37,068 nt of DNA, taken from the IMG/VR virus record IMGVR_UViG_3300035670_000079, positions 64,001 through 101,068 of that record. One strand, written 5' to 3'. This document shows, in pieces, positions 1 to 37,068 of this stretch; positions within the stretch are counted from its first letter, which is position 1; the number at the start of each line of letters is the position of its first letter. The stretch comes from a virus. The notes under the pieces are model-generated. The model did not search any database and was not told the DNA's origin. It was given only the letters and a program-made list of their open reading frames with translations. The translations under genes were made by a program, and so were the position numbers.

Positions 1-1
1 G

Positions 2-862
2 CAGGAGAAGGAAGCTGAGGAGAAACGTAATAAGCTGAAGGCTCAGATGAAAGAGGCTATGAGTCCTCTTGTGTCTGCGTCTAATGCGGCGGCTGACGCT
101 GCGGCTAAGCAAGTAAAGTCTGTCCAAGACTTGATAAATCTGTACACAGTTCTCTACAAAATTAGGATGTTTCAGGAGGCACGTGCTCGTGAGGCAGCAG
201 ACAGGGCATTTCAGGCTCAACAGAAAGTTGCCGATCTGGAGGCTAAAATCCAGTCCGGTAAGTACAGCGGCAGCAAGTTGCAAGCCTTGCAAGGTAACTT
301 GCAAAAGGCCCAATTCCAACAAAAGATGGAATTGGCAGTTGCAGGTACAAAACTTGCAATCGCTGGAATTGATCCTACTGCCGCAAGTGTCGCACAGCAG
401 TTTACTGGAACCCCCGCTACCGCACCCTCTTCGATTATGCAGACAATTTCTGGTACGCTTAGTGCTACTTATATCGTTGTAGTTGAGATTAGAGATTTGC
501 TTAGATCACTAATACTCAGTATGAAGATAGGGCCAAATGCCCCACTTACCCCCGCACAGGCGGCTGGTGCTACTGTATCAGGTAGCTTGCCTACGATAGG
601 CTCTGCGTTAGGTGCAGCGGCTCAAGGTTTACTTGGTGGTGGTGGGTTTGGTAATCTTGGATTTGCGGGTATGGCTGCGGGTGTGCCTTTCTTGTCGGCA
701 GCGGCTACCTCTGCCGTTACTGGTAAGCCTGCTACAGTGCCCGCAGGTGCCGCCGGGACTCCCGGTGATGTTACACTAAATGTAAATTCACTGATAGACT
801 TAAACGTGGCTGTGGATAAATTTAAAGGCATGCTTAAGAATGCTGGGTTTAATACGCCGTAA
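2..862 (+). CDS. C-terminal part of a probable tape measure or tail protein (5' partial)
   Basis: The reading frame is open to the left edge: codons from base 2 to the first ATG at 47 are charged and continuous (QEKEAEEKRNKLKAQ), so the true start lies upstream. The visible part begins with an Ala/Lys/Glu/Gln-rich, probably coiled-coil region up to about residue 110 after the ATG at 47. A hydrophobic stretch follows around residues 135-165 (IVVVEIRDLLRSLILSM), then a Gly/Ala-rich segment near 185-230 containing GLLGGGGFG. Helical coiled coil with hydrophobic and glycine-rich patches is typical of the end of tape measure proteins, and the genes that follow look like tail-tip genes, as in siphoviruses. 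No catalytic motif is seen. A coiled-coil structural protein other than the tape measure is possible. Confidence 0.6.
   Translation, partial: QEKEAEEKRNKLKAQMKEAMSPLVSASNAAADAAAKQVKSVQDLINLYTVLYKIRMFQEARAREAADRAFQAQQKVADLEAKIQSGKYSGSKLQALQGNLQKAQFQQKMELAVAGTKLAIAGIDPTAASVAQQFTGTPATAPSSIMQTISGTLSATYIVVVEIRDLLRSLILSMKIGPNAPLTPAQAAGATVSGSLPTIGSALGAAAQGLLGGGGFGNLGFAGMAAGVPFLSAAATSAVTGKPATVPAGAAGTPGDVTLNVNSLIDLNVAVDKFKGMLKNAGFNTP
278..292. repeat. Interspersed palindrome, site 1
   Basis: TTGCAAG-C-CTTGCAA, perfect 7-bp arms with a 1-nt centre. It lies inside the probable tape measure gene and is read as Leu-Gln-Ala-Leu-Gln. A third half-site CTTGCAA follows at 298-304. Confidence 0.9.
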
Positions 863-903
863 GTTAGTTTAAGCCCTTGACAAATTGAGCTGGAGAGGTT
901 AAA

Positions 904-1308
904 ATGCCGTTCACACGGGCGACTTACGACGGTGAGGAGTTGCCAGTTAACTTTAGCTATAAGCCTTACGTGCCGGCTAAGCGGTTAGGGGTGCTTCCTA
1001 CCGCTACCGCTGTTGTCATACAGAGTGCAAGCCCTGCTCAAATTGTAGTAGGTGAGGATATAATTACTTGGCAAGTTAGGGCGGCATTCCCGACTGAGTT
1101 CAAACAGTTTTGGGACTGGTACAATACCGCGCTGCTTACAGGTAGTGAGGTAACCTTTACGGGTTACTGGGGCGAGGAACTTAAAGTTATCTTCGCAAAG
1201 TTTGAACCTCCATCCGTCAAGGGTAGGTTATTCGACCTATCAGGAGCATTTCAAGTAACTGAGATTGTTGGACAATATGATCCAACGTGTTCGCCTAGCT
1301 TAGCATAG
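904..1308 (+). CDS. Small probable tail protein
   Basis: 134 aa, preceded by a good Shine-Dalgarno (GGAGAGG, 892-898). It begins MPFTRATYDGEELPVNFSYKP and has a compact mixed beta composition with aromatic residues (FKQFWDWYNTALL; TFTGYWGEEL near residues 83-94). There is no signal peptide, membrane segment or enzymatic motif. Its place straight after the probable tape measure and before two large tail-like proteins suggests a minor tail protein, for example a distal-tail-type component. I do not recognise a named family, so the functional label rests on gene order. Confidence 0.55.
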   Translation: MPFTRATYDGEELPVNFSYKPYVPAKRLGVLPTATAVVIQSASPAQIVVGEDIITWQVRAAFPTEFKQFWDWYNTALLTGSEVTFTGYWGEELKVIFAKFEPPSVKGRLFDLSGAFQVTEIVGQYDPTCSPSLA

Positions 1309-1331
1309 TATCGCCGTGGCAGCTTACTGTG

Positions 1332-1346
1332 TTGCAAGTCTTGCAA
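1332..1346. repeat. Interspersed palindrome, site 2 (intergenic)
   Basis: TTGCAAG-T-CTTGCAA, perfect. It sits in the 50-bp gap before the gene starting at 1359, ending 12 bp upstream of its ATG, so in mRNA it could fold right beside the start. Confidence 0.9.
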
Positions 1347-1358
1347 GTCGGATGAACC

Positions 1359-2450
1359 ATGAGTAGGATTCTCCAAGATATTTCCGTAACTCCCTCCCTG
1401 CCGTCAGTCACATGGCGGCAGGATTTTTCGTTAGATGTTCCGATACTTCGGTATCCGATTAATTTGGCGAAATTCTGCCCGGAGGTGATACGATTATATG
1501 GATACTCATCTGGAGTAATACTTAGATGGACGGCAGTGCCCGGAGCATCCTTCTACGTTCTTCAGATGTGTCCGGATAACTCCTTTGCTGGGCCTAATTT
1601 AATTGGCATCAAGGTCATAGCTCAGAATGAGTATGAGTTGGCATATCTGGAGCATGCCCGGCTTAATCAAGAAGTTTTCTGGCGGGTTGCAGCTTGTGAC
1701 GGTGCTGGCGGGCTTTCTGGATTCTCACCGCCATTCAGTTTTAAGATTGAATGTCCTACGTCTGATGCCGATACTGACTATGATAATGAGAGTGGTGATT
1801 ATGCTCAGGTATCTGATCCTCAGCTATGCGATAAAACTGGAGTTGACCTTAAATTAGTTGGTCCCACTAATATGCGTATGAATGATACTCAGCGAGTATT
1901 TGCGTTAAGTATAAATTATGACTGTGACTCCCTAGACGCTCAGCCTATAACGGTAGACTCTGTGGTTTGGGAGATTGTACAGTCAACTAGTCAACCGGCT
2001 GAGATAACAGAGGCGAGTGACTACTACATTAAAGTAGACACTGATGCTGATGATGAGGAGATAATTGAGGTAAAAGCTACCGTACTGTTTGAAATTGAAG
2101 GTGGTGTAATATATGAATGTTCGGTACAGCAGCGTGTTATGATAGAAGGGCTTATGTCCGGAGGTGGTGGAGAACTCTACTTAGTTGAGTTCAATGATGT
2201 AGACTGTGCCGCAGGGACTGCTCAAGTGGTAGTTTTGCAGGAACCTTGCGGCGGAGGATTGCGAGCTAGTGCCGGAGAGCAGTTATCTGTAGTGGATAGG
2301 ACTGGCTGTAACCTAACCGGTGAGGCCGATACTCTAATAGGTCTGCGTGGTTGGGTTACCCCTATGGAGCCTATGTTAGGCCAGCCTGCGGGATACGACG
2401 GGTGTGAGTGGGTAATTGTCAATATGTGTTGTCCGGGATTTGGGTGCTGA
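1359..2450 (+). CDS. Probable tail or tail-fibre protein with a fibronectin III-like domain
   Basis: 363 aa. Residues of about 40-130 (VILRWTAVPGASFYVLQM; YELAYLEHARLNQEVFWRVAACDGAGGLSGFSPPFSF) have the alternating strands and the W-x-A/V-pattern of a fibronectin type III domain, common in phage tail and fibre proteins. An acidic segment (DADTDYDNESGDY) leads to a second beta-rich region. The C-terminus is Cys/Gly-rich and ends in NMCCPGFGC. No enzymatic motif is seen. It is followed after a single base by another Cys-rich tail-like gene, and the two probably act together at the tail tip. The Fn3 call is pattern-based; the virion role is inferred from neighbours. Confidence 0.6.
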   Translation: MSRILQDISVTPSLPSVTWRQDFSLDVPILRYPINLAKFCPEVIRLYGYSSGVILRWTAVPGASFYVLQMCPDNSFAGPNLIGIKVIAQNEYELAYLEHARLNQEVFWRVAACDGAGGLSGFSPPFSFKIECPTSDADTDYDNESGDYAQVSDPQLCDKTGVDLKLVGPTNMRMNDTQRVFALSINYDCDSLDAQPITVDSVVWEIVQSTSQPAEITEASDYYIKVDTDADDEEIIEVKATVLFEIEGGVIYECSVQQRVMIEGLMSGGGGELYLVEFNDVDCAAGTAQVVVLQEPCGGGLRASAGEQLSVVDRTGCNLTGEADTLIGLRGWVTPMEPMLGQPAGYDGCEWVIVNMCCPGFGC

Positions 2451-2451
2451 G

Positions 2452-3987
2452 ATGCCAATACGCGGAACATGTGTTTGCAGTTCGTCTAATCTGGCGGACA
2501 CATCCTGCGGAGGTTGCGTCAGGTGCGAGCCTAAGTATATTTGCTGTTACTTCAGATTCTCTCCGGGTGTTTACAGTACAAACAGTTGTCCCGGTGAGGG
2601 CAGCTATATTATGGCGTATGGTCCCGGAGGTGTCTGCGGAGCATGGGCACCATTACCAGAGTCACTGGCACTTATTGCGTCAGTGGACACTGTGATACTA
2701 GGGGATGTCTGCTACTATCGGATAATCTTGACAGTAGATTCCGACGGTTCTAGTGAGACTTTTCTTGTAGAGAAATCCGTAGGCTTCCTGAATTCTGTGG
2801 AGTCTACATTAGCTGATGATTTTGATCCCACTACTGCCACGACTGTATTTACAGTTGAGGATCAAGAAGGTGGTACGTGGACTGCATCCTTCTCCGGTGT
2901 GGCAGGTGTTGCTAATCCGTGGGTAGGTCGAGAATGCGGGCAGCCGTGTAAGTGCAGTCACTGCTGGCCAATGCTTAAATATGATATGGAGATAATTACA
3001 AATGGCTTCTGTGCCAATCGTTTATGCGGTCAATTGGGTTGGGATAGTGACTTAGGTAAGTATGATTCAGGTAACATTGACTTAGACTCATACGGGGTTA
3101 TAAAAGTAATCGGTGAGCCATTCCCGCTGGAACAGAACATTTGTGGTATCCAACTAAGGGTAGAGAAAGTCTCTGGTGGGAGCAATCTGTCTTTTGGTAC
3201 ATCCGAACTGTTTTTTGATGATGGGCCTAATAATCTTTGCGCAGATGGTAGTCTGCCTATGCAGCATTTTATTTGTCAGGAGAAACCACAGCCGGTGACT
3301 AACCCTACTAGGGTATTTGAGAATAGTTATGGTACTAGGGGAAACGGTTGTCCGGGTCAAGTTAGAACCTACCGGCATTTACTATCTACCACTATCTCGG
3401 TAGTGTTAGTAAGTACCGGTCAAACTATAAGCATGATTAATATAGGCCTAGGTGATTGCTCCATGTGTCCCAGCTCCGATGAAATATGTCCCGGAGGCTG
3501 CAAGGGACTTAAGATAGAGGACGTGCCTTGTGGTGCCAAAGTCCTTACTGGCGAGATTATAGCCCCCGACTGCTCTTTCCATCAATTCTCTTTCCCTATC
3601 TACTCGCAGCTTAGGCCGGAGCGAGACAGCACGCTGGATTCTTATGCTTCCAGAGGCTGCCAAGTTCACGCTACTAAGGCCGGAGGTGAGATAATCGGTA
3701 GTGGTGTAACTCAATTATTCATGTACGGCATACTTTACTATGCCCTGCGAACATCGTGTCCTGGAGATACTACTCCAGAAGACCCTTATGGTTATACGAT
3801 GTATCTTAGATTGAATGGATCATGTTTGATAGCACCTCTGGAAGTTTATATAACTTTTGACATAGCCTCGTGTGAGCCGGTGATACTTGAGGGAGACTTC
3901 CCGGTAGTAGGCGTCTCGGATAATCCATCTGATCTTTGCCGTATTTGCTCAAGCTACTCTACTGCAAGATTAAGGATAACAGAGTAA
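2452..3987 (+). CDS. Large cysteine-rich probable tail-tip or fibre protein
   Basis: I chose the ATG at 2452 (MPIRGTCVCSSSN), one base after the upstream stop. An in-frame ATG at 2416 lies inside the previous gene and adds an unlikely N-terminus. The 511-aa product contains 32 cysteines, many in CxC, CxxC or CPGGC clusters (CVC, CGGC and CC near the start; CGQPCKCSHC near 165-175; CSMC and CPGGC near 340-355). Long beta-rich, glycine-containing stretches lie between them. Such cysteine density is unusual for a phage protein and suggests metal-binding knuckles or disulfides in an extracellular tail structure. There is no signal peptide or catalytic motif. Its stop abuts the next ATG (TAAATG), so it is translationally linked to the enzyme cassette. 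Function is inferred from position. Confidence 0.55.
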   Translation: MPIRGTCVCSSSNLADTSCGGCVRCEPKYICCYFRFSPGVYSTNSCPGEGSYIMAYGPGGVCGAWAPLPESLALIASVDTVILGDVCYYRIILTVDSDGSSETFLVEKSVGFLNSVESTLADDFDPTTATTVFTVEDQEGGTWTASFSGVAGVANPWVGRECGQPCKCSHCWPMLKYDMEIITNGFCANRLCGQLGWDSDLGKYDSGNIDLDSYGVIKVIGEPFPLEQNICGIQLRVEKVSGGSNLSFGTSELFFDDGPNNLCADGSLPMQHFICQEKPQPVTNPTRVFENSYGTRGNGCPGQVRTYRHLLSTTISVVLVSTGQTISMINIGLGDCSMCPSSDEICPGGCKGLKIEDVPCGAKVLTGEIIAPDCSFHQFSFPIYSQLRPERDSTLDSYASRGCQVHATKAGGEIIGSGVTQLFMYGILYYALRTSCPGDTTPEDPYGYTMYLRLNGSCLIAPLEVYITFDIASCEPVILEGDFPVVGVSDNPSDLCRICSSYSTARLRITE

Positions 3988-5112
3988 ATGGATGAGAAAG
4001 AATTTTCATGTGAGTGTCCTGTAGCTGGGTATTGTAAAACTTTTCAGCGTCATATGACAGGTAGGGAGTTTGAAGTATGCAGCGGACCACCTACTACTCA
4101 AAAGGCCAGCTTTGTTAAGTTTTGGTTGAAGCAAGCTAAGTTAGATGAAGCCAATACCCCTGAAATTATCCGGGGTATTGGTGATGTTGCCGCTAAGGTT
4201 ATCAAGTCTGTTACTAAGAAAGCCCCATGTGTGCCATGTTTGAAGAGGGCTGCAAGTTTGAACAGGATTGTACCTATTAATTCTTACCCTGAGTTAGACA
4301 CTACTCCAATAAGCTTGGAGACCTCTGTTAGGCACTTGGTATATTTTCTTTTCCCCGTAGCGGGTGATCATGAATGGATTTGGCGAAGACAGTTGGAAAA
4401 ACTTGCAAGTCTTGCAAGCATCTTTAATGGTAGAATTTTTATACGTACCGTGCACGGTCACTTGAAGAATCGCACGCCAACGATTGACCAAGATACCTGT
4501 AGAACGGTGGTGCAATCGTACCTGCCTAACGCTGAGGTTACGAATTACGTAAATGACACCAAGCTTAGGGAGGTCGTAGGATTCGTAGAGACCTTAAATA
4601 CGTTGCAGTCTGTGAATTCTACTGATTTTATTTGCGTAGCTCACGCTAAGGGTCTTCAGTACTCTGACGCAACTAGTGTGGTACATACATGGACAGACAT
4701 TATGTACGAGACAGTCATAGAAGACTGGCAGCGTGCCATATCGTGCTTAGATCGTTATGGCGTTAGCGGTTCATTTAAGCGGTACGGTCAGTTTACTACT
4801 TATAAGAATCATCGTTGGCACTACTCTGGGACATTTTACTGGTTAAGGGCTGCAAGCCTATTTCGTAGAAACTGGGCATACACTGATCAGCGCTTTTGGG
4901 GTATGGAATCTTACCCTGGCTCGCACTTTAGGCCTCGTGAGGGTGCTTGCTTATTTATGGACAATGTTAATGATCTATATAAGAAAGATGAGATGGATAA
5001 AGCTTGCAAGCTCTTGCAAGAGTGGCGTGAGAATAAGCCACTGATACCCGATCCAGTAGAATATGAGGAACAAATGAAAAGCTGGGGAGTCAAACCAATA
5101 TGGTCGAGATGA
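3988..5112 (+). CDS. Glycosyltransferase-like protein with N-terminal Cys-rich module, paralogue A
   Basis: 374 aa, starting directly after the previous stop. The N-terminus has a putative zinc module (C8, C10, C16, C31; CECPVAGYC) and another CxxC at 81-84. The main domain, about 110-340, carries HAKG at 219-222 and HRWHYSGTFYWLR at 275-287. The next gene shares this whole domain at high identity (SVRHL-YF, WRRQLE-L, LREV-GF, GSFKRYG), and the N-terminal half of the gene at 6743 shares it more distantly. An H-x-KG motif followed by an SG-(T/N)-F-(Y/W)-W motif occurs in uncharacterised glycosyltransferase-like proteins. I know no proven activity, so the assignment is tentative. The context suggests modification of a virion component. 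Confidence 0.5.
   Translation: MDEKEFSCECPVAGYCKTFQRHMTGREFEVCSGPPTTQKASFVKFWLKQAKLDEANTPEIIRGIGDVAAKVIKSVTKKAPCVPCLKRAASLNRIVPINSYPELDTTPISLETSVRHLVYFLFPVAGDHEWIWRRQLEKLASLASIFNGRIFIRTVHGHLKNRTPTIDQDTCRTVVQSYLPNAEVTNYVNDTKLREVVGFVETLNTLQSVNSTDFICVAHAKGLQYSDATSVVHTWTDIMYETVIEDWQRAISCLDRYGVSGSFKRYGQFTTYKNHRWHYSGTFYWLRAASLFRRNWAYTDQRFWGMESYPGSHFRPREGACLFMDNVNDLYKKDEMDKACKLLQEWRENKPLIPDPVEYEEQMKSWGVKPIWSR
4403..4417. repeat. Interspersed palindrome, site 3
   Basis: TTGCAAG-T-CTTGCAA, perfect, inside the glycosyltransferase-like gene, where it is read as part of Leu-Ala-Ser-Leu-Ala-Ser. Confidence 0.9.
5004..5019. repeat. Interspersed palindrome, site 4
   Basis: TTGCAAG-CT-CTTGCAA, perfect arms with a 2-nt centre, near the 3' end of the same gene and read as Ala-Cys-Lys-Leu-Leu-Gln. 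Confidence 0.9.
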
Positions 5113-6137
5113 CGCAGGATACATTGGCAGGTGCTGATGAGGTTGACTATACAGTGTGCAGTTGCCCCTTGCAGGGGTATTGTCCTAAGTTTCGTAGGGA
5201 AATGAGTTTTAATGAGTGGAGAAAGTGCAATAGCCCTGGTCCTGCGCGATCGGCTATGCTTCGTAAGTTTTTTAAAGCTGACAGTCTCTCAGTCCGTGCT
5301 TTTGAGGACAGGCATTATCCCCCGCTCTGTACTATGCCTGTAGAGTTCTCCACCAGTGTTCGGCATTTGAATTACTTTATTTACCCGCTTGCTAAGCATT
5401 CTGACAAAGTTTGGCGTAGGCAGCTTGAATTGTTAGGTGAGGGCAAGTCGGCTATCAATGGTAAGTCCATTGTCCGCATAGTTACCGGAGGTGGCTGTAG
5501 TAGTATCAGTGAAGTAACTAAGGCAGTCGTAGACTTGGGTCTACCTAATTTGCAAATAGTCTATATACGCAATAACCGAGACTTACGGGAAGTTAACGGT
5601 TTCATCCCGTCAATAGCGCCGTTGGAAACGCTTAATCCTAATGAGTATATATTCTTTGCTCACGCTAAGGGTGTGACTCACGATGATAAGTCTACGGCGC
5701 ATCGCTGGTCAGAGATAATGTATCAGACGCTGTATTTTAATTGGCCGGCTGTGTTACCTTTCTTGAACACCTACGGATGTCTTGGGTCATTCAAGCGATA
5801 TGGCGAGTTTAATGTCCCTAACTCCCATAGGTGGCACTACTCTGGAACATTCTATTGGGTACGCTCTGCCAGCCTATTTGCAAGAGATTGGCAAATGTGT
5901 TGCCCAACTACTCATGGAACTGAGTCATATTTGGGGATGCACTTTAGGCCTAGCGAGGCTGGCTGTGTATTTATGGACCTATGCGAGAATGTCTATGACA
6001 CTACCTATTTTAGGGATGTCGTAGAGAAGGAATTTGCAGTATGGGCATCCAAATCATTGAAGCTTCCTGCTACTGTGGCTGAGTACGAAAGGTTCTTAGA
6101 GAAGTCCCATAAATTTAACCTGCCAAGAGGGATTTGA
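5100..6137 (+). CDS. Glycosyltransferase-like protein with N-terminal Cys-rich module, paralogue B
   Basis: 345 aa. The ATG at 5100 has a GGGGAG ribosome site about 10 nt upstream and overlaps the previous gene by 13 nt. The ATG at 5109 (ATGA overlap) is the alternative start. It is a tandem duplicate of the preceding gene. The N-terminal module has C20, C22, C28 and C43 (CSCPLQGYC, then a conserved F-x-R-x-M). HAKG is at 188-191, HRWHYSGTFYWVR at 243-255, and a conserved GTESYLGMHFRPSE follows. The Cys-rich N-terminus aligns with that of paralogue A (C-x-CP-x2-GYC), so the module duplicated together with the enzyme domain. The likely role is sugar transfer to a virion or surface target; no activity can be proven from sequence. 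Confidence 0.5.
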   Translation: MVEMTQDTLAGADEVDYTVCSCPLQGYCPKFRREMSFNEWRKCNSPGPARSAMLRKFFKADSLSVRAFEDRHYPPLCTMPVEFSTSVRHLNYFIYPLAKHSDKVWRRQLELLGEGKSAINGKSIVRIVTGGGCSSISEVTKAVVDLGLPNLQIVYIRNNRDLREVNGFIPSIAPLETLNPNEYIFFAHAKGVTHDDKSTAHRWSEIMYQTLYFNWPAVLPFLNTYGCLGSFKRYGEFNVPNSHRWHYSGTFYWVRSASLFARDWQMCCPTTHGTESYLGMHFRPSEAGCVFMDLCENVYDTTYFRDVVEKEFAVWASKSLKLPATVAEYERFLEKSHKFNLPRGI

Positions 6138-6146
6138 CCACTCATT

Positions 6147-6746
6147 ATGTTTTCAGAGAAACCTTTCCGCCACTGGATACTTGATAACTTTATACCGCCC
6201 TCAATGGTTAGTGCCGCCTTGTTGGAGTGGCCTGCCCCAGTTTGGCCCTACTGGCATAGATATAATGACAAGACTTCTAAGAAATATGCGTCGAAGGATA
6301 TACTTAGATTAGGTCCGGCATGCTTGAGTATTTTTAACGATATTTGTAAACTGGATATCTGTAGTTTAACCGGTGATCCTGAAATTTTTCCAGACTTCAG
6401 CGGTTATGGTGCGGGGATGCATTGGATACCCGAAGGTGGTTTTTTAGGCATGCACCTAGACACTGCTAAGCATCCTATCACTGAGTGGCGCAGGGAGTAC
6501 TCAGCATGCCTTTACCTTACTCCGGAAAGCTCCGGAGACTTAGTATTGGCGGATAATCCGGAATTTGCTGACAGTCATAGGGTTAGCCCTAAAGCGGGCA
6601 CATTGGTAGTATTTGAGTGTACCGATTCCTCGTATCACGGTGTTCCGGAGGTGGTAGAATACCCCGGAGGTCGTAAGTCAGTAGCAGCATTCTTCTGGTC
6701 TACTCGTGAAGTTACCGCTACGCGAACAAAGGCTGACTTTAAATGA
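6147..6746 (+). CDS. 2OG-Fe(II) dioxygenase (prolyl 4-hydroxylase-like)
   Basis: 199 aa. The enzyme class uses Fe(II), O2 and 2-oxoglutarate to hydroxylate a substrate. The iron ligands are visible: H103 and D105 in GMHLDTAKHP, and the distal H164 in SSYHGVPEV. R176 in GGRKSVAAFFW would bind 2-oxoglutarate. The strand pattern between them (YSACLYLTPE, GDLVL, GTLVVFE) fits the double-stranded beta-helix core, and the length suits a stand-alone catalytic domain. It lies between glycosyltransferase-like genes and overlaps the next start by 4 nt (ATGA). Hydroxylation before glycosylation of a tail protein is an attractive but unproven pairing. The substrate is unknown. Confidence 0.8.
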   Translation: MFSEKPFRHWILDNFIPPSMVSAALLEWPAPVWPYWHRYNDKTSKKYASKDILRLGPACLSIFNDICKLDICSLTGDPEIFPDFSGYGAGMHWIPEGGFLGMHLDTAKHPITEWRREYSACLYLTPESSGDLVLADNPEFADSHRVSPKAGTLVVFECTDSSYHGVPEVVEYPGGRKSVAAFFWSTREVTATRTKADFK

Positions 6747-7972
6747 AGTATCACTTATTGTACCATTGCTACCCTGAAAATAATTGGATGGACTGCGTTG
6801 AGGATATGTTCAGATTCTTGCGATTGTTTAATGGTCGCAGGGTTGTAACTATTGTAGATTCTGGTGACTGGAATAAAGCTGCCGAGATATTTAGCGTTAA
6901 GGGATTTGAGGTAAAGCTTGTACCAAAATTACCTAGTCAGGAATATAGAGGTTTCGTACTAGGCTTAGATAAACTGCGGTCGGAGGAAGGTTGGATATTT
7001 AGGTCACACACTAAGGGTGTATCTGCTCAAGGTAGACGACCTGCATGGGCGTCTACCCGTTGGCGTAGAACAGCGCTACATCACTGCCTAAGTGAAAGTA
7101 CTGTTGCAAGTCTTGCAACAACCTCAAGCAAGTTTATAGGAACTCACTGGTTACCGGTTAGAATTGCCGGCTCCCCGGACAGACCTTGGAAACACTGGCA
7201 TTTTGCCGGAAGCTCCTACTGGATGCGTCCTCAAGATATCCCAGCAGATATTTGCAGTTATCCTGAAGATTTGTATTTGTGTGAGTACTATCCTGGGATA
7301 GTTTGCGATGCGTCTGAAGTTACTAATTTAGCAATGTCTGAGCCTACTCTGGATACAAATAAGCCGGATACTTTCGGTGAAATAGAATTTTGGACGCCCT
7401 CTGCTAATTACCTTGAACTCCTCGCTAAGAGGTATGGAACAGATAAGGGAAAAGACTTCGATTATTGTCACGGTTATACCGACGTTTATTCGGAGTTATT
7501 TGAGCCTATTCGTGATGATGTGACAGCATTATTGGAGTTTGGCATAGGCCAAGGTGGTAGTATGCTAATGTGGCGTGAGTACTTCTTAAATGCTCATATA
7601 ACTGGAGTTGATTGTGAACGAGACCATAAGATTCCAGAACACTTGAAGAACTATAGTAGGTTACGTATCCTGAATACGGATTATATGCTAGAGGATATCA
7701 AACTCACACATAGGCCGGATATCATCATTGACGATGGTAGCCATTATACAGCGGATCAGCAATACTTGTTTCAAAAATATTGGCAATATGTGAAGTCTGG
7801 CGGGTATTATATCATAGAAGATTTACATGTTAACTACCATCCTATTTTCAATAACTCCTATGAGGCTACTATTGACCTATGCCGTAATTGGGAACGCCGG
7901 CCACCTACTGGTTTTCAGTGGTGCAAGTTGTTTAACGACAAGTTAGCAGTACTCAAGAGGAGGACATTTTAG
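6743..7972 (+). CDS. Fusion of glycosyltransferase-like domain and class I SAM methyltransferase
   Basis: 409 aa with two domains. The N-terminal half, about 1-195, is a shorter relative of the paralogues at 3988 and 5100: HTKG at 89-92, HWHFAGSSYWMR at 151-162. The C-terminal half, about 217-409, resembles sugar O-methyltransferases of the demethylmacrocin (TylE-like) type. It has YGTDKG near 231-236, a glycine-rich SAM loop LEFGIGQGGS at 264-273, the acidic end of strand 2 (GVD, 288-290) and IIIDDGSH at 327-334. One chain that could transfer and methylate a sugar, or act on two substrates, fits the modification cassette. It ends directly before the next ATG. The methyltransferase half is the surer call. 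Confidence 0.7.
   Translation: MKYHLLYHCYPENNWMDCVEDMFRFLRLFNGRRVVTIVDSGDWNKAAEIFSVKGFEVKLVPKLPSQEYRGFVLGLDKLRSEEGWIFRSHTKGVSAQGRRPAWASTRWRRTALHHCLSESTVASLATTSSKFIGTHWLPVRIAGSPDRPWKHWHFAGSSYWMRPQDIPADICSYPEDLYLCEYYPGIVCDASEVTNLAMSEPTLDTNKPDTFGEIEFWTPSANYLELLAKRYGTDKGKDFDYCHGYTDVYSELFEPIRDDVTALLEFGIGQGGSMLMWREYFLNAHITGVDCERDHKIPEHLKNYSRLRILNTDYMLEDIKLTHRPDIIIDDGSHYTADQQYLFQKYWQYVKSGGYYIIEDLHVNYHPIFNNSYEATIDLCRNWERRPPTGFQWCKLFNDKLAVLKRRTF
7104..7118. repeat. Interspersed palindrome, site 5
   Basis: TTGCAAG-T-CTTGCAA, perfect, inside the glycosyltransferase-like half of the fusion gene, read as Val-Ala-Ser-Leu-Ala. Confidence 0.9.
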
Positions 7973-8671
7973 ATGAACTGTGAGCACTGCGGTGCTGATA
8001 TTTCCGGAGGTGACCGGGACGATGTATTTGTAAAGTGCAATATCTGCGATCACTGGACTCCGGATGGTCGTACATTTGAATCCGTAAAATCCCTATATTC
8101 CGGTGAAGACTACGTAATGAATAGTCAGAAGGCTGTAAATGGGTTTGATAAGCTCTGTGAGCAGTGGACTACTAACATAGGGATATTGAAGCAGTTTAGG
8201 GTACGTGGATTAGCGCTGGAGGTTGGTTGTCGGGAAGGTGCCGGAGTAGCGGCACTAACTGCTGCGGGTTACGAGACGTTTGGATTTGACATATCCGAAA
8301 AGTCTAAGGAATGCAGCGTAGCTAACGGCATACCTGCTCATAGGATATTTGTAGCGGATGATTTCTGTGATCTCACGCTGCCCATTAAGTTTGATATCAT
8401 AACTGTTAGAGAGGTTATAGAGCACGTCCCGAATCCTGTGAAGTTTTTGGGAAGTTGCGCATCTAAGTTAGCGGTAAATGGCCTTCTGCAAGTTCAAACT
8501 CCACGTTATGACCGCGTTGAGAGATTTTGGTCTGAGAAAACTCATTTGAGGATATACTCTAAAAAATCTCTTATGGACGATATTAGCGGGATGCCGCCGT
8601 ATAATCTATCACTAGTACATGAATTGTTATGGCAAGGCGGTATGTGTCTGACATTTAAAAAGATCGCTTAA
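7973..8671 (+). CDS. Class I SAM-dependent methyltransferase with N-terminal zinc knuckles
   Basis: 232 aa, starting directly after the previous stop. Residues 3-25 form a zinc-ribbon-like pair (C3-x2-C6, C22-x2-C25). The methyltransferase core follows: motif I LEVGCREGAG at 82-91, GFDIS at 104-108 and motif IV/post-I EVIEHVPNP at 147-155, then a typical SEKTHLRIYS segment. This matches methyltransferases of the type 11/23 group that act on small molecules or sugars, often encoded beside glycosyltransferases. The zinc knuckle may dock it to a target. The substrate is unknown. It belongs to the same tightly spaced operon as the oxygenase and glycosyltransferase-like genes. Confidence 0.8.
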   Translation: MNCEHCGADISGGDRDDVFVKCNICDHWTPDGRTFESVKSLYSGEDYVMNSQKAVNGFDKLCEQWTTNIGILKQFRVRGLALEVGCREGAGVAALTAAGYETFGFDISEKSKECSVANGIPAHRIFVADDFCDLTLPIKFDIITVREVIEHVPNPVKFLGSCASKLAVNGLLQVQTPRYDRVERFWSEKTHLRIYSKKSLMDDISGMPPYNLSLVHELLWQGGMCLTFKKIA

Positions 8672-8673
8672 TC

Positions 8674-9267
8674 ATGTCAACCAATGGCAACTCAGACTCG
8701 ATCCATAGGATAAATGAATCCGTAAGTTGCTTGCGGAGTGACGACACTTTACTTGATTGCTTCGTTTTACATGGCATCTACTCGCCGGAACTTCGGAGTT
8801 ACTTGAGATCCGTTGCATTTGAAAATGCTGTAACAGATCATACATGGCAGCGACTCGGCGATATGCTGGCTCCGGAGGTGATTACAAATAGCTTAAATAA
8901 CTATGACGTAGGAGATAAAGTATTAGGAGCAAGTTGTTACAAATCATTCAACCGATATAGATTAGTCAGGGTAGTTAGGGATTACTCAAAGAGTGTCGAG
9001 GCTCTGGTAACTTTTGGGCATGGTCGAGATCACCACTTAAGTCACGTACTATGGGATCATCCTGCCAGTAATATGCTGCTGGTATTGCCGATATACCAAC
9101 GGTTCCGGTTTAACGTAGTTAGCAGTTCCGTAGTTATTAATGTTGGAGATGGTTTGCTAATCCCAAGTCGATTTCGCAAAGCTGACATAATAGATATAGC
9201 AATAGAGCACAACGGGTTAGCGGGGGCAGCCTACTGTCCCTATGTGTTCGGAGGAAATAATGTCTGA
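8674..9267 (+). CDS. Protein of unknown function in the modification cassette
   Basis: 197 aa; family not recognised. It starts 2 nt after the methyltransferase stop. The C-terminal half is beta-rich, with a histidine-rich segment (GHGRDHHLSHVLWDHP near 114-129) followed by hydrophobic strands and GDGLLIPSRF near 163-172. This is faintly reminiscent of a double-stranded beta-helix (cupin or 2OG-oxygenase) fold, but a complete metal triad is not clear. Its position suggests it works with the neighbouring oxygenase, transferase and methyltransferase genes. It overlaps the next gene by 8 nt. Confidence 0.6.
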   Translation: MSTNGNSDSIHRINESVSCLRSDDTLLDCFVLHGIYSPELRSYLRSVAFENAVTDHTWQRLGDMLAPEVITNSLNNYDVGDKVLGASCYKSFNRYRLVRVVRDYSKSVEALVTFGHGRDHHLSHVLWDHPASNMLLVLPIYQRFRFNVVSSSVVINVGDGLLIPSRFRKADIIDIAIEHNGLAGAAYCPYVFGGNNV

Positions 9268-9571
9268 TATTGTACAAAAGTTATTGAACACTCTCGATCT
9301 ACCTGAGAAAGCTCGAAAAACTGCAAGTCTTGCAAGAGCACTTTTAACAGGCAAGGATGTATCAGTTGGGCGACTTGAGACTAGGCTTAAGATTTGTGCA
9401 AGCTGTCCATACATCTCCAAGCCGGCTGCTAATGGCACGCTTTCTTGCAGCATCTGTGGATGTAAATTAGCTGGCGATAATCGTCTTATAAATCTAGCCA
9501 GATATGAGGAAACTGATAGTTATGGCTGTAAGTATCCCGGTGGGTCTAAGTGGAAGGAGGCTGGAGTATGA
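9260..9571 (+). CDS. Small zinc-ribbon protein
   Basis: 103 aa. I chose the ATG at 9260 because a strong GGAGG (9250-9254) sits 5 nt upstream. An earlier in-frame ATG at 9242 lacks a ribosome site and is buried in the previous gene. The N-terminus is a short helical segment. The C-terminal half has a cysteine array (CASCPY, then CSICGCKLA, then a lone C before KYPGGSKW) typical of the small zinc-ribbon proteins encoded near phage tail genes. No catalytic residues are seen. It probably acts as a structural or adaptor protein. It overlaps the next start (ATGA at 9568). Confidence 0.65.
   Translation: MSDIVQKLLNTLDLPEKARKTASLARALLTGKDVSVGRLETRLKICASCPYISKPAANGTLSCSICGCKLAGDNRLINLARYEETDSYGCKYPGGSKWKEAGV
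9321..9335. repeat. Interspersed palindrome, site 6 (one mismatch)
   Basis: CTGCAAG-T-CTTGCAA: the outer left base is C instead of T. It lies inside the zinc-ribbon gene and is read as Ala-Ser-Leu-Ala. Confidence 0.85.
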
Positions 9572-11433
9572 CTGGTGGAATACCGGTAGACTCACTGAGC
9601 AATAATTTTGCTAACTGGTCTGCGAATTACAGCCTTGAGTCAGGGTTCAGTGCATCAGCTACGCTAACAAATCAGAATAACACCTATTCTCCGGATAATT
9701 TCAGATGGCAGCCGCTGCGCGTGGCTGTAGGTTGTACATCAGCTACAGAGCTAGTAGATGATAGTTTTCTGCAAGGCTCCGTTAACTGGATTAATGGTAT
9801 AGTGACATCAGCTAGTTCGCCTACGGACATTCGTGAGTCTAAGCTTGAGTTGAGTATTGGCAGCTACTTTGGCAGCCTATCTAGTCGGCCTATTAATACT
9901 CATACTTACAACGCACTAGCTCAAGATATCATACTTGACATAGTTACCGTGTATTTCGGAATACCTTTGGGATTACTGGATTTCAGTTCCACTGGGATCT
10001 CTGTTATCAATCTGCCAATATATGGGCAAACTGCGTGGAGTGAGCTTGAGTTGCTTGCCGAAGTTTGCGGTTGCCATTTGTTCGTGCAAGTTGGTGGATT
10101 ACTTACGCTGAGTCCGTGGAAAGATGACAATTCTTCTGTTGACTTAGTGCTGCCACCAGAACTCATTGCGAGTATAGATGTTGTCAGAACCGTGGAGAGG
10201 GGTCCAACACGGTTATTCATAAAGGGTAAATGGACTAGCATGTTTGGTTGTGGTCCCGCCTTGCTTACCAATAGCGAGGGAGATGAGCCACAGTTTGAAA
10301 CACCTAAATGTTATATTACCGGGGTTAAGGAAGCTACATCACAGCTACACATGAAAAATATTGCTGCAAGCAAGACTGACCTCATTAATGCAGCCTATCT
10401 GACAGACGGGGACTTGTTTCAATTTATTCGACCAGCAACTCAAAATTCCAATGGCTCTGTTAGCTTCTCTGTGAATAATGGTGTAGATTCTACACCTGCG
10501 GGAGTAGTGCAGCGGACTCATGTTAAGATACTTGCCAGACGGCAAGATGGAGATAAGGGAGAGAAAACATCTCACAAAGGTAAAACAACTAAAGCGGTTA
10601 TCTCCAGACAGGACAGGGTATTCTCAAAGTTAATGGGACTACCTCCGGGATCAGCATTTCCGCCGGAGGCTGACGCAGATAGAACATCAGATTCAGGAGA
10701 CGAGAATAGACAGCTAGTGGCAATAATTGATACTGATCTTGAATCTGAGTTCGGAGTAATACCTGAAACAATAGATAACCAGTACGTCAATAACAGTTTG
10801 GCGGCTATAGCCATTGCCATACGCAAGTTCCAAGAATTTAAGATGAGACGTAAGCGATATAAGGTAACGTCTGCATATATTGCCGGATTACGTTTGAATC
10901 AAGTTGTCACGTTTCCTACTATTCAAGACCCTGATGTTACTATTACTGGGAGAGTTGCCTCGATAAATGTCAGCTATTCACCAGCATCGTCTGGATTTGG
11001 TATGACTATGACATTTGAGGTAGACTCATTTGAGGATATTGGTAATACGATTTACACTGCCGGCAACCTGTTTGTGTATCCGGAATGCTGCGGCATTAAC
11101 GGAGTTGACTGGTTTAAGGATGGTGAGGTCTATGCCGTAGCGGGACACTTCGCCATTAAAGCAGGGTCTGCTATTGGGCAGAGACTTTACACTATTCCCG
11201 GCGCTGACTACAGTATAACTGTTGAAGCTAAGCTACTGTCAGACGTTGGTACGTTCAGAATAGACTACTACAATAATGGAACATTCATAGGCTCTAGTGC
11301 TAGTATCTCGTCTAATCAGTCATTGAACTTATCATTCGTAGCTCCCGGTAGCGTTACGGAGATTTACTTTGTGGCGGTTGCAGGTGACTGGGCTGTAACT
11401 AATCCGCTGGCAACAATACTTATCACAGCATGA
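9568..11433 (+). CDS. Probable baseplate-hub or tail-associated protein
   Basis: 621 aa from the ATG at 9568, which has AAGGAGG 7 nt upstream and an ATGA overlap with the previous gene. A GTG at 9550 is a weaker alternative. The first 200 residues are beta-rich; WSELELLAEVCGCHLFVQVGGLLTLSPWK, near 165-193, resembles the pattern in gp27/gpD-like hub proteins, where a shortened tail frame assesses a local domain. Middle strands and a region near 420-470 (KYKVTSAYIAGLRLNQVVTF) fit hub-type repeats. The last 100 residues look like a carbohydrate-binding jelly-roll (YSITVEAKLLSDVGTFRIDYYNNG). I infer a structural virion protein, possibly with a receptor-binding tail. The hub assignment is moderate. 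Confidence 0.5.
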   Translation: MTGGIPVDSLSNNFANWSANYSLESGFSASATLTNQNNTYSPDNFRWQPLRVAVGCTSATELVDDSFLQGSVNWINGIVTSASSPTDIRESKLELSIGSYFGSLSSRPINTHTYNALAQDIILDIVTVYFGIPLGLLDFSSTGISVINLPIYGQTAWSELELLAEVCGCHLFVQVGGLLTLSPWKDDNSSVDLVLPPELIASIDVVRTVERGPTRLFIKGKWTSMFGCGPALLTNSEGDEPQFETPKCYITGVKEATSQLHMKNIAASKTDLINAAYLTDGDLFQFIRPATQNSNGSVSFSVNNGVDSTPAGVVQRTHVKILARRQDGDKGEKTSHKGKTTKAVISRQDRVFSKLMGLPPGSAFPPEADADRTSDSGDENRQLVAIIDTDLESEFGVIPETIDNQYVNNSLAAIAIAIRKFQEFKMRRKRYKVTSAYIAGLRLNQVVTFPTIQDPDVTITGRVASINVSYSPASSGFGMTMTFEVDSFEDIGNTIYTAGNLFVYPECCGINGVDWFKDGEVYAVAGHFAIKAGSAIGQRLYTIPGADYSITVEAKLLSDVGTFRIDYYNNGTFIGSSASISSNQSLNLSFVAPGSVTEIYFVAVAGDWAVTNPLATILITA

Positions 11434-11445
11434 AAGTGGATTGAG

Positions 11446-12873
11446 ATGAAACCTGAGATTGAATTTGATGCTACTGAAGTCTTCTCGCACATCTTCGTTA
11501 GTACCACATGGTCAACTAGCTTAGGGCATGGGAAGGCTACGGTTAACTTTACAAACTCCGGCACCGTTACAATTAGCGGTGAGGAGTTTACTTATGATTT
11601 CGTACATCAACCTACGCCGGCTATTCTCATACATAAGGGAGAGACTCTTATGTTTAAGTTTGAGTGGTTCGATGATGTTAAGTATTTCAAATCCAAGAGT
11701 CCGTACAATGCTGGATTTGAGTTACTCAAGCCTATGTCAAATATGCTTGAATGGAATAAGTTGTGTGATTCACGCACACTGAAGCGGAAAGAGCGGTTGG
11801 CTAGGGCTACGGCTGCCAAGAAGGGTATAGTCAAGCGGCAAACTACGGATACCCGTGGTTACTTTATCCCTGATTATATGATACTCAAGGAGTTTCCGGA
11901 CCATAAGACTAAGCATAAGCTGGCAATAGGGTTAATTGCTGCCGACCGCCCGCATTATTTTAAGAGAGTTTTTCCCGCTATTGTGCAATCTGTTGCACTA
12001 GCTGAGATTGAAGTTGATTGGTACCTGTTTGTCGATAGAGTTAAGCCGGATGCGCGGGATGAGCTTGCGCAGATTGAATTATTTAACAATATGGTAAAGG
12101 GTGGTACAGTTATTCGCCGTGACGTTAATTTTGGCTGTGGTGGGAATATCATAAATGCTAGGGCTATCCTGCTGGATCAGTTAGATTATGAAGCTGCTTA
12201 TATTTTTGAAGATGATATGGTTCCGCATCCATCCTATGTTAGTGTTTGTGAAAGCTTGGCTAAATACGCGGAGCGTGTGTCTACGCCTGAAATTAACTAC
12301 GGAATAGTACAAGGGTGGAATTGGTTTACACTTAGTAGCGGTGCGGCTCAGAGGTATGCATCCTACGTTACACCTACATGTAGTAATTTGTGGGGATATA
12401 GGATTACTCGTAAATGTTGGTCAGATATTTCTGAGTTTATGTATTTCTACTTGAATACTTTTCTGAAAAATTGTAGATACGCTGATAGGGACCATCGCTC
12501 GATAGCTACATGGTTGCGTAATCAGACTAGGAATTATGTTGTTCCCGATCTTCCGGTATTCGGTAATAAGTGTCCGGCATTTTCTGAAAAGATTGTAAGA
12601 TACTTAGCTGGTCCACCTACGGGTCAGGATGCCGCTACTGTAGTAGCCTGTTTGTTGGCTAATCAGTATAGACTTGCTCCTGTGGTTGCTAGAGGTGACT
12701 ACATAGGAAAGATGGGGATACACATGAATCCTCGTCAATGGGCAGCAGACGGTTATGATGCTCTTAAGTCTGTGGATATCGGTTATGATCATGATCAGTG
12801 GGATGAACTTGTTGGTCATGTCACTGATGACTTCAAACAAGTAAACTCTGTGGAAGGGCTGGTGTCAGCGTAA
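11446..12873 (+). CDS. GT-A glycosyltransferase with beta-rich N-terminal domain
   Basis: 475 aa. Residues 1-100 are beta-rich and contain a small Ig/CBM-like pattern (KATVNFTNSGTVTISGEEFTYDF). Residues of about 155-300 carry the glycosyltransferase domain: KLAIGLIAADRPHYFKRVFPAIVQS opens it, FVDRVKPDARDE gives a second strand, and YIFEDDMVPHPSY at 253-264 holds the E-D-D (DxD-type, 255-257) metal and nucleotide-sugar site. The pattern is close to that of GNT-I-like enzymes. The rest includes NLWGYRITRKCW, typical of acceptor-side segments. It lies between a hub-like tail gene and the Acb2-like gene. A transferase fused to a virion-like domain is unusual, and it may modify or ride on the tail. 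Confidence 0.7.
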   Translation: MKPEIEFDATEVFSHIFVSTTWSTSLGHGKATVNFTNSGTVTISGEEFTYDFVHQPTPAILIHKGETLMFKFEWFDDVKYFKSKSPYNAGFELLKPMSNMLEWNKLCDSRTLKRKERLARATAAKKGIVKRQTTDTRGYFIPDYMILKEFPDHKTKHKLAIGLIAADRPHYFKRVFPAIVQSVALAEIEVDWYLFVDRVKPDARDELAQIELFNNMVKGGTVIRRDVNFGCGGNIINARAILLDQLDYEAAYIFEDDMVPHPSYVSVCESLAKYAERVSTPEINYGIVQGWNWFTLSSGAAQRYASYVTPTCSNLWGYRITRKCWSDISEFMYFYLNTFLKNCRYADRDHRSIATWLRNQTRNYVVPDLPVFGNKCPAFSEKIVRYLAGPPTGQDAATVVACLLANQYRLAPVVARGDYIGKMGIHMNPRQWAADGYDALKSVDIGYDHDQWDELVGHVTDDFKQVNSVEGLVSA

Positions 12874-13067
12874 TGAATACAGATACGCCTCAAATTTTTC
12901 GTTATTTCTCAAGTGCTCACTTACCTGAGAAATTGGCAGCTACTTCTAGGAAATTTGAAGAGGTGGCCCAATGGTTAATACAAAATGTTCCCGATAGTGC
13001 GGAGCGTCAAGTTGCATTAAGGAAACTTTTAGAAGGTAAAGATGCGGCAGTGAGGGCTATGCTCTAG
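12873..13067 (+). CDS. Acb2/Tad1-hairpin-like protein, probable cyclic-nucleotide sponge (anti-CBASS/anti-Thoeris)
   Basis: 64 aa, with its ATG overlapping the previous stop by one base (TAATG). It begins MNTDTPQIFRYFSSAHLPEKL and continues with a helical hairpin and a terminal VALRKLLEGKDAAVRAML. The HLPE start and the R-x-VALRKLLE-x-KDAAVRA end are, as I recall, the signature of the Acb2/Tad1 hairpin family. Members of the family form oligomers that bind cyclic di- and trinucleotides, or related signalling molecules, so that CBASS or Thoeris effectors are not activated. It has no signal peptide and no other domain. It is the last gene before a strong terminator, at the end of the tail operon. 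Ligand specificity cannot be read from sequence. Confidence 0.75.
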   Translation: MNTDTPQIFRYFSSAHLPEKLAATSRKFEEVAQWLIQNVPDSAERQVALRKLLEGKDAAVRAML

Positions 13068-13078
13068 GCTTGACAGGT

Positions 13079-13111
13079 AAACCCCGCCAATTTCGGCGGG
13101 GTTTATTTTTT
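13079..13111 (+). terminator. Rho-independent terminator after the tail/Acb2-like block
   Basis: Perfect 10-bp stem AAACCCCGCC (13079-13088) and GGCGGGGTTT (13095-13104), with loop AATTTC, followed by a run of six T. It lies 12 bp past the stop of the Acb2-like gene. A run of 13 A follows at 13113-13125. Confidence 0.93.
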
Positions 13112-13184
13112 CAAAAAAAAAAAAACGCGGTAATTCAAAAAATTCAAACAGCGCAAAAACTCCAACATGCGGAAAAAACAGGAA

Positions 13185-13213
13185 TTGACACCAAAACAGA
13201 AATGTGATATAAT
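13185..13213 (+). promoter_or_regulatory. Consensus sigma-70 promoter of the early region
   Basis: TTGACA (13185-13190), a 17-bp spacer and TATAAT (13208-13213): a perfect match to both consensus boxes at optimal spacing. The expected start is near 13220. It follows a terminator and an A-rich stretch (13113-13180) and faces the early and replication genes, so it probably drives them using host RNA polymerase. Confidence 0.92.
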
Positions 13214-13300
13214 ACCGACGTATTACGGCGGGCAGCGACCAGAGGGAGCTGAGCCAGCCGTCAGTTACGCGAGTGCAGCGAGCGTAACTGTAATTCTGCG

Positions 13301-13360
13301 AGCGAACGCGAGCAGTCAAGCCTGCGAACGCAGTGAGCAGTCCGCGAACGTAGTGAGCCG
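13301..13360 (+). repeat. Iteron-like imperfect direct repeats
   Basis: Three imperfect copies of a 15-18 bp unit: AGCGAACGCGAGCAG (13301-13315), TGCGAACGCAGTGAGCAG (13323-13340) and CGCGAACGTAGTGAGCCG (13343-13360). A related GCGAGTGCAGCGAGCG precedes them (13269-13284). Regularly spaced repeats next to an A-rich stretch recall iterons or an RNA or protein docking array. Confidence 0.6.
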
Positions 13361-13392
13361 TTTGCCGCGTTAGCGGCAAACTCTGTGAGCAT

Positions 13393-13407
13393 TTGCAAGA
13401 CTTGCAA
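13393..13407. repeat. Interspersed palindrome, site 7 (leader)
   Basis: TTGCAAG-A-CTTGCAA, perfect. It lies in the early leader, 12 bp after the last hairpin and 21 bp before the first early ATG. Confidence 0.9.
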
Positions 13408-13428
13408 TCAATTTGTTCGGAGACGGGC

Positions 13429-13599
13429 ATGTTATGTAATGGGAAGTATTACGTCGCCTGTACCCCTAATTTGCAAATACAGGTAAGCGAAGCTGAGCAT
13501 GAACGTATTCGCAGCTTACGCGGCGAGCCGTTAGTTGAAATCCCTGTTGAAGACGGTAATTACTTGCGGTGGATTTGGGTAGATGACCCGACGGTGTAG
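13429..13599 (+). CDS. Small early protein of unknown function
   Basis: 56 aa from the ATG at 13429, which has a CGGAG ribosome site 6 nt upstream. An in-frame TTG at 13393 would start inside the palindrome and is unlikely. The product MLCNGKYYVACTPNLQIQV... is mostly beta with an acidic end (VEDGNYLRWIWVDDPTV). No family is recognised. It is the first gene behind the strong promoter at 13185, a place where phages often put host-takeover or anti-defence genes; that role is only suggested by position. Confidence 0.65.
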   Translation: MLCNGKYYVACTPNLQIQVSEAEHERIRSLRGEPLVEIPVEDGNYLRWIWVDDPTV

Positions 13600-13606
13600 T
13601 AGTGGC

Positions 13607-13622
13607 TTGCAAGGGCTTGCAA
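13607..13622. repeat. Interspersed palindrome, site 8 (intergenic)
   Basis: TTGCAAG-GG-CTTGCAA, perfect arms. It lies between two tiny early genes and ends 6 bp before the GGAGG of the next one. Confidence 0.9.
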
Positions 13623-13637
13623 CTTTTTGGAGGTCGG

Positions 13638-13772
13638 ATGATCGGCTTACTGCAAACTATTTTCTGCTACTTGTTTCACTCATTTAATTGGAGGCCGGAT
13701 AAATTAGGTCGGCATAATTATTCCTTTTGTGAGAAGTGCGGAAAGGTCCGTAATGATGGCTACTCTCTTTGA
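13638..13772 (+). CDS. Very small early protein with one CxxC knuckle
   Basis: 44 aa, short enough to be missed by length filters. It has a strong ribosome site (GGAGG, 13629-13633) before the ATG and fits the gap between two genes exactly. The N-terminus is hydrophobic (MIGLLQTIFCYLFHSF), perhaps a short membrane or amphipathic helix. The C-terminus has CEKCGKVR, half of a zinc knuckle. Function unknown. Coding status rests on the ribosome site, spacing and conserved-looking CxxCG motif. Confidence 0.6.
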   Translation: MIGLLQTIFCYLFHSFNWRPDKLGRHNYSFCEKCGKVRNDGYSL

Positions 13773-13778
13773 GGTGAG

Positions 13779-14300
13779 ATGAAAGCTTACACGCCAGAAG
13801 AATTAGACCGTATGGTTAAAGGTGCTATGACTTCTGAGAGTAATATTTGTCAGGTGTTAGGGAAAGCGTTAGGCTATCCTGCTATTTACGTTGCTGATGG
13901 TCCCGAAGGTGAGTATATAGTAGCCCCAGATCATCCCGGAGCTAGGCCCACACAAGACGTATGTGTAGGTGAGCATGTAGCTGAGACACTTGCAGATGAG
14001 GCTGCTAATCGCTTGATGCTCGCCGAGTCCTGTTTGTTAGCTGTTGCTACAATGCTGAAAATTGATCCATCAAATGACTTACCGTTAGGTGATGAAGTAA
14101 TTATAGCTGTAAGAAATCTAGTAGAGCAGCATAATACACTGCAAGATAAGTTAATAGCTAAGCTTAAGTCTATTATTCCTAAAGTTAGAGGGGTTCTGTA
14201 TGCATACACGGCCGGTCACAAACTCAGATCAGAGAAGATTATCAGGCTTAACGACGAGTTATTCAAGATATTACTTAAAGTCAAGGACATAGGTCAATGA
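13779..14300 (+). CDS. Early protein of unknown function with SNDLPL module
   Basis: 173 aa, preceded by GAGGTGAG just before the ATG. No family is recognised. It begins with an acidic helical segment (YTPEELDRMVKGAM). In the middle it carries DPSNDLPLGDEVIIAVRNLVE (about 96-116), also present with small changes near residues 23-43 of the next gene, so the two share a duplicated helical module. The remainder is predicted helical and Lys-rich. It overlaps the next gene by ATGA, so the pair is translationally coupled. Function unknown. Confidence 0.7.
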   Translation: MKAYTPEELDRMVKGAMTSESNICQVLGKALGYPAIYVADGPEGEYIVAPDHPGARPTQDVCVGEHVAETLADEAANRLMLAESCLLAVATMLKIDPSNDLPLGDEVIIAVRNLVEQHNTLQDKLIAKLKSIIPKVRGVLYAYTAGHKLRSEKIIRLNDELFKILLKVKDIGQ

Positions 14301-14647
14301 GTCAGGATGCAACTATTAAAAGCTTGCAAGCTGATTTGCAGTCTATTGCTAAACATCTTGATATTAGCTACTCTAATGACCTACCACTGGTAGATGAGAT
14401 TATTATAGCTGTGCAGAATCTTATTGAGCATCGTAATGAATTAGCGAGTGTTGTTAGCCGTATTCCAAAATTTGCTGATGGCTCTCCTGCCTTTTATAGT
14501 ATGGCGGCTACTCATTCTGACTTTGTTGGTAAAATGGGGCAGGTTGAGTATGGTCTTGATGATGATAATCCCTGCGTGTTGTTTTTCCTAGGTAAGGGTA
14601 ATATAGTGTGTAAGCCTGTAGGTGAGTGTATGCCGGTGCCGAAGTGA
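14297..14647 (+). CDS. Early protein of unknown function sharing the SNDLPL module
   Basis: 116 aa, starting on the ATGA overlap with the previous gene. Residues of about 23-43 (YSNDLPLVDEIIIAVQNLIEHRN) match the module in its neighbour. The C-terminal half is different and beta-leaning (FYSMAATHSDFVGKMGQVEYG; NPCVLFFLGKGNIVCKPVG). No known fold is recognised. The shared module may mediate pairing of the two products. Confidence 0.7.
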   Translation: MSQDATIKSLQADLQSIAKHLDISYSNDLPLVDEIIIAVQNLIEHRNELASVVSRIPKFADGSPAFYSMAATHSDFVGKMGQVEYGLDDDNPCVLFFLGKGNIVCKPVGECMPVPK

Positions 14648-14667
14648 TTTTTGAAGGAATTTTGAAG

Positions 14668-15021
14668 ATGTTGAAGCAAACAATTGTGAAAGTGACTACG
14701 GCTGATACGCGGAATACTTATACTTTTATCGACGGCAAGCCGACAGAGGGTACTCCGCAATTATGGATGTTTAATTGTAAGTTAACTTTAGTGCAGCATC
14801 CGAATGACATACCTAATGATACCGTAGGTGAGCACATACTCATAGTTGAGCGCCAGTCACTGGTTGACTGTGGTAGGTTAGGTGTTGCGCGTAACGATAC
14901 TCCACCTCCGGAACCGCGTCGGGATATTTATGAGTTACTGGTAACCGCTTTGAGAAATGCTGGAGTGCTTAAACATGTTGAGGAAGCTATTCTACAATCT
15001 CAGGAATCGTCAGATGAGTAG
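14668..15021 (+). CDS. Early protein of unknown function
   Basis: 117 aa from the ATG at 14668, with AGGA 9 nt upstream. A GTG at 14626 inside the previous gene is a poorer start. The N-terminal half looks like a small beta domain (TIVKVTTADTRNTYTFIDGKPTEG; WMFNCKLTLVQHP; GEHILIVERQSLVDCGRL). After a proline-rich linker (NDTPPPEPRRD) comes a short helical tail ending SQESSDE. Family not recognised. It overlaps the start of the next gene by 8 nt. Confidence 0.65.
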   Translation: MLKQTIVKVTTADTRNTYTFIDGKPTEGTPQLWMFNCKLTLVQHPNDIPNDTVGEHILIVERQSLVDCGRLGVARNDTPPPEPRRDIYELLVTALRNAGVLKHVEEAILQSQESSDE

Positions 15022-15973
15022 TAAACAGCCAACTCCTCCGCCTAAGTCAGAGCAAATCCCTGTACGTGATAAACCTACTTCACCGCCTGCACCGTCAGTG
15101 AGCATACTGGACCAACTTAATGCTATAGCCATTAAGAGAAAAATTTACGACGAGGCCAATAAGTACACTAAGATGAAATTATTTTTAGTTGAAAGCGGCA
15201 AAGGTCGTGCTTACGTAGTCGCTACTGGTTATAATGAGGCTATTAGCAAATGGCAGCATGCTATAGCGATAGATCAGGGTGGGAAATCTCCCGGCTTACC
15301 GGATAAGGTGACTCTGCTAGATGACGGCGAGACACTGATAATCTCAGAGGGATTCGTAAAGTATCCGCCTAAGCCTATGCTACTTGCTAGTAGTGCGATA
15401 GGGCATCAGACTAATTGGTTGGCAAGTACACTTTCCCCGGTAGAGTGCCGCGCTAGGCAGCTACAGCTAAAATTCGAGCCAAAATTGGGGTGTGCGGAAT
15501 TAGAGCACCTTGCTAGTCATGTGTTTCTTAAGTTATGTGATGCCAATAGTTGGGATGTCTGGCTTAATAAGTCCGACTGTGCGGTTAAGGTTGTTGGGGC
15601 AGATTGTTGGAGTCACGAACATTGGGTAGATAAGGATGCTGTACCCTGTCTATTTGACCGTTATGTTGAGTATCATCCGACAATACCTGATAAATTTAAG
15701 GTGAACAGTGCCTTTATTGCCGCTATGATGCCTACCGGTGGTGGACCTATACCACTTACTAGCGGTATGGTGGAACATCATGCTAATTGGCTTAAACTAA
15801 GTGAGTCCGTAGGTGAAATAGAAGCCTGTACTAAGGTAGCAGATAGGCTAAGAGAATTAGCAGATATAGTAGAGAGGGGGCAATATCCGCAAGTCTTTGG
15901 GTGGACAGATGAAGGCGAGCCTAAGCCCATAGCGTCATATACTCTTACTCTGTCACATCCGTGGGGAGGTTGA
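15014..15973 (+). CDS. Early protein of unknown function, proline-rich N-terminus
   Basis: 319 aa from the ATG at 15014 (MSSKQPTPPPKSEQ), with AGGA 8 nt upstream. A start at 14957 would overlap the previous gene by 65 nt. The first 35 residues are Pro/Ser-rich and probably disordered. Two similar segments (GHQTNWLAST and EHHANWLKLS) fall about 120 residues apart. The end is helical (ACTKVADRLRELADIVERG) and then FGWTDEGEPKPIASYTLTLSHPWGG. No known catalytic pattern is seen, and the function is not assigned. Confidence 0.65.
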   Translation: MSSKQPTPPPKSEQIPVRDKPTSPPAPSVSILDQLNAIAIKRKIYDEANKYTKMKLFLVESGKGRAYVVATGYNEAISKWQHAIAIDQGGKSPGLPDKVTLLDDGETLIISEGFVKYPPKPMLLASSAIGHQTNWLASTLSPVECRARQLQLKFEPKLGCAELEHLASHVFLKLCDANSWDVWLNKSDCAVKVVGADCWSHEHWVDKDAVPCLFDRYVEYHPTIPDKFKVNSAFIAAMMPTGGGPIPLTSGMVEHHANWLKLSESVGEIEACTKVADRLRELADIVERGQYPQVFGWTDEGEPKPIASYTLTLSHPWGG

Positions 15974-15974
15974 T

Positions 15975-16178
15975 GTGATTCTTTGCAAGACTTGCAACAA
16001 CATGAATCAGGTCAATGACCCTTATTGTAGGTTTTGTGGTAAGTATATGCTCCCTGTTATTGATTATAGTAATTCTACTGCTGTTGTGTCACCGGCTCGC
16101 GCCGGGGTTGTAGTCACAGACGCCATTGCTAAGCGTATGGAAGAATTGAGAAAAGAGATTCACATTCTGAACTGGTGA
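15975..16178 (+). CDS. Small zinc-ribbon protein
   Basis: 67 aa with a GTG start one base after the upstream stop; GGGAGGT lies about 6 nt before it. The N-terminus is a classic two-knuckle zinc ribbon: CKTC, 11 residues, CRFC. A linker and a helical end (AIAKRMEELRKEIHILNW) follow. It could bind nucleic acid or a host protein. No more precise family is visible. The palindrome at 15983 lies within the first codons. Confidence 0.7.
   Translation: MILCKTCNNMNQVNDPYCRFCGKYMLPVIDYSNSTAVVSPARAGVVVTDAIAKRMEELRKEIHILNW
15983..15997. repeat. Interspersed palindrome, site 9
   Basis: TTGCAAG-A-CTTGCAA, perfect, starting at the third codon of the zinc-ribbon gene and forming its first knuckle (Leu-Cys-Lys-Thr-Cys-Asn). 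Confidence 0.9.
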
Positions 16179-16194
16179 AAAGTTAGGGAAACCT

Positions 16195-16335
16195 ATGAGC
16201 AAGAAAAAGATTTTGATTGTCGGCGGTGGCACCCTCTTAGATGAAAAGACAGGAGGTTATGTATCACTGGAAGATAGGTTAAAGGTTACATCAGTAGTAG
16301 ATGATGCTGGTAAACTTTTGAAAGGGGTCCGCTAA
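16195..16335 (+). CDS. Very small early protein of unknown function
   Basis: 46 aa, filling the gap between two genes exactly, with AGGGA just upstream of the ATG. It reads MSKKKILIVGGGTLLDEKTGG and ends KLLKGVR. The N-terminal KILIVGGGT looks like a nucleotide-binding strand-loop, but the protein is too short for a full Rossmann fold, so this may be coincidence or a remnant. It ends one base before the next GTG start. Function unknown. Confidence 0.6.
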   Translation: MSKKKILIVGGGTLLDEKTGGYVSLEDRLKVTSVVDDAGKLLKGVR

Positions 16336-16336
16336 G

Positions 16337-17413
16337 GTGCATATTTACGAAGTAACAAAGCATACTGGTAATGGCTACGGAACACTGATAGACGCTCTAC
16401 GTTACAACGGTAATGGTAAGCGTTACGTTGTTTTCAGGCAGGGTGGCAATTACTCCATTCCGCACGATGATTGGGTTATTGAGGGTTCCAGTAATATAGT
16501 AGTATTAGGTAGGTCTGCCCCTGCTAATGGTGTTGTCCATATTGTTGACCATCCGTTGTGTTTGTCTAATTGCAGGGATATCTCCTTAAATGACCTTGTG
16601 TTTACGCTTAAATCCGCCACCACCCCCGGTAATGCAATATGGTGGAACCCTCTTAAAATATTGGGAGATAGGCCTAATTCAACTTCAGATATTTTAGTAC
16701 GCCGGTGCCACTTCAGGGGTGGTAATGATGAAATTCCAGTAGGCCCGTCAAATATTACTAAATATGGTGTTCAATATGGTGATGCGCCTGTTGGTAGCAA
16801 TATAATATTTTCTCAGTGTTGGTTTGCATTCCCATTTAGGGCTATGCGTGGTAAAGACGGTACCGTAGGTCGCCACAATTTCCACCTTATGCTAACTGGT
16901 ATTGAGAATTTTGAGATAAGCTATTGCACATTTTGTCACGCTAATCGTCGATCCCCACAAGTCCGGGGTACAGGTACTATAGCCAACAATATCATCTATA
17001 ACTATGGTTCAAGTGCTATAGCTATAATGGGTAATTCAGTTGTTGACGTTTATGGTAATAGCTGTTATGCCGGTAAGAATACTAAAATGTCTGAGCCTAG
17101 GGAGATACCGTTTTCCATAGAACCCGGCTATAATGGTAAGGTGATACTGTACTCAGGTCTGAATTTTTACAATTATCGTAGCACTCAGCAAAGGCCTGAA
17201 TCACTGAATATTGTAAATGAAGTACCGGGTCAAGTTGAACTTATTGAAATGCCTATGAGAAATTTCGACACTACTTTGTTTAGACCCAACTCGTTAACTA
17301 TGGCTCTTAAGAACGATCCTATGTACCCGCATTATAGGGATTTTGATAGGGCTTGGGCTATAGATGAGAGTGAATTTGGTGGTATACCTTCTAACTTGTT
17401 GTGGGGGACGTGA
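16337..17413 (+). CDS. Pectate-lyase-like right-handed beta-helix protein
   Basis: 358 aa, GTG start one base after the previous stop, with AAAGGGG upstream. It follows the pectate lyase plan: a TLIDALRY...RYVVFRQGGNYSI opening (about residues 16-41), SNIVVLGRSAPANGV (52-66), a series of short beta-helix coils (DILVRRCHFRGG, NIIFSQCWFAFPF), then CHANRRSPQVRG at 200-211, equivalent to the catalytic Arg region, and NNIIYNYGSSA at 217-227. The expected activity is cleavage of an acidic polysaccharide by beta-elimination. Oddly, it has neither a signal peptide nor a virion-anchoring N-terminal domain, and it sits among early genes. It may act after lysis or be a non-enzymatic beta-helix. Confidence 0.7.
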   Translation: MHIYEVTKHTGNGYGTLIDALRYNGNGKRYVVFRQGGNYSIPHDDWVIEGSSNIVVLGRSAPANGVVHIVDHPLCLSNCRDISLNDLVFTLKSATTPGNAIWWNPLKILGDRPNSTSDILVRRCHFRGGNDEIPVGPSNITKYGVQYGDAPVGSNIIFSQCWFAFPFRAMRGKDGTVGRHNFHLMLTGIENFEISYCTFCHANRRSPQVRGTGTIANNIIYNYGSSAIAIMGNSVVDVYGNSCYAGKNTKMSEPREIPFSIEPGYNGKVILYSGLNFYNYRSTQQRPESLNIVNEVPGQVELIEMPMRNFDTTLFRPNSLTMALKNDPMYPHYRDFDRAWAIDESEFGGIPSNLLWGT

Positions 17414-18004
17414 GTGCCAGACGCTCCGGAGGTGACAAAAGTAATACTATCTGTAATAGGGGTAACGTGTTCCGGTAAGAGTACTTTCATAGATTACTGC
17501 GTAAAGGAGTTTGGAGATATCGTATTCCCGGTTCAGATAGGTAAAATATTGCGAGCTAAGTACCCTCCGGAATACTTTGAGGGTTTGGGGGCTATGGCCA
17601 AGACTTCTGCCGAAGTATCGCAGTTATTGCGTAGGGCTATTACGGAATTTGCGCAATCCGATAAAGTAGTGATGCTATTGGATGGTGTACCTAGAGAGGC
17701 TTCGCAAGTGCCCCTGTTGCAAGAGCTTGCAACTGACTCAGGTATCCTCGGTATATTCTGCTTGCATTTGCAGTGCTCAGATGATATACTACGTCAACGG
17801 GCTGAGGCTAGTAGATCAGGTGCATCGCTAGACTTAGCTTTAGCTAGGATAACTAATGATAAAATTATGTATGAAACAGTGGTGCCTGAGATTGCTGAGG
17901 CTTCTATACCGTACTTGCAGCAATCCACTGAGGATGCTACGGAACGTGATTATATTAAGTGGCTACGTGGTGCCTTAGGTCTTTGGACACCTTTTGGGAG
18001 TTGA
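17414..18004 (+). CDS. P-loop nucleoside monophosphate kinase-like protein
   Basis: 196 aa, GTG start directly after the previous stop, with GGGGGA upstream. The Walker A loop GVTCSGKST (16-24) follows a hydrophobic strand (KVILSVI). DGVPRE at 90-95 matches the DG-(F/Y)-PR lid motif of adenylate kinases and related nucleotide kinases, and R107-150 region helices (SDDILRQRAEASR) recall the LID-flanking RxxxR pattern. This would phosphorylate a nucleoside monophosphate to feed phage DNA synthesis. The exact substrate is not clear. Confidence 0.7.
   Translation: MPDAPEVTKVILSVIGVTCSGKSTFIDYCVKEFGDIVFPVQIGKILRAKYPPEYFEGLGAMAKTSAEVSQLLRRAITEFAQSDKVVMLLDGVPREASQVPLLQELATDSGILGIFCLHLQCSDDILRQRAEASRSGASLDLALARITNDKIMYETVVPEIAEASIPYLQQSTEDATERDYIKWLRGALGLWTPFGS
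17717..17732. repeat. Interspersed palindrome, site 10
   Basis: TTGCAAG-AG-CTTGCAA, perfect arms, inside the kinase-like gene, read as Leu-Gln-Glu-Leu-Ala. Confidence 0.9.
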
Positions 18005-18007
18005 GAT

Positions 18008-18253
18008 ATGCCGAAAGGCTCGCGAGTAGGTGATGCGTGCATTTATAAGAGTATGAAGACACGCTGCTGGGAAAAGGGCTATTTACTATTTTGGGGTAAA
18101 GATTTCGAGGAATTTGATGATGGCCCTGTAGAGATTACAGTTGCTGTGATTGAAGATGACGCTACCGGTGATGTTCGACATGTGACACCTCCCTGCTTAT
18201 CTTTTAAGATAGACGGGCGGTTAGGCAAGCCTTGGGGAGAACGCAGTGCGTAA
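18008..18253 (+). CDS. Small early protein of unknown function
   Basis: 81 aa, ATG 3 nt after the previous stop, with weak ribosome-site support. The sequence MPKGSRVGDACIYKSMKTRCWEKGYLLFWGKDFEEFDDGPV is followed by a beta-leaning middle (VEITVAVIEDDATGDVRHVTPPCLSF), suggesting a small barrel-like fold. No family is recognised. It overlaps the next gene by 8 nt. Confidence 0.65.
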   Translation: MPKGSRVGDACIYKSMKTRCWEKGYLLFWGKDFEEFDDGPVEITVAVIEDDATGDVRHVTPPCLSFKIDGRLGKPWGERSA

Positions 18254-18527
18254 ATCTCTGTTTGCGTTATTAATGCTTACTGCAAGTGCGGTTAGTGCGC
18301 AGGATTACTTTCAGCCTGCTGGTTATCCTACTCCGGGGTATCCTACATACGACTACTGGGGCAGACCACTGTACCCGCGACCTCACTATAATTGTTTTAA
18401 GGTTATAATTCCAAGTGGCTACGACTATTATGGTAGGCCTATGCTTGGGCCGGGTACAGTTATTTGGAACATCTGCTTACCTCAACATGTTAGGCCTGTG
18501 CGTTACGATTATAACTTTGTGCAGTAA
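18246..18527 (+). CDS. Small exported, Tyr/Pro-rich protein
   Basis: 93 aa, GTG start. The N-terminus is a clear Sec signal peptide: MRKSLFALLMLTASAVSA, a basic start and hydrophobic core with predicted cleavage after VSA, before QDYF. The mature part is rich in Tyr, Pro and Gly and repeats a YDYWGRPLYP / YDYYGRPMLGP motif. Two cysteines (Cys near 50 and near 77) could form a disulfide in the periplasm. An exported protein in the early region could modify the cell envelope, for example to block superinfection, but this is inference. No named family is recognised. Confidence 0.7.
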   Translation: MRKSLFALLMLTASAVSAQDYFQPAGYPTPGYPTYDYWGRPLYPRPHYNCFKVIIPSGYDYYGRPMLGPGTVIWNICLPQHVRPVRYDYNFVQ

Positions 18528-18541
18528 CTACAGGGAAACTC

Positions 18542-19393
18542 ATGCTGGACACGTCAGAATTTTTTGAAGTCATGCGAACGCCTAAGTTCGCGCTGTCCCA
18601 AGAGTCTGCTTATGTCTATACATACTTAGTTGCTAAGGCATTAGAGGATACAAATGATAGCGATATTCAGGCTATGCGAGGTGAAGGTTACCTTTGTCTT
18701 AAGACTAGCGATGAGGATTGCGAAAGACTTAAGTTACCAAGGGCATCACTTGTCCGGGTTGTATTAAATTTACGTAAGACAGGGTTCTTGGATGCTAAAG
18801 GTTCTGTTATAACTCTAGGTACGGTTGAGGCGTCTGTTGTCAGGTTATATGCAACAAAGTCTACGGAGCGTACTCGTAATATGATACCTGCCGCGCCAGC
18901 GGCTGAGAGAAATGACTTAATGGCACAGATACGTGCCGCCATGTCAACAAATATAGTTAGGCAGGCTGAGAACGCCTTAACTGATTTGTTGACTATGGAC
19001 GGTAAGTATGCCGCGTCCGGTAAAGGCTCACCTAGCCGGACATTATCGGTATATTGGAGACGTGTGTATGTCGATAAGTATAGATCGTCTTATGTCAATA
19101 GTTGCAGTCTTCAAGTGGAATCCGCTGGCTTTATAAGACTCTATAACTACTTCGATAAGGATTTAGAGAAGTCTTGTAAATTTGTCAGATGGGTTATAGA
19201 GAACTGGGATATTGTCGAGTTGTTTAATAAACCTAGCAAGCCTACCATTAGCCTAGTCGTAACTCAATCTGTTCTAAGTAGGTTAGATGGTCAGTATTGC
19301 AAGAGCTTGCAACCGCCTGCTCCTACTGTTGCCGACAGGCTGGATCGTACTTCTACCCCGCCTATTGGTTCGGTAGAGGGGTGGGGTGCATAG
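18542..19393 (+). CDS. Winged-helix-like protein, possible replication initiation protein
   Basis: 283 aa, AGGGAAA upstream of the ATG. The N-terminal 90 residues (ALSQESAYVYTYLVAKALED; LKTSDEDCERLKLPRASLVRVVLNLRKTGFLDAKGSVITL) have the helix-helix-helix-wing arrangement of a winged helix. The rest is helical, with YWRRVYVDKYRSSY and SCKFVRWVIENWD, and a short Pro-rich end. It directly precedes the DnaC-like loader, and a DNA-binding protein in front of a loader is a common arrangement of initiator or helicase-loader modules. The initiator role is inferred from this order. Confidence 0.45.
   Translation: MLDTSEFFEVMRTPKFALSQESAYVYTYLVAKALEDTNDSDIQAMRGEGYLCLKTSDEDCERLKLPRASLVRVVLNLRKTGFLDAKGSVITLGTVEASVVRLYATKSTERTRNMIPAAPAAERNDLMAQIRAAMSTNIVRQAENALTDLLTMDGKYAASGKGSPSRTLSVYWRRVYVDKYRSSYVNSCSLQVESAGFIRLYNYFDKDLEKSCKFVRWVIENWDIVELFNKPSKPTISLVVTQSVLSRLDGQYCKSLQPPAPTVADRLDRTSTPPIGSVEGWGA
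19297..19312. repeat. Interspersed palindrome, site 11
   Basis: TTGCAAG-AG-CTTGCAA, perfect arms, near the end of the winged-helix gene, read as Cys-Lys-Ser-Leu-Gln. Confidence 0.9.
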
Positions 19394-19980
19394 TGGATTA
19401 TCAGGCAGCATTTGATTATGTGCTTATGCCTAAAATTCATGTGAATGCTAATATTGACGCCATACCAGACACTTGTCCCCATAAGCCGGTTGTATTGAAG
19501 TTGCTTCAAGGTTTTGAAGACAGGCTAAAGTCCGGAGGTGGCATATATTTTTGGGGAGACTACGGACAAGGTAAGTCAGCCTTAGCTGCAATATTCCTGA
19601 AGTATGCTCTGATAGGTTTGCGCAAGAGTTGCTTATGGGTACGGTGTATAGATTATCCGGGGTATGTGATAAATAATGTCACTATGTCTGACGGAATTCT
19701 GATAGACAGCTTTGCAAGGTCTTGCAACTTACTTATCTTAGATGAGTTTCAATTGAATAATTCTAACATACGCTTTAGCGAGTCTGCTATAGAGAGTCTG
19801 TTGCGGGATAGGAATGACTACAAGTTATCTACTATAATCACTGGAAATGTAGCCTTGTCTACTATTAGTGAGCGGTATCCTGCGATGTTGTCAGCTATGC
19901 AGGAAGCTCTGCACCCGGTATATGTCAGTGGACACAACTTCAGGACAGCACGAATTGAAAATGCACAAAAAGGTCAGTGA
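19393..19980 (+). CDS. DnaC-like AAA+ ATPase, probable helicase loader
   Basis: 195 aa with a GTG start that overlaps the previous stop by one base (TAGTG). An in-frame TTG at 19297 lies inside the upstream gene and is rejected. Walker A is GDYGQGKS at 55-62 and Walker B LLILDEFQ at 113-120. SAIESLLRDRNDYKLSTIITGN follows, with the sensor 1 position. This length and pattern match phage DnaC/IstB-like loaders that place the replicative helicase on DNA. It lies just ahead of the DnaB-like helicase, separated by two small genes. Confidence 0.8.
   Translation: MDYQAAFDYVLMPKIHVNANIDAIPDTCPHKPVVLKLLQGFEDRLKSGGGIYFWGDYGQGKSALAAIFLKYALIGLRKSCLWVRCIDYPGYVINNVTMSDGILIDSFARSCNLLILDEFQLNNSNIRFSESAIESLLRDRNDYKLSTIITGNVALSTISERYPAMLSAMQEALHPVYVSGHNFRTARIENAQKGQ
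19712..19727. repeat. Interspersed palindrome, site 12
   Basis: TTGCAAG-GT-CTTGCAA, perfect arms, inside the loader gene just before Walker B, read as Ala-Arg-Ser-Cys-Asn. Confidence 0.9.
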
Positions 19981-20266
19981 TGATATTAATGAGTCCCGTA
20001 AAAGACAGATAGTGCAGGCTTACGCTGATTTAGGCTCACTCATCACAGCTAGGATGGCTGCACTTACATCTGATTTAAATACCGCAGTTGTTACTGACGA
20101 CTTCCTTATGGCTGTTAGTGTTAAGTTACAAAAAATTCAACTACTGACTAGAATATACCTTGATGGTCTGGAGATAGATAAGCGTGAGGCAGCGGCTATT
20201 GCTGAGGGTAAGGCTTGGGTGGACAGTCTGAGCAGTGCGGCTAAAGTAGCCTACAACTTGCAGTAA
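19961..20266 (+). CDS. Small helical protein of unknown function in the replication operon
   Basis: 101 aa. The ATG at 19961 overlaps the loader gene by 20 nt. Earlier in-frame starts lie deep in that gene. The sequence is mostly helical and charged (ESRKRQIVQAYADLGSLITARMAALTSDLNTAVVTDDFLMAVSVKLQKIQLLTRIYLDGLEIDKREAAAIAEGKAW). The ribosome site is weak, so translation is probably coupled to the upstream gene. It may be an accessory factor for the helicase or loader. No family is recognised. Confidence 0.6.
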   Translation: MHKKVSDDINESRKRQIVQAYADLGSLITARMAALTSDLNTAVVTDDFLMAVSVKLQKIQLLTRIYLDGLEIDKREAAAIAEGKAWVDSLSSAAKVAYNLQ

Positions 20267-20294
20267 CTTGAAATCAACTCGAAGGATCAGCTTG

Positions 20295-20690
20295 ATGCAC
20301 AAAAATGTCTCAGACCAACTCAAGTCAATAATTGAACATCTCTTTGAGTCACTTACTGAAAATCCAATTGAGTTGGTTAACTATAAGTTAGATAGGGTTA
20401 AACGTCATAATTACCTTTACACTATGCTCGGTAGAGCGCCAACTAAGGAAGAGTTGGTATTCTTTGACCATAGTGTTGAGCAGGAAATCGGAGGTGTCAA
20501 TGAGGAGACTCTAATACTGCATAGATATTTTGATACTGCGTTAATTGAGCGGCTGAGTAAGCCTAAAATCTCTGACGACACTTTTTGTAAGCTGTTTGAA
20601 TTGTTCATACAGTCAAGAGATGTTTTAACTATCTTGTCGGAACGTGGAAATCCGCCTAGAGATTTGAGCGATGAGGAAGCTGTTGAATGA
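20295..20690 (+). CDS. Small helical protein of unknown function
   Basis: 131 aa from the ATG at 20295, with AAGGA 8 nt upstream. A TTG at 20268 is a weak alternative. Residues 1-60 are helical with basic patches (LVNYKLDRVKRHNYLYTMLGRAPTKEELVFF), and the end is acidic (LSDEEAVE). It overlaps the helicase start by ATGA, so it is coupled to it. No motif or family is recognised. Confidence 0.6.
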   Translation: MHKNVSDQLKSIIEHLFESLTENPIELVNYKLDRVKRHNYLYTMLGRAPTKEELVFFDHSVEQEIGGVNEETLILHRYFDTALIERLSKPKISDDTFCKLFELFIQSRDVLTILSERGNPPRDLSDEEAVE

Positions 20691-22129
20691 TTACGGATTT
20701 ATTGGCCCTTAGGTTCTTTAAGTCTCTAATAGAGTCACCTGCGGGGCTGACTACAGCGACTGCTAAGGGTATATCTAATGGTAATTTTAAAGACCCCGTA
20801 ATCCAAGCGATTTATTCTTGGATACTTGATTATCATGCTAAGCATGGTGGTATGCCGAGTGCCTCGGCTGTAGACTCGCAGTTCAGTTTAACTTTGCCGA
20901 CTGTTTGTGAGCCTATCGACTTCATTTGTGATGAGATAGTCAATAGATCGACAGCTTACGCTTTGTCAGATGTGTTGAAAGCTGTTGGTACTGCGCTTGA
21001 GTCGAAGGACACTGCCAAGGCAGTGTCTATTTTATCTACAGCGGTTGCAAGTCTTGCAACAATTTCTAAGGTTGAAGTCACAGAGTTTGCGACTCAAGCA
21101 GAGGCTAGAATAGCTGACTATAAGGCTGCGGCCGCTGCGGGTACACTGGCTGGATTGCCTACGCCGTGGCCTACGCTTACTTCTGTTACTGGTGGGTGGG
21201 TTGCAGGTACTTTGAATGTGGCATTAGGTTTAGCTAACGTGGGTAAAACTTACTTTACGTGTATTTGTGCCAAGAGTATTTGTGACTTGGGCAAGAAGGC
21301 ACTATTGGTAAGTATGGAAATGCCGGCCGGGGCAGTTTTGCGACGACTGGATTGTATGCAGTTTAAGCTGCCACTACCTGCAATGCGTAATGGTACATTG
21401 GACGCAACTAACTTAGCCTTGTGGGAGACTGGCGTTAAAAGTTGGGTTCCCGGAGGTGGTGAAATAACAGTAGTAGACAAGCAAACTGTTAGCACTGTTG
21501 CTGATATATTTAGACTTGTTCAGACAAATAAGTATGACGCGGTTGTAATCGACGGTGCTTACAGATTAGAGCCTACTAAGCGTAGTCGTGCTGTATGGGA
21601 AGGTCACGCGGAGGTAGTTAATGACCTACAGAAGTATGCCGAAGTTAGCGGTATCCCTTGGATATGTACGTCGCAGTTAAATGAAATTGAAGAGGATACC
21701 AAGAAATCTCGTAGGACGGGATCAGGTTCCCCGATAAATATGTATGGTGCTAAGTACGCCAAAGAGTATGTGATTAATCCTGATGTTGTAGTTGGTATGT
21801 GGGCTACTCCTGCGGATAGGAGCTTACAGCAACTGCATCTATATATTTTGAAAGTTCGTGATATTGATCCTGAAAGTTTGCCGGATGGTGGTAAGATATC
21901 CTGTAATTGGTCCTTAAGTCGATGGGACTTTTCTGAGCTAGTACTTACAGGTGCAGCGTTGGGTGTTACCGGTGTGAGTTCCGCTGCCAGCTTGGGAGCT
22001 GTTACGGGGCTTGGTAAGGCAGTTAGTTTGGTTACTCCGGCTAAACCTAGTGTTGCCGGTAAGTCCGGCGTGCCTACGCCCAGTTCGTCAACAATATCTA
22101 CTCCAGTGGGGTTGTTTGATGGCAGCTAA
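20687..22129 (+). CDS. DnaB-like replicative DNA helicase
   Basis: 480 aa, starting on an ATGA overlap. The N-terminal helical domain (about 1-130) and a linker lead to the RecA-like motor: PTPWPTLTSVTGGWVAGTLNVALG precedes Walker A GLANVGKT (181-188). LLVSMEMPAGAVLRR, near 205-219, is the DnaB SxEM signature. Walker B is VVIDG at 285-289, and CTSQLNE near 327-333 matches the SQLNR-type motif. These features identify a hexameric replicative helicase that unwinds at the fork with the primase encoded next. The last 60 residues are Ala/Ser/Pro/Thr low-complexity. It overlaps the primase gene slightly. Confidence 0.9.
   Translation: MITDLLALRFFKSLIESPAGLTTATAKGISNGNFKDPVIQAIYSWILDYHAKHGGMPSASAVDSQFSLTLPTVCEPIDFICDEIVNRSTAYALSDVLKAVGTALESKDTAKAVSILSTAVASLATISKVEVTEFATQAEARIADYKAAAAAGTLAGLPTPWPTLTSVTGGWVAGTLNVALGLANVGKTYFTCICAKSICDLGKKALLVSMEMPAGAVLRRLDCMQFKLPLPAMRNGTLDATNLALWETGVKSWVPGGGEITVVDKQTVSTVADIFRLVQTNKYDAVVIDGAYRLEPTKRSRAVWEGHAEVVNDLQKYAEVSGIPWICTSQLNEIEEDTKKSRRTGSGSPINMYGAKYAKEYVINPDVVVGMWATPADRSLQQLHLYILKVRDIDPESLPDGGKISCNWSLSRWDFSELVLTGAALGVTGVSSAASLGAVTGLGKAVSLVTPAKPSVAGKSGVPTPSSSTISTPVGLFDGS
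21008..21027. repeat. Perfect inverted repeat inside the helicase gene
   Basis: GACACTGCC and GGCAGTGTC, 9-bp perfect arms with a 2-nt centre. It lies 17 bp upstream of the palindrome at 21045 and is read as Lys-Asp-Thr-Ala-Lys-Ala-Val-Ser. It may be chance or a local control site. Confidence 0.6.
21045..21059. repeat. Interspersed palindrome, site 13
   Basis: TTGCAAG-T-CTTGCAA, perfect, inside the helicase gene, read as Val-Ala-Ser-Leu-Ala, the same peptide as at site 5. Confidence 0.9.
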
Positions 22130-23120
22130 AGAGACTGCCCGAATGTTCTTAGATCGGGCAATGTTCCAGCTTACCGGTGAGCGCATTGAGGGTGAATTAG
22201 GCGGTAAAAACTCGAATAGGCTGATGACTTCCTGTTTAGTGGCTGCTACTCATCACGCCAGTGGTAAAGATTCCAGCCCTTCAATGGCTATCTACATAGA
22301 TAACGGTAACATTTCCTGTTATTGTTATACGTGTAAGTGGTATGGTTCCTTTGCTGACACTCTATTTGAACGCGCGGCCGGAGGTGACGATCCCGCACTA
22401 CTAGCGTTAGCTAAAGATGCTCTAGTATATAAGGTTAGCGAAGAGTTACAAGCTATTAATAAGCTTACGCAGTGTGTAGACTCATGGGGAACTGTATCTG
22501 CAAAGCCCGATAAATTAGAGCTTGGTATACCTAAGGACGCTTTACAAACAAAATTTACTTGCTATAATATGTCAGAAGCTGCGAAGAATTATCTTAAGTT
22601 GCGCGGTATATCTGAGAAGACTGCTGATAAGTATGAGTTAATGTACGATCCTGTGGAGCATCGGATAGTTTTTCCAGTATTCGCCACTAACGGCACTGTG
22701 TTAGAGCTTGTTGGGCGCGCAATCTCGCCGACTAACTACTTGAGATATCGTGTTTATCTTAATAATGGTGCTCATATGCTAGGCGGATTGCAAGGCTTGC
22801 AACCACATATTACTCAAGTAGCTCTAGTAGAGGGATTCTTTGACGTGCTTAAGGTAGCTGAGGCTGATATTGCTAATCTCGCCCCTCTGTGCGTGTTCAC
22901 GGCGGATATCTATGAGGAGCAATTCACTATCATAGCTAGGCATAACCCATTTGTTAAACTGATATTTGATAACGATAAGGCCGGAATTGCTGCTCAGAAA
23001 GTTGCAACTAAGCTTTGTGAGAAGTCAGGCTTACTCTATCGGGAGATTAAACTCCCACAAGGCGTTAAAGATATTGGCGAAATGTCCGCCAATGCTGTCA
23101 AGAAACTACTCGAAAGTTGA
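22119..23120 (+). CDS. DnaG-like DNA primase
   Basis: 333 aa. I chose the ATG at 22119 (MAAKETARMF), overlapping the helicase end by 11 nt. An upstream ATG at 22011 would give a non-homologous N-terminus. The zinc-binding domain shows TSCLVAATHH (C39, H45) and CYCYTCKWYG (C67, C69, C72), near the family's C/H-C-C pattern. The TOPRIM core has VALVEGFFDVLK (E238, with D242) and LIFDNDKAG (283-289, metal-binding DxD). There is no helicase domain, consistent with a separate DnaB. It makes RNA primers at the fork. Confidence 0.88.
   Translation: MAAKETARMFLDRAMFQLTGERIEGELGGKNSNRLMTSCLVAATHHASGKDSSPSMAIYIDNGNISCYCYTCKWYGSFADTLFERAAGGDDPALLALAKDALVYKVSEELQAINKLTQCVDSWGTVSAKPDKLELGIPKDALQTKFTCYNMSEAAKNYLKLRGISEKTADKYELMYDPVEHRIVFPVFATNGTVLELVGRAISPTNYLRYRVYLNNGAHMLGGLQGLQPHITQVALVEGFFDVLKVAEADIANLAPLCVFTADIYEEQFTIIARHNPFVKLIFDNDKAGIAAQKVATKLCEKSGLLYREIKLPQGVKDIGEMSANAVKKLLES
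22788..22802. repeat. Interspersed palindrome, site 14
   Basis: TTGCAAG-G-CTTGCAA, perfect, inside the primase gene just before the TOPRIM strand, read as Leu-Gln-Gly-Leu-Gln. Confidence 0.9.
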
Positions 23121-23128
23121 GTGCAAGC

Positions 23129-23914
23129 ATGACTGAGACGACTCCAGCGTGGCTGTTAGGTACCGGTGACAATGCTACCACCGTGCAGGATAAGGTTATC
23201 CGGCAACCTTTTAGATTCTTTCTGTCTCCCGGAGCCAAGAAAGAAATTACTTTTATTACCGACTATCCGAACTCTCCTGTTATTTGGGAGCATCAGGTAT
23301 GGGTGCAGCGTAGGGGTAGGAATGTTCCTATAAACACTACGTGTATTCGGAATATTCCCGGCACTCTCTGCCCGCTGTGTGTTTACGCTGATCAGACGGG
23401 TAAAGGCTTCTCTAGGAAAGTTCGGCTGTTTGCAGTGCTGGACCATACGCCGTGGGTTGATCGTAATAAGGTTCAGCACAACCATAGTAAGGTTATTTTG
23501 GCTGCTCCTGAAAAGGTGGCGGCACTAATAGCGCCGCTGTATGCGGATAGGCTTGATGAGGGCCAGACCTTACGTGGGTCTAAGTTGCGAGTTATTCGGG
23601 ATACTTCGCAGACTTCGCCGCAGGTCGGCAGTAGCTATAGTTTCATGAAGTGGTTGGACTTACGGCTTCCGGAGTTTAATGATACTCCTGAAAAGCAGGA
23701 GATGATTGCCGATCTGGATTGGCTTACCATTCTTGCACCTAATCATAGCCTGCTTGAACGGCTTAAGCTGGAATTAGAGGGTGTTAAGCTTCCAGAGGAC
23801 TTTACGGGTAAGGTGAGTGATTCTGGAAATGAGCCTTTCGCTGAGGGTAACACTAGTACGCCTTCCGTAGGTGTGCAAGATATTTCCTATGACGATGATG
23901 TGGCTAGTCTGTAA
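23129..23914 (+). CDS. Probable single-stranded DNA-binding protein
   Basis: 261 aa from the ATG at 23129. A TTG at 23117 overlapping the primase stop is the alternative start. The body resembles phage SSB-like OB-fold proteins: FRFFLSPGAKKEITFITDYPNSPVIWEHQVW (about 28-58) then a zinc-like set TCIRN and TLCPLCVYADQ (C72, C81, C84), followed by beta strands (SRKVRLFAVLDHTPWVD). The C-terminus is low-complexity and acidic (YDDDVASL), as in SSBs that recruit partners. Position between primase and polymerase supports the call. A terminator follows the stop. Confidence 0.65.
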   Translation: MTETTPAWLLGTGDNATTVQDKVIRQPFRFFLSPGAKKEITFITDYPNSPVIWEHQVWVQRRGRNVPINTTCIRNIPGTLCPLCVYADQTGKGFSRKVRLFAVLDHTPWVDRNKVQHNHSKVILAAPEKVAALIAPLYADRLDEGQTLRGSKLRVIRDTSQTSPQVGSSYSFMKWLDLRLPEFNDTPEKQEMIADLDWLTILAPNHSLLERLKLELEGVKLPEDFTGKVSDSGNEPFAEGNTSTPSVGVQDISYDDDVASL

Positions 23915-23935
23915 GCGTAAGTCTAAGTGGCGTGA

Positions 23936-23961
23936 GGGCAGCAGGGAAGCTGCCCTTTTCT
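23936..23961 (+). terminator. Rho-independent terminator after the SSB-like gene
   Basis: 7-bp stem GGGCAGC (23936-23942) and GCTGCCC (23949-23955), loop AGGGAA, followed by TTTTC and a further T-rich stretch. No promoter is visible before the polymerase start at 23977, so this may be a partial terminator that lowers expression of the following genes. Confidence 0.8.
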
Positions 23962-23976
23962 TGTTTGGGGGTACAA

Positions 23977-25878
23977 ATGACTGAGATCGAGGAAAAGCAG
24001 TTAGAGGCGATTCATCCTGAATATGCCGAATTTATCCATAAGGTTATCTCACGTGGGTTTTTCTCATTCGACATTGAACATGATCCTAGTCTATCTCCGG
24101 ATAAGGTGGGCTTTAAATTACATGGCGTATCTTTGAGTTGCATAGATGCGACCTACTACGTGCAAGATCAGCCAACGGCTACTTTGCTGCTGAGCATATT
24201 GTTTAAGTTGAAGAATGTTTATGCGATTGCTCACAACTGCAAATACGATTGCAAGTGCTTGCATGCTGCGAAGTGGGTAGAGGGTTACCCGGTTAAACTT
24301 TGTGATACCATGATCGCAGCTAACTTGGTGGATGATAATTTGCAGCCGCGTGAACTTGGCCTTAAGCCATTAGTTAGGGAAATATTCAATCATAATATGA
24401 TGGAGTTTGAGGCAGCGTACCAGTCAGGTGGCTTAGACTCACCGACATTCATACAATACGCTAAGGATGACGCTTATTGGGAAGCTAGGTTGTGGGTACA
24501 CTTAGCGCAGAGAATGCAGCAACTTGGTGTATTTGAGTACTTTCTATCTGTTCCGACTAATGAGATATTCTGCGATATGGAAGAGTGGGGTTTTCCAGTA
24601 GATGTGAATAAGCTGTGGTCATTGACATTGAGCATGGCTAAGATACGTGATAGTGCGGAGTCTAAAGTATTTGAGTCTATAGGCTATCTTAATTTGAACT
24701 CACCGGCACAGTTGTCTAAGAGATTATTTGAGGATTTGGGTTACTCTACTGTCGGCATCTCTAAGACACCTTCCGGAAAGTCTTGGGCTACGGATGAAGC
24801 CGCCATAGAGGTGCTGGCAGAGAAGTATCCTGCATGTGCCTTGATACGCGATTTTCGTACTGCCGATAAGCTATTGTCTACATTTATAACTCCGATGGCT
24901 CAGTATGCTCTTAAAGACCCACATAGCGTTGTCAGGGGACATTACTGGCTATTTTCTAAGACTGGCCGGACTAGATGCTCTGATTTTAATTTGCAGAATA
25001 TTCCGGTTAGGCTGCCCGATGCGTTTAAAGGTCTAAATATTAAAGAGGCTTTTGTACCGTTCCCTGATCATGATCTGATAGTGGCAGACTTGAGTAATCT
25101 TGAGTTGCGTATGGTTGCACATATTACCGGTGATCGTGAGATGACATCTGCCTTCCTAACTTGGAAGTGTAATGAGTGTGGCGATTCGGGGCAATCTCAG
25201 AGTATTTTGCATAATTGCCCGACATGTGGTGCTGAGGAAAATGAGGCTGTAGGTAAAGAGATAGCAGGGGCACCGGGATTTTATCATGGTATTGATCTCC
25301 ATACTCGAACTTCTAGAATACCTGCCGTAGGTGGTAATAGGGATAAAGCTAAAGCAGCTAACTTCGCACTGGTATATATGGCAACTGCATATAGGATGGC
25401 CGCAGAGTTCCCCGGAACTACTGTAGCAGAGTGGGAAGCTATCTCTGAACAGTATTTCCAGATGTACTCTGGTGTAGCCAAGTGGCATGATACGATTTGG
25501 AATAACATAAATGTAGGTAAGACATTCGTCGTTATCGAACCCTTCGGACGACGCCGTACTATTACATCTCAGATGATTCAGCACAGCAAAAAACACTGTG
25601 CTAACTTAGCAGCTAATTTTGGTCCGCAATCCGGTGGTTGTGGGTTGGCTCAGCGGGGTCTCAAGAAATTTAGAGACTCTGAGATAGCTTTTGGCCGGTA
25701 TGGTACATTGGTTAGACCGGTTAACTTTATTCATGACGAAATTGTTGTATCTGCTCATAAGTCGGTATCGCATAAAGTTGCAGCTAATTTACAGCATTGC
25801 TTAGAAACGGCGGTTAGGCTGCGGGTGCCTATGAGGAGTTCCTGCAATATCTGTGCGAATTGGTACGAAGGCAAATAG
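23977..25878 (+). CDS. Family A DNA polymerase with 3'-5' exonuclease and zinc-ribbon insert
   Basis: 633 aa from the ATG at 23977 (GGGGG upstream); a frame start at 23932 lies across the terminator and is rejected. The exonuclease has D32/E34 (FDIEHD), D91 (AHNCKYDCK) and YAKDD at 161-165. The polymerase has motif A with D371 (IVADLSNLELRMVAH), motif B RDKAKAANFALVYM (R455, K459, Y467) and motif C HDE at 586-588. Between motifs A and B, where family members usually go straight to DLH, an insert of about 40 residues carries C398, C401, C414 and C417 (CNEC, CPTC), a zinc ribbon. It is the phage replicase. The alternative of a repair polymerase is less likely given the full replisome. Confidence 0.93.
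   Translation: MTEIEEKQLEAIHPEYAEFIHKVISRGFFSFDIEHDPSLSPDKVGFKLHGVSLSCIDATYYVQDQPTATLLLSILFKLKNVYAIAHNCKYDCKCLHAAKWVEGYPVKLCDTMIAANLVDDNLQPRELGLKPLVREIFNHNMMEFEAAYQSGGLDSPTFIQYAKDDAYWEARLWVHLAQRMQQLGVFEYFLSVPTNEIFCDMEEWGFPVDVNKLWSLTLSMAKIRDSAESKVFESIGYLNLNSPAQLSKRLFEDLGYSTVGISKTPSGKSWATDEAAIEVLAEKYPACALIRDFRTADKLLSTFITPMAQYALKDPHSVVRGHYWLFSKTGRTRCSDFNLQNIPVRLPDAFKGLNIKEAFVPFPDHDLIVADLSNLELRMVAHITGDREMTSAFLTWKCNECGDSGQSQSILHNCPTCGAEENEAVGKEIAGAPGFYHGIDLHTRTSRIPAVGGNRDKAKAANFALVYMATAYRMAAEFPGTTVAEWEAISEQYFQMYSGVAKWHDTIWNNINVGKTFVVIEPFGRRRTITSQMIQHSKKHCANLAANFGPQSGGCGLAQRGLKKFRDSEIAFGRYGTLVRPVNFIHDEIVVSAHKSVSHKVAANLQHCLETAVRLRVPMRSSCNICANWYEGK
24249..24264. repeat. Interspersed palindrome, site 15 (one mismatch)
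   Basis: TTGCAAG-TG-CTTGCAT: the last base is T rather than A. It lies inside the polymerase exonuclease domain, read as Cys-Lys-Cys-Leu-His, directly after catalytic D91. Confidence 0.8.
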
Positions 25879-25891
25879 CTTAAAATGAAAG

Positions 25892-27253
25892 ATGAAAATG
25901 GGACAATCTCAAAAACCTGATGTAATTCTTAGCAATATGCTATGGCTAAGGAAAACTTTGCTAACAGGCTCAACTTGCGATGTGTTGAAACGTAACAATA
26001 CTTTCGTAGGTCGGGCTACTGGACCGGATTTGACTCCTCCTATAGTACATGCTTATGTGGATCAGGGTGAGTACCTAGGTTTACCTCGTGAGCGTAGAAC
26101 TCAAGTAAACTGGCCTATTACCGATAAGACGGTGTTTAAGGGCGTAGTTTGGCCAAAGTTTTCTGGTACGTTTAGAACTGGTCAAGATGATTCAGTTAAC
26201 GACATTGTAAGTTATCTAACGTCAGGTAATTATGGTGTTAGGCTTAGCGCGCCTACCGGCAGTGGTAAAACTGTGATGGGTGTTTCGGTGGCTGCTGCCC
26301 TAGGTGCGCGGACTTTGGTGCTGTGCCATAAAGAGGATCTTTGTGGTCAGTGGCATAATACTGTCAACACCTTCTACAGCGGAGCTAGGCTTGGGCATGT
26401 TCAGGGTAACGATTGGTTGTACGCTAATACCCACTTAACTACGGCGATGGTGCAAACACTGTATAGTCGCCGTAATAGTATACCTCCAGAGTTCTTTAAA
26501 TCCTTTGATTTAGTGTTAGTGGATGAGGGTCATAGAATGGCCGCAGATACTTTCGAGTATGTAATTAAGTGCATGCCTGCTAAATATAGGTTGGCAGTAT
26601 CTGCAACTTGGCGACGTGCAGATAATCTGAATATACTTTGGGATGTGCATGTCTCTCCACACGTTGTTGTTCATAACGTGGATCAATTATCTGGAAAATA
26701 TGCGATAGCTCATTTGCCTATACTCATCCCGTTATCCGCTAGGATGCCGTGGGCTAGGGCGCTTAACATGATAGCCAGTAATGATAACTACAACGAGTGG
26801 TTATCTGGCGAGATTTGTAAGGCTGCTAAAGCTAATAGGAAAGTTCTAGTATTGAGTGATAGAATTAAGCAATTGGAGACTCTTCGGGCTAAGGTTGACA
26901 TCAAGCTACGTTCCGAAGGTGTAACTAAGACTACGGCATACTACGTAGGCACATTAAATGGTAAGCCTATGACCTCATTTGAGAAGGCTTCCGCAAAAGC
27001 TGCTGATATAATTTTAGCAACCTACGGAGCTTGTTCAGAGGGTACAGATATCAAGGAATTAGATACACTATTTTTTGCATCTCCGCGAGGTGACATAGAG
27101 CAAGCGTTAGGAAGAATACGTAGAATAGCTGAAGGTAAGAAATCACTGTTAGTAGTGGACCCACATTTAGTTGGGCACCCGGTTTTGACTAGTACTGCTG
27201 CGAAGCGTATTCAAGCCTACTCCAGATTAGGATTCACTCCGCAACATGGTTGA
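25892..27253 (+). CDS. Superfamily 2 DNA/RNA helicase (DEAD/H type)
   Basis: 453 aa. The start could be the ATG at 25892 or 25898. Motif I is APTGSGKT at 120-127 and motif II DEGH at 211-214. Motif III SAT is at 237-239, and motif VI is the QALGRIRR segment near 405-412. Near 385-400 is ILATYGACSEGTDIKELDTLFFASP, the motif V region. This is the organisation of UvsW/Hef-like or ComFA-like restart helicases common in phages, which remodel stalled or recombining forks. It overlaps the ligase gene by 8 nt and belongs to the recombination cluster. Confidence 0.88.
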   Translation: MKMGQSQKPDVILSNMLWLRKTLLTGSTCDVLKRNNTFVGRATGPDLTPPIVHAYVDQGEYLGLPRERRTQVNWPITDKTVFKGVVWPKFSGTFRTGQDDSVNDIVSYLTSGNYGVRLSAPTGSGKTVMGVSVAAALGARTLVLCHKEDLCGQWHNTVNTFYSGARLGHVQGNDWLYANTHLTTAMVQTLYSRRNSIPPEFFKSFDLVLVDEGHRMAADTFEYVIKCMPAKYRLAVSATWRRADNLNILWDVHVSPHVVVHNVDQLSGKYAIAHLPILIPLSARMPWARALNMIASNDNYNEWLSGEICKAAKANRKVLVLSDRIKQLETLRAKVDIKLRSEGVTKTTAYYVGTLNGKPMTSFEKASAKAADIILATYGACSEGTDIKELDTLFFASPRGDIEQALGRIRRIAEGKKSLLVVDPHLVGHPVLTSTAAKRIQAYSRLGFTPQHG

Positions 27254-28553
27254 TTCAGAGATTTGCAAGTTCTTTCATGCTCTGTCTACTACACCGTCTA
27301 GGTTAGATAAGCTGAGGTTACTTAATTCCGTTAAAGATGATCATGTTATTGCAGAATTATTCAGGTTAGCCTACGATCCGACTATACTGTTCTATATGAC
27401 GAAGGTTCCAGAGTATCGGAGTTTGGTTACGCCGCAAGAAACTTTAACATCCTTTGTTACATATTCTCGGCTGGATGTGCTAAGTTCTAGGAAAATTACT
27501 GGGAATCTTGCTAAAACTTATGTTGCGTCTGTGCTCAGTGCTATGGAGCCGGCTGCTGCACAGATAGTAGTCAGAGTGTTGAAGAAAGACTTGCAGTGCG
27601 GTGTTGCAGCTAAGACCGTATTGCAAGTTTGGCCTACGTTGTTTAAGCTATTTGAGGATATGTCGTGTGTAGATAACTTGGCTGCAATCAGCTTCCCCTG
27701 TTATGCGCAGACCAAGCTGGACGGTGGTAAGTGTGTAATGATTAATAGAGGTGGTAATATCATCTGTTTGTCACGTGAGGGCAAGCCTATTGAAGTTCAC
27801 GGTAGATTTGATCCTCTTATTGAGAATATTCCGGACGGTGTTCAAGTAGAGGGTGAGTTAGTAGGTATTGGGCATGATCTTAAAATCTTGCCTAGAACCG
27901 TTGGGAACGGTATTATAAATAAGGCAATACGTGGCACTATTACCGAAGGTGAGGCAGAGCTACTTGCACTGATAGCATATGACATACGAAGTAGTACTAA
28001 GCCCTATAAGGGGAGGTTGCAAGACCTTGCAAGCTATGTGAAGGCTGAGCCATATTCATTCTTTAGGCTAGTTGATACGGAGATCATGCCGAATAAAGAG
28101 GAACTATTTAAGTTTTTTGATTTTAAGGTTTCTCAGGGTGAAGAGGGCGTGGTAGTTAAGAATCTGTATTTTAGATGGCATCCCGGACCTAATAAAAGTT
28201 GCGTTAAGCTGAAGGCTGAGTATGAGGGCGACTTTCAGGTAATAGGTATTAAAGAGGGCGCAGCTGGAAAAGCTGTCGGTAAAATAGGCTCACTTAAGAT
28301 TGCTACGGCAGATGGTGAGCTTGAGTGTTATGTCGGGTCGGGCTTGACAGATGATGATAGGGCGGTATTGACAGAATCGGATATAGTTGGTAAAATAGTC
28401 AGAGTAACCTACAATGATATTGTTATGAATAAGTCAGGTAAATCTAGGCATAGCCTATTTTTGCCTAGGCTGAAACCTAACTTTATACGAAGTGATAAGT
28501 CAGAAGCGGATACACTTAAAAAACTCATGGAGCAGTGCAAAAAATGTCGGTAG
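27246..28553 (+). CDS. ATP-dependent DNA ligase
   Basis: 435 aa. The nucleotidyltransferase motif I is QTKLDGGK with K157 as the lysine that would be adenylated (KLDG, 157-160). Further motifs follow the family order: GVQVEGELVG (motif III, near 196-205), EEGVVVKN near 297-304 (motif IV) and SCVKLKAEY (motif V). The first 150 residues form the helical DNA-binding domain and the end is the OB-fold. This resembles T4-type ligases and would seal nicks during phage replication. It overlaps the helicase gene upstream and the next gene downstream. Confidence 0.9.
   Translation: MVDSEICKFFHALSTTPSRLDKLRLLNSVKDDHVIAELFRLAYDPTILFYMTKVPEYRSLVTPQETLTSFVTYSRLDVLSSRKITGNLAKTYVASVLSAMEPAAAQIVVRVLKKDLQCGVAAKTVLQVWPTLFKLFEDMSCVDNLAAISFPCYAQTKLDGGKCVMINRGGNIICLSREGKPIEVHGRFDPLIENIPDGVQVEGELVGIGHDLKILPRTVGNGIINKAIRGTITEGEAELLALIAYDIRSSTKPYKGRLQDLASYVKAEPYSFFRLVDTEIMPNKEELFKFFDFKVSQGEEGVVVKNLYFRWHPGPNKSCVKLKAEYEGDFQVIGIKEGAAGKAVGKIGSLKIATADGELECYVGSGLTDDDRAVLTESDIVGKIVRVTYNDIVMNKSGKSRHSLFLPRLKPNFIRSDKSEADTLKKLMEQCKKCR
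28017..28032. repeat. Interspersed palindrome, site 16
   Basis: TTGCAAG-AC-CTTGCAA, perfect arms, inside the ligase gene, read as Leu-Gln-Asp-Leu-Ala-Ser. Confidence 0.9.
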
Positions 28554-28888
28554 AACTCAACGGAACCTCTGAAAATTTTGAAGCTTCTGTTACAATGTCT
28601 GCTAACGGTGTCGAGTTGCAAGCCTTGCAATTGCGACCGAAAATTTCAGTAGACGGCCCTACTGACGGCACCCTTGTACGCATGAGTGTGGGAGAGACTA
28701 TAAATTTGGGTAACTATCAATCTTTGCGGCTTGATGTTTCTGTGCAGCTACCTACGAATCTTGCCAGCCTCGATAGTACTGTTACGCAGTGCGCTGATTA
28801 TGTTGATATGATTTTGAAGGAGCGCAAGGATCAATTTGCGGAGAAGGCTAACGCCGTCAAAAGTGACCTCGACAAGGTGTTTGGTTAA
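28544..28888 (+). CDS. Small protein of unknown function between ligase and recombinase
   Basis: 114 aa from the ATG at 28544, inside the ligase end; a GTG at 28535 is a less likely start. The first 70 residues are beta-rich (VELNGTSENFEASVTMSANGVEL; LVRMSVGETINLGNYQSLRLDVSVQLPTNLASLDS), and the last 35 form a helix (DMILKERKDQFAEKANAVKSDLDKVFG). Small proteins with the NYQSLRLDVSVQLP-type strand occur near phage recombinases, but I know no function. It ends on the first base of the recombinase ATG. Confidence 0.6.
   Translation: MSVELNGTSENFEASVTMSANGVELQALQLRPKISVDGPTDGTLVRMSVGETINLGNYQSLRLDVSVQLPTNLASLDSTVTQCADYVDMILKERKDQFAEKANAVKSDLDKVFG
28616..28630. repeat. Interspersed palindrome, site 17
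   Basis: TTGCAAG-C-CTTGCAA, perfect, inside the small gene before the recombinase, read as Leu-Gln-Ala-Leu-Gln, the same peptide as at site 1. Confidence 0.9.
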
Positions 28889-29979
28889 TGGCAGAGAAGG
28901 TATCTAAGCCACTTACATTAGAAGAATTCAATAAAGAGGTTATGGCTAAATATGGGAAGAACGTAATTAGTAACTCTAAGGGGGAGTTTGCTAACTCAAC
29001 TGCTAGTAGATTTTCTAGTGGTATTTATTCACTGGATGTTGCTTTGGGTGGCGGGTGGCCTATAGGTAAGATCGGCCTAATTGCTGGACAATTTTCCGAA
29101 GGTAAGACTGAGATATGCTTACAGGCAATAGGGTCTATGGCGAATTATGATAAGAGGACGAAGCTGCATAAGCTAGTTATGCCACAAGGTACCCCATTTG
29201 AACCGTGCCGTTCAGTTTATATTGACTTAGAGTACACATTTGATACGCCGTGGGCAATCAGTAAAGGGTTTAACCCTGCTAAAGACTCCATCATTAGACC
29301 CTCATCTGGCGAAAGTACCGTAGACATTGTTAGTGAGATTATAGGTAATAATCTTTACGATTTAGTTGTAGTAGACAGTCTCGCTGCCGCGACTCCCACT
29401 AAGGAAGTTGAATCCTCGGCTGAAGATGTTCTAGTCGGTAATCATGCTCGCCTGTTGAATAGGGCATTCCGTATGTGGACTAATCAGGCTGTTCGGGTAT
29501 CTAGTCGTGGTCAAGTTCCCCCAACAGTGTTGTGTATAAATCAGATACGGTATAATATTGGAGTGATGTTCGGTGATCCTCGTACAATGCCCGGCGGGCA
29601 AATGCAGAGATTTGCGGCATCCGTGATACTTTATACAAAGTCGGCGAAGTATGGGGAAAAGGGTGGAGAGTCCCAAGTAGAATTATCTGGAGTAATCTTT
29701 AAGAACAAGACTTATAGGCCTAAAGAGTTGTTCTCATATAAGCTTGCCGTAGGTGACGTTAGTCCAGAACTACCTAAAGGTACTATAGATAACATATCAG
29801 ATATAGTGAAGGATGCCAGTGACTCAAAGTTCATAATCAGAAAAGGCTCAAATTACGAACTATTTGGGGTCAGCTATCCATCAGTTGCTGCGATACGAGA
29901 CGCTATTCACGCTAATGAGGTGCTAAAGGTTAAACTTTGGCGTAGTTTGATCAAGCATAGAACCGGGAACTTAATATAA
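28888..29979 (+). CDS. RecA/UvsX-like strand-exchange recombinase
   Basis: 363 aa, ATG sharing one base with the previous stop. The core matches RecA-family ATPases: SRFSSGIYSLDVALGGGWPIGKIGLIAG leads to Walker A GQFSEGKT (67-74), YIDLEYTF follows (E115 being the expected catalytic glutamate), Walker B VVVDS is at 160-164, and NQIRYNIGVMFGDPRTMPGGQMQRFAAS, near 212-240, matches the L2-side region. It would load on the SSB-covered strand and pair homologous DNA. The resolvase, nuclease and second resolvase genes that follow complete a recombination module. Confidence 0.88.
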   Translation: MAEKVSKPLTLEEFNKEVMAKYGKNVISNSKGEFANSTASRFSSGIYSLDVALGGGWPIGKIGLIAGQFSEGKTEICLQAIGSMANYDKRTKLHKLVMPQGTPFEPCRSVYIDLEYTFDTPWAISKGFNPAKDSIIRPSSGESTVDIVSEIIGNNLYDLVVVDSLAAATPTKEVESSAEDVLVGNHARLLNRAFRMWTNQAVRVSSRGQVPPTVLCINQIRYNIGVMFGDPRTMPGGQMQRFAASVILYTKSAKYGEKGGESQVELSGVIFKNKTYRPKELFSYKLAVGDVSPELPKGTIDNISDIVKDASDSKFIIRKGSNYELFGVSYPSVAAIRDAIHANEVLKVKLWRSLIKHRTGNLI

Positions 29980-30488
29980 TGCCGCTAGGCTCTACCAAGC
30001 GAAAAACTGATCCTAAGAGTGCTGCAATGCGGTTAGAGGCAGATTTAGCCTCCCGTGCAGGTGGTTATGCTCAGCCGGGATCAGGTGCTGGTTTAAGGCA
30101 TAAAGGTGATGTTATAACTGACTATTTATTATTCGATAGTAAGCATACCTCTACAAATTCAATTACAGTTACTGCCGATATGCTGTCAAAGATAACTAAG
30201 CAGGCTAGTCAACACGGTAGGTATCCGGGATTAATCTTAACAATACCTAGTACCGTCAATGCCGCCCATGATTGGGCGGTCATACCTTTTGACTTTCTTT
30301 GCGATTTGCTTATTCTTACGAAAGGACGCTTAGATGAACTTAGAGGAGCAGGTAGCCCTAGCGATGGGCCTACTGAAAGCGGTGCCGAATCACTCGAAAA
30401 CGTCGAATCCCTCGAAAACGTCGAGCTATCAAAATCTACCGCTATCGGCAACGAAAGCTGCAATATTGAATTTCCTGAGGACGCCTAG
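29979..30488 (+). CDS. Hjc-like Holliday junction resolvase (PD-(D/E)xK fold)
   Basis: 169 aa, ATG sharing one base with the previous stop. The fold signature is E20, then GSGAGLRHKGDV (34-45) with D44, and D53-S-K55 in LFDSKHTST, i.e. the E...GD...DxK catalytic set of the archaeal-Hjc-type family. MLSKITKQASQHGRYPGLILTI (about 68-89) matches the C-terminal helix and strand of that family. After about residue 115 the sequence becomes Gly/Ser/Glu-rich with a repeated ESLENV. Those residues are encoded in a region that also codes for the start of the next gene in another frame (see that gene). It would cut branched DNA made by the recombinase. Confidence 0.72.
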   Translation: MPLGSTKRKTDPKSAAMRLEADLASRAGGYAQPGSGAGLRHKGDVITDYLLFDSKHTSTNSITVTADMLSKITKQASQHGRYPGLILTIPSTVNAAHDWAVIPFDFLCDLLILTKGRLDELRGAGSPSDGPTESGAESLENVESLENVELSKSTAIGNESCNIEFPEDA

Positions 30489-30684
30489 ACCTTCTGGTGA
30501 GACCTTAGGTGAGACTATAATTGGTGCGACTAGTCAAGAACTGTCACAGCACTTTAAGGGTATATCTTATGCTACGCTTAGGTGGGCGTTATATAAGTTG
30601 AGACGTGATGGTTACGTTATTGATAGTGATGAGCGCCGACGCGGCAGGAACGGGGCTGAGTCGGTAGTCTACAAAGTTAAGTAA
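30334..30684 (+). CDS. Winged-helix DNA-binding protein
   Basis: 116 aa. It overlaps the resolvase C-terminus by 155 nt in a different frame. The ATG at 30334 has a strong AAAGGA 8 nt upstream, which supports this start and a real overlap. The first 40 residues are low-complexity Ser/Thr/Lys. Residues 41-116 are a clear winged helix: SATKAAILNFLRTP, ATSQELSQHFKGISYATLRWALYKLRRDGYVIDSDERRRGRNG and a final beta wing (SVVYKVK). It probably binds DNA as a regulator or assists recombination. It may control the downstream nuclease genes, but nothing visible proves this. Confidence 0.72.
   Translation: MNLEEQVALAMGLLKAVPNHSKTSNPSKTSSYQNLPLSATKAAILNFLRTPRPSGETLGETIIGATSQELSQHFKGISYATLRWALYKLRRDGYVIDSDERRRGRNGAESVVYKVK
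30387..30422 (+). repeat. 18-bp tandem repeat, two copies, read in two frames
   Basis: GAATCACTCGAAAACGTC then GAATCCCTCGAAAACGTC, one mismatch. In the resolvase frame it gives ESLENV twice; in the winged-helix frame NHSKTS then NPSKTS. The repeat lies within the out-of-frame overlap. Confidence 0.85.
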
Positions 30685-30689
30685 TTCAT

Positions 30690-30704
30690 TTGCAAGTCTT
30701 GCAA
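30690..30704. repeat. Interspersed palindrome, site 18 (intergenic)
   Basis: TTGCAAG-T-CTTGCAA, perfect. It lies in the 35-bp gap before the nuclease gene, ending two bases before its ribosome site CGGAG. Confidence 0.9.
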
Positions 30705-30719
30705 CCGGAGTGCTCTGGC

Positions 30720-31769
30720 ATGGCGACATTGGGGGAAATCATCGCGAAGGCTCAAGTAGCATCGGCAAGTTCGCCAGTTACGACGTTGCCTCCGGATGTT
30801 ACGGCTATTAATAATTTTTCTCTATCTGTTGTTAATTTTGTCGATAAGTGGGCTGGTAGGTCTGGTCAGGTTGATATTCTTAGGTGCTCTGGTTTGCATT
30901 ATGTTTGTCCTCGTGCGTTTGTTATTAACTACTGGAGACCTGCTGCGCCAGTTGCCACTTTTGATGCTGTCGGCTACTTGCGTATGAATTGTGGCACAAG
31001 TATTCATAAATTTATGCAGGATGTTGTCTTAGGGCCGGGTCTTATTTTGAAGGGGTCTTGGCATAATACTTCTGATGGTAGCATTGTTGGGGGTTACCAT
31101 CCTGATCCTGAGAGGGCTATATTTGAGTGGGAGCACTCAAATATGACTACTTGGGAGTATATAGAGCCGGAATACTTTGATCCGCATTATCGTATTTCCG
31201 GCCATAGTGATGGAGTTGTCTCAATTGAGCGCCTAAAAGTTTTTAATACTCTGTGTAAAAATAAGACTGTAGGCTTAAAAGCTATGCTTAAGGAACTTGA
31301 GAAGATTTCCGGAGGTGAGGATGCTCTATTAGAAATGAAGAGTACCTCAGCAGGAGGCTTTACTCAAGTAAATGGGCCTACTAGACTGCCGGGAGTTTAC
31401 ACATTGCAGGCAGCCATGTATCAGCACATGTCAGGATTATCTAGTACGGTGTTTCTGTATATTTCGCGGGATAATTGCGCTATGAACTCTTTTAAGTTTG
31501 TAGCCACCCCTTCGATGGTTACCTATGGGCTTGATAAGGCTGCCGTGATTTGGGAGTCCATTAGAGACCGCACGCTACCGGTAGAGTATATGCCGTGCAT
31601 GTCACTATCAGATACTGCTGCCAAGAGTTGTAATGTAAGCGAGGCTTGTTTCGCGCATTTCAGGTCTGGTAGTAACTATGGTGATTTCCATCAGTTTATA
31701 GAAGAATCTAAGTTAGCTCAACCTGATCGCAAGTGGCTGGATTTAAGCGGATGGACCCGTTCTCACTAG
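30720..31769 (+). CDS. RecB/Cas4-like PD-(D/E)xK nuclease
   Basis: 349 aa from the ATG at 30720; an in-frame start at 30690 lies in the palindrome. An N-terminal Cys pair (RCSGLHYVCPRAF, C56 and C63) and a conserved helix (GTSIHKFMQDVV, H95) precede the core. The core is ISGHSDGVV (D164) and LLEMKSTS with E205 and K207 (ExK), followed by YTLQAAMYQHMSGL with Q230, matching the RecB-family motif QxxxY/H. A C-terminal Cys pair (AKSCNVSEACF) could complete an Fe-S-like or zinc site, as in Cas4/AddB. It would resect DNA ends for recombination. Confidence 0.75.
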   Translation: MATLGEIIAKAQVASASSPVTTLPPDVTAINNFSLSVVNFVDKWAGRSGQVDILRCSGLHYVCPRAFVINYWRPAAPVATFDAVGYLRMNCGTSIHKFMQDVVLGPGLILKGSWHNTSDGSIVGGYHPDPERAIFEWEHSNMTTWEYIEPEYFDPHYRISGHSDGVVSIERLKVFNTLCKNKTVGLKAMLKELEKISGGEDALLEMKSTSAGGFTQVNGPTRLPGVYTLQAAMYQHMSGLSSTVFLYISRDNCAMNSFKFVATPSMVTYGLDKAAVIWESIRDRTLPVEYMPCMSLSDTAAKSCNVSEACFAHFRSGSNYGDFHQFIEESKLAQPDRKWLDLSGWTRSH

Positions 31770-32212
31770 TGGGGCTTCATCCTATTTGTCAACTGGTTCT
31801 GGATATTGAACCCTTTGCTTCGCAGTCTGTTAGGGTTACGAAGTCTGGAAGATGTTATCCAGATTCCGCTAAGATGGCATTTATGGCAGAGGTTGCTAGG
31901 CAAGTGTCTGAGCAGTGGCAAGCGCCTCCATTAGATATTCCCATTTTTCTGGTATTAGCGTGGGCTTTCGGAGCTAAGCGTACCGCTCTTAGGGACACGG
32001 CTCCTGATGTGGATAATCTACACAAACCACTACTTGACGGAATGGCTAAGATACTGTATACTGTAGACAGTCGCATAGTCGGGACGTGTAGCTTAAAGAT
32101 GAACGTAAAAGGAATTTCAAAAATTCTGGTTACCCCTTGCGTGGTACGCCCGCATATACAAGAAATCGAAAAATGGTTTCAAGATGCAAAACCTAGGAAA
32201 AGCTTAAAATGA
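31751..32212 (+). CDS. RusA-like Holliday junction resolvase
   Basis: 153 aa from the ATG at 31751, overlapping the nuclease end by 19 nt. The family signature is APDVDNLHKPLLDGM at 84-98 (acidic residues D86, D88 and D96, plus K92), followed by VDSRIV (105-110), matching RusA-type endonucleases that cut four-way junctions. Length fits the family (about 120-150). The first 30 residues (QLVLDIEPFASQSVRVT) supply the strand-1 pattern. Two different resolvase families within about 2 kb is unusual. It shares an ATGA overlap with the next gene. Confidence 0.82.
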   Translation: MDPFSLVGLHPICQLVLDIEPFASQSVRVTKSGRCYPDSAKMAFMAEVARQVSEQWQAPPLDIPIFLVLAWAFGAKRTALRDTAPDVDNLHKPLLDGMAKILYTVDSRIVGTCSLKMNVKGISKILVTPCVVRPHIQEIEKWFQDAKPRKSLK

Positions 32213-33390
32213 CAGATATAGATTCTCTTGCAATTGATGGTGGCTTAGGCGATGTGCTGATACTTAGCCGTTGCCTTAAAGCGTGGCCAACGCCATTAGA
32301 TTACTACATACCTAAAAGGTATATCAGTTTGATCCGTTGCTTGGATTTGCCTGAACATATTACAGTGCATGATATCCGCTTGATACGTAATCCGGTCGAG
32401 CGCGATAAGCGGTGCAAGCGCTTGCAAGATGCTACCCAGTTTATAGTTAATCACGACGACGGTACATTTAAGGATATGGATTATTTTAATGTGGCGTTGG
32501 ATACGTTAGGGCTTAGCCTAGACTCACCCTTAGCCGTGTTAGATACTCGTAAGTTGGCAAGCACTATAAGTGACGATGACTATAATTGGCTTGGATTAGC
32601 TGGCTCTGACTGCTTGGCTATAGCTCCCGGAGCATCTTTATCCAATCGTAGAATGGATTATGAGAATGTCTTAAATATCATACGGGCTGCGATAGGCGCA
32701 GAGCGTATTTATATTTGTGGCGGGCTAGGGGATTCTATTGGTACAAATAGTAGGATAACTTGTTTATGCGCGGCTAGTCTTGAGTTGCAAGCTTTGTATT
32801 TGGAGAGCGTGGGTTTATTTATTTGCACTGATTCTGGATTTTTGCATTTAGCTAACGCCTTACCTAATCCCCCTAAGACTATATGCTTTAGCACCGTAAT
32901 GCCTAAGCACGCTATTGCCAGTCGCTACGATAATACATTAGTACTCTCGCCGGATGCTATTCCAGAGAAGCTGATAGGTAGGCCCAATGCTATCCATAAG
33001 GATACCTATAAGTACACTCGAAAGATACTCGCAGATACTCCCGACACTACTGTTATGCCCGATTGCGCTGAAGTGTTACAGATATTGGCTAATCAGGGTA
33101 ACTGCCCAGAGTATTTGAAGTTTACCGCATTGGATGGGTCAGATTGTTTACGTGTTCAGGTTGACTCAAATTTTCCGTGGGCACATTCTGTTAAACTAGT
33201 CGCTAGGGGCATTGAAGTTGTGTTAGCGCCGGAGTCACCTGATCCGGAGGTGCCAATAATACGGACAATAGGTAATGATCAGTACTCGATACAGATGCCA
33301 GCATTATTTGGAGATAAGTTGATATTTTGTCATATAAAGACTGTTGATGACCTTATTCGGACCATCCGAGAGATAGTGTCTAGCAAGTAG
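32209..33390 (+). CDS. Glycosyltransferase family 9-like (heptosyltransferase-like) protein
   Basis: 393 aa, starting on an ATGA overlap. It has the GT-B two-domain plan of LPS heptosyltransferases: an N-terminal domain opening DSLAIDGGLGDVLILSRCLKAW, and a C-terminal nucleotide-sugar domain with LAIAPGASLSNRRMDYENVLNII (near 136-158) and YLESVGLFICTDSGFLHLANALPNPPKTICFS (about 197-228). GLFICTDSGFLHLA matches the GT9 D-(S/T)-G-x-x-H motif. After about 300 the tail is variable. It may modify LPS or a phage component. Its place at the end of a recombination cluster is odd. Confidence 0.7.
   Translation: MTDIDSLAIDGGLGDVLILSRCLKAWPTPLDYYIPKRYISLIRCLDLPEHITVHDIRLIRNPVERDKRCKRLQDATQFIVNHDDGTFKDMDYFNVALDTLGLSLDSPLAVLDTRKLASTISDDDYNWLGLAGSDCLAIAPGASLSNRRMDYENVLNIIRAAIGAERIYICGGLGDSIGTNSRITCLCAASLELQALYLESVGLFICTDSGFLHLANALPNPPKTICFSTVMPKHAIASRYDNTLVLSPDAIPEKLIGRPNAIHKDTYKYTRKILADTPDTTVMPDCAEVLQILANQGNCPEYLKFTALDGSDCLRVQVDSNFPWAHSVKLVARGIEVVLAPESPDPEVPIIRTIGNDQYSIQMPALFGDKLIFCHIKTVDDLIRTIREIVSSK
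32412..32427. repeat. Interspersed palindrome, site 19 (one mismatch)
   Basis: GTGCAAG-CG-CTTGCAA: the outer left base is G. It lies inside the GT9-like gene, read as Cys-Lys-Arg-Leu-Gln. Confidence 0.82.
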
Positions 33391-33505
33391 TGGCAGGACG
33401 GGTTAGTGCCGGAGCGGGCTATTAGCCCACTACTGCTACCATAGTCAGCTAGGTAGTCGCATACGGTGGCAAGTTAGTTTACAGGATTCTCGATAATTCG
33501 CCAAG

Positions 33506-33536
33506 AACGGCCTGTTACTCTCTTGACAGGCCCGTT
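33506..33536. promoter_or_regulatory. Operator-like inverted repeat over the -35 box
   Basis: AACGGCCTGT (33506-33515) and ACAGGCCCGTT (33526-33536) form an inverted repeat with one extra C and a 10-nt centre. The right arm overlaps the -35 hexamer, so a bound dimer would block the promoter. It may bind a repressor, possibly the downstream gene product. A small hairpin GGGCT/AGCCC also occurs at 33416-33428. Confidence 0.55.
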
Positions 33537-33551
33537 AGTGTCTGGTACAAT
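33523..33551 (+). promoter_or_regulatory. Sigma-70 promoter for the 33642 gene
   Basis: TTGACA (33523-33528), a 17-bp spacer and TACAAT (33546-33551). This is the second near-consensus promoter in the window. The expected start is near 33558. A hairpin TCCGCC-TTGTC-GGCGGA (33551-33567) covers that start, and another (GCTGACCG/CGGTTAGC, 33578-33602) lies in the leader. Confidence 0.88.
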
Positions 33552-33641
33552 CCGCCTTGTCGGCGGAGTTTCGCCAAGCTGACCGGCAGGGTGTCGGTTA
33601 GCGGAGATTGAAAGTCAGTTTAGTTTTAGAGGAACGAGAAG

Positions 33642-34649
33642 ATGAGTAATGACGTTGCGGTTGCTGCGGTTGCTGCGGCTGGTGAAGTTGCTGGTGCGGC
33701 GGATGTTGGTGTTGTGGCTGCGGCACCTCCGGCACCGGTTTTTGTTGATGCCGAGTTTATTAATGGTGTTCAGCCGAGTATGGCTATTGCCGCTACTTCT
33801 CCGGAAGATCGTGCTGCTACGATTCGGGAATACGTTAAGACTATTTCTAAGACTGAAGCCACGTCCCGCCTCGTTGTCGGCGGTTTGCTGTATGAAGCAC
33901 AGAAAGGCGAGTACCATAAGAAGTACACGTTTACGGATAGTGCCGGTCACATCAATCACTACGCTGATTTTAAGCACTGGGTGATGGAAGAAACCGGTAT
34001 GCCTTACCGTACTGCGTTTAATCGTATTAAGCTGTACGAGTTGCTCGTCGTTACTCTTAAGTTGCCGGCTGAGCAGATTAAGGGGCTGAAGCTCGGTAAT
34101 GTTGAGCAACTCTACAGCAGCATTACTGTCGATAATGCTCCGGATATGCTGGCTATCTGCAATAACAGCACGTTCTCCGAAGTTTGCGAAGTCCGTGCGA
34201 TGCTTAGTGCAGACAGTACGCTGACTCCTGATACTATTAAGGCCAAGCTGGATGCGGCCCGTGCTGCTAAGTTGGCCGGTCCTGCTAATGCTGATGCTGC
34301 GGCACCGGCTACTGAAGGTACTGCTGGTACCGGCGGAATCTCTGGTAGTGGTGAGCAGGCCAAGTCAATTAAGTTTACTGGCACTGTTGCCCAAATTGAG
34401 GCAATTAAGAGTGCCATCACTACTGCTAAGCAGGTTGCTCATACTGATTCGGATATTGCCGCGATTGAGCTGATTTGTGCCGAGTTTCAGGCGTCTAATT
34501 GCAGTTCTTCGGGTACGCCTGAAGAGAAGATGGCTGCGGTTATGCGGATTCTGCGTAATGTTGAAGTTACCTATGGAATCCGCGTGCAAGTGCTGGCTGA
34601 AGATGGTGTTGATGCCGCAGTTGCCGATGCCGGTGGTTTCGGCGAGTAG
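33642..34649 (+). CDS. Highly expressed regulatory or DNA-organising protein of unknown family
   Basis: 335 aa, ribosome site AGAGGAAC. The first 35 residues are Ala/Val/Gly-rich and probably disordered. Residues 45-180 form a helical region: TIREYVKTISKTEATSRLVVGGLLYEAQKGEYHKKY, then HYADFKHWVMEETGMPYRTAFNRIKLYELLV (a probable helix-turn-helix-like segment) and LKLGNVEQLYSS. It faintly resembles DUF3102/ParB-like accessory DNA-binding proteins. A second Ala-rich linker precedes a C-terminal helical domain (AEFQASNCSSSGTPEEKMAAVMRILRNVEVTYGIRVQVLAEDG). It has its own promoter, operator-like repeats and terminator, suggesting high and separately controlled expression. No named family is certain. 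Confidence 0.55.
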   Translation: MSNDVAVAAVAAAGEVAGAADVGVVAAAPPAPVFVDAEFINGVQPSMAIAATSPEDRAATIREYVKTISKTEATSRLVVGGLLYEAQKGEYHKKYTFTDSAGHINHYADFKHWVMEETGMPYRTAFNRIKLYELLVVTLKLPAEQIKGLKLGNVEQLYSSITVDNAPDMLAICNNSTFSEVCEVRAMLSADSTLTPDTIKAKLDAARAAKLAGPANADAAAPATEGTAGTGGISGSGEQAKSIKFTGTVAQIEAIKSAITTAKQVAHTDSDIAAIELICAEFQASNCSSSGTPEEKMAAVMRILRNVEVTYGIRVQVLAEDGVDAAVADAGGFGE

Positions 34650-34674
34650 TCTTAATTTCGGCGTGTTCTAGTTG

Positions 34675-34689
34675 TTGCAAGTCTTGCAA
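34675..34689. repeat. Interspersed palindrome, site 20 (at terminator)
   Basis: TTGCAAG-T-CTTGCAA, perfect. It lies in the gap after the 33642 gene and abuts the terminator stem. Confidence 0.9.
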
Positions 34690-34726
34690 AAATACCCGCC
34701 GATAACTTCGGCGGGTATTTCTTTTC
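34690..34726 (+). terminator. Rho-independent terminator after the 33642 gene
   Basis: 11-bp stem AAATACCCGCC (34690-34700) and GGCGGGTATTT (34710-34720), loop GATAACTTC, followed by CTTTTCC. The stem is preceded with no gap by palindrome 20, so a bound protein or mRNA fold there could influence termination. Confidence 0.9.
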
Positions 34727-34739
34727 CGAAAGGTTTCGC

Positions 34740-36167
34740 ATGTCGTCGCCAGTTTTTCTCACTCATATAGTTGTGCCGAGTGAGTACGGTGCGCCCTCTT
34801 CTACAACTCCAACTGTGTTGTTGGTAAAATTAATTAATGCCGCAGGTGGCGGTAGTTCTGAATTATTTGCAAATAGTTCATGCTCCTGCCAGACATTTAC
34901 GAAACTTCGCACTTGTGACCATATTAGTTTGGTTACGCAAGCTGCCTCGGCTTACGCTAGTGCTAAGATTGTTACCGCTGTGTGGGTTAAATCAACTGGT
35001 ACCTCTTATGATATGGTGCCGATTAGAGAATATATTAAGGAAATTTCACCAGATGACTTGTCTAAGCTGTTGCGAGCAGTTTCAATAAACTCAGATACTT
35101 CTACAGGTCTTTCGGCGGAACTTGGCCGTATTCTTGGTACCGTAGGTGATGCTGAAAAGGATGATGGTAAATCTCTTATAGATAGGATTCTAAAGCATCA
35201 AGCTACGTTGTCACCCGAACCCAAGGCTAACAGTATTCAGGGATATGTTATTAAGAAATTCCCTGAAGCCGCCATGTCAGCGGCATCTGCTGCTACTAGT
35301 ACTGGCAATACGTTTAAGTCGCTGATAAGTAAGCCTAGACCCACTGAGTTTAAAGTCACGGCTGGTACGTGGCAATCTGTGCTGTTTAATTTGTGCTATC
35401 CCGGCAATCACGTTATGTTGTGTGGTCCGTCTGGTTCAGGTAAGACAGAGTTAGTGGAGTATGCCACTAAGTTTGCTGGCAGAACCCTGTTTAAAGTTAA
35501 TTGCGGTGCTATGACAGATGCACGGCTGACTCTTATCGGGAATACTGTGTTCGAGGCCGGTAAGGGTACTAGATTCATTGAATCTGGCTTTGCTGCCGCT
35601 ATTCAGCGGGCAGGCACTGTAATCCTGCTGGATGAGATTAGTCGTGCAGGTGCCGATGCATTTAATATCCTGCTACCGCTGTTGGATGGTCAGAGATACT
35701 TGTCTCTCGATGAAGACCCTAACGGCAAGCGTATTACGTTGGCAGATGATGTTAGCATTTTTGCCACTGCCAACATTGGTACTGAGTATACCGGTACCTT
35801 TACGCTTGATAGGGCTTTGTCGAATCGCTTTACTATGGTGCATGTGGACTTCCCCCAGCTTGATGATGAAATTAAGCTTTGTGTGGAGCGTACTAAAGTC
35901 CCGGAGAGTGTTGCTAAGCAGCAATGTAAGTTTGCTCATGAGCAGCGACAAGCTGCCCGAAAGGGTAGTTTCTCCACTGAAATTTCTACTAGAGTGCTCC
36001 TTAAAGCGTGCTCGCAAGTAATGGCCGGTATGGCTATTGACCCTATTATTGATTTTACGCTGCTTGGTGATTTTTCGCGTGAGGGTGGCGATCAGTCCGA
36101 CTACGCTAAAGCGGTAGTCTTGGCTAAAGCCCATTTCTTTAATTATGGTAAAGGCGGAGCGAGGTAA
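34740..36167 (+). CDS. SWIM zinc-finger/MoxR-type AAA+ ATPase
   Basis: 475 aa, GAAAGG upstream. The N-terminus has CSC-x8-C-x-H (C48, C50, C59, H61), the SWIM zinc-finger pattern, a DNA/protein-binding module. A linker of about 130 residues leads to a MoxR/dynein-related AAA+ core: Walker A GPSGSGKT at 229-236, Walker B ILLDEI at 295-300, sensor 1 ATAN at 342-345, and LDRALSNRF (arginine-finger region, about 356-364). Such ATPases act as chaperones or remodellers with a VWA-type partner encoded next to them; the next gene fits that role. It is probably a remodeller of a phage or host complex. Confidence 0.82.
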   Translation: MSSPVFLTHIVVPSEYGAPSSTTPTVLLVKLINAAGGGSSELFANSSCSCQTFTKLRTCDHISLVTQAASAYASAKIVTAVWVKSTGTSYDMVPIREYIKEISPDDLSKLLRAVSINSDTSTGLSAELGRILGTVGDAEKDDGKSLIDRILKHQATLSPEPKANSIQGYVIKKFPEAAMSAASAATSTGNTFKSLISKPRPTEFKVTAGTWQSVLFNLCYPGNHVMLCGPSGSGKTELVEYATKFAGRTLFKVNCGAMTDARLTLIGNTVFEAGKGTRFIESGFAAAIQRAGTVILLDEISRAGADAFNILLPLLDGQRYLSLDEDPNGKRITLADDVSIFATANIGTEYTGTFTLDRALSNRFTMVHVDFPQLDDEIKLCVERTKVPESVAKQQCKFAHEQRQAARKGSFSTEISTRVLLKACSQVMAGMAIDPIIDFTLLGDFSREGGDQSDYAKAVVLAKAHFFNYGKGGAR

Positions 36168-36172
36168 TACAA

Positions 36173-37068
36173 GTGTTATTACGAGAGCGGCTCTTGGCGG
36201 AATCTAAAATAGTTAGGGATGATCCATCCTTGCATTTTAAGTTACCGGAGGTGCCTAAGGGCAGATTAGAGGGTGAAAACTTAGCTATTTATATGGCTAA
36301 TTGCGTAGCAGCCTCGAATTCAATTCTTCAGATACTTGCACCTGAGGATGTTAGGATTACGTGGAGCAGTAATGTAGGCTTAGCTGCGATGGGTGCCGCC
36401 GGTGCGTATGATGGTGAGGCCCACGAGGTTATTATCGACCTAGATGCTTTTAAGGATGTAAACAGGCATGACATGGTTAACACTATGATAGGTGTTGGCC
36501 TGCATGAGTTAGCTCATAGGTTGTACACTCCGCAAGTGCTGTTTGATGACTTGCAGAAAGTCAATAAGGTTGTATCGGCTATAATGCAGTTGCTGGAGGA
36601 TATTCGCATAGAGACCCGTATGGGTACTTCGCGAGAAGTTAATATCTTCGGATTCTACTTTAATATCTTGCATAATCAGTTCATAAGTATCGAGCATCCT
36701 AGTACTTGTGCGGGGAAACCCGCAATTGTGAAGATAAACTTGCTCATGGCTTACTTACGAAAGCCTGCAAGTCTTGCAATGTTCCGATCAAATGAGCATC
36801 TAGCAGATATAGCTACGTTGGATAAGATACTAGGTGACGGTGCTAAGATTTTGTCGGACGATGCTCGTATATCCGAAGTAGCTACTGAGATATACGAGGC
36901 ATTGTTTAAGGCTGGAGATGATGAGGAGTCAGATGAATCCGGCGAATCTAGTGAATCCGGCGAGTCTAGTGAATCCGGCGAGTCTAGTGAATCCGGCGAG
37001 TCTAGTGAATCCGGCGAGTCTAGTGAATCCGGCGAGTCTAGTGAATCCGGCGAGTCTAGTGAATCCGG
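36173..37068 (+). CDS. HExxH protein with acidic repeat, probable MoxR partner (3' partial)
   Basis: GTG start with GAGGT 7 nt upstream, 5 nt after the ATPase stop; the frame runs off the right edge. Residues 111-115 are HELAH, an HExxH zinc-metallopeptidase-like motif in GVGLHELAHRLYTP. LEDIRIE at 141-147 could supply the third metal ligand. This arrangement recalls the N-terminal part of CobT-like VWA proteins paired with MoxR ATPases, where an acidic linker connects to a VWA domain. Here the chain continues into repeated ESGESS (from about residue 255). A VWA domain, if present, is beyond the window. Confidence 0.6.
   Translation, partial: MLLRERLLAESKIVRDDPSLHFKLPEVPKGRLEGENLAIYMANCVAASNSILQILAPEDVRITWSSNVGLAAMGAAGAYDGEAHEVIIDLDAFKDVNRHDMVNTMIGVGLHELAHRLYTPQVLFDDLQKVNKVVSAIMQLLEDIRIETRMGTSREVNIFGFYFNILHNQFISIEHPSTCAGKPAIVKINLLMAYLRKPASLAMFRSNEHLADIATLDKILGDGAKILSDDARISEVATEIYEALFKAGDDEESDESGESSESGESSESGESSESGESSESGESSESGESSESGESSES
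36765..36779. repeat. Interspersed palindrome, site 21 (one mismatch)
   Basis: CTGCAAG-T-CTTGCAA: the outer left base is C. It lies inside the HExxH gene, read as Ala-Ser-Leu-Ala, again the same peptide as at sites 3, 5, 6 and 13. Confidence 0.85.
36935..37068 (+). repeat. 18-bp tandem repeat encoding ESGESS
   Basis: About 7.4 copies of GAATCCGGCGAGTCTAGT; the first copy has one base difference (GAA for GAG). It gives a Ser/Glu-rich acidic linker in the HExxH protein and continues past the window edge. Near-identity of copies suggests recent expansion or strong homogenisation. Confidence 0.95.

Follow-up and report, generated by a model that had tools for sequence, protein, structure and literature searches.

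A glycosyltransferase, oxygenase and methyltransferase cassette in a phage tail module, probably for modification of a tail protein

Results

A cassette of predicted modification enzymes among tail genes

We analyzed a 37,068-nucleotide stretch of viral DNA (the window), positions 64,001 to 101,068 of IMG/VR record IMGVR_UViG_3300035670_000079, a metagenomic contig that may be incomplete. The genes of interest are as follows.

1..862, + strand: 3' end of the tape-measure gene, encoding a 1545-aa protein whose start lies upstream of the window
904..1308, + strand: small tail-region protein of 134 aa, with a 47% identical homologue at the same place in locus L008
1359..2450, + strand: 363-aa protein, 38% identical over nearly its whole length to a homologue in L008
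2452..3987, + strand: Cys-rich protein (6.3% Cys), candidate substrate from its sequence and Cys content
3988..5112, + strand: GT1, N-terminal CxC..C..C motif and GT-A-like domain, from the family profile and identity to GT2
5100..6137, + strand: GT2, paralogue of GT1, with a GT-A fold at residues 79-316 of its AlphaFold2 model
6147..6746, + strand: OXY, 2OG-Fe(II) oxygenase (PF13640)
6743..7972, + strand: fusion protein, GT3 domain (about residues 1-210) and predicted MycE-like sugar O-methyltransferase domain
7973..8671, + strand: MT2, class I SAM methyltransferase (Methyltransf_23) with N-terminal zinc-ribbon-like cysteines
8674..9267, + strand: 197-aa protein, final gene of the range first noted, assigned to no family
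9260..9571, + strand: small Cys protein with CxxC pairs, with a 39% identical homologue in L008
9568..11433, + strand: large conserved protein, 33% identical over 615 aa to its L008 homologue
11446..12873, + strand: GT4, N-terminal domain and putative GT-A domain with an EDD motif

The tape-measure call was made on contig ORF 60225-64862, which matched PHROG tape-measure profiles with E-values down to 2.6e-58. The preliminary description had placed an operon of such enzymes at 3988-9267, inside the tail module; the six genes of that range, GT1 to the 197-aa protein, lie there behind the tape-measure gene, and a tail-module location recurs in many phages. The C-terminal part of the 363-aa protein (about residues 259-363) had matches in L009 and L011 (E 1.6e-4), in both cases the gene immediately 5' of a Cys-rich gene. 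Family searches with the 197-aa protein gave no match. In L008, OXY is followed directly by a homologue of the 109-aa protein and the 197-aa protein has no counterpart, and the latter may lie outside the modification system. The small Cys protein, whose likely start we read from the sequence as ATG 9260, directly follows OXY in L008. The large protein gave no match in PHROG and Pfam profile searches and is probably tail-tip or hub-like.

GT1, GT2 and GT3 belong to one family with a predicted GT-A fold

The proposal of three related glycosyltransferase-like domains was borne out. GT1 shares 36% identity with GT2 (E 3e-74), and GT3, the N-terminal half of the fusion protein, matched GT2 with an E-value of 2e-5. 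Against the family profile, which itself includes both sequences, GT1 scored 7e-79 and GT3 6e-53. The shared motifs are HAKG at position 219 of GT1 and 188 of GT2, HTKG at position 89 of GT3, and WH[YF][SA]G at positions 277, 245 and 152, respectively. Thirteen residues, including H188, K190, W245, H246, G249 and E275, were invariant in an alignment of 19 diverse rows. Comparison of a predicted structure with glycosyltransferase folds had been proposed beforehand as a check. The AlphaFold2 model of GT2 (pLDDT 80.3) had GT-A enzymes as its top matches with Foldseek and VIA-align (Z up to 11.4), which supports a GT-A fold; the predicted activity is sugar transfer. The DXD metal site is common but not universal among GT-A enzymes. 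It is absent from GT2, which has HxKG in its place, after the fourth strand (182-188).

The family had no Pfam match. RgpF (PF05045), which we considered on what we took to be a resemblance of motifs, gave no profile match on the contig, and its control matched in 3 genomes; a distant relationship to it is possible. A cultured-phage collection queried with GT1, GT3 and GT4 returned no match. The further GT-A enzyme that had been proposed at 11446 is less certain: the EDD motif of GT4 is kept in a single relative, the 29% identical L008 homologue, but profile searches gave no match and a PDB search nothing meaningful.

OXY resembles prolyl hydroxylases and the fused methyltransferase resembles MycE

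OXY is a 2OG-Fe(II) oxygenase, as first described; it scored 52.1 bits with PF13640, for which the curated cut-off is 27. Its HxD...H iron triad and 2OG-binding arginine (H103, D105, H164 and R176) were invariant in 9 aligned sequences, and gp109 of phage Zuko has the same residues. Among proteins of solved structure, its closest relatives are for the most part prolyl hydroxylases (prolyl 3-hydroxylase 1, OGFOD1 and the HIF/EGLN type), which act on prolines in proteins. By this sequence likeness, OXY may itself be a protein prolyl hydroxylase.

Both methyltransferases of the preliminary description were also recovered. The domain fused to GT3 matched phrog_21658 (1e-22), and its closest relatives are MycE (8e-14) and TylE (1e-11), which O-methylate antibiotic sugars. 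The catalytic residues of the MycE family are Asp275, His278 and Asp304 (PMC9275233); in our alignment, in which the crystal-tag offset of the numbering is our own reading, they correspond to D331, H334 and D360 of the fusion protein. These residues and E359 lie in aligned DDGSH and IED segments that are conserved. The domain is a predicted MycE-type O-methyltransferase that would methylate a sugar hydroxyl. MT2 matched Methyltransf_23 (7.8e-14), and its homologue adjoins GT and OXY genes in L009 and a GT gene in L023, the latter found with a profile built with it.

The glycosyltransferase gene recurs next to a Cys-rich gene

The listed ORF of the Cys-rich gene begins at TTG 2416, the likely start is ATG 2452, and its stop codon abuts the start of GT1 (TAAATG). 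Across 26 GT loci, the gene immediately 5' of the GT gene encoded a protein with at least 5% Cys (5-10%) in 22, compared with 9 of 278 other ORFs. When one Cys-rich family was the sole seed, a GT gene lay next door in 32 of 34 usable loci; in the remaining two, the adjacent gene begins with a GT-type N-terminal Cys domain, as read by eye. A scan with a second Cys-rich group added no contigs to those already found. OXY was patchy, being present in 6 of the 34 Cys-seeded loci, and loci seeded with three oxygenases contained a GT in 13 of 15 cases. Recurrence in loci from three different seeds indicates that the arrangement is not due to chance. Cellular homologues in Planctomycetota-type contigs (L024 and L028) also lie near Cys-rich proteins, and L115 has small ORFs with 4.4-4.5% Cys. 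A literature search found no paper on such a cassette.

The Cys-rich protein of the window failed to align with the Cys-rich groups of other loci, and its likeness to them is confined to position and composition. The one relative modelled, from L058, was all-beta (pLDDT 78.7); a PDB search with an E-value limit of 0.001 gave it no match, and in BFVD it matched two uncharacterised phage proteins. The collagen-like or flagellin-like target first suggested was not upheld: no collagen-like repeats or G-X-X runs occur among the proteins of the contig, and the recurring neighbour is instead a Cys-rich protein.

Discussion

The genes, the fold, the active-site residues and the recurring neighbourhood are established, and we consider it probable that the cassette is a phage-encoded system for post-translational modification of a tail protein. 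The likeliest reading is glycosylation of a tail-region protein, with the Cys-rich protein as the probable target and with hydroxylation and sugar methylation as optional additions. We infer the enzyme activities, substrate, order of steps and benefit as follows. GT1, GT2 and the GT3 domain would transfer sugars, probably from nucleotide sugars made by the host, onto a tail-region protein, for which the product of the directly upstream gene (2452-3987) is the best candidate. The MycE-like domain, and possibly MT2, would O-methylate the attached sugar, and OXY would hydroxylate either a residue that serves as the acceptor in the protein or the glycan. The phage could benefit through a change in adsorption or because its tail is protected. 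Epimerase and NTP_transferase profiles had no match on the contig, in keeping with sugar donors supplied by the host, provided that the contig is representative. The modification system of the preliminary description is retained in its GT-A-type fold, prolyl-hydroxylase-like oxygenase and sugar-type O-methyltransferase fused to a GT, and loses its collagen- or flagellin-like target. Its fixed order of hydroxylation followed by glycosylation is not borne out: most Cys-seeded loci have a GT without OXY, and the presence of OXY changes on the GT tree no fewer than 6 times (11 by parsimony).

Together with the GT in 13 of 15 OXY-seeded loci, this distribution would suit an oxygenase that acts on the sugar, in a late and optional hydroxylation or oxidation after glycosylation. 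This variant is compatible with tail-protein glycosylation, but the prolyl hydroxylases among the nearest solved relatives of OXY speak against it and Ser/Thr acceptors could offset the loss of an acceptor-making step; we regard it as possible, if doubtful. Several observations count against tail glycosylation itself: GT2 lacks DXD, no alignment links the Cys-rich protein of the window to the others, and neighbouring genes need not encode an enzyme and its substrate. Moreover, related GT-OXY pairs occur in apparent polysaccharide-type clusters, among sugar-synthesis-like genes in the marine virus AG-345-E08 (L046) and beside other GT-like ORFs in an Omnitrophota contig (L027). These pairs, and the OXY-GT-MT-GT run of Zuko near the genome end, away from annotated tail genes, would fit enzymes that alter a host surface glycan during infection, for receptor masking or superinfection exclusion, with an incidental location in the tail module. 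This is unlikely in view of how closely the genes are paired, across many phages, with one for a Cys-rich tail-region protein, and because the two sugar-nucleotide synthesis families searched for had no match on the contig.

If the GT-like proteins were no longer, or not mainly, enzymes and served as structural or carbohydrate-binding tail parts, this would fit the absence of DXD, the Cys domain at the N-terminus and the unvarying place behind the Cys-rich gene. Metal-independent GT-A enzymes without DXD are known, however, the invariant residues resemble an active site, and a sugar-methyltransferase-like domain is joined to one of the copies; we judge such a role quite improbable. Sets of TET-type oxygenases and glycosyltransferases are known from other phages, which raises the idea that the cassette hypermodifies phage DNA by oxidising and then glycosylating a base. 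The location in the tail module and the prolyl-hydroxylase-like PF13640 character of OXY leave this hardly credible. Supporting genes were looked for on the contig and none was found: there is no PF00145 C5-methylase, and no Tet_JBP match, a weak result since the control matched nowhere.

If tail-protein glycosylation is correct, the recurrent pairing of a GT with a Cys-rich protein points to an unstudied, widespread mode of phage-tail decoration. Tentatively, and with somewhat less conviction, we suggest an undescribed system in dozens of uncultured phages, several plausibly infecting Planctomycetota, in which a DXD-less GT-A family is dedicated to Cys-rich beta-repeat tail proteins and has oxygenase, radical SAM/SPASM and sugar-methyltransferase partners in modular combination. 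Glycosylation of phage-tail proteins is barely explored. The repeated pairing of an enzyme gene with a single type of tail-region protein supplies a candidate substrate and opens to experiment the question of what role a tail glycan has in adsorption, stability or protection. The cassette also offers sequences by which a GT family without a Pfam entry can be annotated.

Comparison with known systems

Like human LH3, a lysyl hydroxylase and collagen GT, the cassette combines a hydroxylase and a GT in one system. The GT2 model matched the GT-A-like domain of LH3 (residues 293-511) with a Z of 11.4, tied with many GT-A folds; the similarity is one of fold only (9% identity), the hydroxylase is a different one and collagen is absent here. 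Mimivirus, an amoeba virus, has collagen-like glycosylation targets, which the contig lacks. The structure of Mimivirus R699 was among the GT-A fold matches of GT2 (Z 10.4), and the MycE-like methyltransferase R132 is proposed to methylate virion-fibril sugars (PMC10117803).

Mycobacteriophages that encode glycosyltransferases are reported to have glycosylated capsid and tail-tube subunits (Freeman et al. 2023, as cited in PMC12619734). The likeness lies in phage-encoded glycosyltransferases, putative ones here, and the differences are the Pfam-less GT family, its tail-module site by a Cys-rich protein, the oxygenase and the fused sugar methyltransferase. The Streptomyces phages Zuko and KimJongPhill have homologous oxygenases (29-34% identical). 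Zuko, a cultured phage, has an OXY-GT-MT-GT run, with gp108 as a GT and with all oxygenase catalytic residues, but outside its annotated tail genes, and the family profile found no cassette-family GT in the region examined. With MycE and TylE the cassette has catalytic residues in common; unlike in these enzymes, the methyltransferase domain is here fused to a GT domain and encoded by a phage.

Gene layout and enzymes of the cassette

The window, which covers bases 64001-101068 of a viral contig 101 kb long, opens with the end of a tape-measure gene and continues into a Cys-rich gene and a cassette encoding glycosyltransferase-like (GT) domains, an oxygenase (OXY) and methyltransferases:

First 862 bases: 3' end of the tape-measure gene (product, 1545 aa)
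Following: genes for a 134-aa and a 363-aa protein, in this order
2452-3987: Cys-rich protein (the listed ORF has 33 Cys)
3988-5112: GT1
5100-6137: GT2
6147-6746: OXY, 2OG-Fe(II) oxygenase
6743-7972: fusion of a GT domain and a methyltransferase domain
7973-8671: MT2, SAM methyltransferase

Tight gene packing, with TAAATG at the junction of the Cys-rich gene and GT1, overlaps of 13 bases (GT1/GT2) and 4 bases (OXY/fusion) and TAGATG directly before MT2, suggests that the Cys-rich gene and the cassette form one transcription unit.

The preliminary description had recognized three related GT-like domains, and we confirmed them: GT1 and GT2 are paralogues with 36% identity, and the N-terminal part of the fusion is a distant third copy. 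No profile in Pfam, PHROG or NCBIfam names the domain. Structure prediction for GT2, set against known GT folds, points to a GT-A fold. The AlphaFold2 model, built on 19 sequences (mean pLDDT 80.3; at least 82 in each ten-residue block from residue 71 to 320), matched GT-A enzymes and related nucleotidyltransferases in Foldseek and aligned over residues 79-316 in VIA-align with Z up to 11.4; LH3 was the top match, a rank not to be over-read because ranks within one Z unit count as tied. HAKG closes the fourth strand, at the usual place of DXD.

Profile match and conserved residues agree with the earlier assignment of OXY as a 2OG oxygenase, whose solved relatives are mostly prolyl hydroxylases, including PKHD types. 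A sugar methylation enzyme, likewise expected, is probably present, judging from sequence: the methyltransferase domain of the fusion is nearest to MycE (8e-14), then TylE (1e-11), both antibiotic-sugar O-methyltransferases, and shares their DDGSH and IED residues (for catalytic residues of the MycE family, see PMC9275233).

A Cys-rich gene accompanies the GT family

Searching with the three GT domains identified 16 viral loci. OXY as a separate seed gave 15, including at least three contigs from the existing comparison set; 13 carry the GT family, and those lacking it are L035 (a truncated contig) and L039. The nearest upstream ORF (≥150 aa) of the GT has at least 5% Cys in 22 of 26 GT loci versus 9 of 278 other ORFs (Fisher's p = 1.6e-22, which overstates independence because the loci share kinship). 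Two of the four exceptions, read by eye, have an explanation: in L008, a related locus, a 169-aa gene intervenes that holds a Cys motif like those of GT N-terminal regions, and in L023 overlapping ORF calls missed the Cys-rich ORF (8564-9829). When one Cys-rich family alone served as seed, 34 loci, near-identical contigs included, extended 2.5 kb or more downstream; of these, 32 had a GT among the next genes, 6 had OXY and up to 11 a methyltransferase.

Radical SAM genes adjoin the GT in four loci (L007, L010, L013, L023), the L010 product having Radical_SAM and SPASM domains, and hint at further modification chemistry. In L039, which alone among the untruncated OXY-seeded loci lacks the GT family, several ORFs a few kb away (16316-19337) contain collagen-like G-X-T repeats.

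Proposed working of the cassette

The enzyme set could provide sugar transfer, sugar methylation and hydroxylation of something. As the constant partner of the GT, the Cys-rich tail-region protein would be the best substrate guess; the weakest link of this proposal is that, in sequence comparison, the window's protein did not align with the Cys-rich proteins of other loci. Hydroxylation had been placed ahead of glycosylation. The comparison does not favour an order in which hydroxylation must come first, since the GT often occurs without OXY, OXY rarely occurs without the GT, and OXY changes at least six times on the GT tree. The oxygenase is an optional part, and its target may be the sugar or additional sites.

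Possible hosts and other features of the contig

Of 294 genomes sampled from the phylum to which G001, a Planctomycetaceae MAG, belongs, 4 have GT homologues; three of these four (G001, G002, G221) were probably in the comparison set already. Some homologues lie on contigs with tape-measure-like genes (L023). Cellular homologues (L115, L028, L024) have very large proteins with a Cys-rich start, or small Cys-containing proteins, in their vicinity; that of L115 is on a chromosome of 7.2 Mb, close to a large protein of the former kind. This distribution makes Planctomycetota plausible hosts of some phages with the GT family.

The palindrome TGCAAG-N(0-3)-CTTGCA has 52 copies on the 101-kb contig, often within genes (for example at 1333, 4404, 7105, 9322, 13394, 21046 and 30691 of the window), and the window holds 13 copies of TGCAAGNCTTGCA versus 0.1 expected (with at most one mismatch). 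The general form has 11 copies in the 21.7 kb of L008, and hardly any copies of the 15-base form exist in the 294 genomes. The sequence resembles a highly iterated palindrome. The commonest 8-mers of the whole window, CCGGAGGT and CGGAGGTG (16 copies each), are possibly an extended ribosome-binding motif. The first ORF of L003 (contig 3-398), at the end of the contig, starts with NPASLV repeated in tandem, which may be an artefact of assembly. One further gene has only a weak heptosyltransferase match (E 0.056) and may encode another glycan enzyme:

32209-33390: 393-aa protein, GGLGDVLILSRCLK stretch near its start

Comparison with known systems

Our literature search, with most subscription papers outside it, found no description of the GT family, its Cys-rich partner or their pairing. 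The general kind of system is known: virion glycosylation is reported for phages (PMC12619734), and MycE-like methylation has been proposed for the sugars of virus fibrils (PMC10117803).

Follow-up and report, generated by a model that had tools for sequence, protein, structure and literature searches.

The 361-bp gap at positions 13068-13428 is probably the boundary between the late and replication operons of a phage, made up of an intrinsic terminator, a strong sigma-70 promoter and a structured 5' leader. The window analysed is a stretch of 37,068 nucleotides and covers bases 64001-101068 of a virus record 101,068 bases long (IMGVR_UViG_3300035670_000079), which by gene content appears to derive from a tailed phage, judging from the tail-type and replication proteins encoded. 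The genes of the window are on the + strand; across the whole record, open reading frames (ORFs) of at least 120 aa number 111 on the + strand and 35 on the - strand, the latter being mostly shadows of + genes. The block upstream of the gap contains tail/structural and glycosyltransferase-like genes (read by eye) and ends with a 64-aa ORF on the + strand (12873-13067) that resembles phrog_1761, of unknown function. The downstream block opens with a 56-aa ORF (13429-13599, + strand) that has no significant family match and is preceded by a GGAG ribosome-binding site (13419-13422), and it includes genes for a DnaB-type helicase, a DNA polymerase, a UvsX-type recombinase and an ATP-dependent ligase. 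The first-pass annotation had offered two readings of the gap, an early-promoter leader RNA or a replication origin. The former fits the order of structural-block terminator, perfect promoter, structured stretch, GGAG-led ORF and replication genes; the latter is not supported by the evidence given below.

The 64-aa ORF matches the Acb2/Tad1 hairpin domain of Pfam under the cut-off (E 0.072), so an anti-CBASS-like role is no more than a lead. A 117-aa ORF between the ligase and UvsX-type recombinase genes (28535-28888) shows PCNA-type similarity, but very weakly (E 0.1). A circular or permuted record is probable, because both of its ends (36173-37066 of the window and the first 200 bases of the record) fall within the same 18-bp repeat, which codes for SGES and belongs to one gene, the neighbour of an AAA ATPase gene. 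The gap was described earlier as the only long one, which is not so: a noncoding region at record 25662-28786 measures 3,125 bp, and the record has other gaps of 250-363 bp. Among these 250-363-bp gaps, two lie within the window, at 15974-16336 (record 79974-80336), which contains a 67-aa ORF, and at 33391-33641 (record 97391-97641).

The intrinsic terminator (13078-13111, + strand) has the expected GC-rich hairpin and T-run: a perfect 11-bp stem (13078-13088/13095-13105) closes a 6-nt loop and is followed by T6, with a folding energy of -23.0 kcal/mol. It had been recognized in the first pass, and is absent from the listing of the consensus scan. Transcription of the tail/structural genes would stop here. 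The A-rich stretch that follows on the same strand (13113-13178), also as claimed, consists of four A-tracts (A13 at 13113, A6 at 13137, A5 at 13155 and A6 at 13173) approximately 18-24 bp apart on the 5' side of the -35 box, and is possibly an UP or curved element. The predicted sigma-70 promoter (13185-13213, + strand) matches the consensus at 12 of 12 hexamer positions, with TTGACA at 13185-13190, TATAAT at 13208-13213, a spacer of 17 bp (within the usual 16-18 bp) and a TG preceding the -10 box that makes it an extended -10 promoter. Its claimed uniqueness extends to the entire 101-kb record, in which the next-best sites score 11/12. We infer use of this promoter: strong, of the host type and aided by phased A-tracts, it would start the replication block at approximately 13218-13220. 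The transcript would open with a structured leader of about 209 nt, mostly an array of tandem-G.A mini-hairpins, and would meet no evident terminator before reaching the 56-aa ORF and, after it, the replication genes.

The repeats of the gap, formerly termed iteron-like, are better read as hairpins on the + strand. Five units have one architecture, stem-GA-2bp-loop-2bp-GA-stem, with tandem G.A mismatches and loops that are mostly GNA (AGA, GCA, GAAC, GCA and GTA, in order). Hairpin 1 (13233-13251) is CAGC-GA-CC(AGA)GG-GA-GCTG; hairpin 2 (13262-13290) is CAGTTACGC-GA-GT(GCA)GC-GA-GCGTAACTG; hairpin 3 (13296-13315) is CTGC-GA-GC(GAAC)GC-GA-GCAG; hairpin 4 (13322-13340) is CTGC-GA-AC(GCA)GT-GA-GCAG; and hairpin 5 (13344-13358) is GC-GA-AC(GTA)GT-GA-GC. 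The stem sequences vary among the five, with pairing and GA steps retained. Hairpin 6 (13360-13381) comes next on the + strand, with a perfect 9-bp stem and a GTTA loop and without GA mismatches. The three GCGAACG repeats (13303, 13324 and 13344) and the perfect 9-bp stems (13262-13270/13282-13290 and 13360-13368/13373-13381) on which the earlier description was based are all present. The array is not random: the gap has five non-overlapping tandem-GA units, 20,000 dinucleotide shuffles gave two at most, and the opposite (-) strand has none. Folding also exceeds chance, with a z of -2.3 as RNA and -3.7 as DNA.

That the gap is a replication origin, with the A-rich stretch as unwinding element and the repeats as iterons, is very improbable. 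Such an origin would account for an A-rich stretch, repeats and a strong promoter at the border of the replication genes. However, GC skew is positive throughout the record, and its cumulative curve, proposed earlier as a check, has its minimum at base 1 and climbs from there to the end of the record; at the gap there is neither a minimum nor a change of sign. The repeats, being hairpin units, also lack the regular helical spacing of iterons, as they start at 13233, 13262, 13296, 13322 and 13344, with spacings of 29, 34, 26 and 22. A stronger candidate for the origin is the 3,125-bp noncoding region (record 25662-28786, outside the window), which contains 73-bp repeats carrying the TTGCAAG palindrome and many short repeats. 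Hairpins of the GCCGAGCGTAAGCGAGGT type, related in design to those of the gap, are found on both strands of this region, and at record 25810-25846 a terminator-like hairpin made of a CTTGCAAG-type palindrome is followed by T7.

The operon-boundary reading is favoured by the strand of the array: all five hairpins would appear in RNA made from the promoter, and the opposite strand has none. The structured stretch begins approximately 13 nt past the predicted start site. In the predicted global RNA fold, hairpins 1, 2, 3 and 6 are kept. Hairpins 4 and 5 are lost to long-range pairing, which replaces hairpin 4, and hairpin 5 alone is barely stable as RNA (-0.2 kcal/mol); their absence from this fold counts against the boundary reading. 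The region of the ribosome-binding site is mostly paired in the predicted RNA ensemble. Acting as RNA, the leader might protect the 5' end from decay and tune access to the GGAG site, a role to which we assign a little less than an even chance.

Alternatively, the array may work as single-stranded DNA: the + strand, exposed in a transcription bubble, an R-loop or the lagging strand, would fold into highly stable hairpins of the GNA/tandem-G.A kind and be recognized by a replication or recombination protein, much like single-strand initiation sites. According to PMC6479982, citing Yoshizawa 1997 and Hirao, DNA mini-hairpins with GNA loops, in which a sheared G.A pair forms, are extraordinarily stable, and most loops of the array are of this kind. 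The confinement of the tandem-GA design to one strand of the gap, a fold z of -3.7 as DNA, and the related hairpins that the 3.1-kb noncoding region carries on either strand point in the same direction. Nevertheless, action as single-stranded DNA is unlikely, as the array is directly 3' of the perfect promoter and in line with it, there is no skew change at the gap, and the record has no Y1 (HUH) transposase domain. Hairpins 4 and 5 fold weakly or not at all in the DNA energy model, which gives similar energies for both strands but may fail to account for GNA loops and for sheared pairing of G with A.

The palindrome TTGCAAGACTTGCAA (13393-13407), which had been pointed out as a site following the hairpins, is indeed there, but it is not specific to the gap. 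TTGCAAG-N(1-2)-CTTGCAA occurs in 41 perfect copies in the 101-kb record, compared to 0.0008 expected with independent bases; the spacer is always 1 or 2 among the spacers of 0-3 examined. A second copy, TTGCAAGGGCTTGCAA (13607-13622), is located past the 56-aa ORF, and the palindrome flanks this ORF yet is a genome-wide feature, present in both coding and noncoding DNA (examples in the window are at 1332, 4403, 7104, 13393, 15983, 21045, 30690 and 34675). When 398 genomes from a single phylum were searched for this palindrome as a lead to the host, 17 had one or two copies and none had many. The viral stretches examined contain one or two copies at most.

No usable orthologous region was found by megablast against phages, or with the downstream ORF, with DnaB in viral contigs or with the DNA polymerase in genome contigs; phage DNA polymerases match that of this phage at only about 25% identity. 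The glycosyltransferase-like gene has three matching loci (37% identity), at which the scan reported no GA-hairpin clusters. The gap contains no tRNA and no match to Rfam at the gathering cut-off, the sub-threshold matches falling on the terminator and the A-rich part, and searching papers for the exact 15-mers gave no match. The lack of an orthologous region and of an Rfam family weighs against the boundary reading.

The hairpin design itself is found in other genomes. Searching with a DNA pattern of two units side by side gave matches in 22 genome-contig stretches (from Bacteroidota, Clostridia, Actinobacteria, an archaeon, a planctomycete and other sources) and in three viral contigs, and a variant richer in G+C matched 31 viral contigs; the loop make-up of the matched arrays is not independent evidence, because the search pattern fixes the loop. 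Several of the matched genomes carry additional scattered copies. Among randomly sampled Bacteroidota, the single hairpin core shows no clear enrichment: it is present in 7 of 148 genomes, against 2 of 148 with a broken-stem control, but a reversed control gives a similar number. Several viral contigs (L165 at 1160-1200, L162, L168, L169, L171-L174, L176, L177, L182, L184 and L190) carry a unit of two hairpins of this design, approximately 160-200 bp away from an adjacent gene and on the strand opposite to it; in L165, this gene looks like that of a terminase large subunit. In another viral contig, L160, a 10/12 promoter stands immediately 5' of two copies of the same hairpin, which is a point for the boundary reading. 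There is no general link of hairpin arrays to promoters, the mean best score being 7.4 upstream of arrays versus 7.0 and 7.1 in controls, and the orientation of arrays with respect to neighbouring genes is mixed in phages and bacteria alike. Both results would be unexpected if the role of the array were purely at the RNA level, and count against the boundary reading; the mixed orientation keeps a DNA-level or passenger reading open, and is a further point for action as single-stranded DNA.

As a passenger, the array would be a REP-like dispersed repeat derived from a host and carried in the leader without a phage function. Such arrays are multi-copy, scattered and often intergenic in some bacterial and archaeal genomes, as a repeat of this kind would be. 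An origin of this sort is rather improbable, as the units of the gap preserve their design and yet vary in stem sequence, which fresh copies of a single element would not do, and the Y1 transposase domain looked for as the mark of REP/RAYT systems (PF01797) has no match in the phage record and is missing from two of eight cellular genomes that bear arrays. With considerable reserve, we suggest that tandem stem-GA-2bp-GNA-2bp-GA-stem arrays could be a recurring element of phages, bacteria and archaea, read as folded single strands by some factor, which in this phage heads the replication transcript.

Should the hairpin design prove functional, unrelated genomes would share a structural signal that matched no Rfam family here, and this phage, with one promoter, one array and one downstream ORF, would offer a compact case for telling an RNA role from a DNA role. 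Otherwise, the gap would be an ordinary operon boundary carrying a decorative repeat. Control regions of early and middle phage operons have host sigma-70 promoters and combine the terminator of one block with a leader followed by replication genes. The gap resembles them in its block terminator, consensus promoter, leader and replication genes, and differs in having as its leader a row of tandem-G.A mini-hairpins that share a single design. With REP/REPIN elements (PMC3116915), the array shares short, dispersed intergenic hairpins of bacteria; the lack of a Y1 transposase in this phage and the tandem G.A of its unit design set it apart, and membership is not supported. With the GNA-loop DNA mini-hairpins of the d(GCGAAGC) type (PMC6479982), it shares a short stem, a GNA loop and an expected sheared G.A pairing, whereas the units described here, known from sequence, form natural tandem arrays and have an extra tandem G.A step in each stem.

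Follow-up and report, generated by a model that had tools for sequence, protein, structure and literature searches.

The stretch of DNA analysed here (the window; 37,068 nucleotides) comprises bases 64001–101068 of the 101,068-base virus record IMGVR_UViG_3300035670_000079 and ends where the record ends. Its last two genes, both on the plus strand, encode a AAA+ ATPase with an N-terminal zinc motif and the beginning of a zincin-like partner. The ATPase (475 aa; 34740–36167) matches Pfam AAA_5 (64.1 bits, E 1.8e-17, above cut-off), CbbQ_C (21.1 bits against a cut-off of 20.6) and the PHROG family phrog_249 (E 9.7e-32). Its Walker A motif, GPSGSGKT (residues 229–236; 35424–35447), occupies invariant columns in an alignment of relatives, and its Walker B motif, LLDE (residues 296–299; 35625–35636), is found in the same alignment. 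In an AF2 model, NorQ and CbbQ were the nearest fold matches to the AAA part; the N-terminal domain had a pLDDT under 50 and was unusable, so the fold claim is limited to the AAA part. As the first-pass annotation had proposed, the protein is a MoxR ATPase, and it belongs to the CbbQ/NorQ branch with a CbbQ_C-type lid.

The N terminus of this ATPase carries a SWIM-like zinc motif at 34881–34922 with the pattern CxC-x8-CxH, whose ligands are C48, C50, C59 and H61 (CSCQTFTKLRTCDH). We aligned six SWIM-MoxR proteins, including that of the window, to which the others are 30–33% identical; the four zinc ligands and Met1 are the only invariant residues in the first ~195 positions. When the N-terminal 195 aa were shuffled, CxC-x(4–25)-CxH arose at a frequency of ~4.5e-5, and the exact x8 spacing appeared in 0 of 200,000 shuffles. 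A chance origin of the motif is ruled out by these shuffles and by the invariance of the ligands. The Pfam SWIM model PF04434 does not match the window ATPase even at E 10, and the assignment is one of motif plus conservation, for a type of domain that binds proteins as well. The SWIM finger noted in the first pass over the sequence thus holds as a SWIM-like motif kept under selection across diverged proteins.

The partner ORF (36173–37068) begins 5 bases past the ATPase stop and is still open at the end of the window. It contains an HExxH zinc site, HELAH (residues 111–115; 36503–36517), followed by EDIRIE (residues 142–147; 36596–36613), part of LEDIRIE at residues 141–147, in which a Glu is the likely third zinc ligand. 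In an alignment of 14 zincin proteins, with the start Met left out of the numbering, G106, H110, E111, H114, E141 and D142 are invariant, the last two being the E and D of EDIRIE. Both the intact site and the likely third ligand, which had been pointed out from the letters alone, are therefore conserved. An AF2 model of this half (pLDDT 74.3, pTM 0.76) resembles zinc peptidases: the ten best VIA rows hold only Ste24p, selecase, 6mdw, abylysin and BlaR1, with Z from 5.0 to 6.6 (Ste24p 6.6, selecase 6.5, 6mdw 6.3, abylysin 6.1), all below 8, a range in which the tool warns of a common arrangement, and all Foldseek E values are above 0.05. The highest Foldseek probability among the matches listed (0.89) belongs to 6mdw, a DNA–protein crosslink repair entry that we take to be SPRTN; the SprT Pfam family has no match among the window proteins.

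At its C-terminal end as read in the window, the partner runs into an acidic GESSES repeat with an 18-bp unit (36930–37068), inside which the record breaks. The first 120 bases of the record are identical to its last 120 and lie within the same repeat, which continues in frame at the record start into an ORF that stops at base 1402 (locus L002). This second half carries a VWA domain (29.0 bits against a cut-off of 23.8) with the MIDAS sequence DESGS, and it also matches CobT_C, the CobT-type VWA family (PF11775; 26.2 bits against a cut-off of 21). The two halves match separate parts of one 729-position family, phrog_1576 (positions 35–110 for the HExxH half and 619–707 for the VWA half), and in relatives a single ORF carries both domains, which supports the join across the record ends. 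Given the in-frame repeat and the 120-base overlap, the ATPase is followed by one protein with the order zincin, acidic linker, VWA, split where the record was cut. The VWA domain that the first-pass annotation suggested looking for beyond the acidic repeat is therefore present, and the check that it had set as refuting turned out in support of it. The record is classed as linear, yet its termini share 120 identical bases, and the genome may accordingly be circular or circularly permuted.

To place the pair among its relatives, we searched IMG/VR with an AAA alignment (80 of 481 relatives were kept) and with a SWIM-MoxR alignment (80 of 81 kept, some loci being common to both), giving a survey set of 157 loci including the window; two of these, L012 and L094, are one contig, and L097 and L098 look alike. 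The alignment searches found relatives where single-sequence scans of viral contigs with the window proteins had found none, and tblastn with the zincin half against phages likewise gave no match. A partner ORF matching a zincin HMM is present at 131 of the 157 loci, and its HExxH site is intact in 130 of them (76 of 77 once the set was thinned at 70% identity; the sole exception is L154), although the HMM, whose seeds were all HExxH proteins, leans towards intact sites. The HMM detects no partner at the remaining 26 loci, 11 of which end <700 bases from the ATPase; at the other 15, which have more room, the partner was not found. Outside the survey set, the site is lost in phage nickie (SEISK) and in an Acinetobacter plasmid homologue (QEVAK) and retained in the homologue on an Escherichia coli phage-plasmid-like plasmid (HEVAH). 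The losses in L154, nickie and the Acinetobacter plasmid suggest that in some lineages the job needs no cutting. In phage-plasmid-like plasmids of Enterobacteria and Acinetobacter, the pair occurs in reversed order (L183:4666–8105, L184:4119–7430), and the C-terminal region of the nickie CobT is matched by 959 plasmid records at E 1e-3.

The SWIM motif is confined to 8 of the 157 ATPase ORFs, representing seven contigs (the window, L011, L012/L094, L095, L096, L097 and L098), and occurs in none of the ATPases at the 12 loci of a genome_contigs search. In a 27-row tree the SWIM ATPases form one side of a branch with an SH-aLRT of 92, and the trait requires a single change, where shuffling gives a mean of 5.6; on these alignments, the SWIM version appears as a single clade with one origin. 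Six of the seven SWIM contigs encode, directly upstream of the ATPase, a small separate ORF that abuts or slightly overlaps the ATPase ORF and carries another SWIM motif (CxC...CxH); in these relatives this small SWIM gene is a third member of the cassette. PF04434 scores 19.3 bits on the small ORF of L094, just under the cut-off of 19.6. The small ORF was not found in the window's record, where one minus-strand 97-codon frame is a loose match. Among other homologues, phage-plasmid-like and nickie ATPases have ROS/MUCR-like N-terminal fingers below the Pfam cut-off of 25.4 bits (16.4 for L091:8877–10103 and 22.3 for L184:6186–7430), and a finger therefore seems to have been added to this ATPase on more than one occasion.

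Upstream of the pair, the window encodes on the same strand a UvsX-like recombinase (28888–29979; phrog_97, E 3.3e-49), a Holliday junction resolvase of family phrog_2002 (29979–30488; E 4.5e-21), a Cas4/exonuclease-like protein (30690–31769; phrog_2506, E 1.4e-11), a RusA-like resolvase (31733–32212; phrog_140, E 3.1e-12) and a phrog_17202 protein (33642–34649), followed by SWIM-MoxR and zincin-VWA. These are conserved neighbours, and phrog_17202 keeps its place in SWIM-clade relatives. Neighbours were scanned in four contigs (L011, L094, L095 and L096), for a subset of these genes in some of them, and recur as follows: resolvase, exonuclease, RusA and phrog_17202 in L011; recombinase, resolvase, exonuclease and RusA in L094; exonuclease, RusA and phrog_17202 in L096; and phrog_17202 in L095. 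This conserved gene order supports the earlier idea of a replisome remodeller as far as a link to the replication or recombination module goes. Homologous pairs also lie near replication or nucleotide genes in DLP6, Cantare, nickie, Sf-CH8 and the E. coli phage-plasmid-like plasmid; the BS162P1 pair has one DNA polymerase nearby, that of Mae-Yong1326-1 adjoins a RecA-family ATPase, and the annotation of Mel-JY01 and Perlina is uninformative. At 13 non-SWIM loci, with 63 neighbouring proteins, the commonest named family is ribonucleotide reductase, and none of the 25 commonest families is a head or tail family. The genes for both the large and the small subunit of ribonucleotide reductase beside the non-SWIM pair hint at a link to nucleotide metabolism or at a cofactor role.

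We propose that the products of the two genes would act together as a single ATP-driven machine for protein remodelling and proteolysis, which probably pulls at or cleaves proteins located on DNA. By analogy with NorQ and CbbQ, the MoxR ATPase would form a hexameric ring on which the partner docks through its C-terminal VWA domain. The MIDAS of that domain may grip an acidic residue of the target while the ring transmits force, by analogy with known MoxR–VWA systems (PMC7159879), and the acidic linker would tether the N-terminal zincin so that it is able to cut the gripped target. The SWIM finger, accompanied in most of the relatives by the small SWIM protein, would bring the machine to DNA itself or to a recombination complex bound there, and the machine would then remove or process proteins on phage DNA. 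SWIM proteins of the eukaryotic Shu complex are described as binding RAD51 paralogues (PMC6316741), an analogy that would fit the UvsX-like neighbour. The parts of this proposal differ in strength: a MoxR/VWA machine whose zinc site is functional is likely, real proteolysis by the zincin is somewhat favoured, and activity directed at DNA-bound proteins of replication or recombination is a tentative suggestion. Taken overall, a DNA-recruited AAA+ metalloprotease or remodeller with a presumed DNA-bound target is the best reading, to which we give a probability of roughly 45%. A likely targeting module comes with the SWIM subgroup, and the neighbourhood names candidate targets (recombinase, resolvases and exonuclease), which together make the function of the cassette testable.

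Proteins of this architecture have been read in other ways. Iyer et al. (2021) describe a phage MoxR ATPase adjoining a vWA protein that bears a metallopeptidase at its N terminus and, in jumbo phages, propose it as a virion-assembly chaperone with a processing protease (PMC7824862). The window pair has the same architecture, and the same source has an archaeal virus MoxR–vWA pair serving tail assembly; the passages describing the phage pair mention no SWIM finger, and relative to that pair the window cassette differs by its SWIM domain, the small SWIM gene of its relatives and its recombination neighbourhood. Gene place is indirect evidence, but the SWIM clade, the annotated phages and, among their 25 commonest neighbour families, the 13 non-SWIM loci have recombination or nucleotide neighbours and no virion genes, and we regard a role in virion assembly as unlikely for this pair. 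The host defence complex that the first-pass annotation also named as a target gained no support. A machine for host takeover or counter-defence, taking apart a DNA-bound complex of the host, would agree with the MoxR–vWA–peptidase sets that accounts of bacterial conflict systems include (PMC7159879, PMC12839542); the vWA–MoxR–VMAP ternary systems share the MoxR and vWA core and sometimes have peptidase effectors, but we recognised no VMAP or third component alongside the window pair, which lies in a phage recombination neighbourhood. We found no hint of a host target, and the place among recombination genes is kept over deep divergence, which makes this reading rather improbable.

The nearest solved AAA+ proteins to the window ATPase come from NorQ–NorD and CbbQ–CbbO, in which the ATPases are partners of VWA cochaperones and which act on cellular metalloenzymes or Rubisco. 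A NorQD-like metal-cofactor maturase, possibly for class I ribonucleotide reductase, would accord with this likeness and with the commonest named neighbour family at non-SWIM loci, but it would leave the zincin and SWIM unexplained, the matched regions of NorQ–NorD and CbbQ–CbbO show no zincin or SWIM, and the ribonucleotide reductase large subunit is found in 0 of 7 SWIM-clade records, some of which may be fragments; we consider this function very unlikely. The same absence weighs against a role in cobalamin supply. Liu et al. (2021) take the viral pair as CobS and CobT, cobaltochelatase subunits that borrow the host CobN and raise cobalamin supply, and they consider the peptidase label an error (PMC8651126); the description of Mae-Yong1326-1 repeats this reading (PMC9503304). 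Homology is real, as the CobT_C match and the PHROG names of both proteins attest, and the window pair shares with CobS/CobT (solved CobT 9uka_G) a MoxR ATPase, an acidic linker, a C-terminal VWA domain and an alignable N-terminal domain. Yet neither window protein matches the equivalog models TIGR01650 and TIGR01651, PF06213 reaches 10.6 bits against a cut-off of 26.1, and CobN is present in 0 of 43 viral records, some of which may be fragments. In a profile built from phage, plasmid and Caballeronia sequences, to which the N-terminal region of 9uka_G can be aligned (domain i-E 0.00017), the zinc site conserved in phages falls on GLGDSMAL, without HExxH, and the ligand helix reads AVEQARVEA; since the fold matches listed for the zincin model do not include 9uka, this comparison rests on one profile alignment. 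Taken together, we find a cobaltochelatase here highly improbable. Genes like CobS/CobT in viruses are frequently classed as auxiliary genes for vitamin B12, and the conserved zinc site, the degenerate CobT site and the absent CobN make a simple sequence test that points away from a B12 role.

Returning to the preferred DNA-recruited protease or remodeller, SPRTN-type proteases offer a functional parallel, a DNA-recruited zinc protease with a AAA+ motor, which for SPRTN is p97. Unlike the window pair they have no VWA or MoxR, and the zincin fold is linked to them by a weak structural likeness alone (6mdw). A stronger form of the proposal, which we hold to be doubtful, would have the phage machine clear covalently or tightly DNA-bound proteins during recombination-dependent replication as a working prokaryotic analogue of SPRTN/Wss1–p97, with CobT a catalytically dead member of a large family of active proteases; many viral "CobST" vitamin B12 genes would then be misnamed. 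The window pair falls within a larger phage family that has been published in part, and the ATPase/protease-VWA pair itself is widespread in phages. The SWIM version of the pair appears to be new: among titles and abstracts of the open-licence PMC literature, a body from which subscription papers are mostly absent, none was recognisable as describing a SWIM-MoxR phage protein.

Elsewhere in the record, a second and unrelated metalloprotease-like ORF (L002:8267–9127) carries HEIGHAIGLDH and a later ALMQP and is, by eye, a metzincin. Also by eye, the window region 3988–12873 holds a run of ORFs resembling glycosyltransferases, methyltransferases and a 2OG-Fe(II) oxygenase, flanked by genes that look structural.
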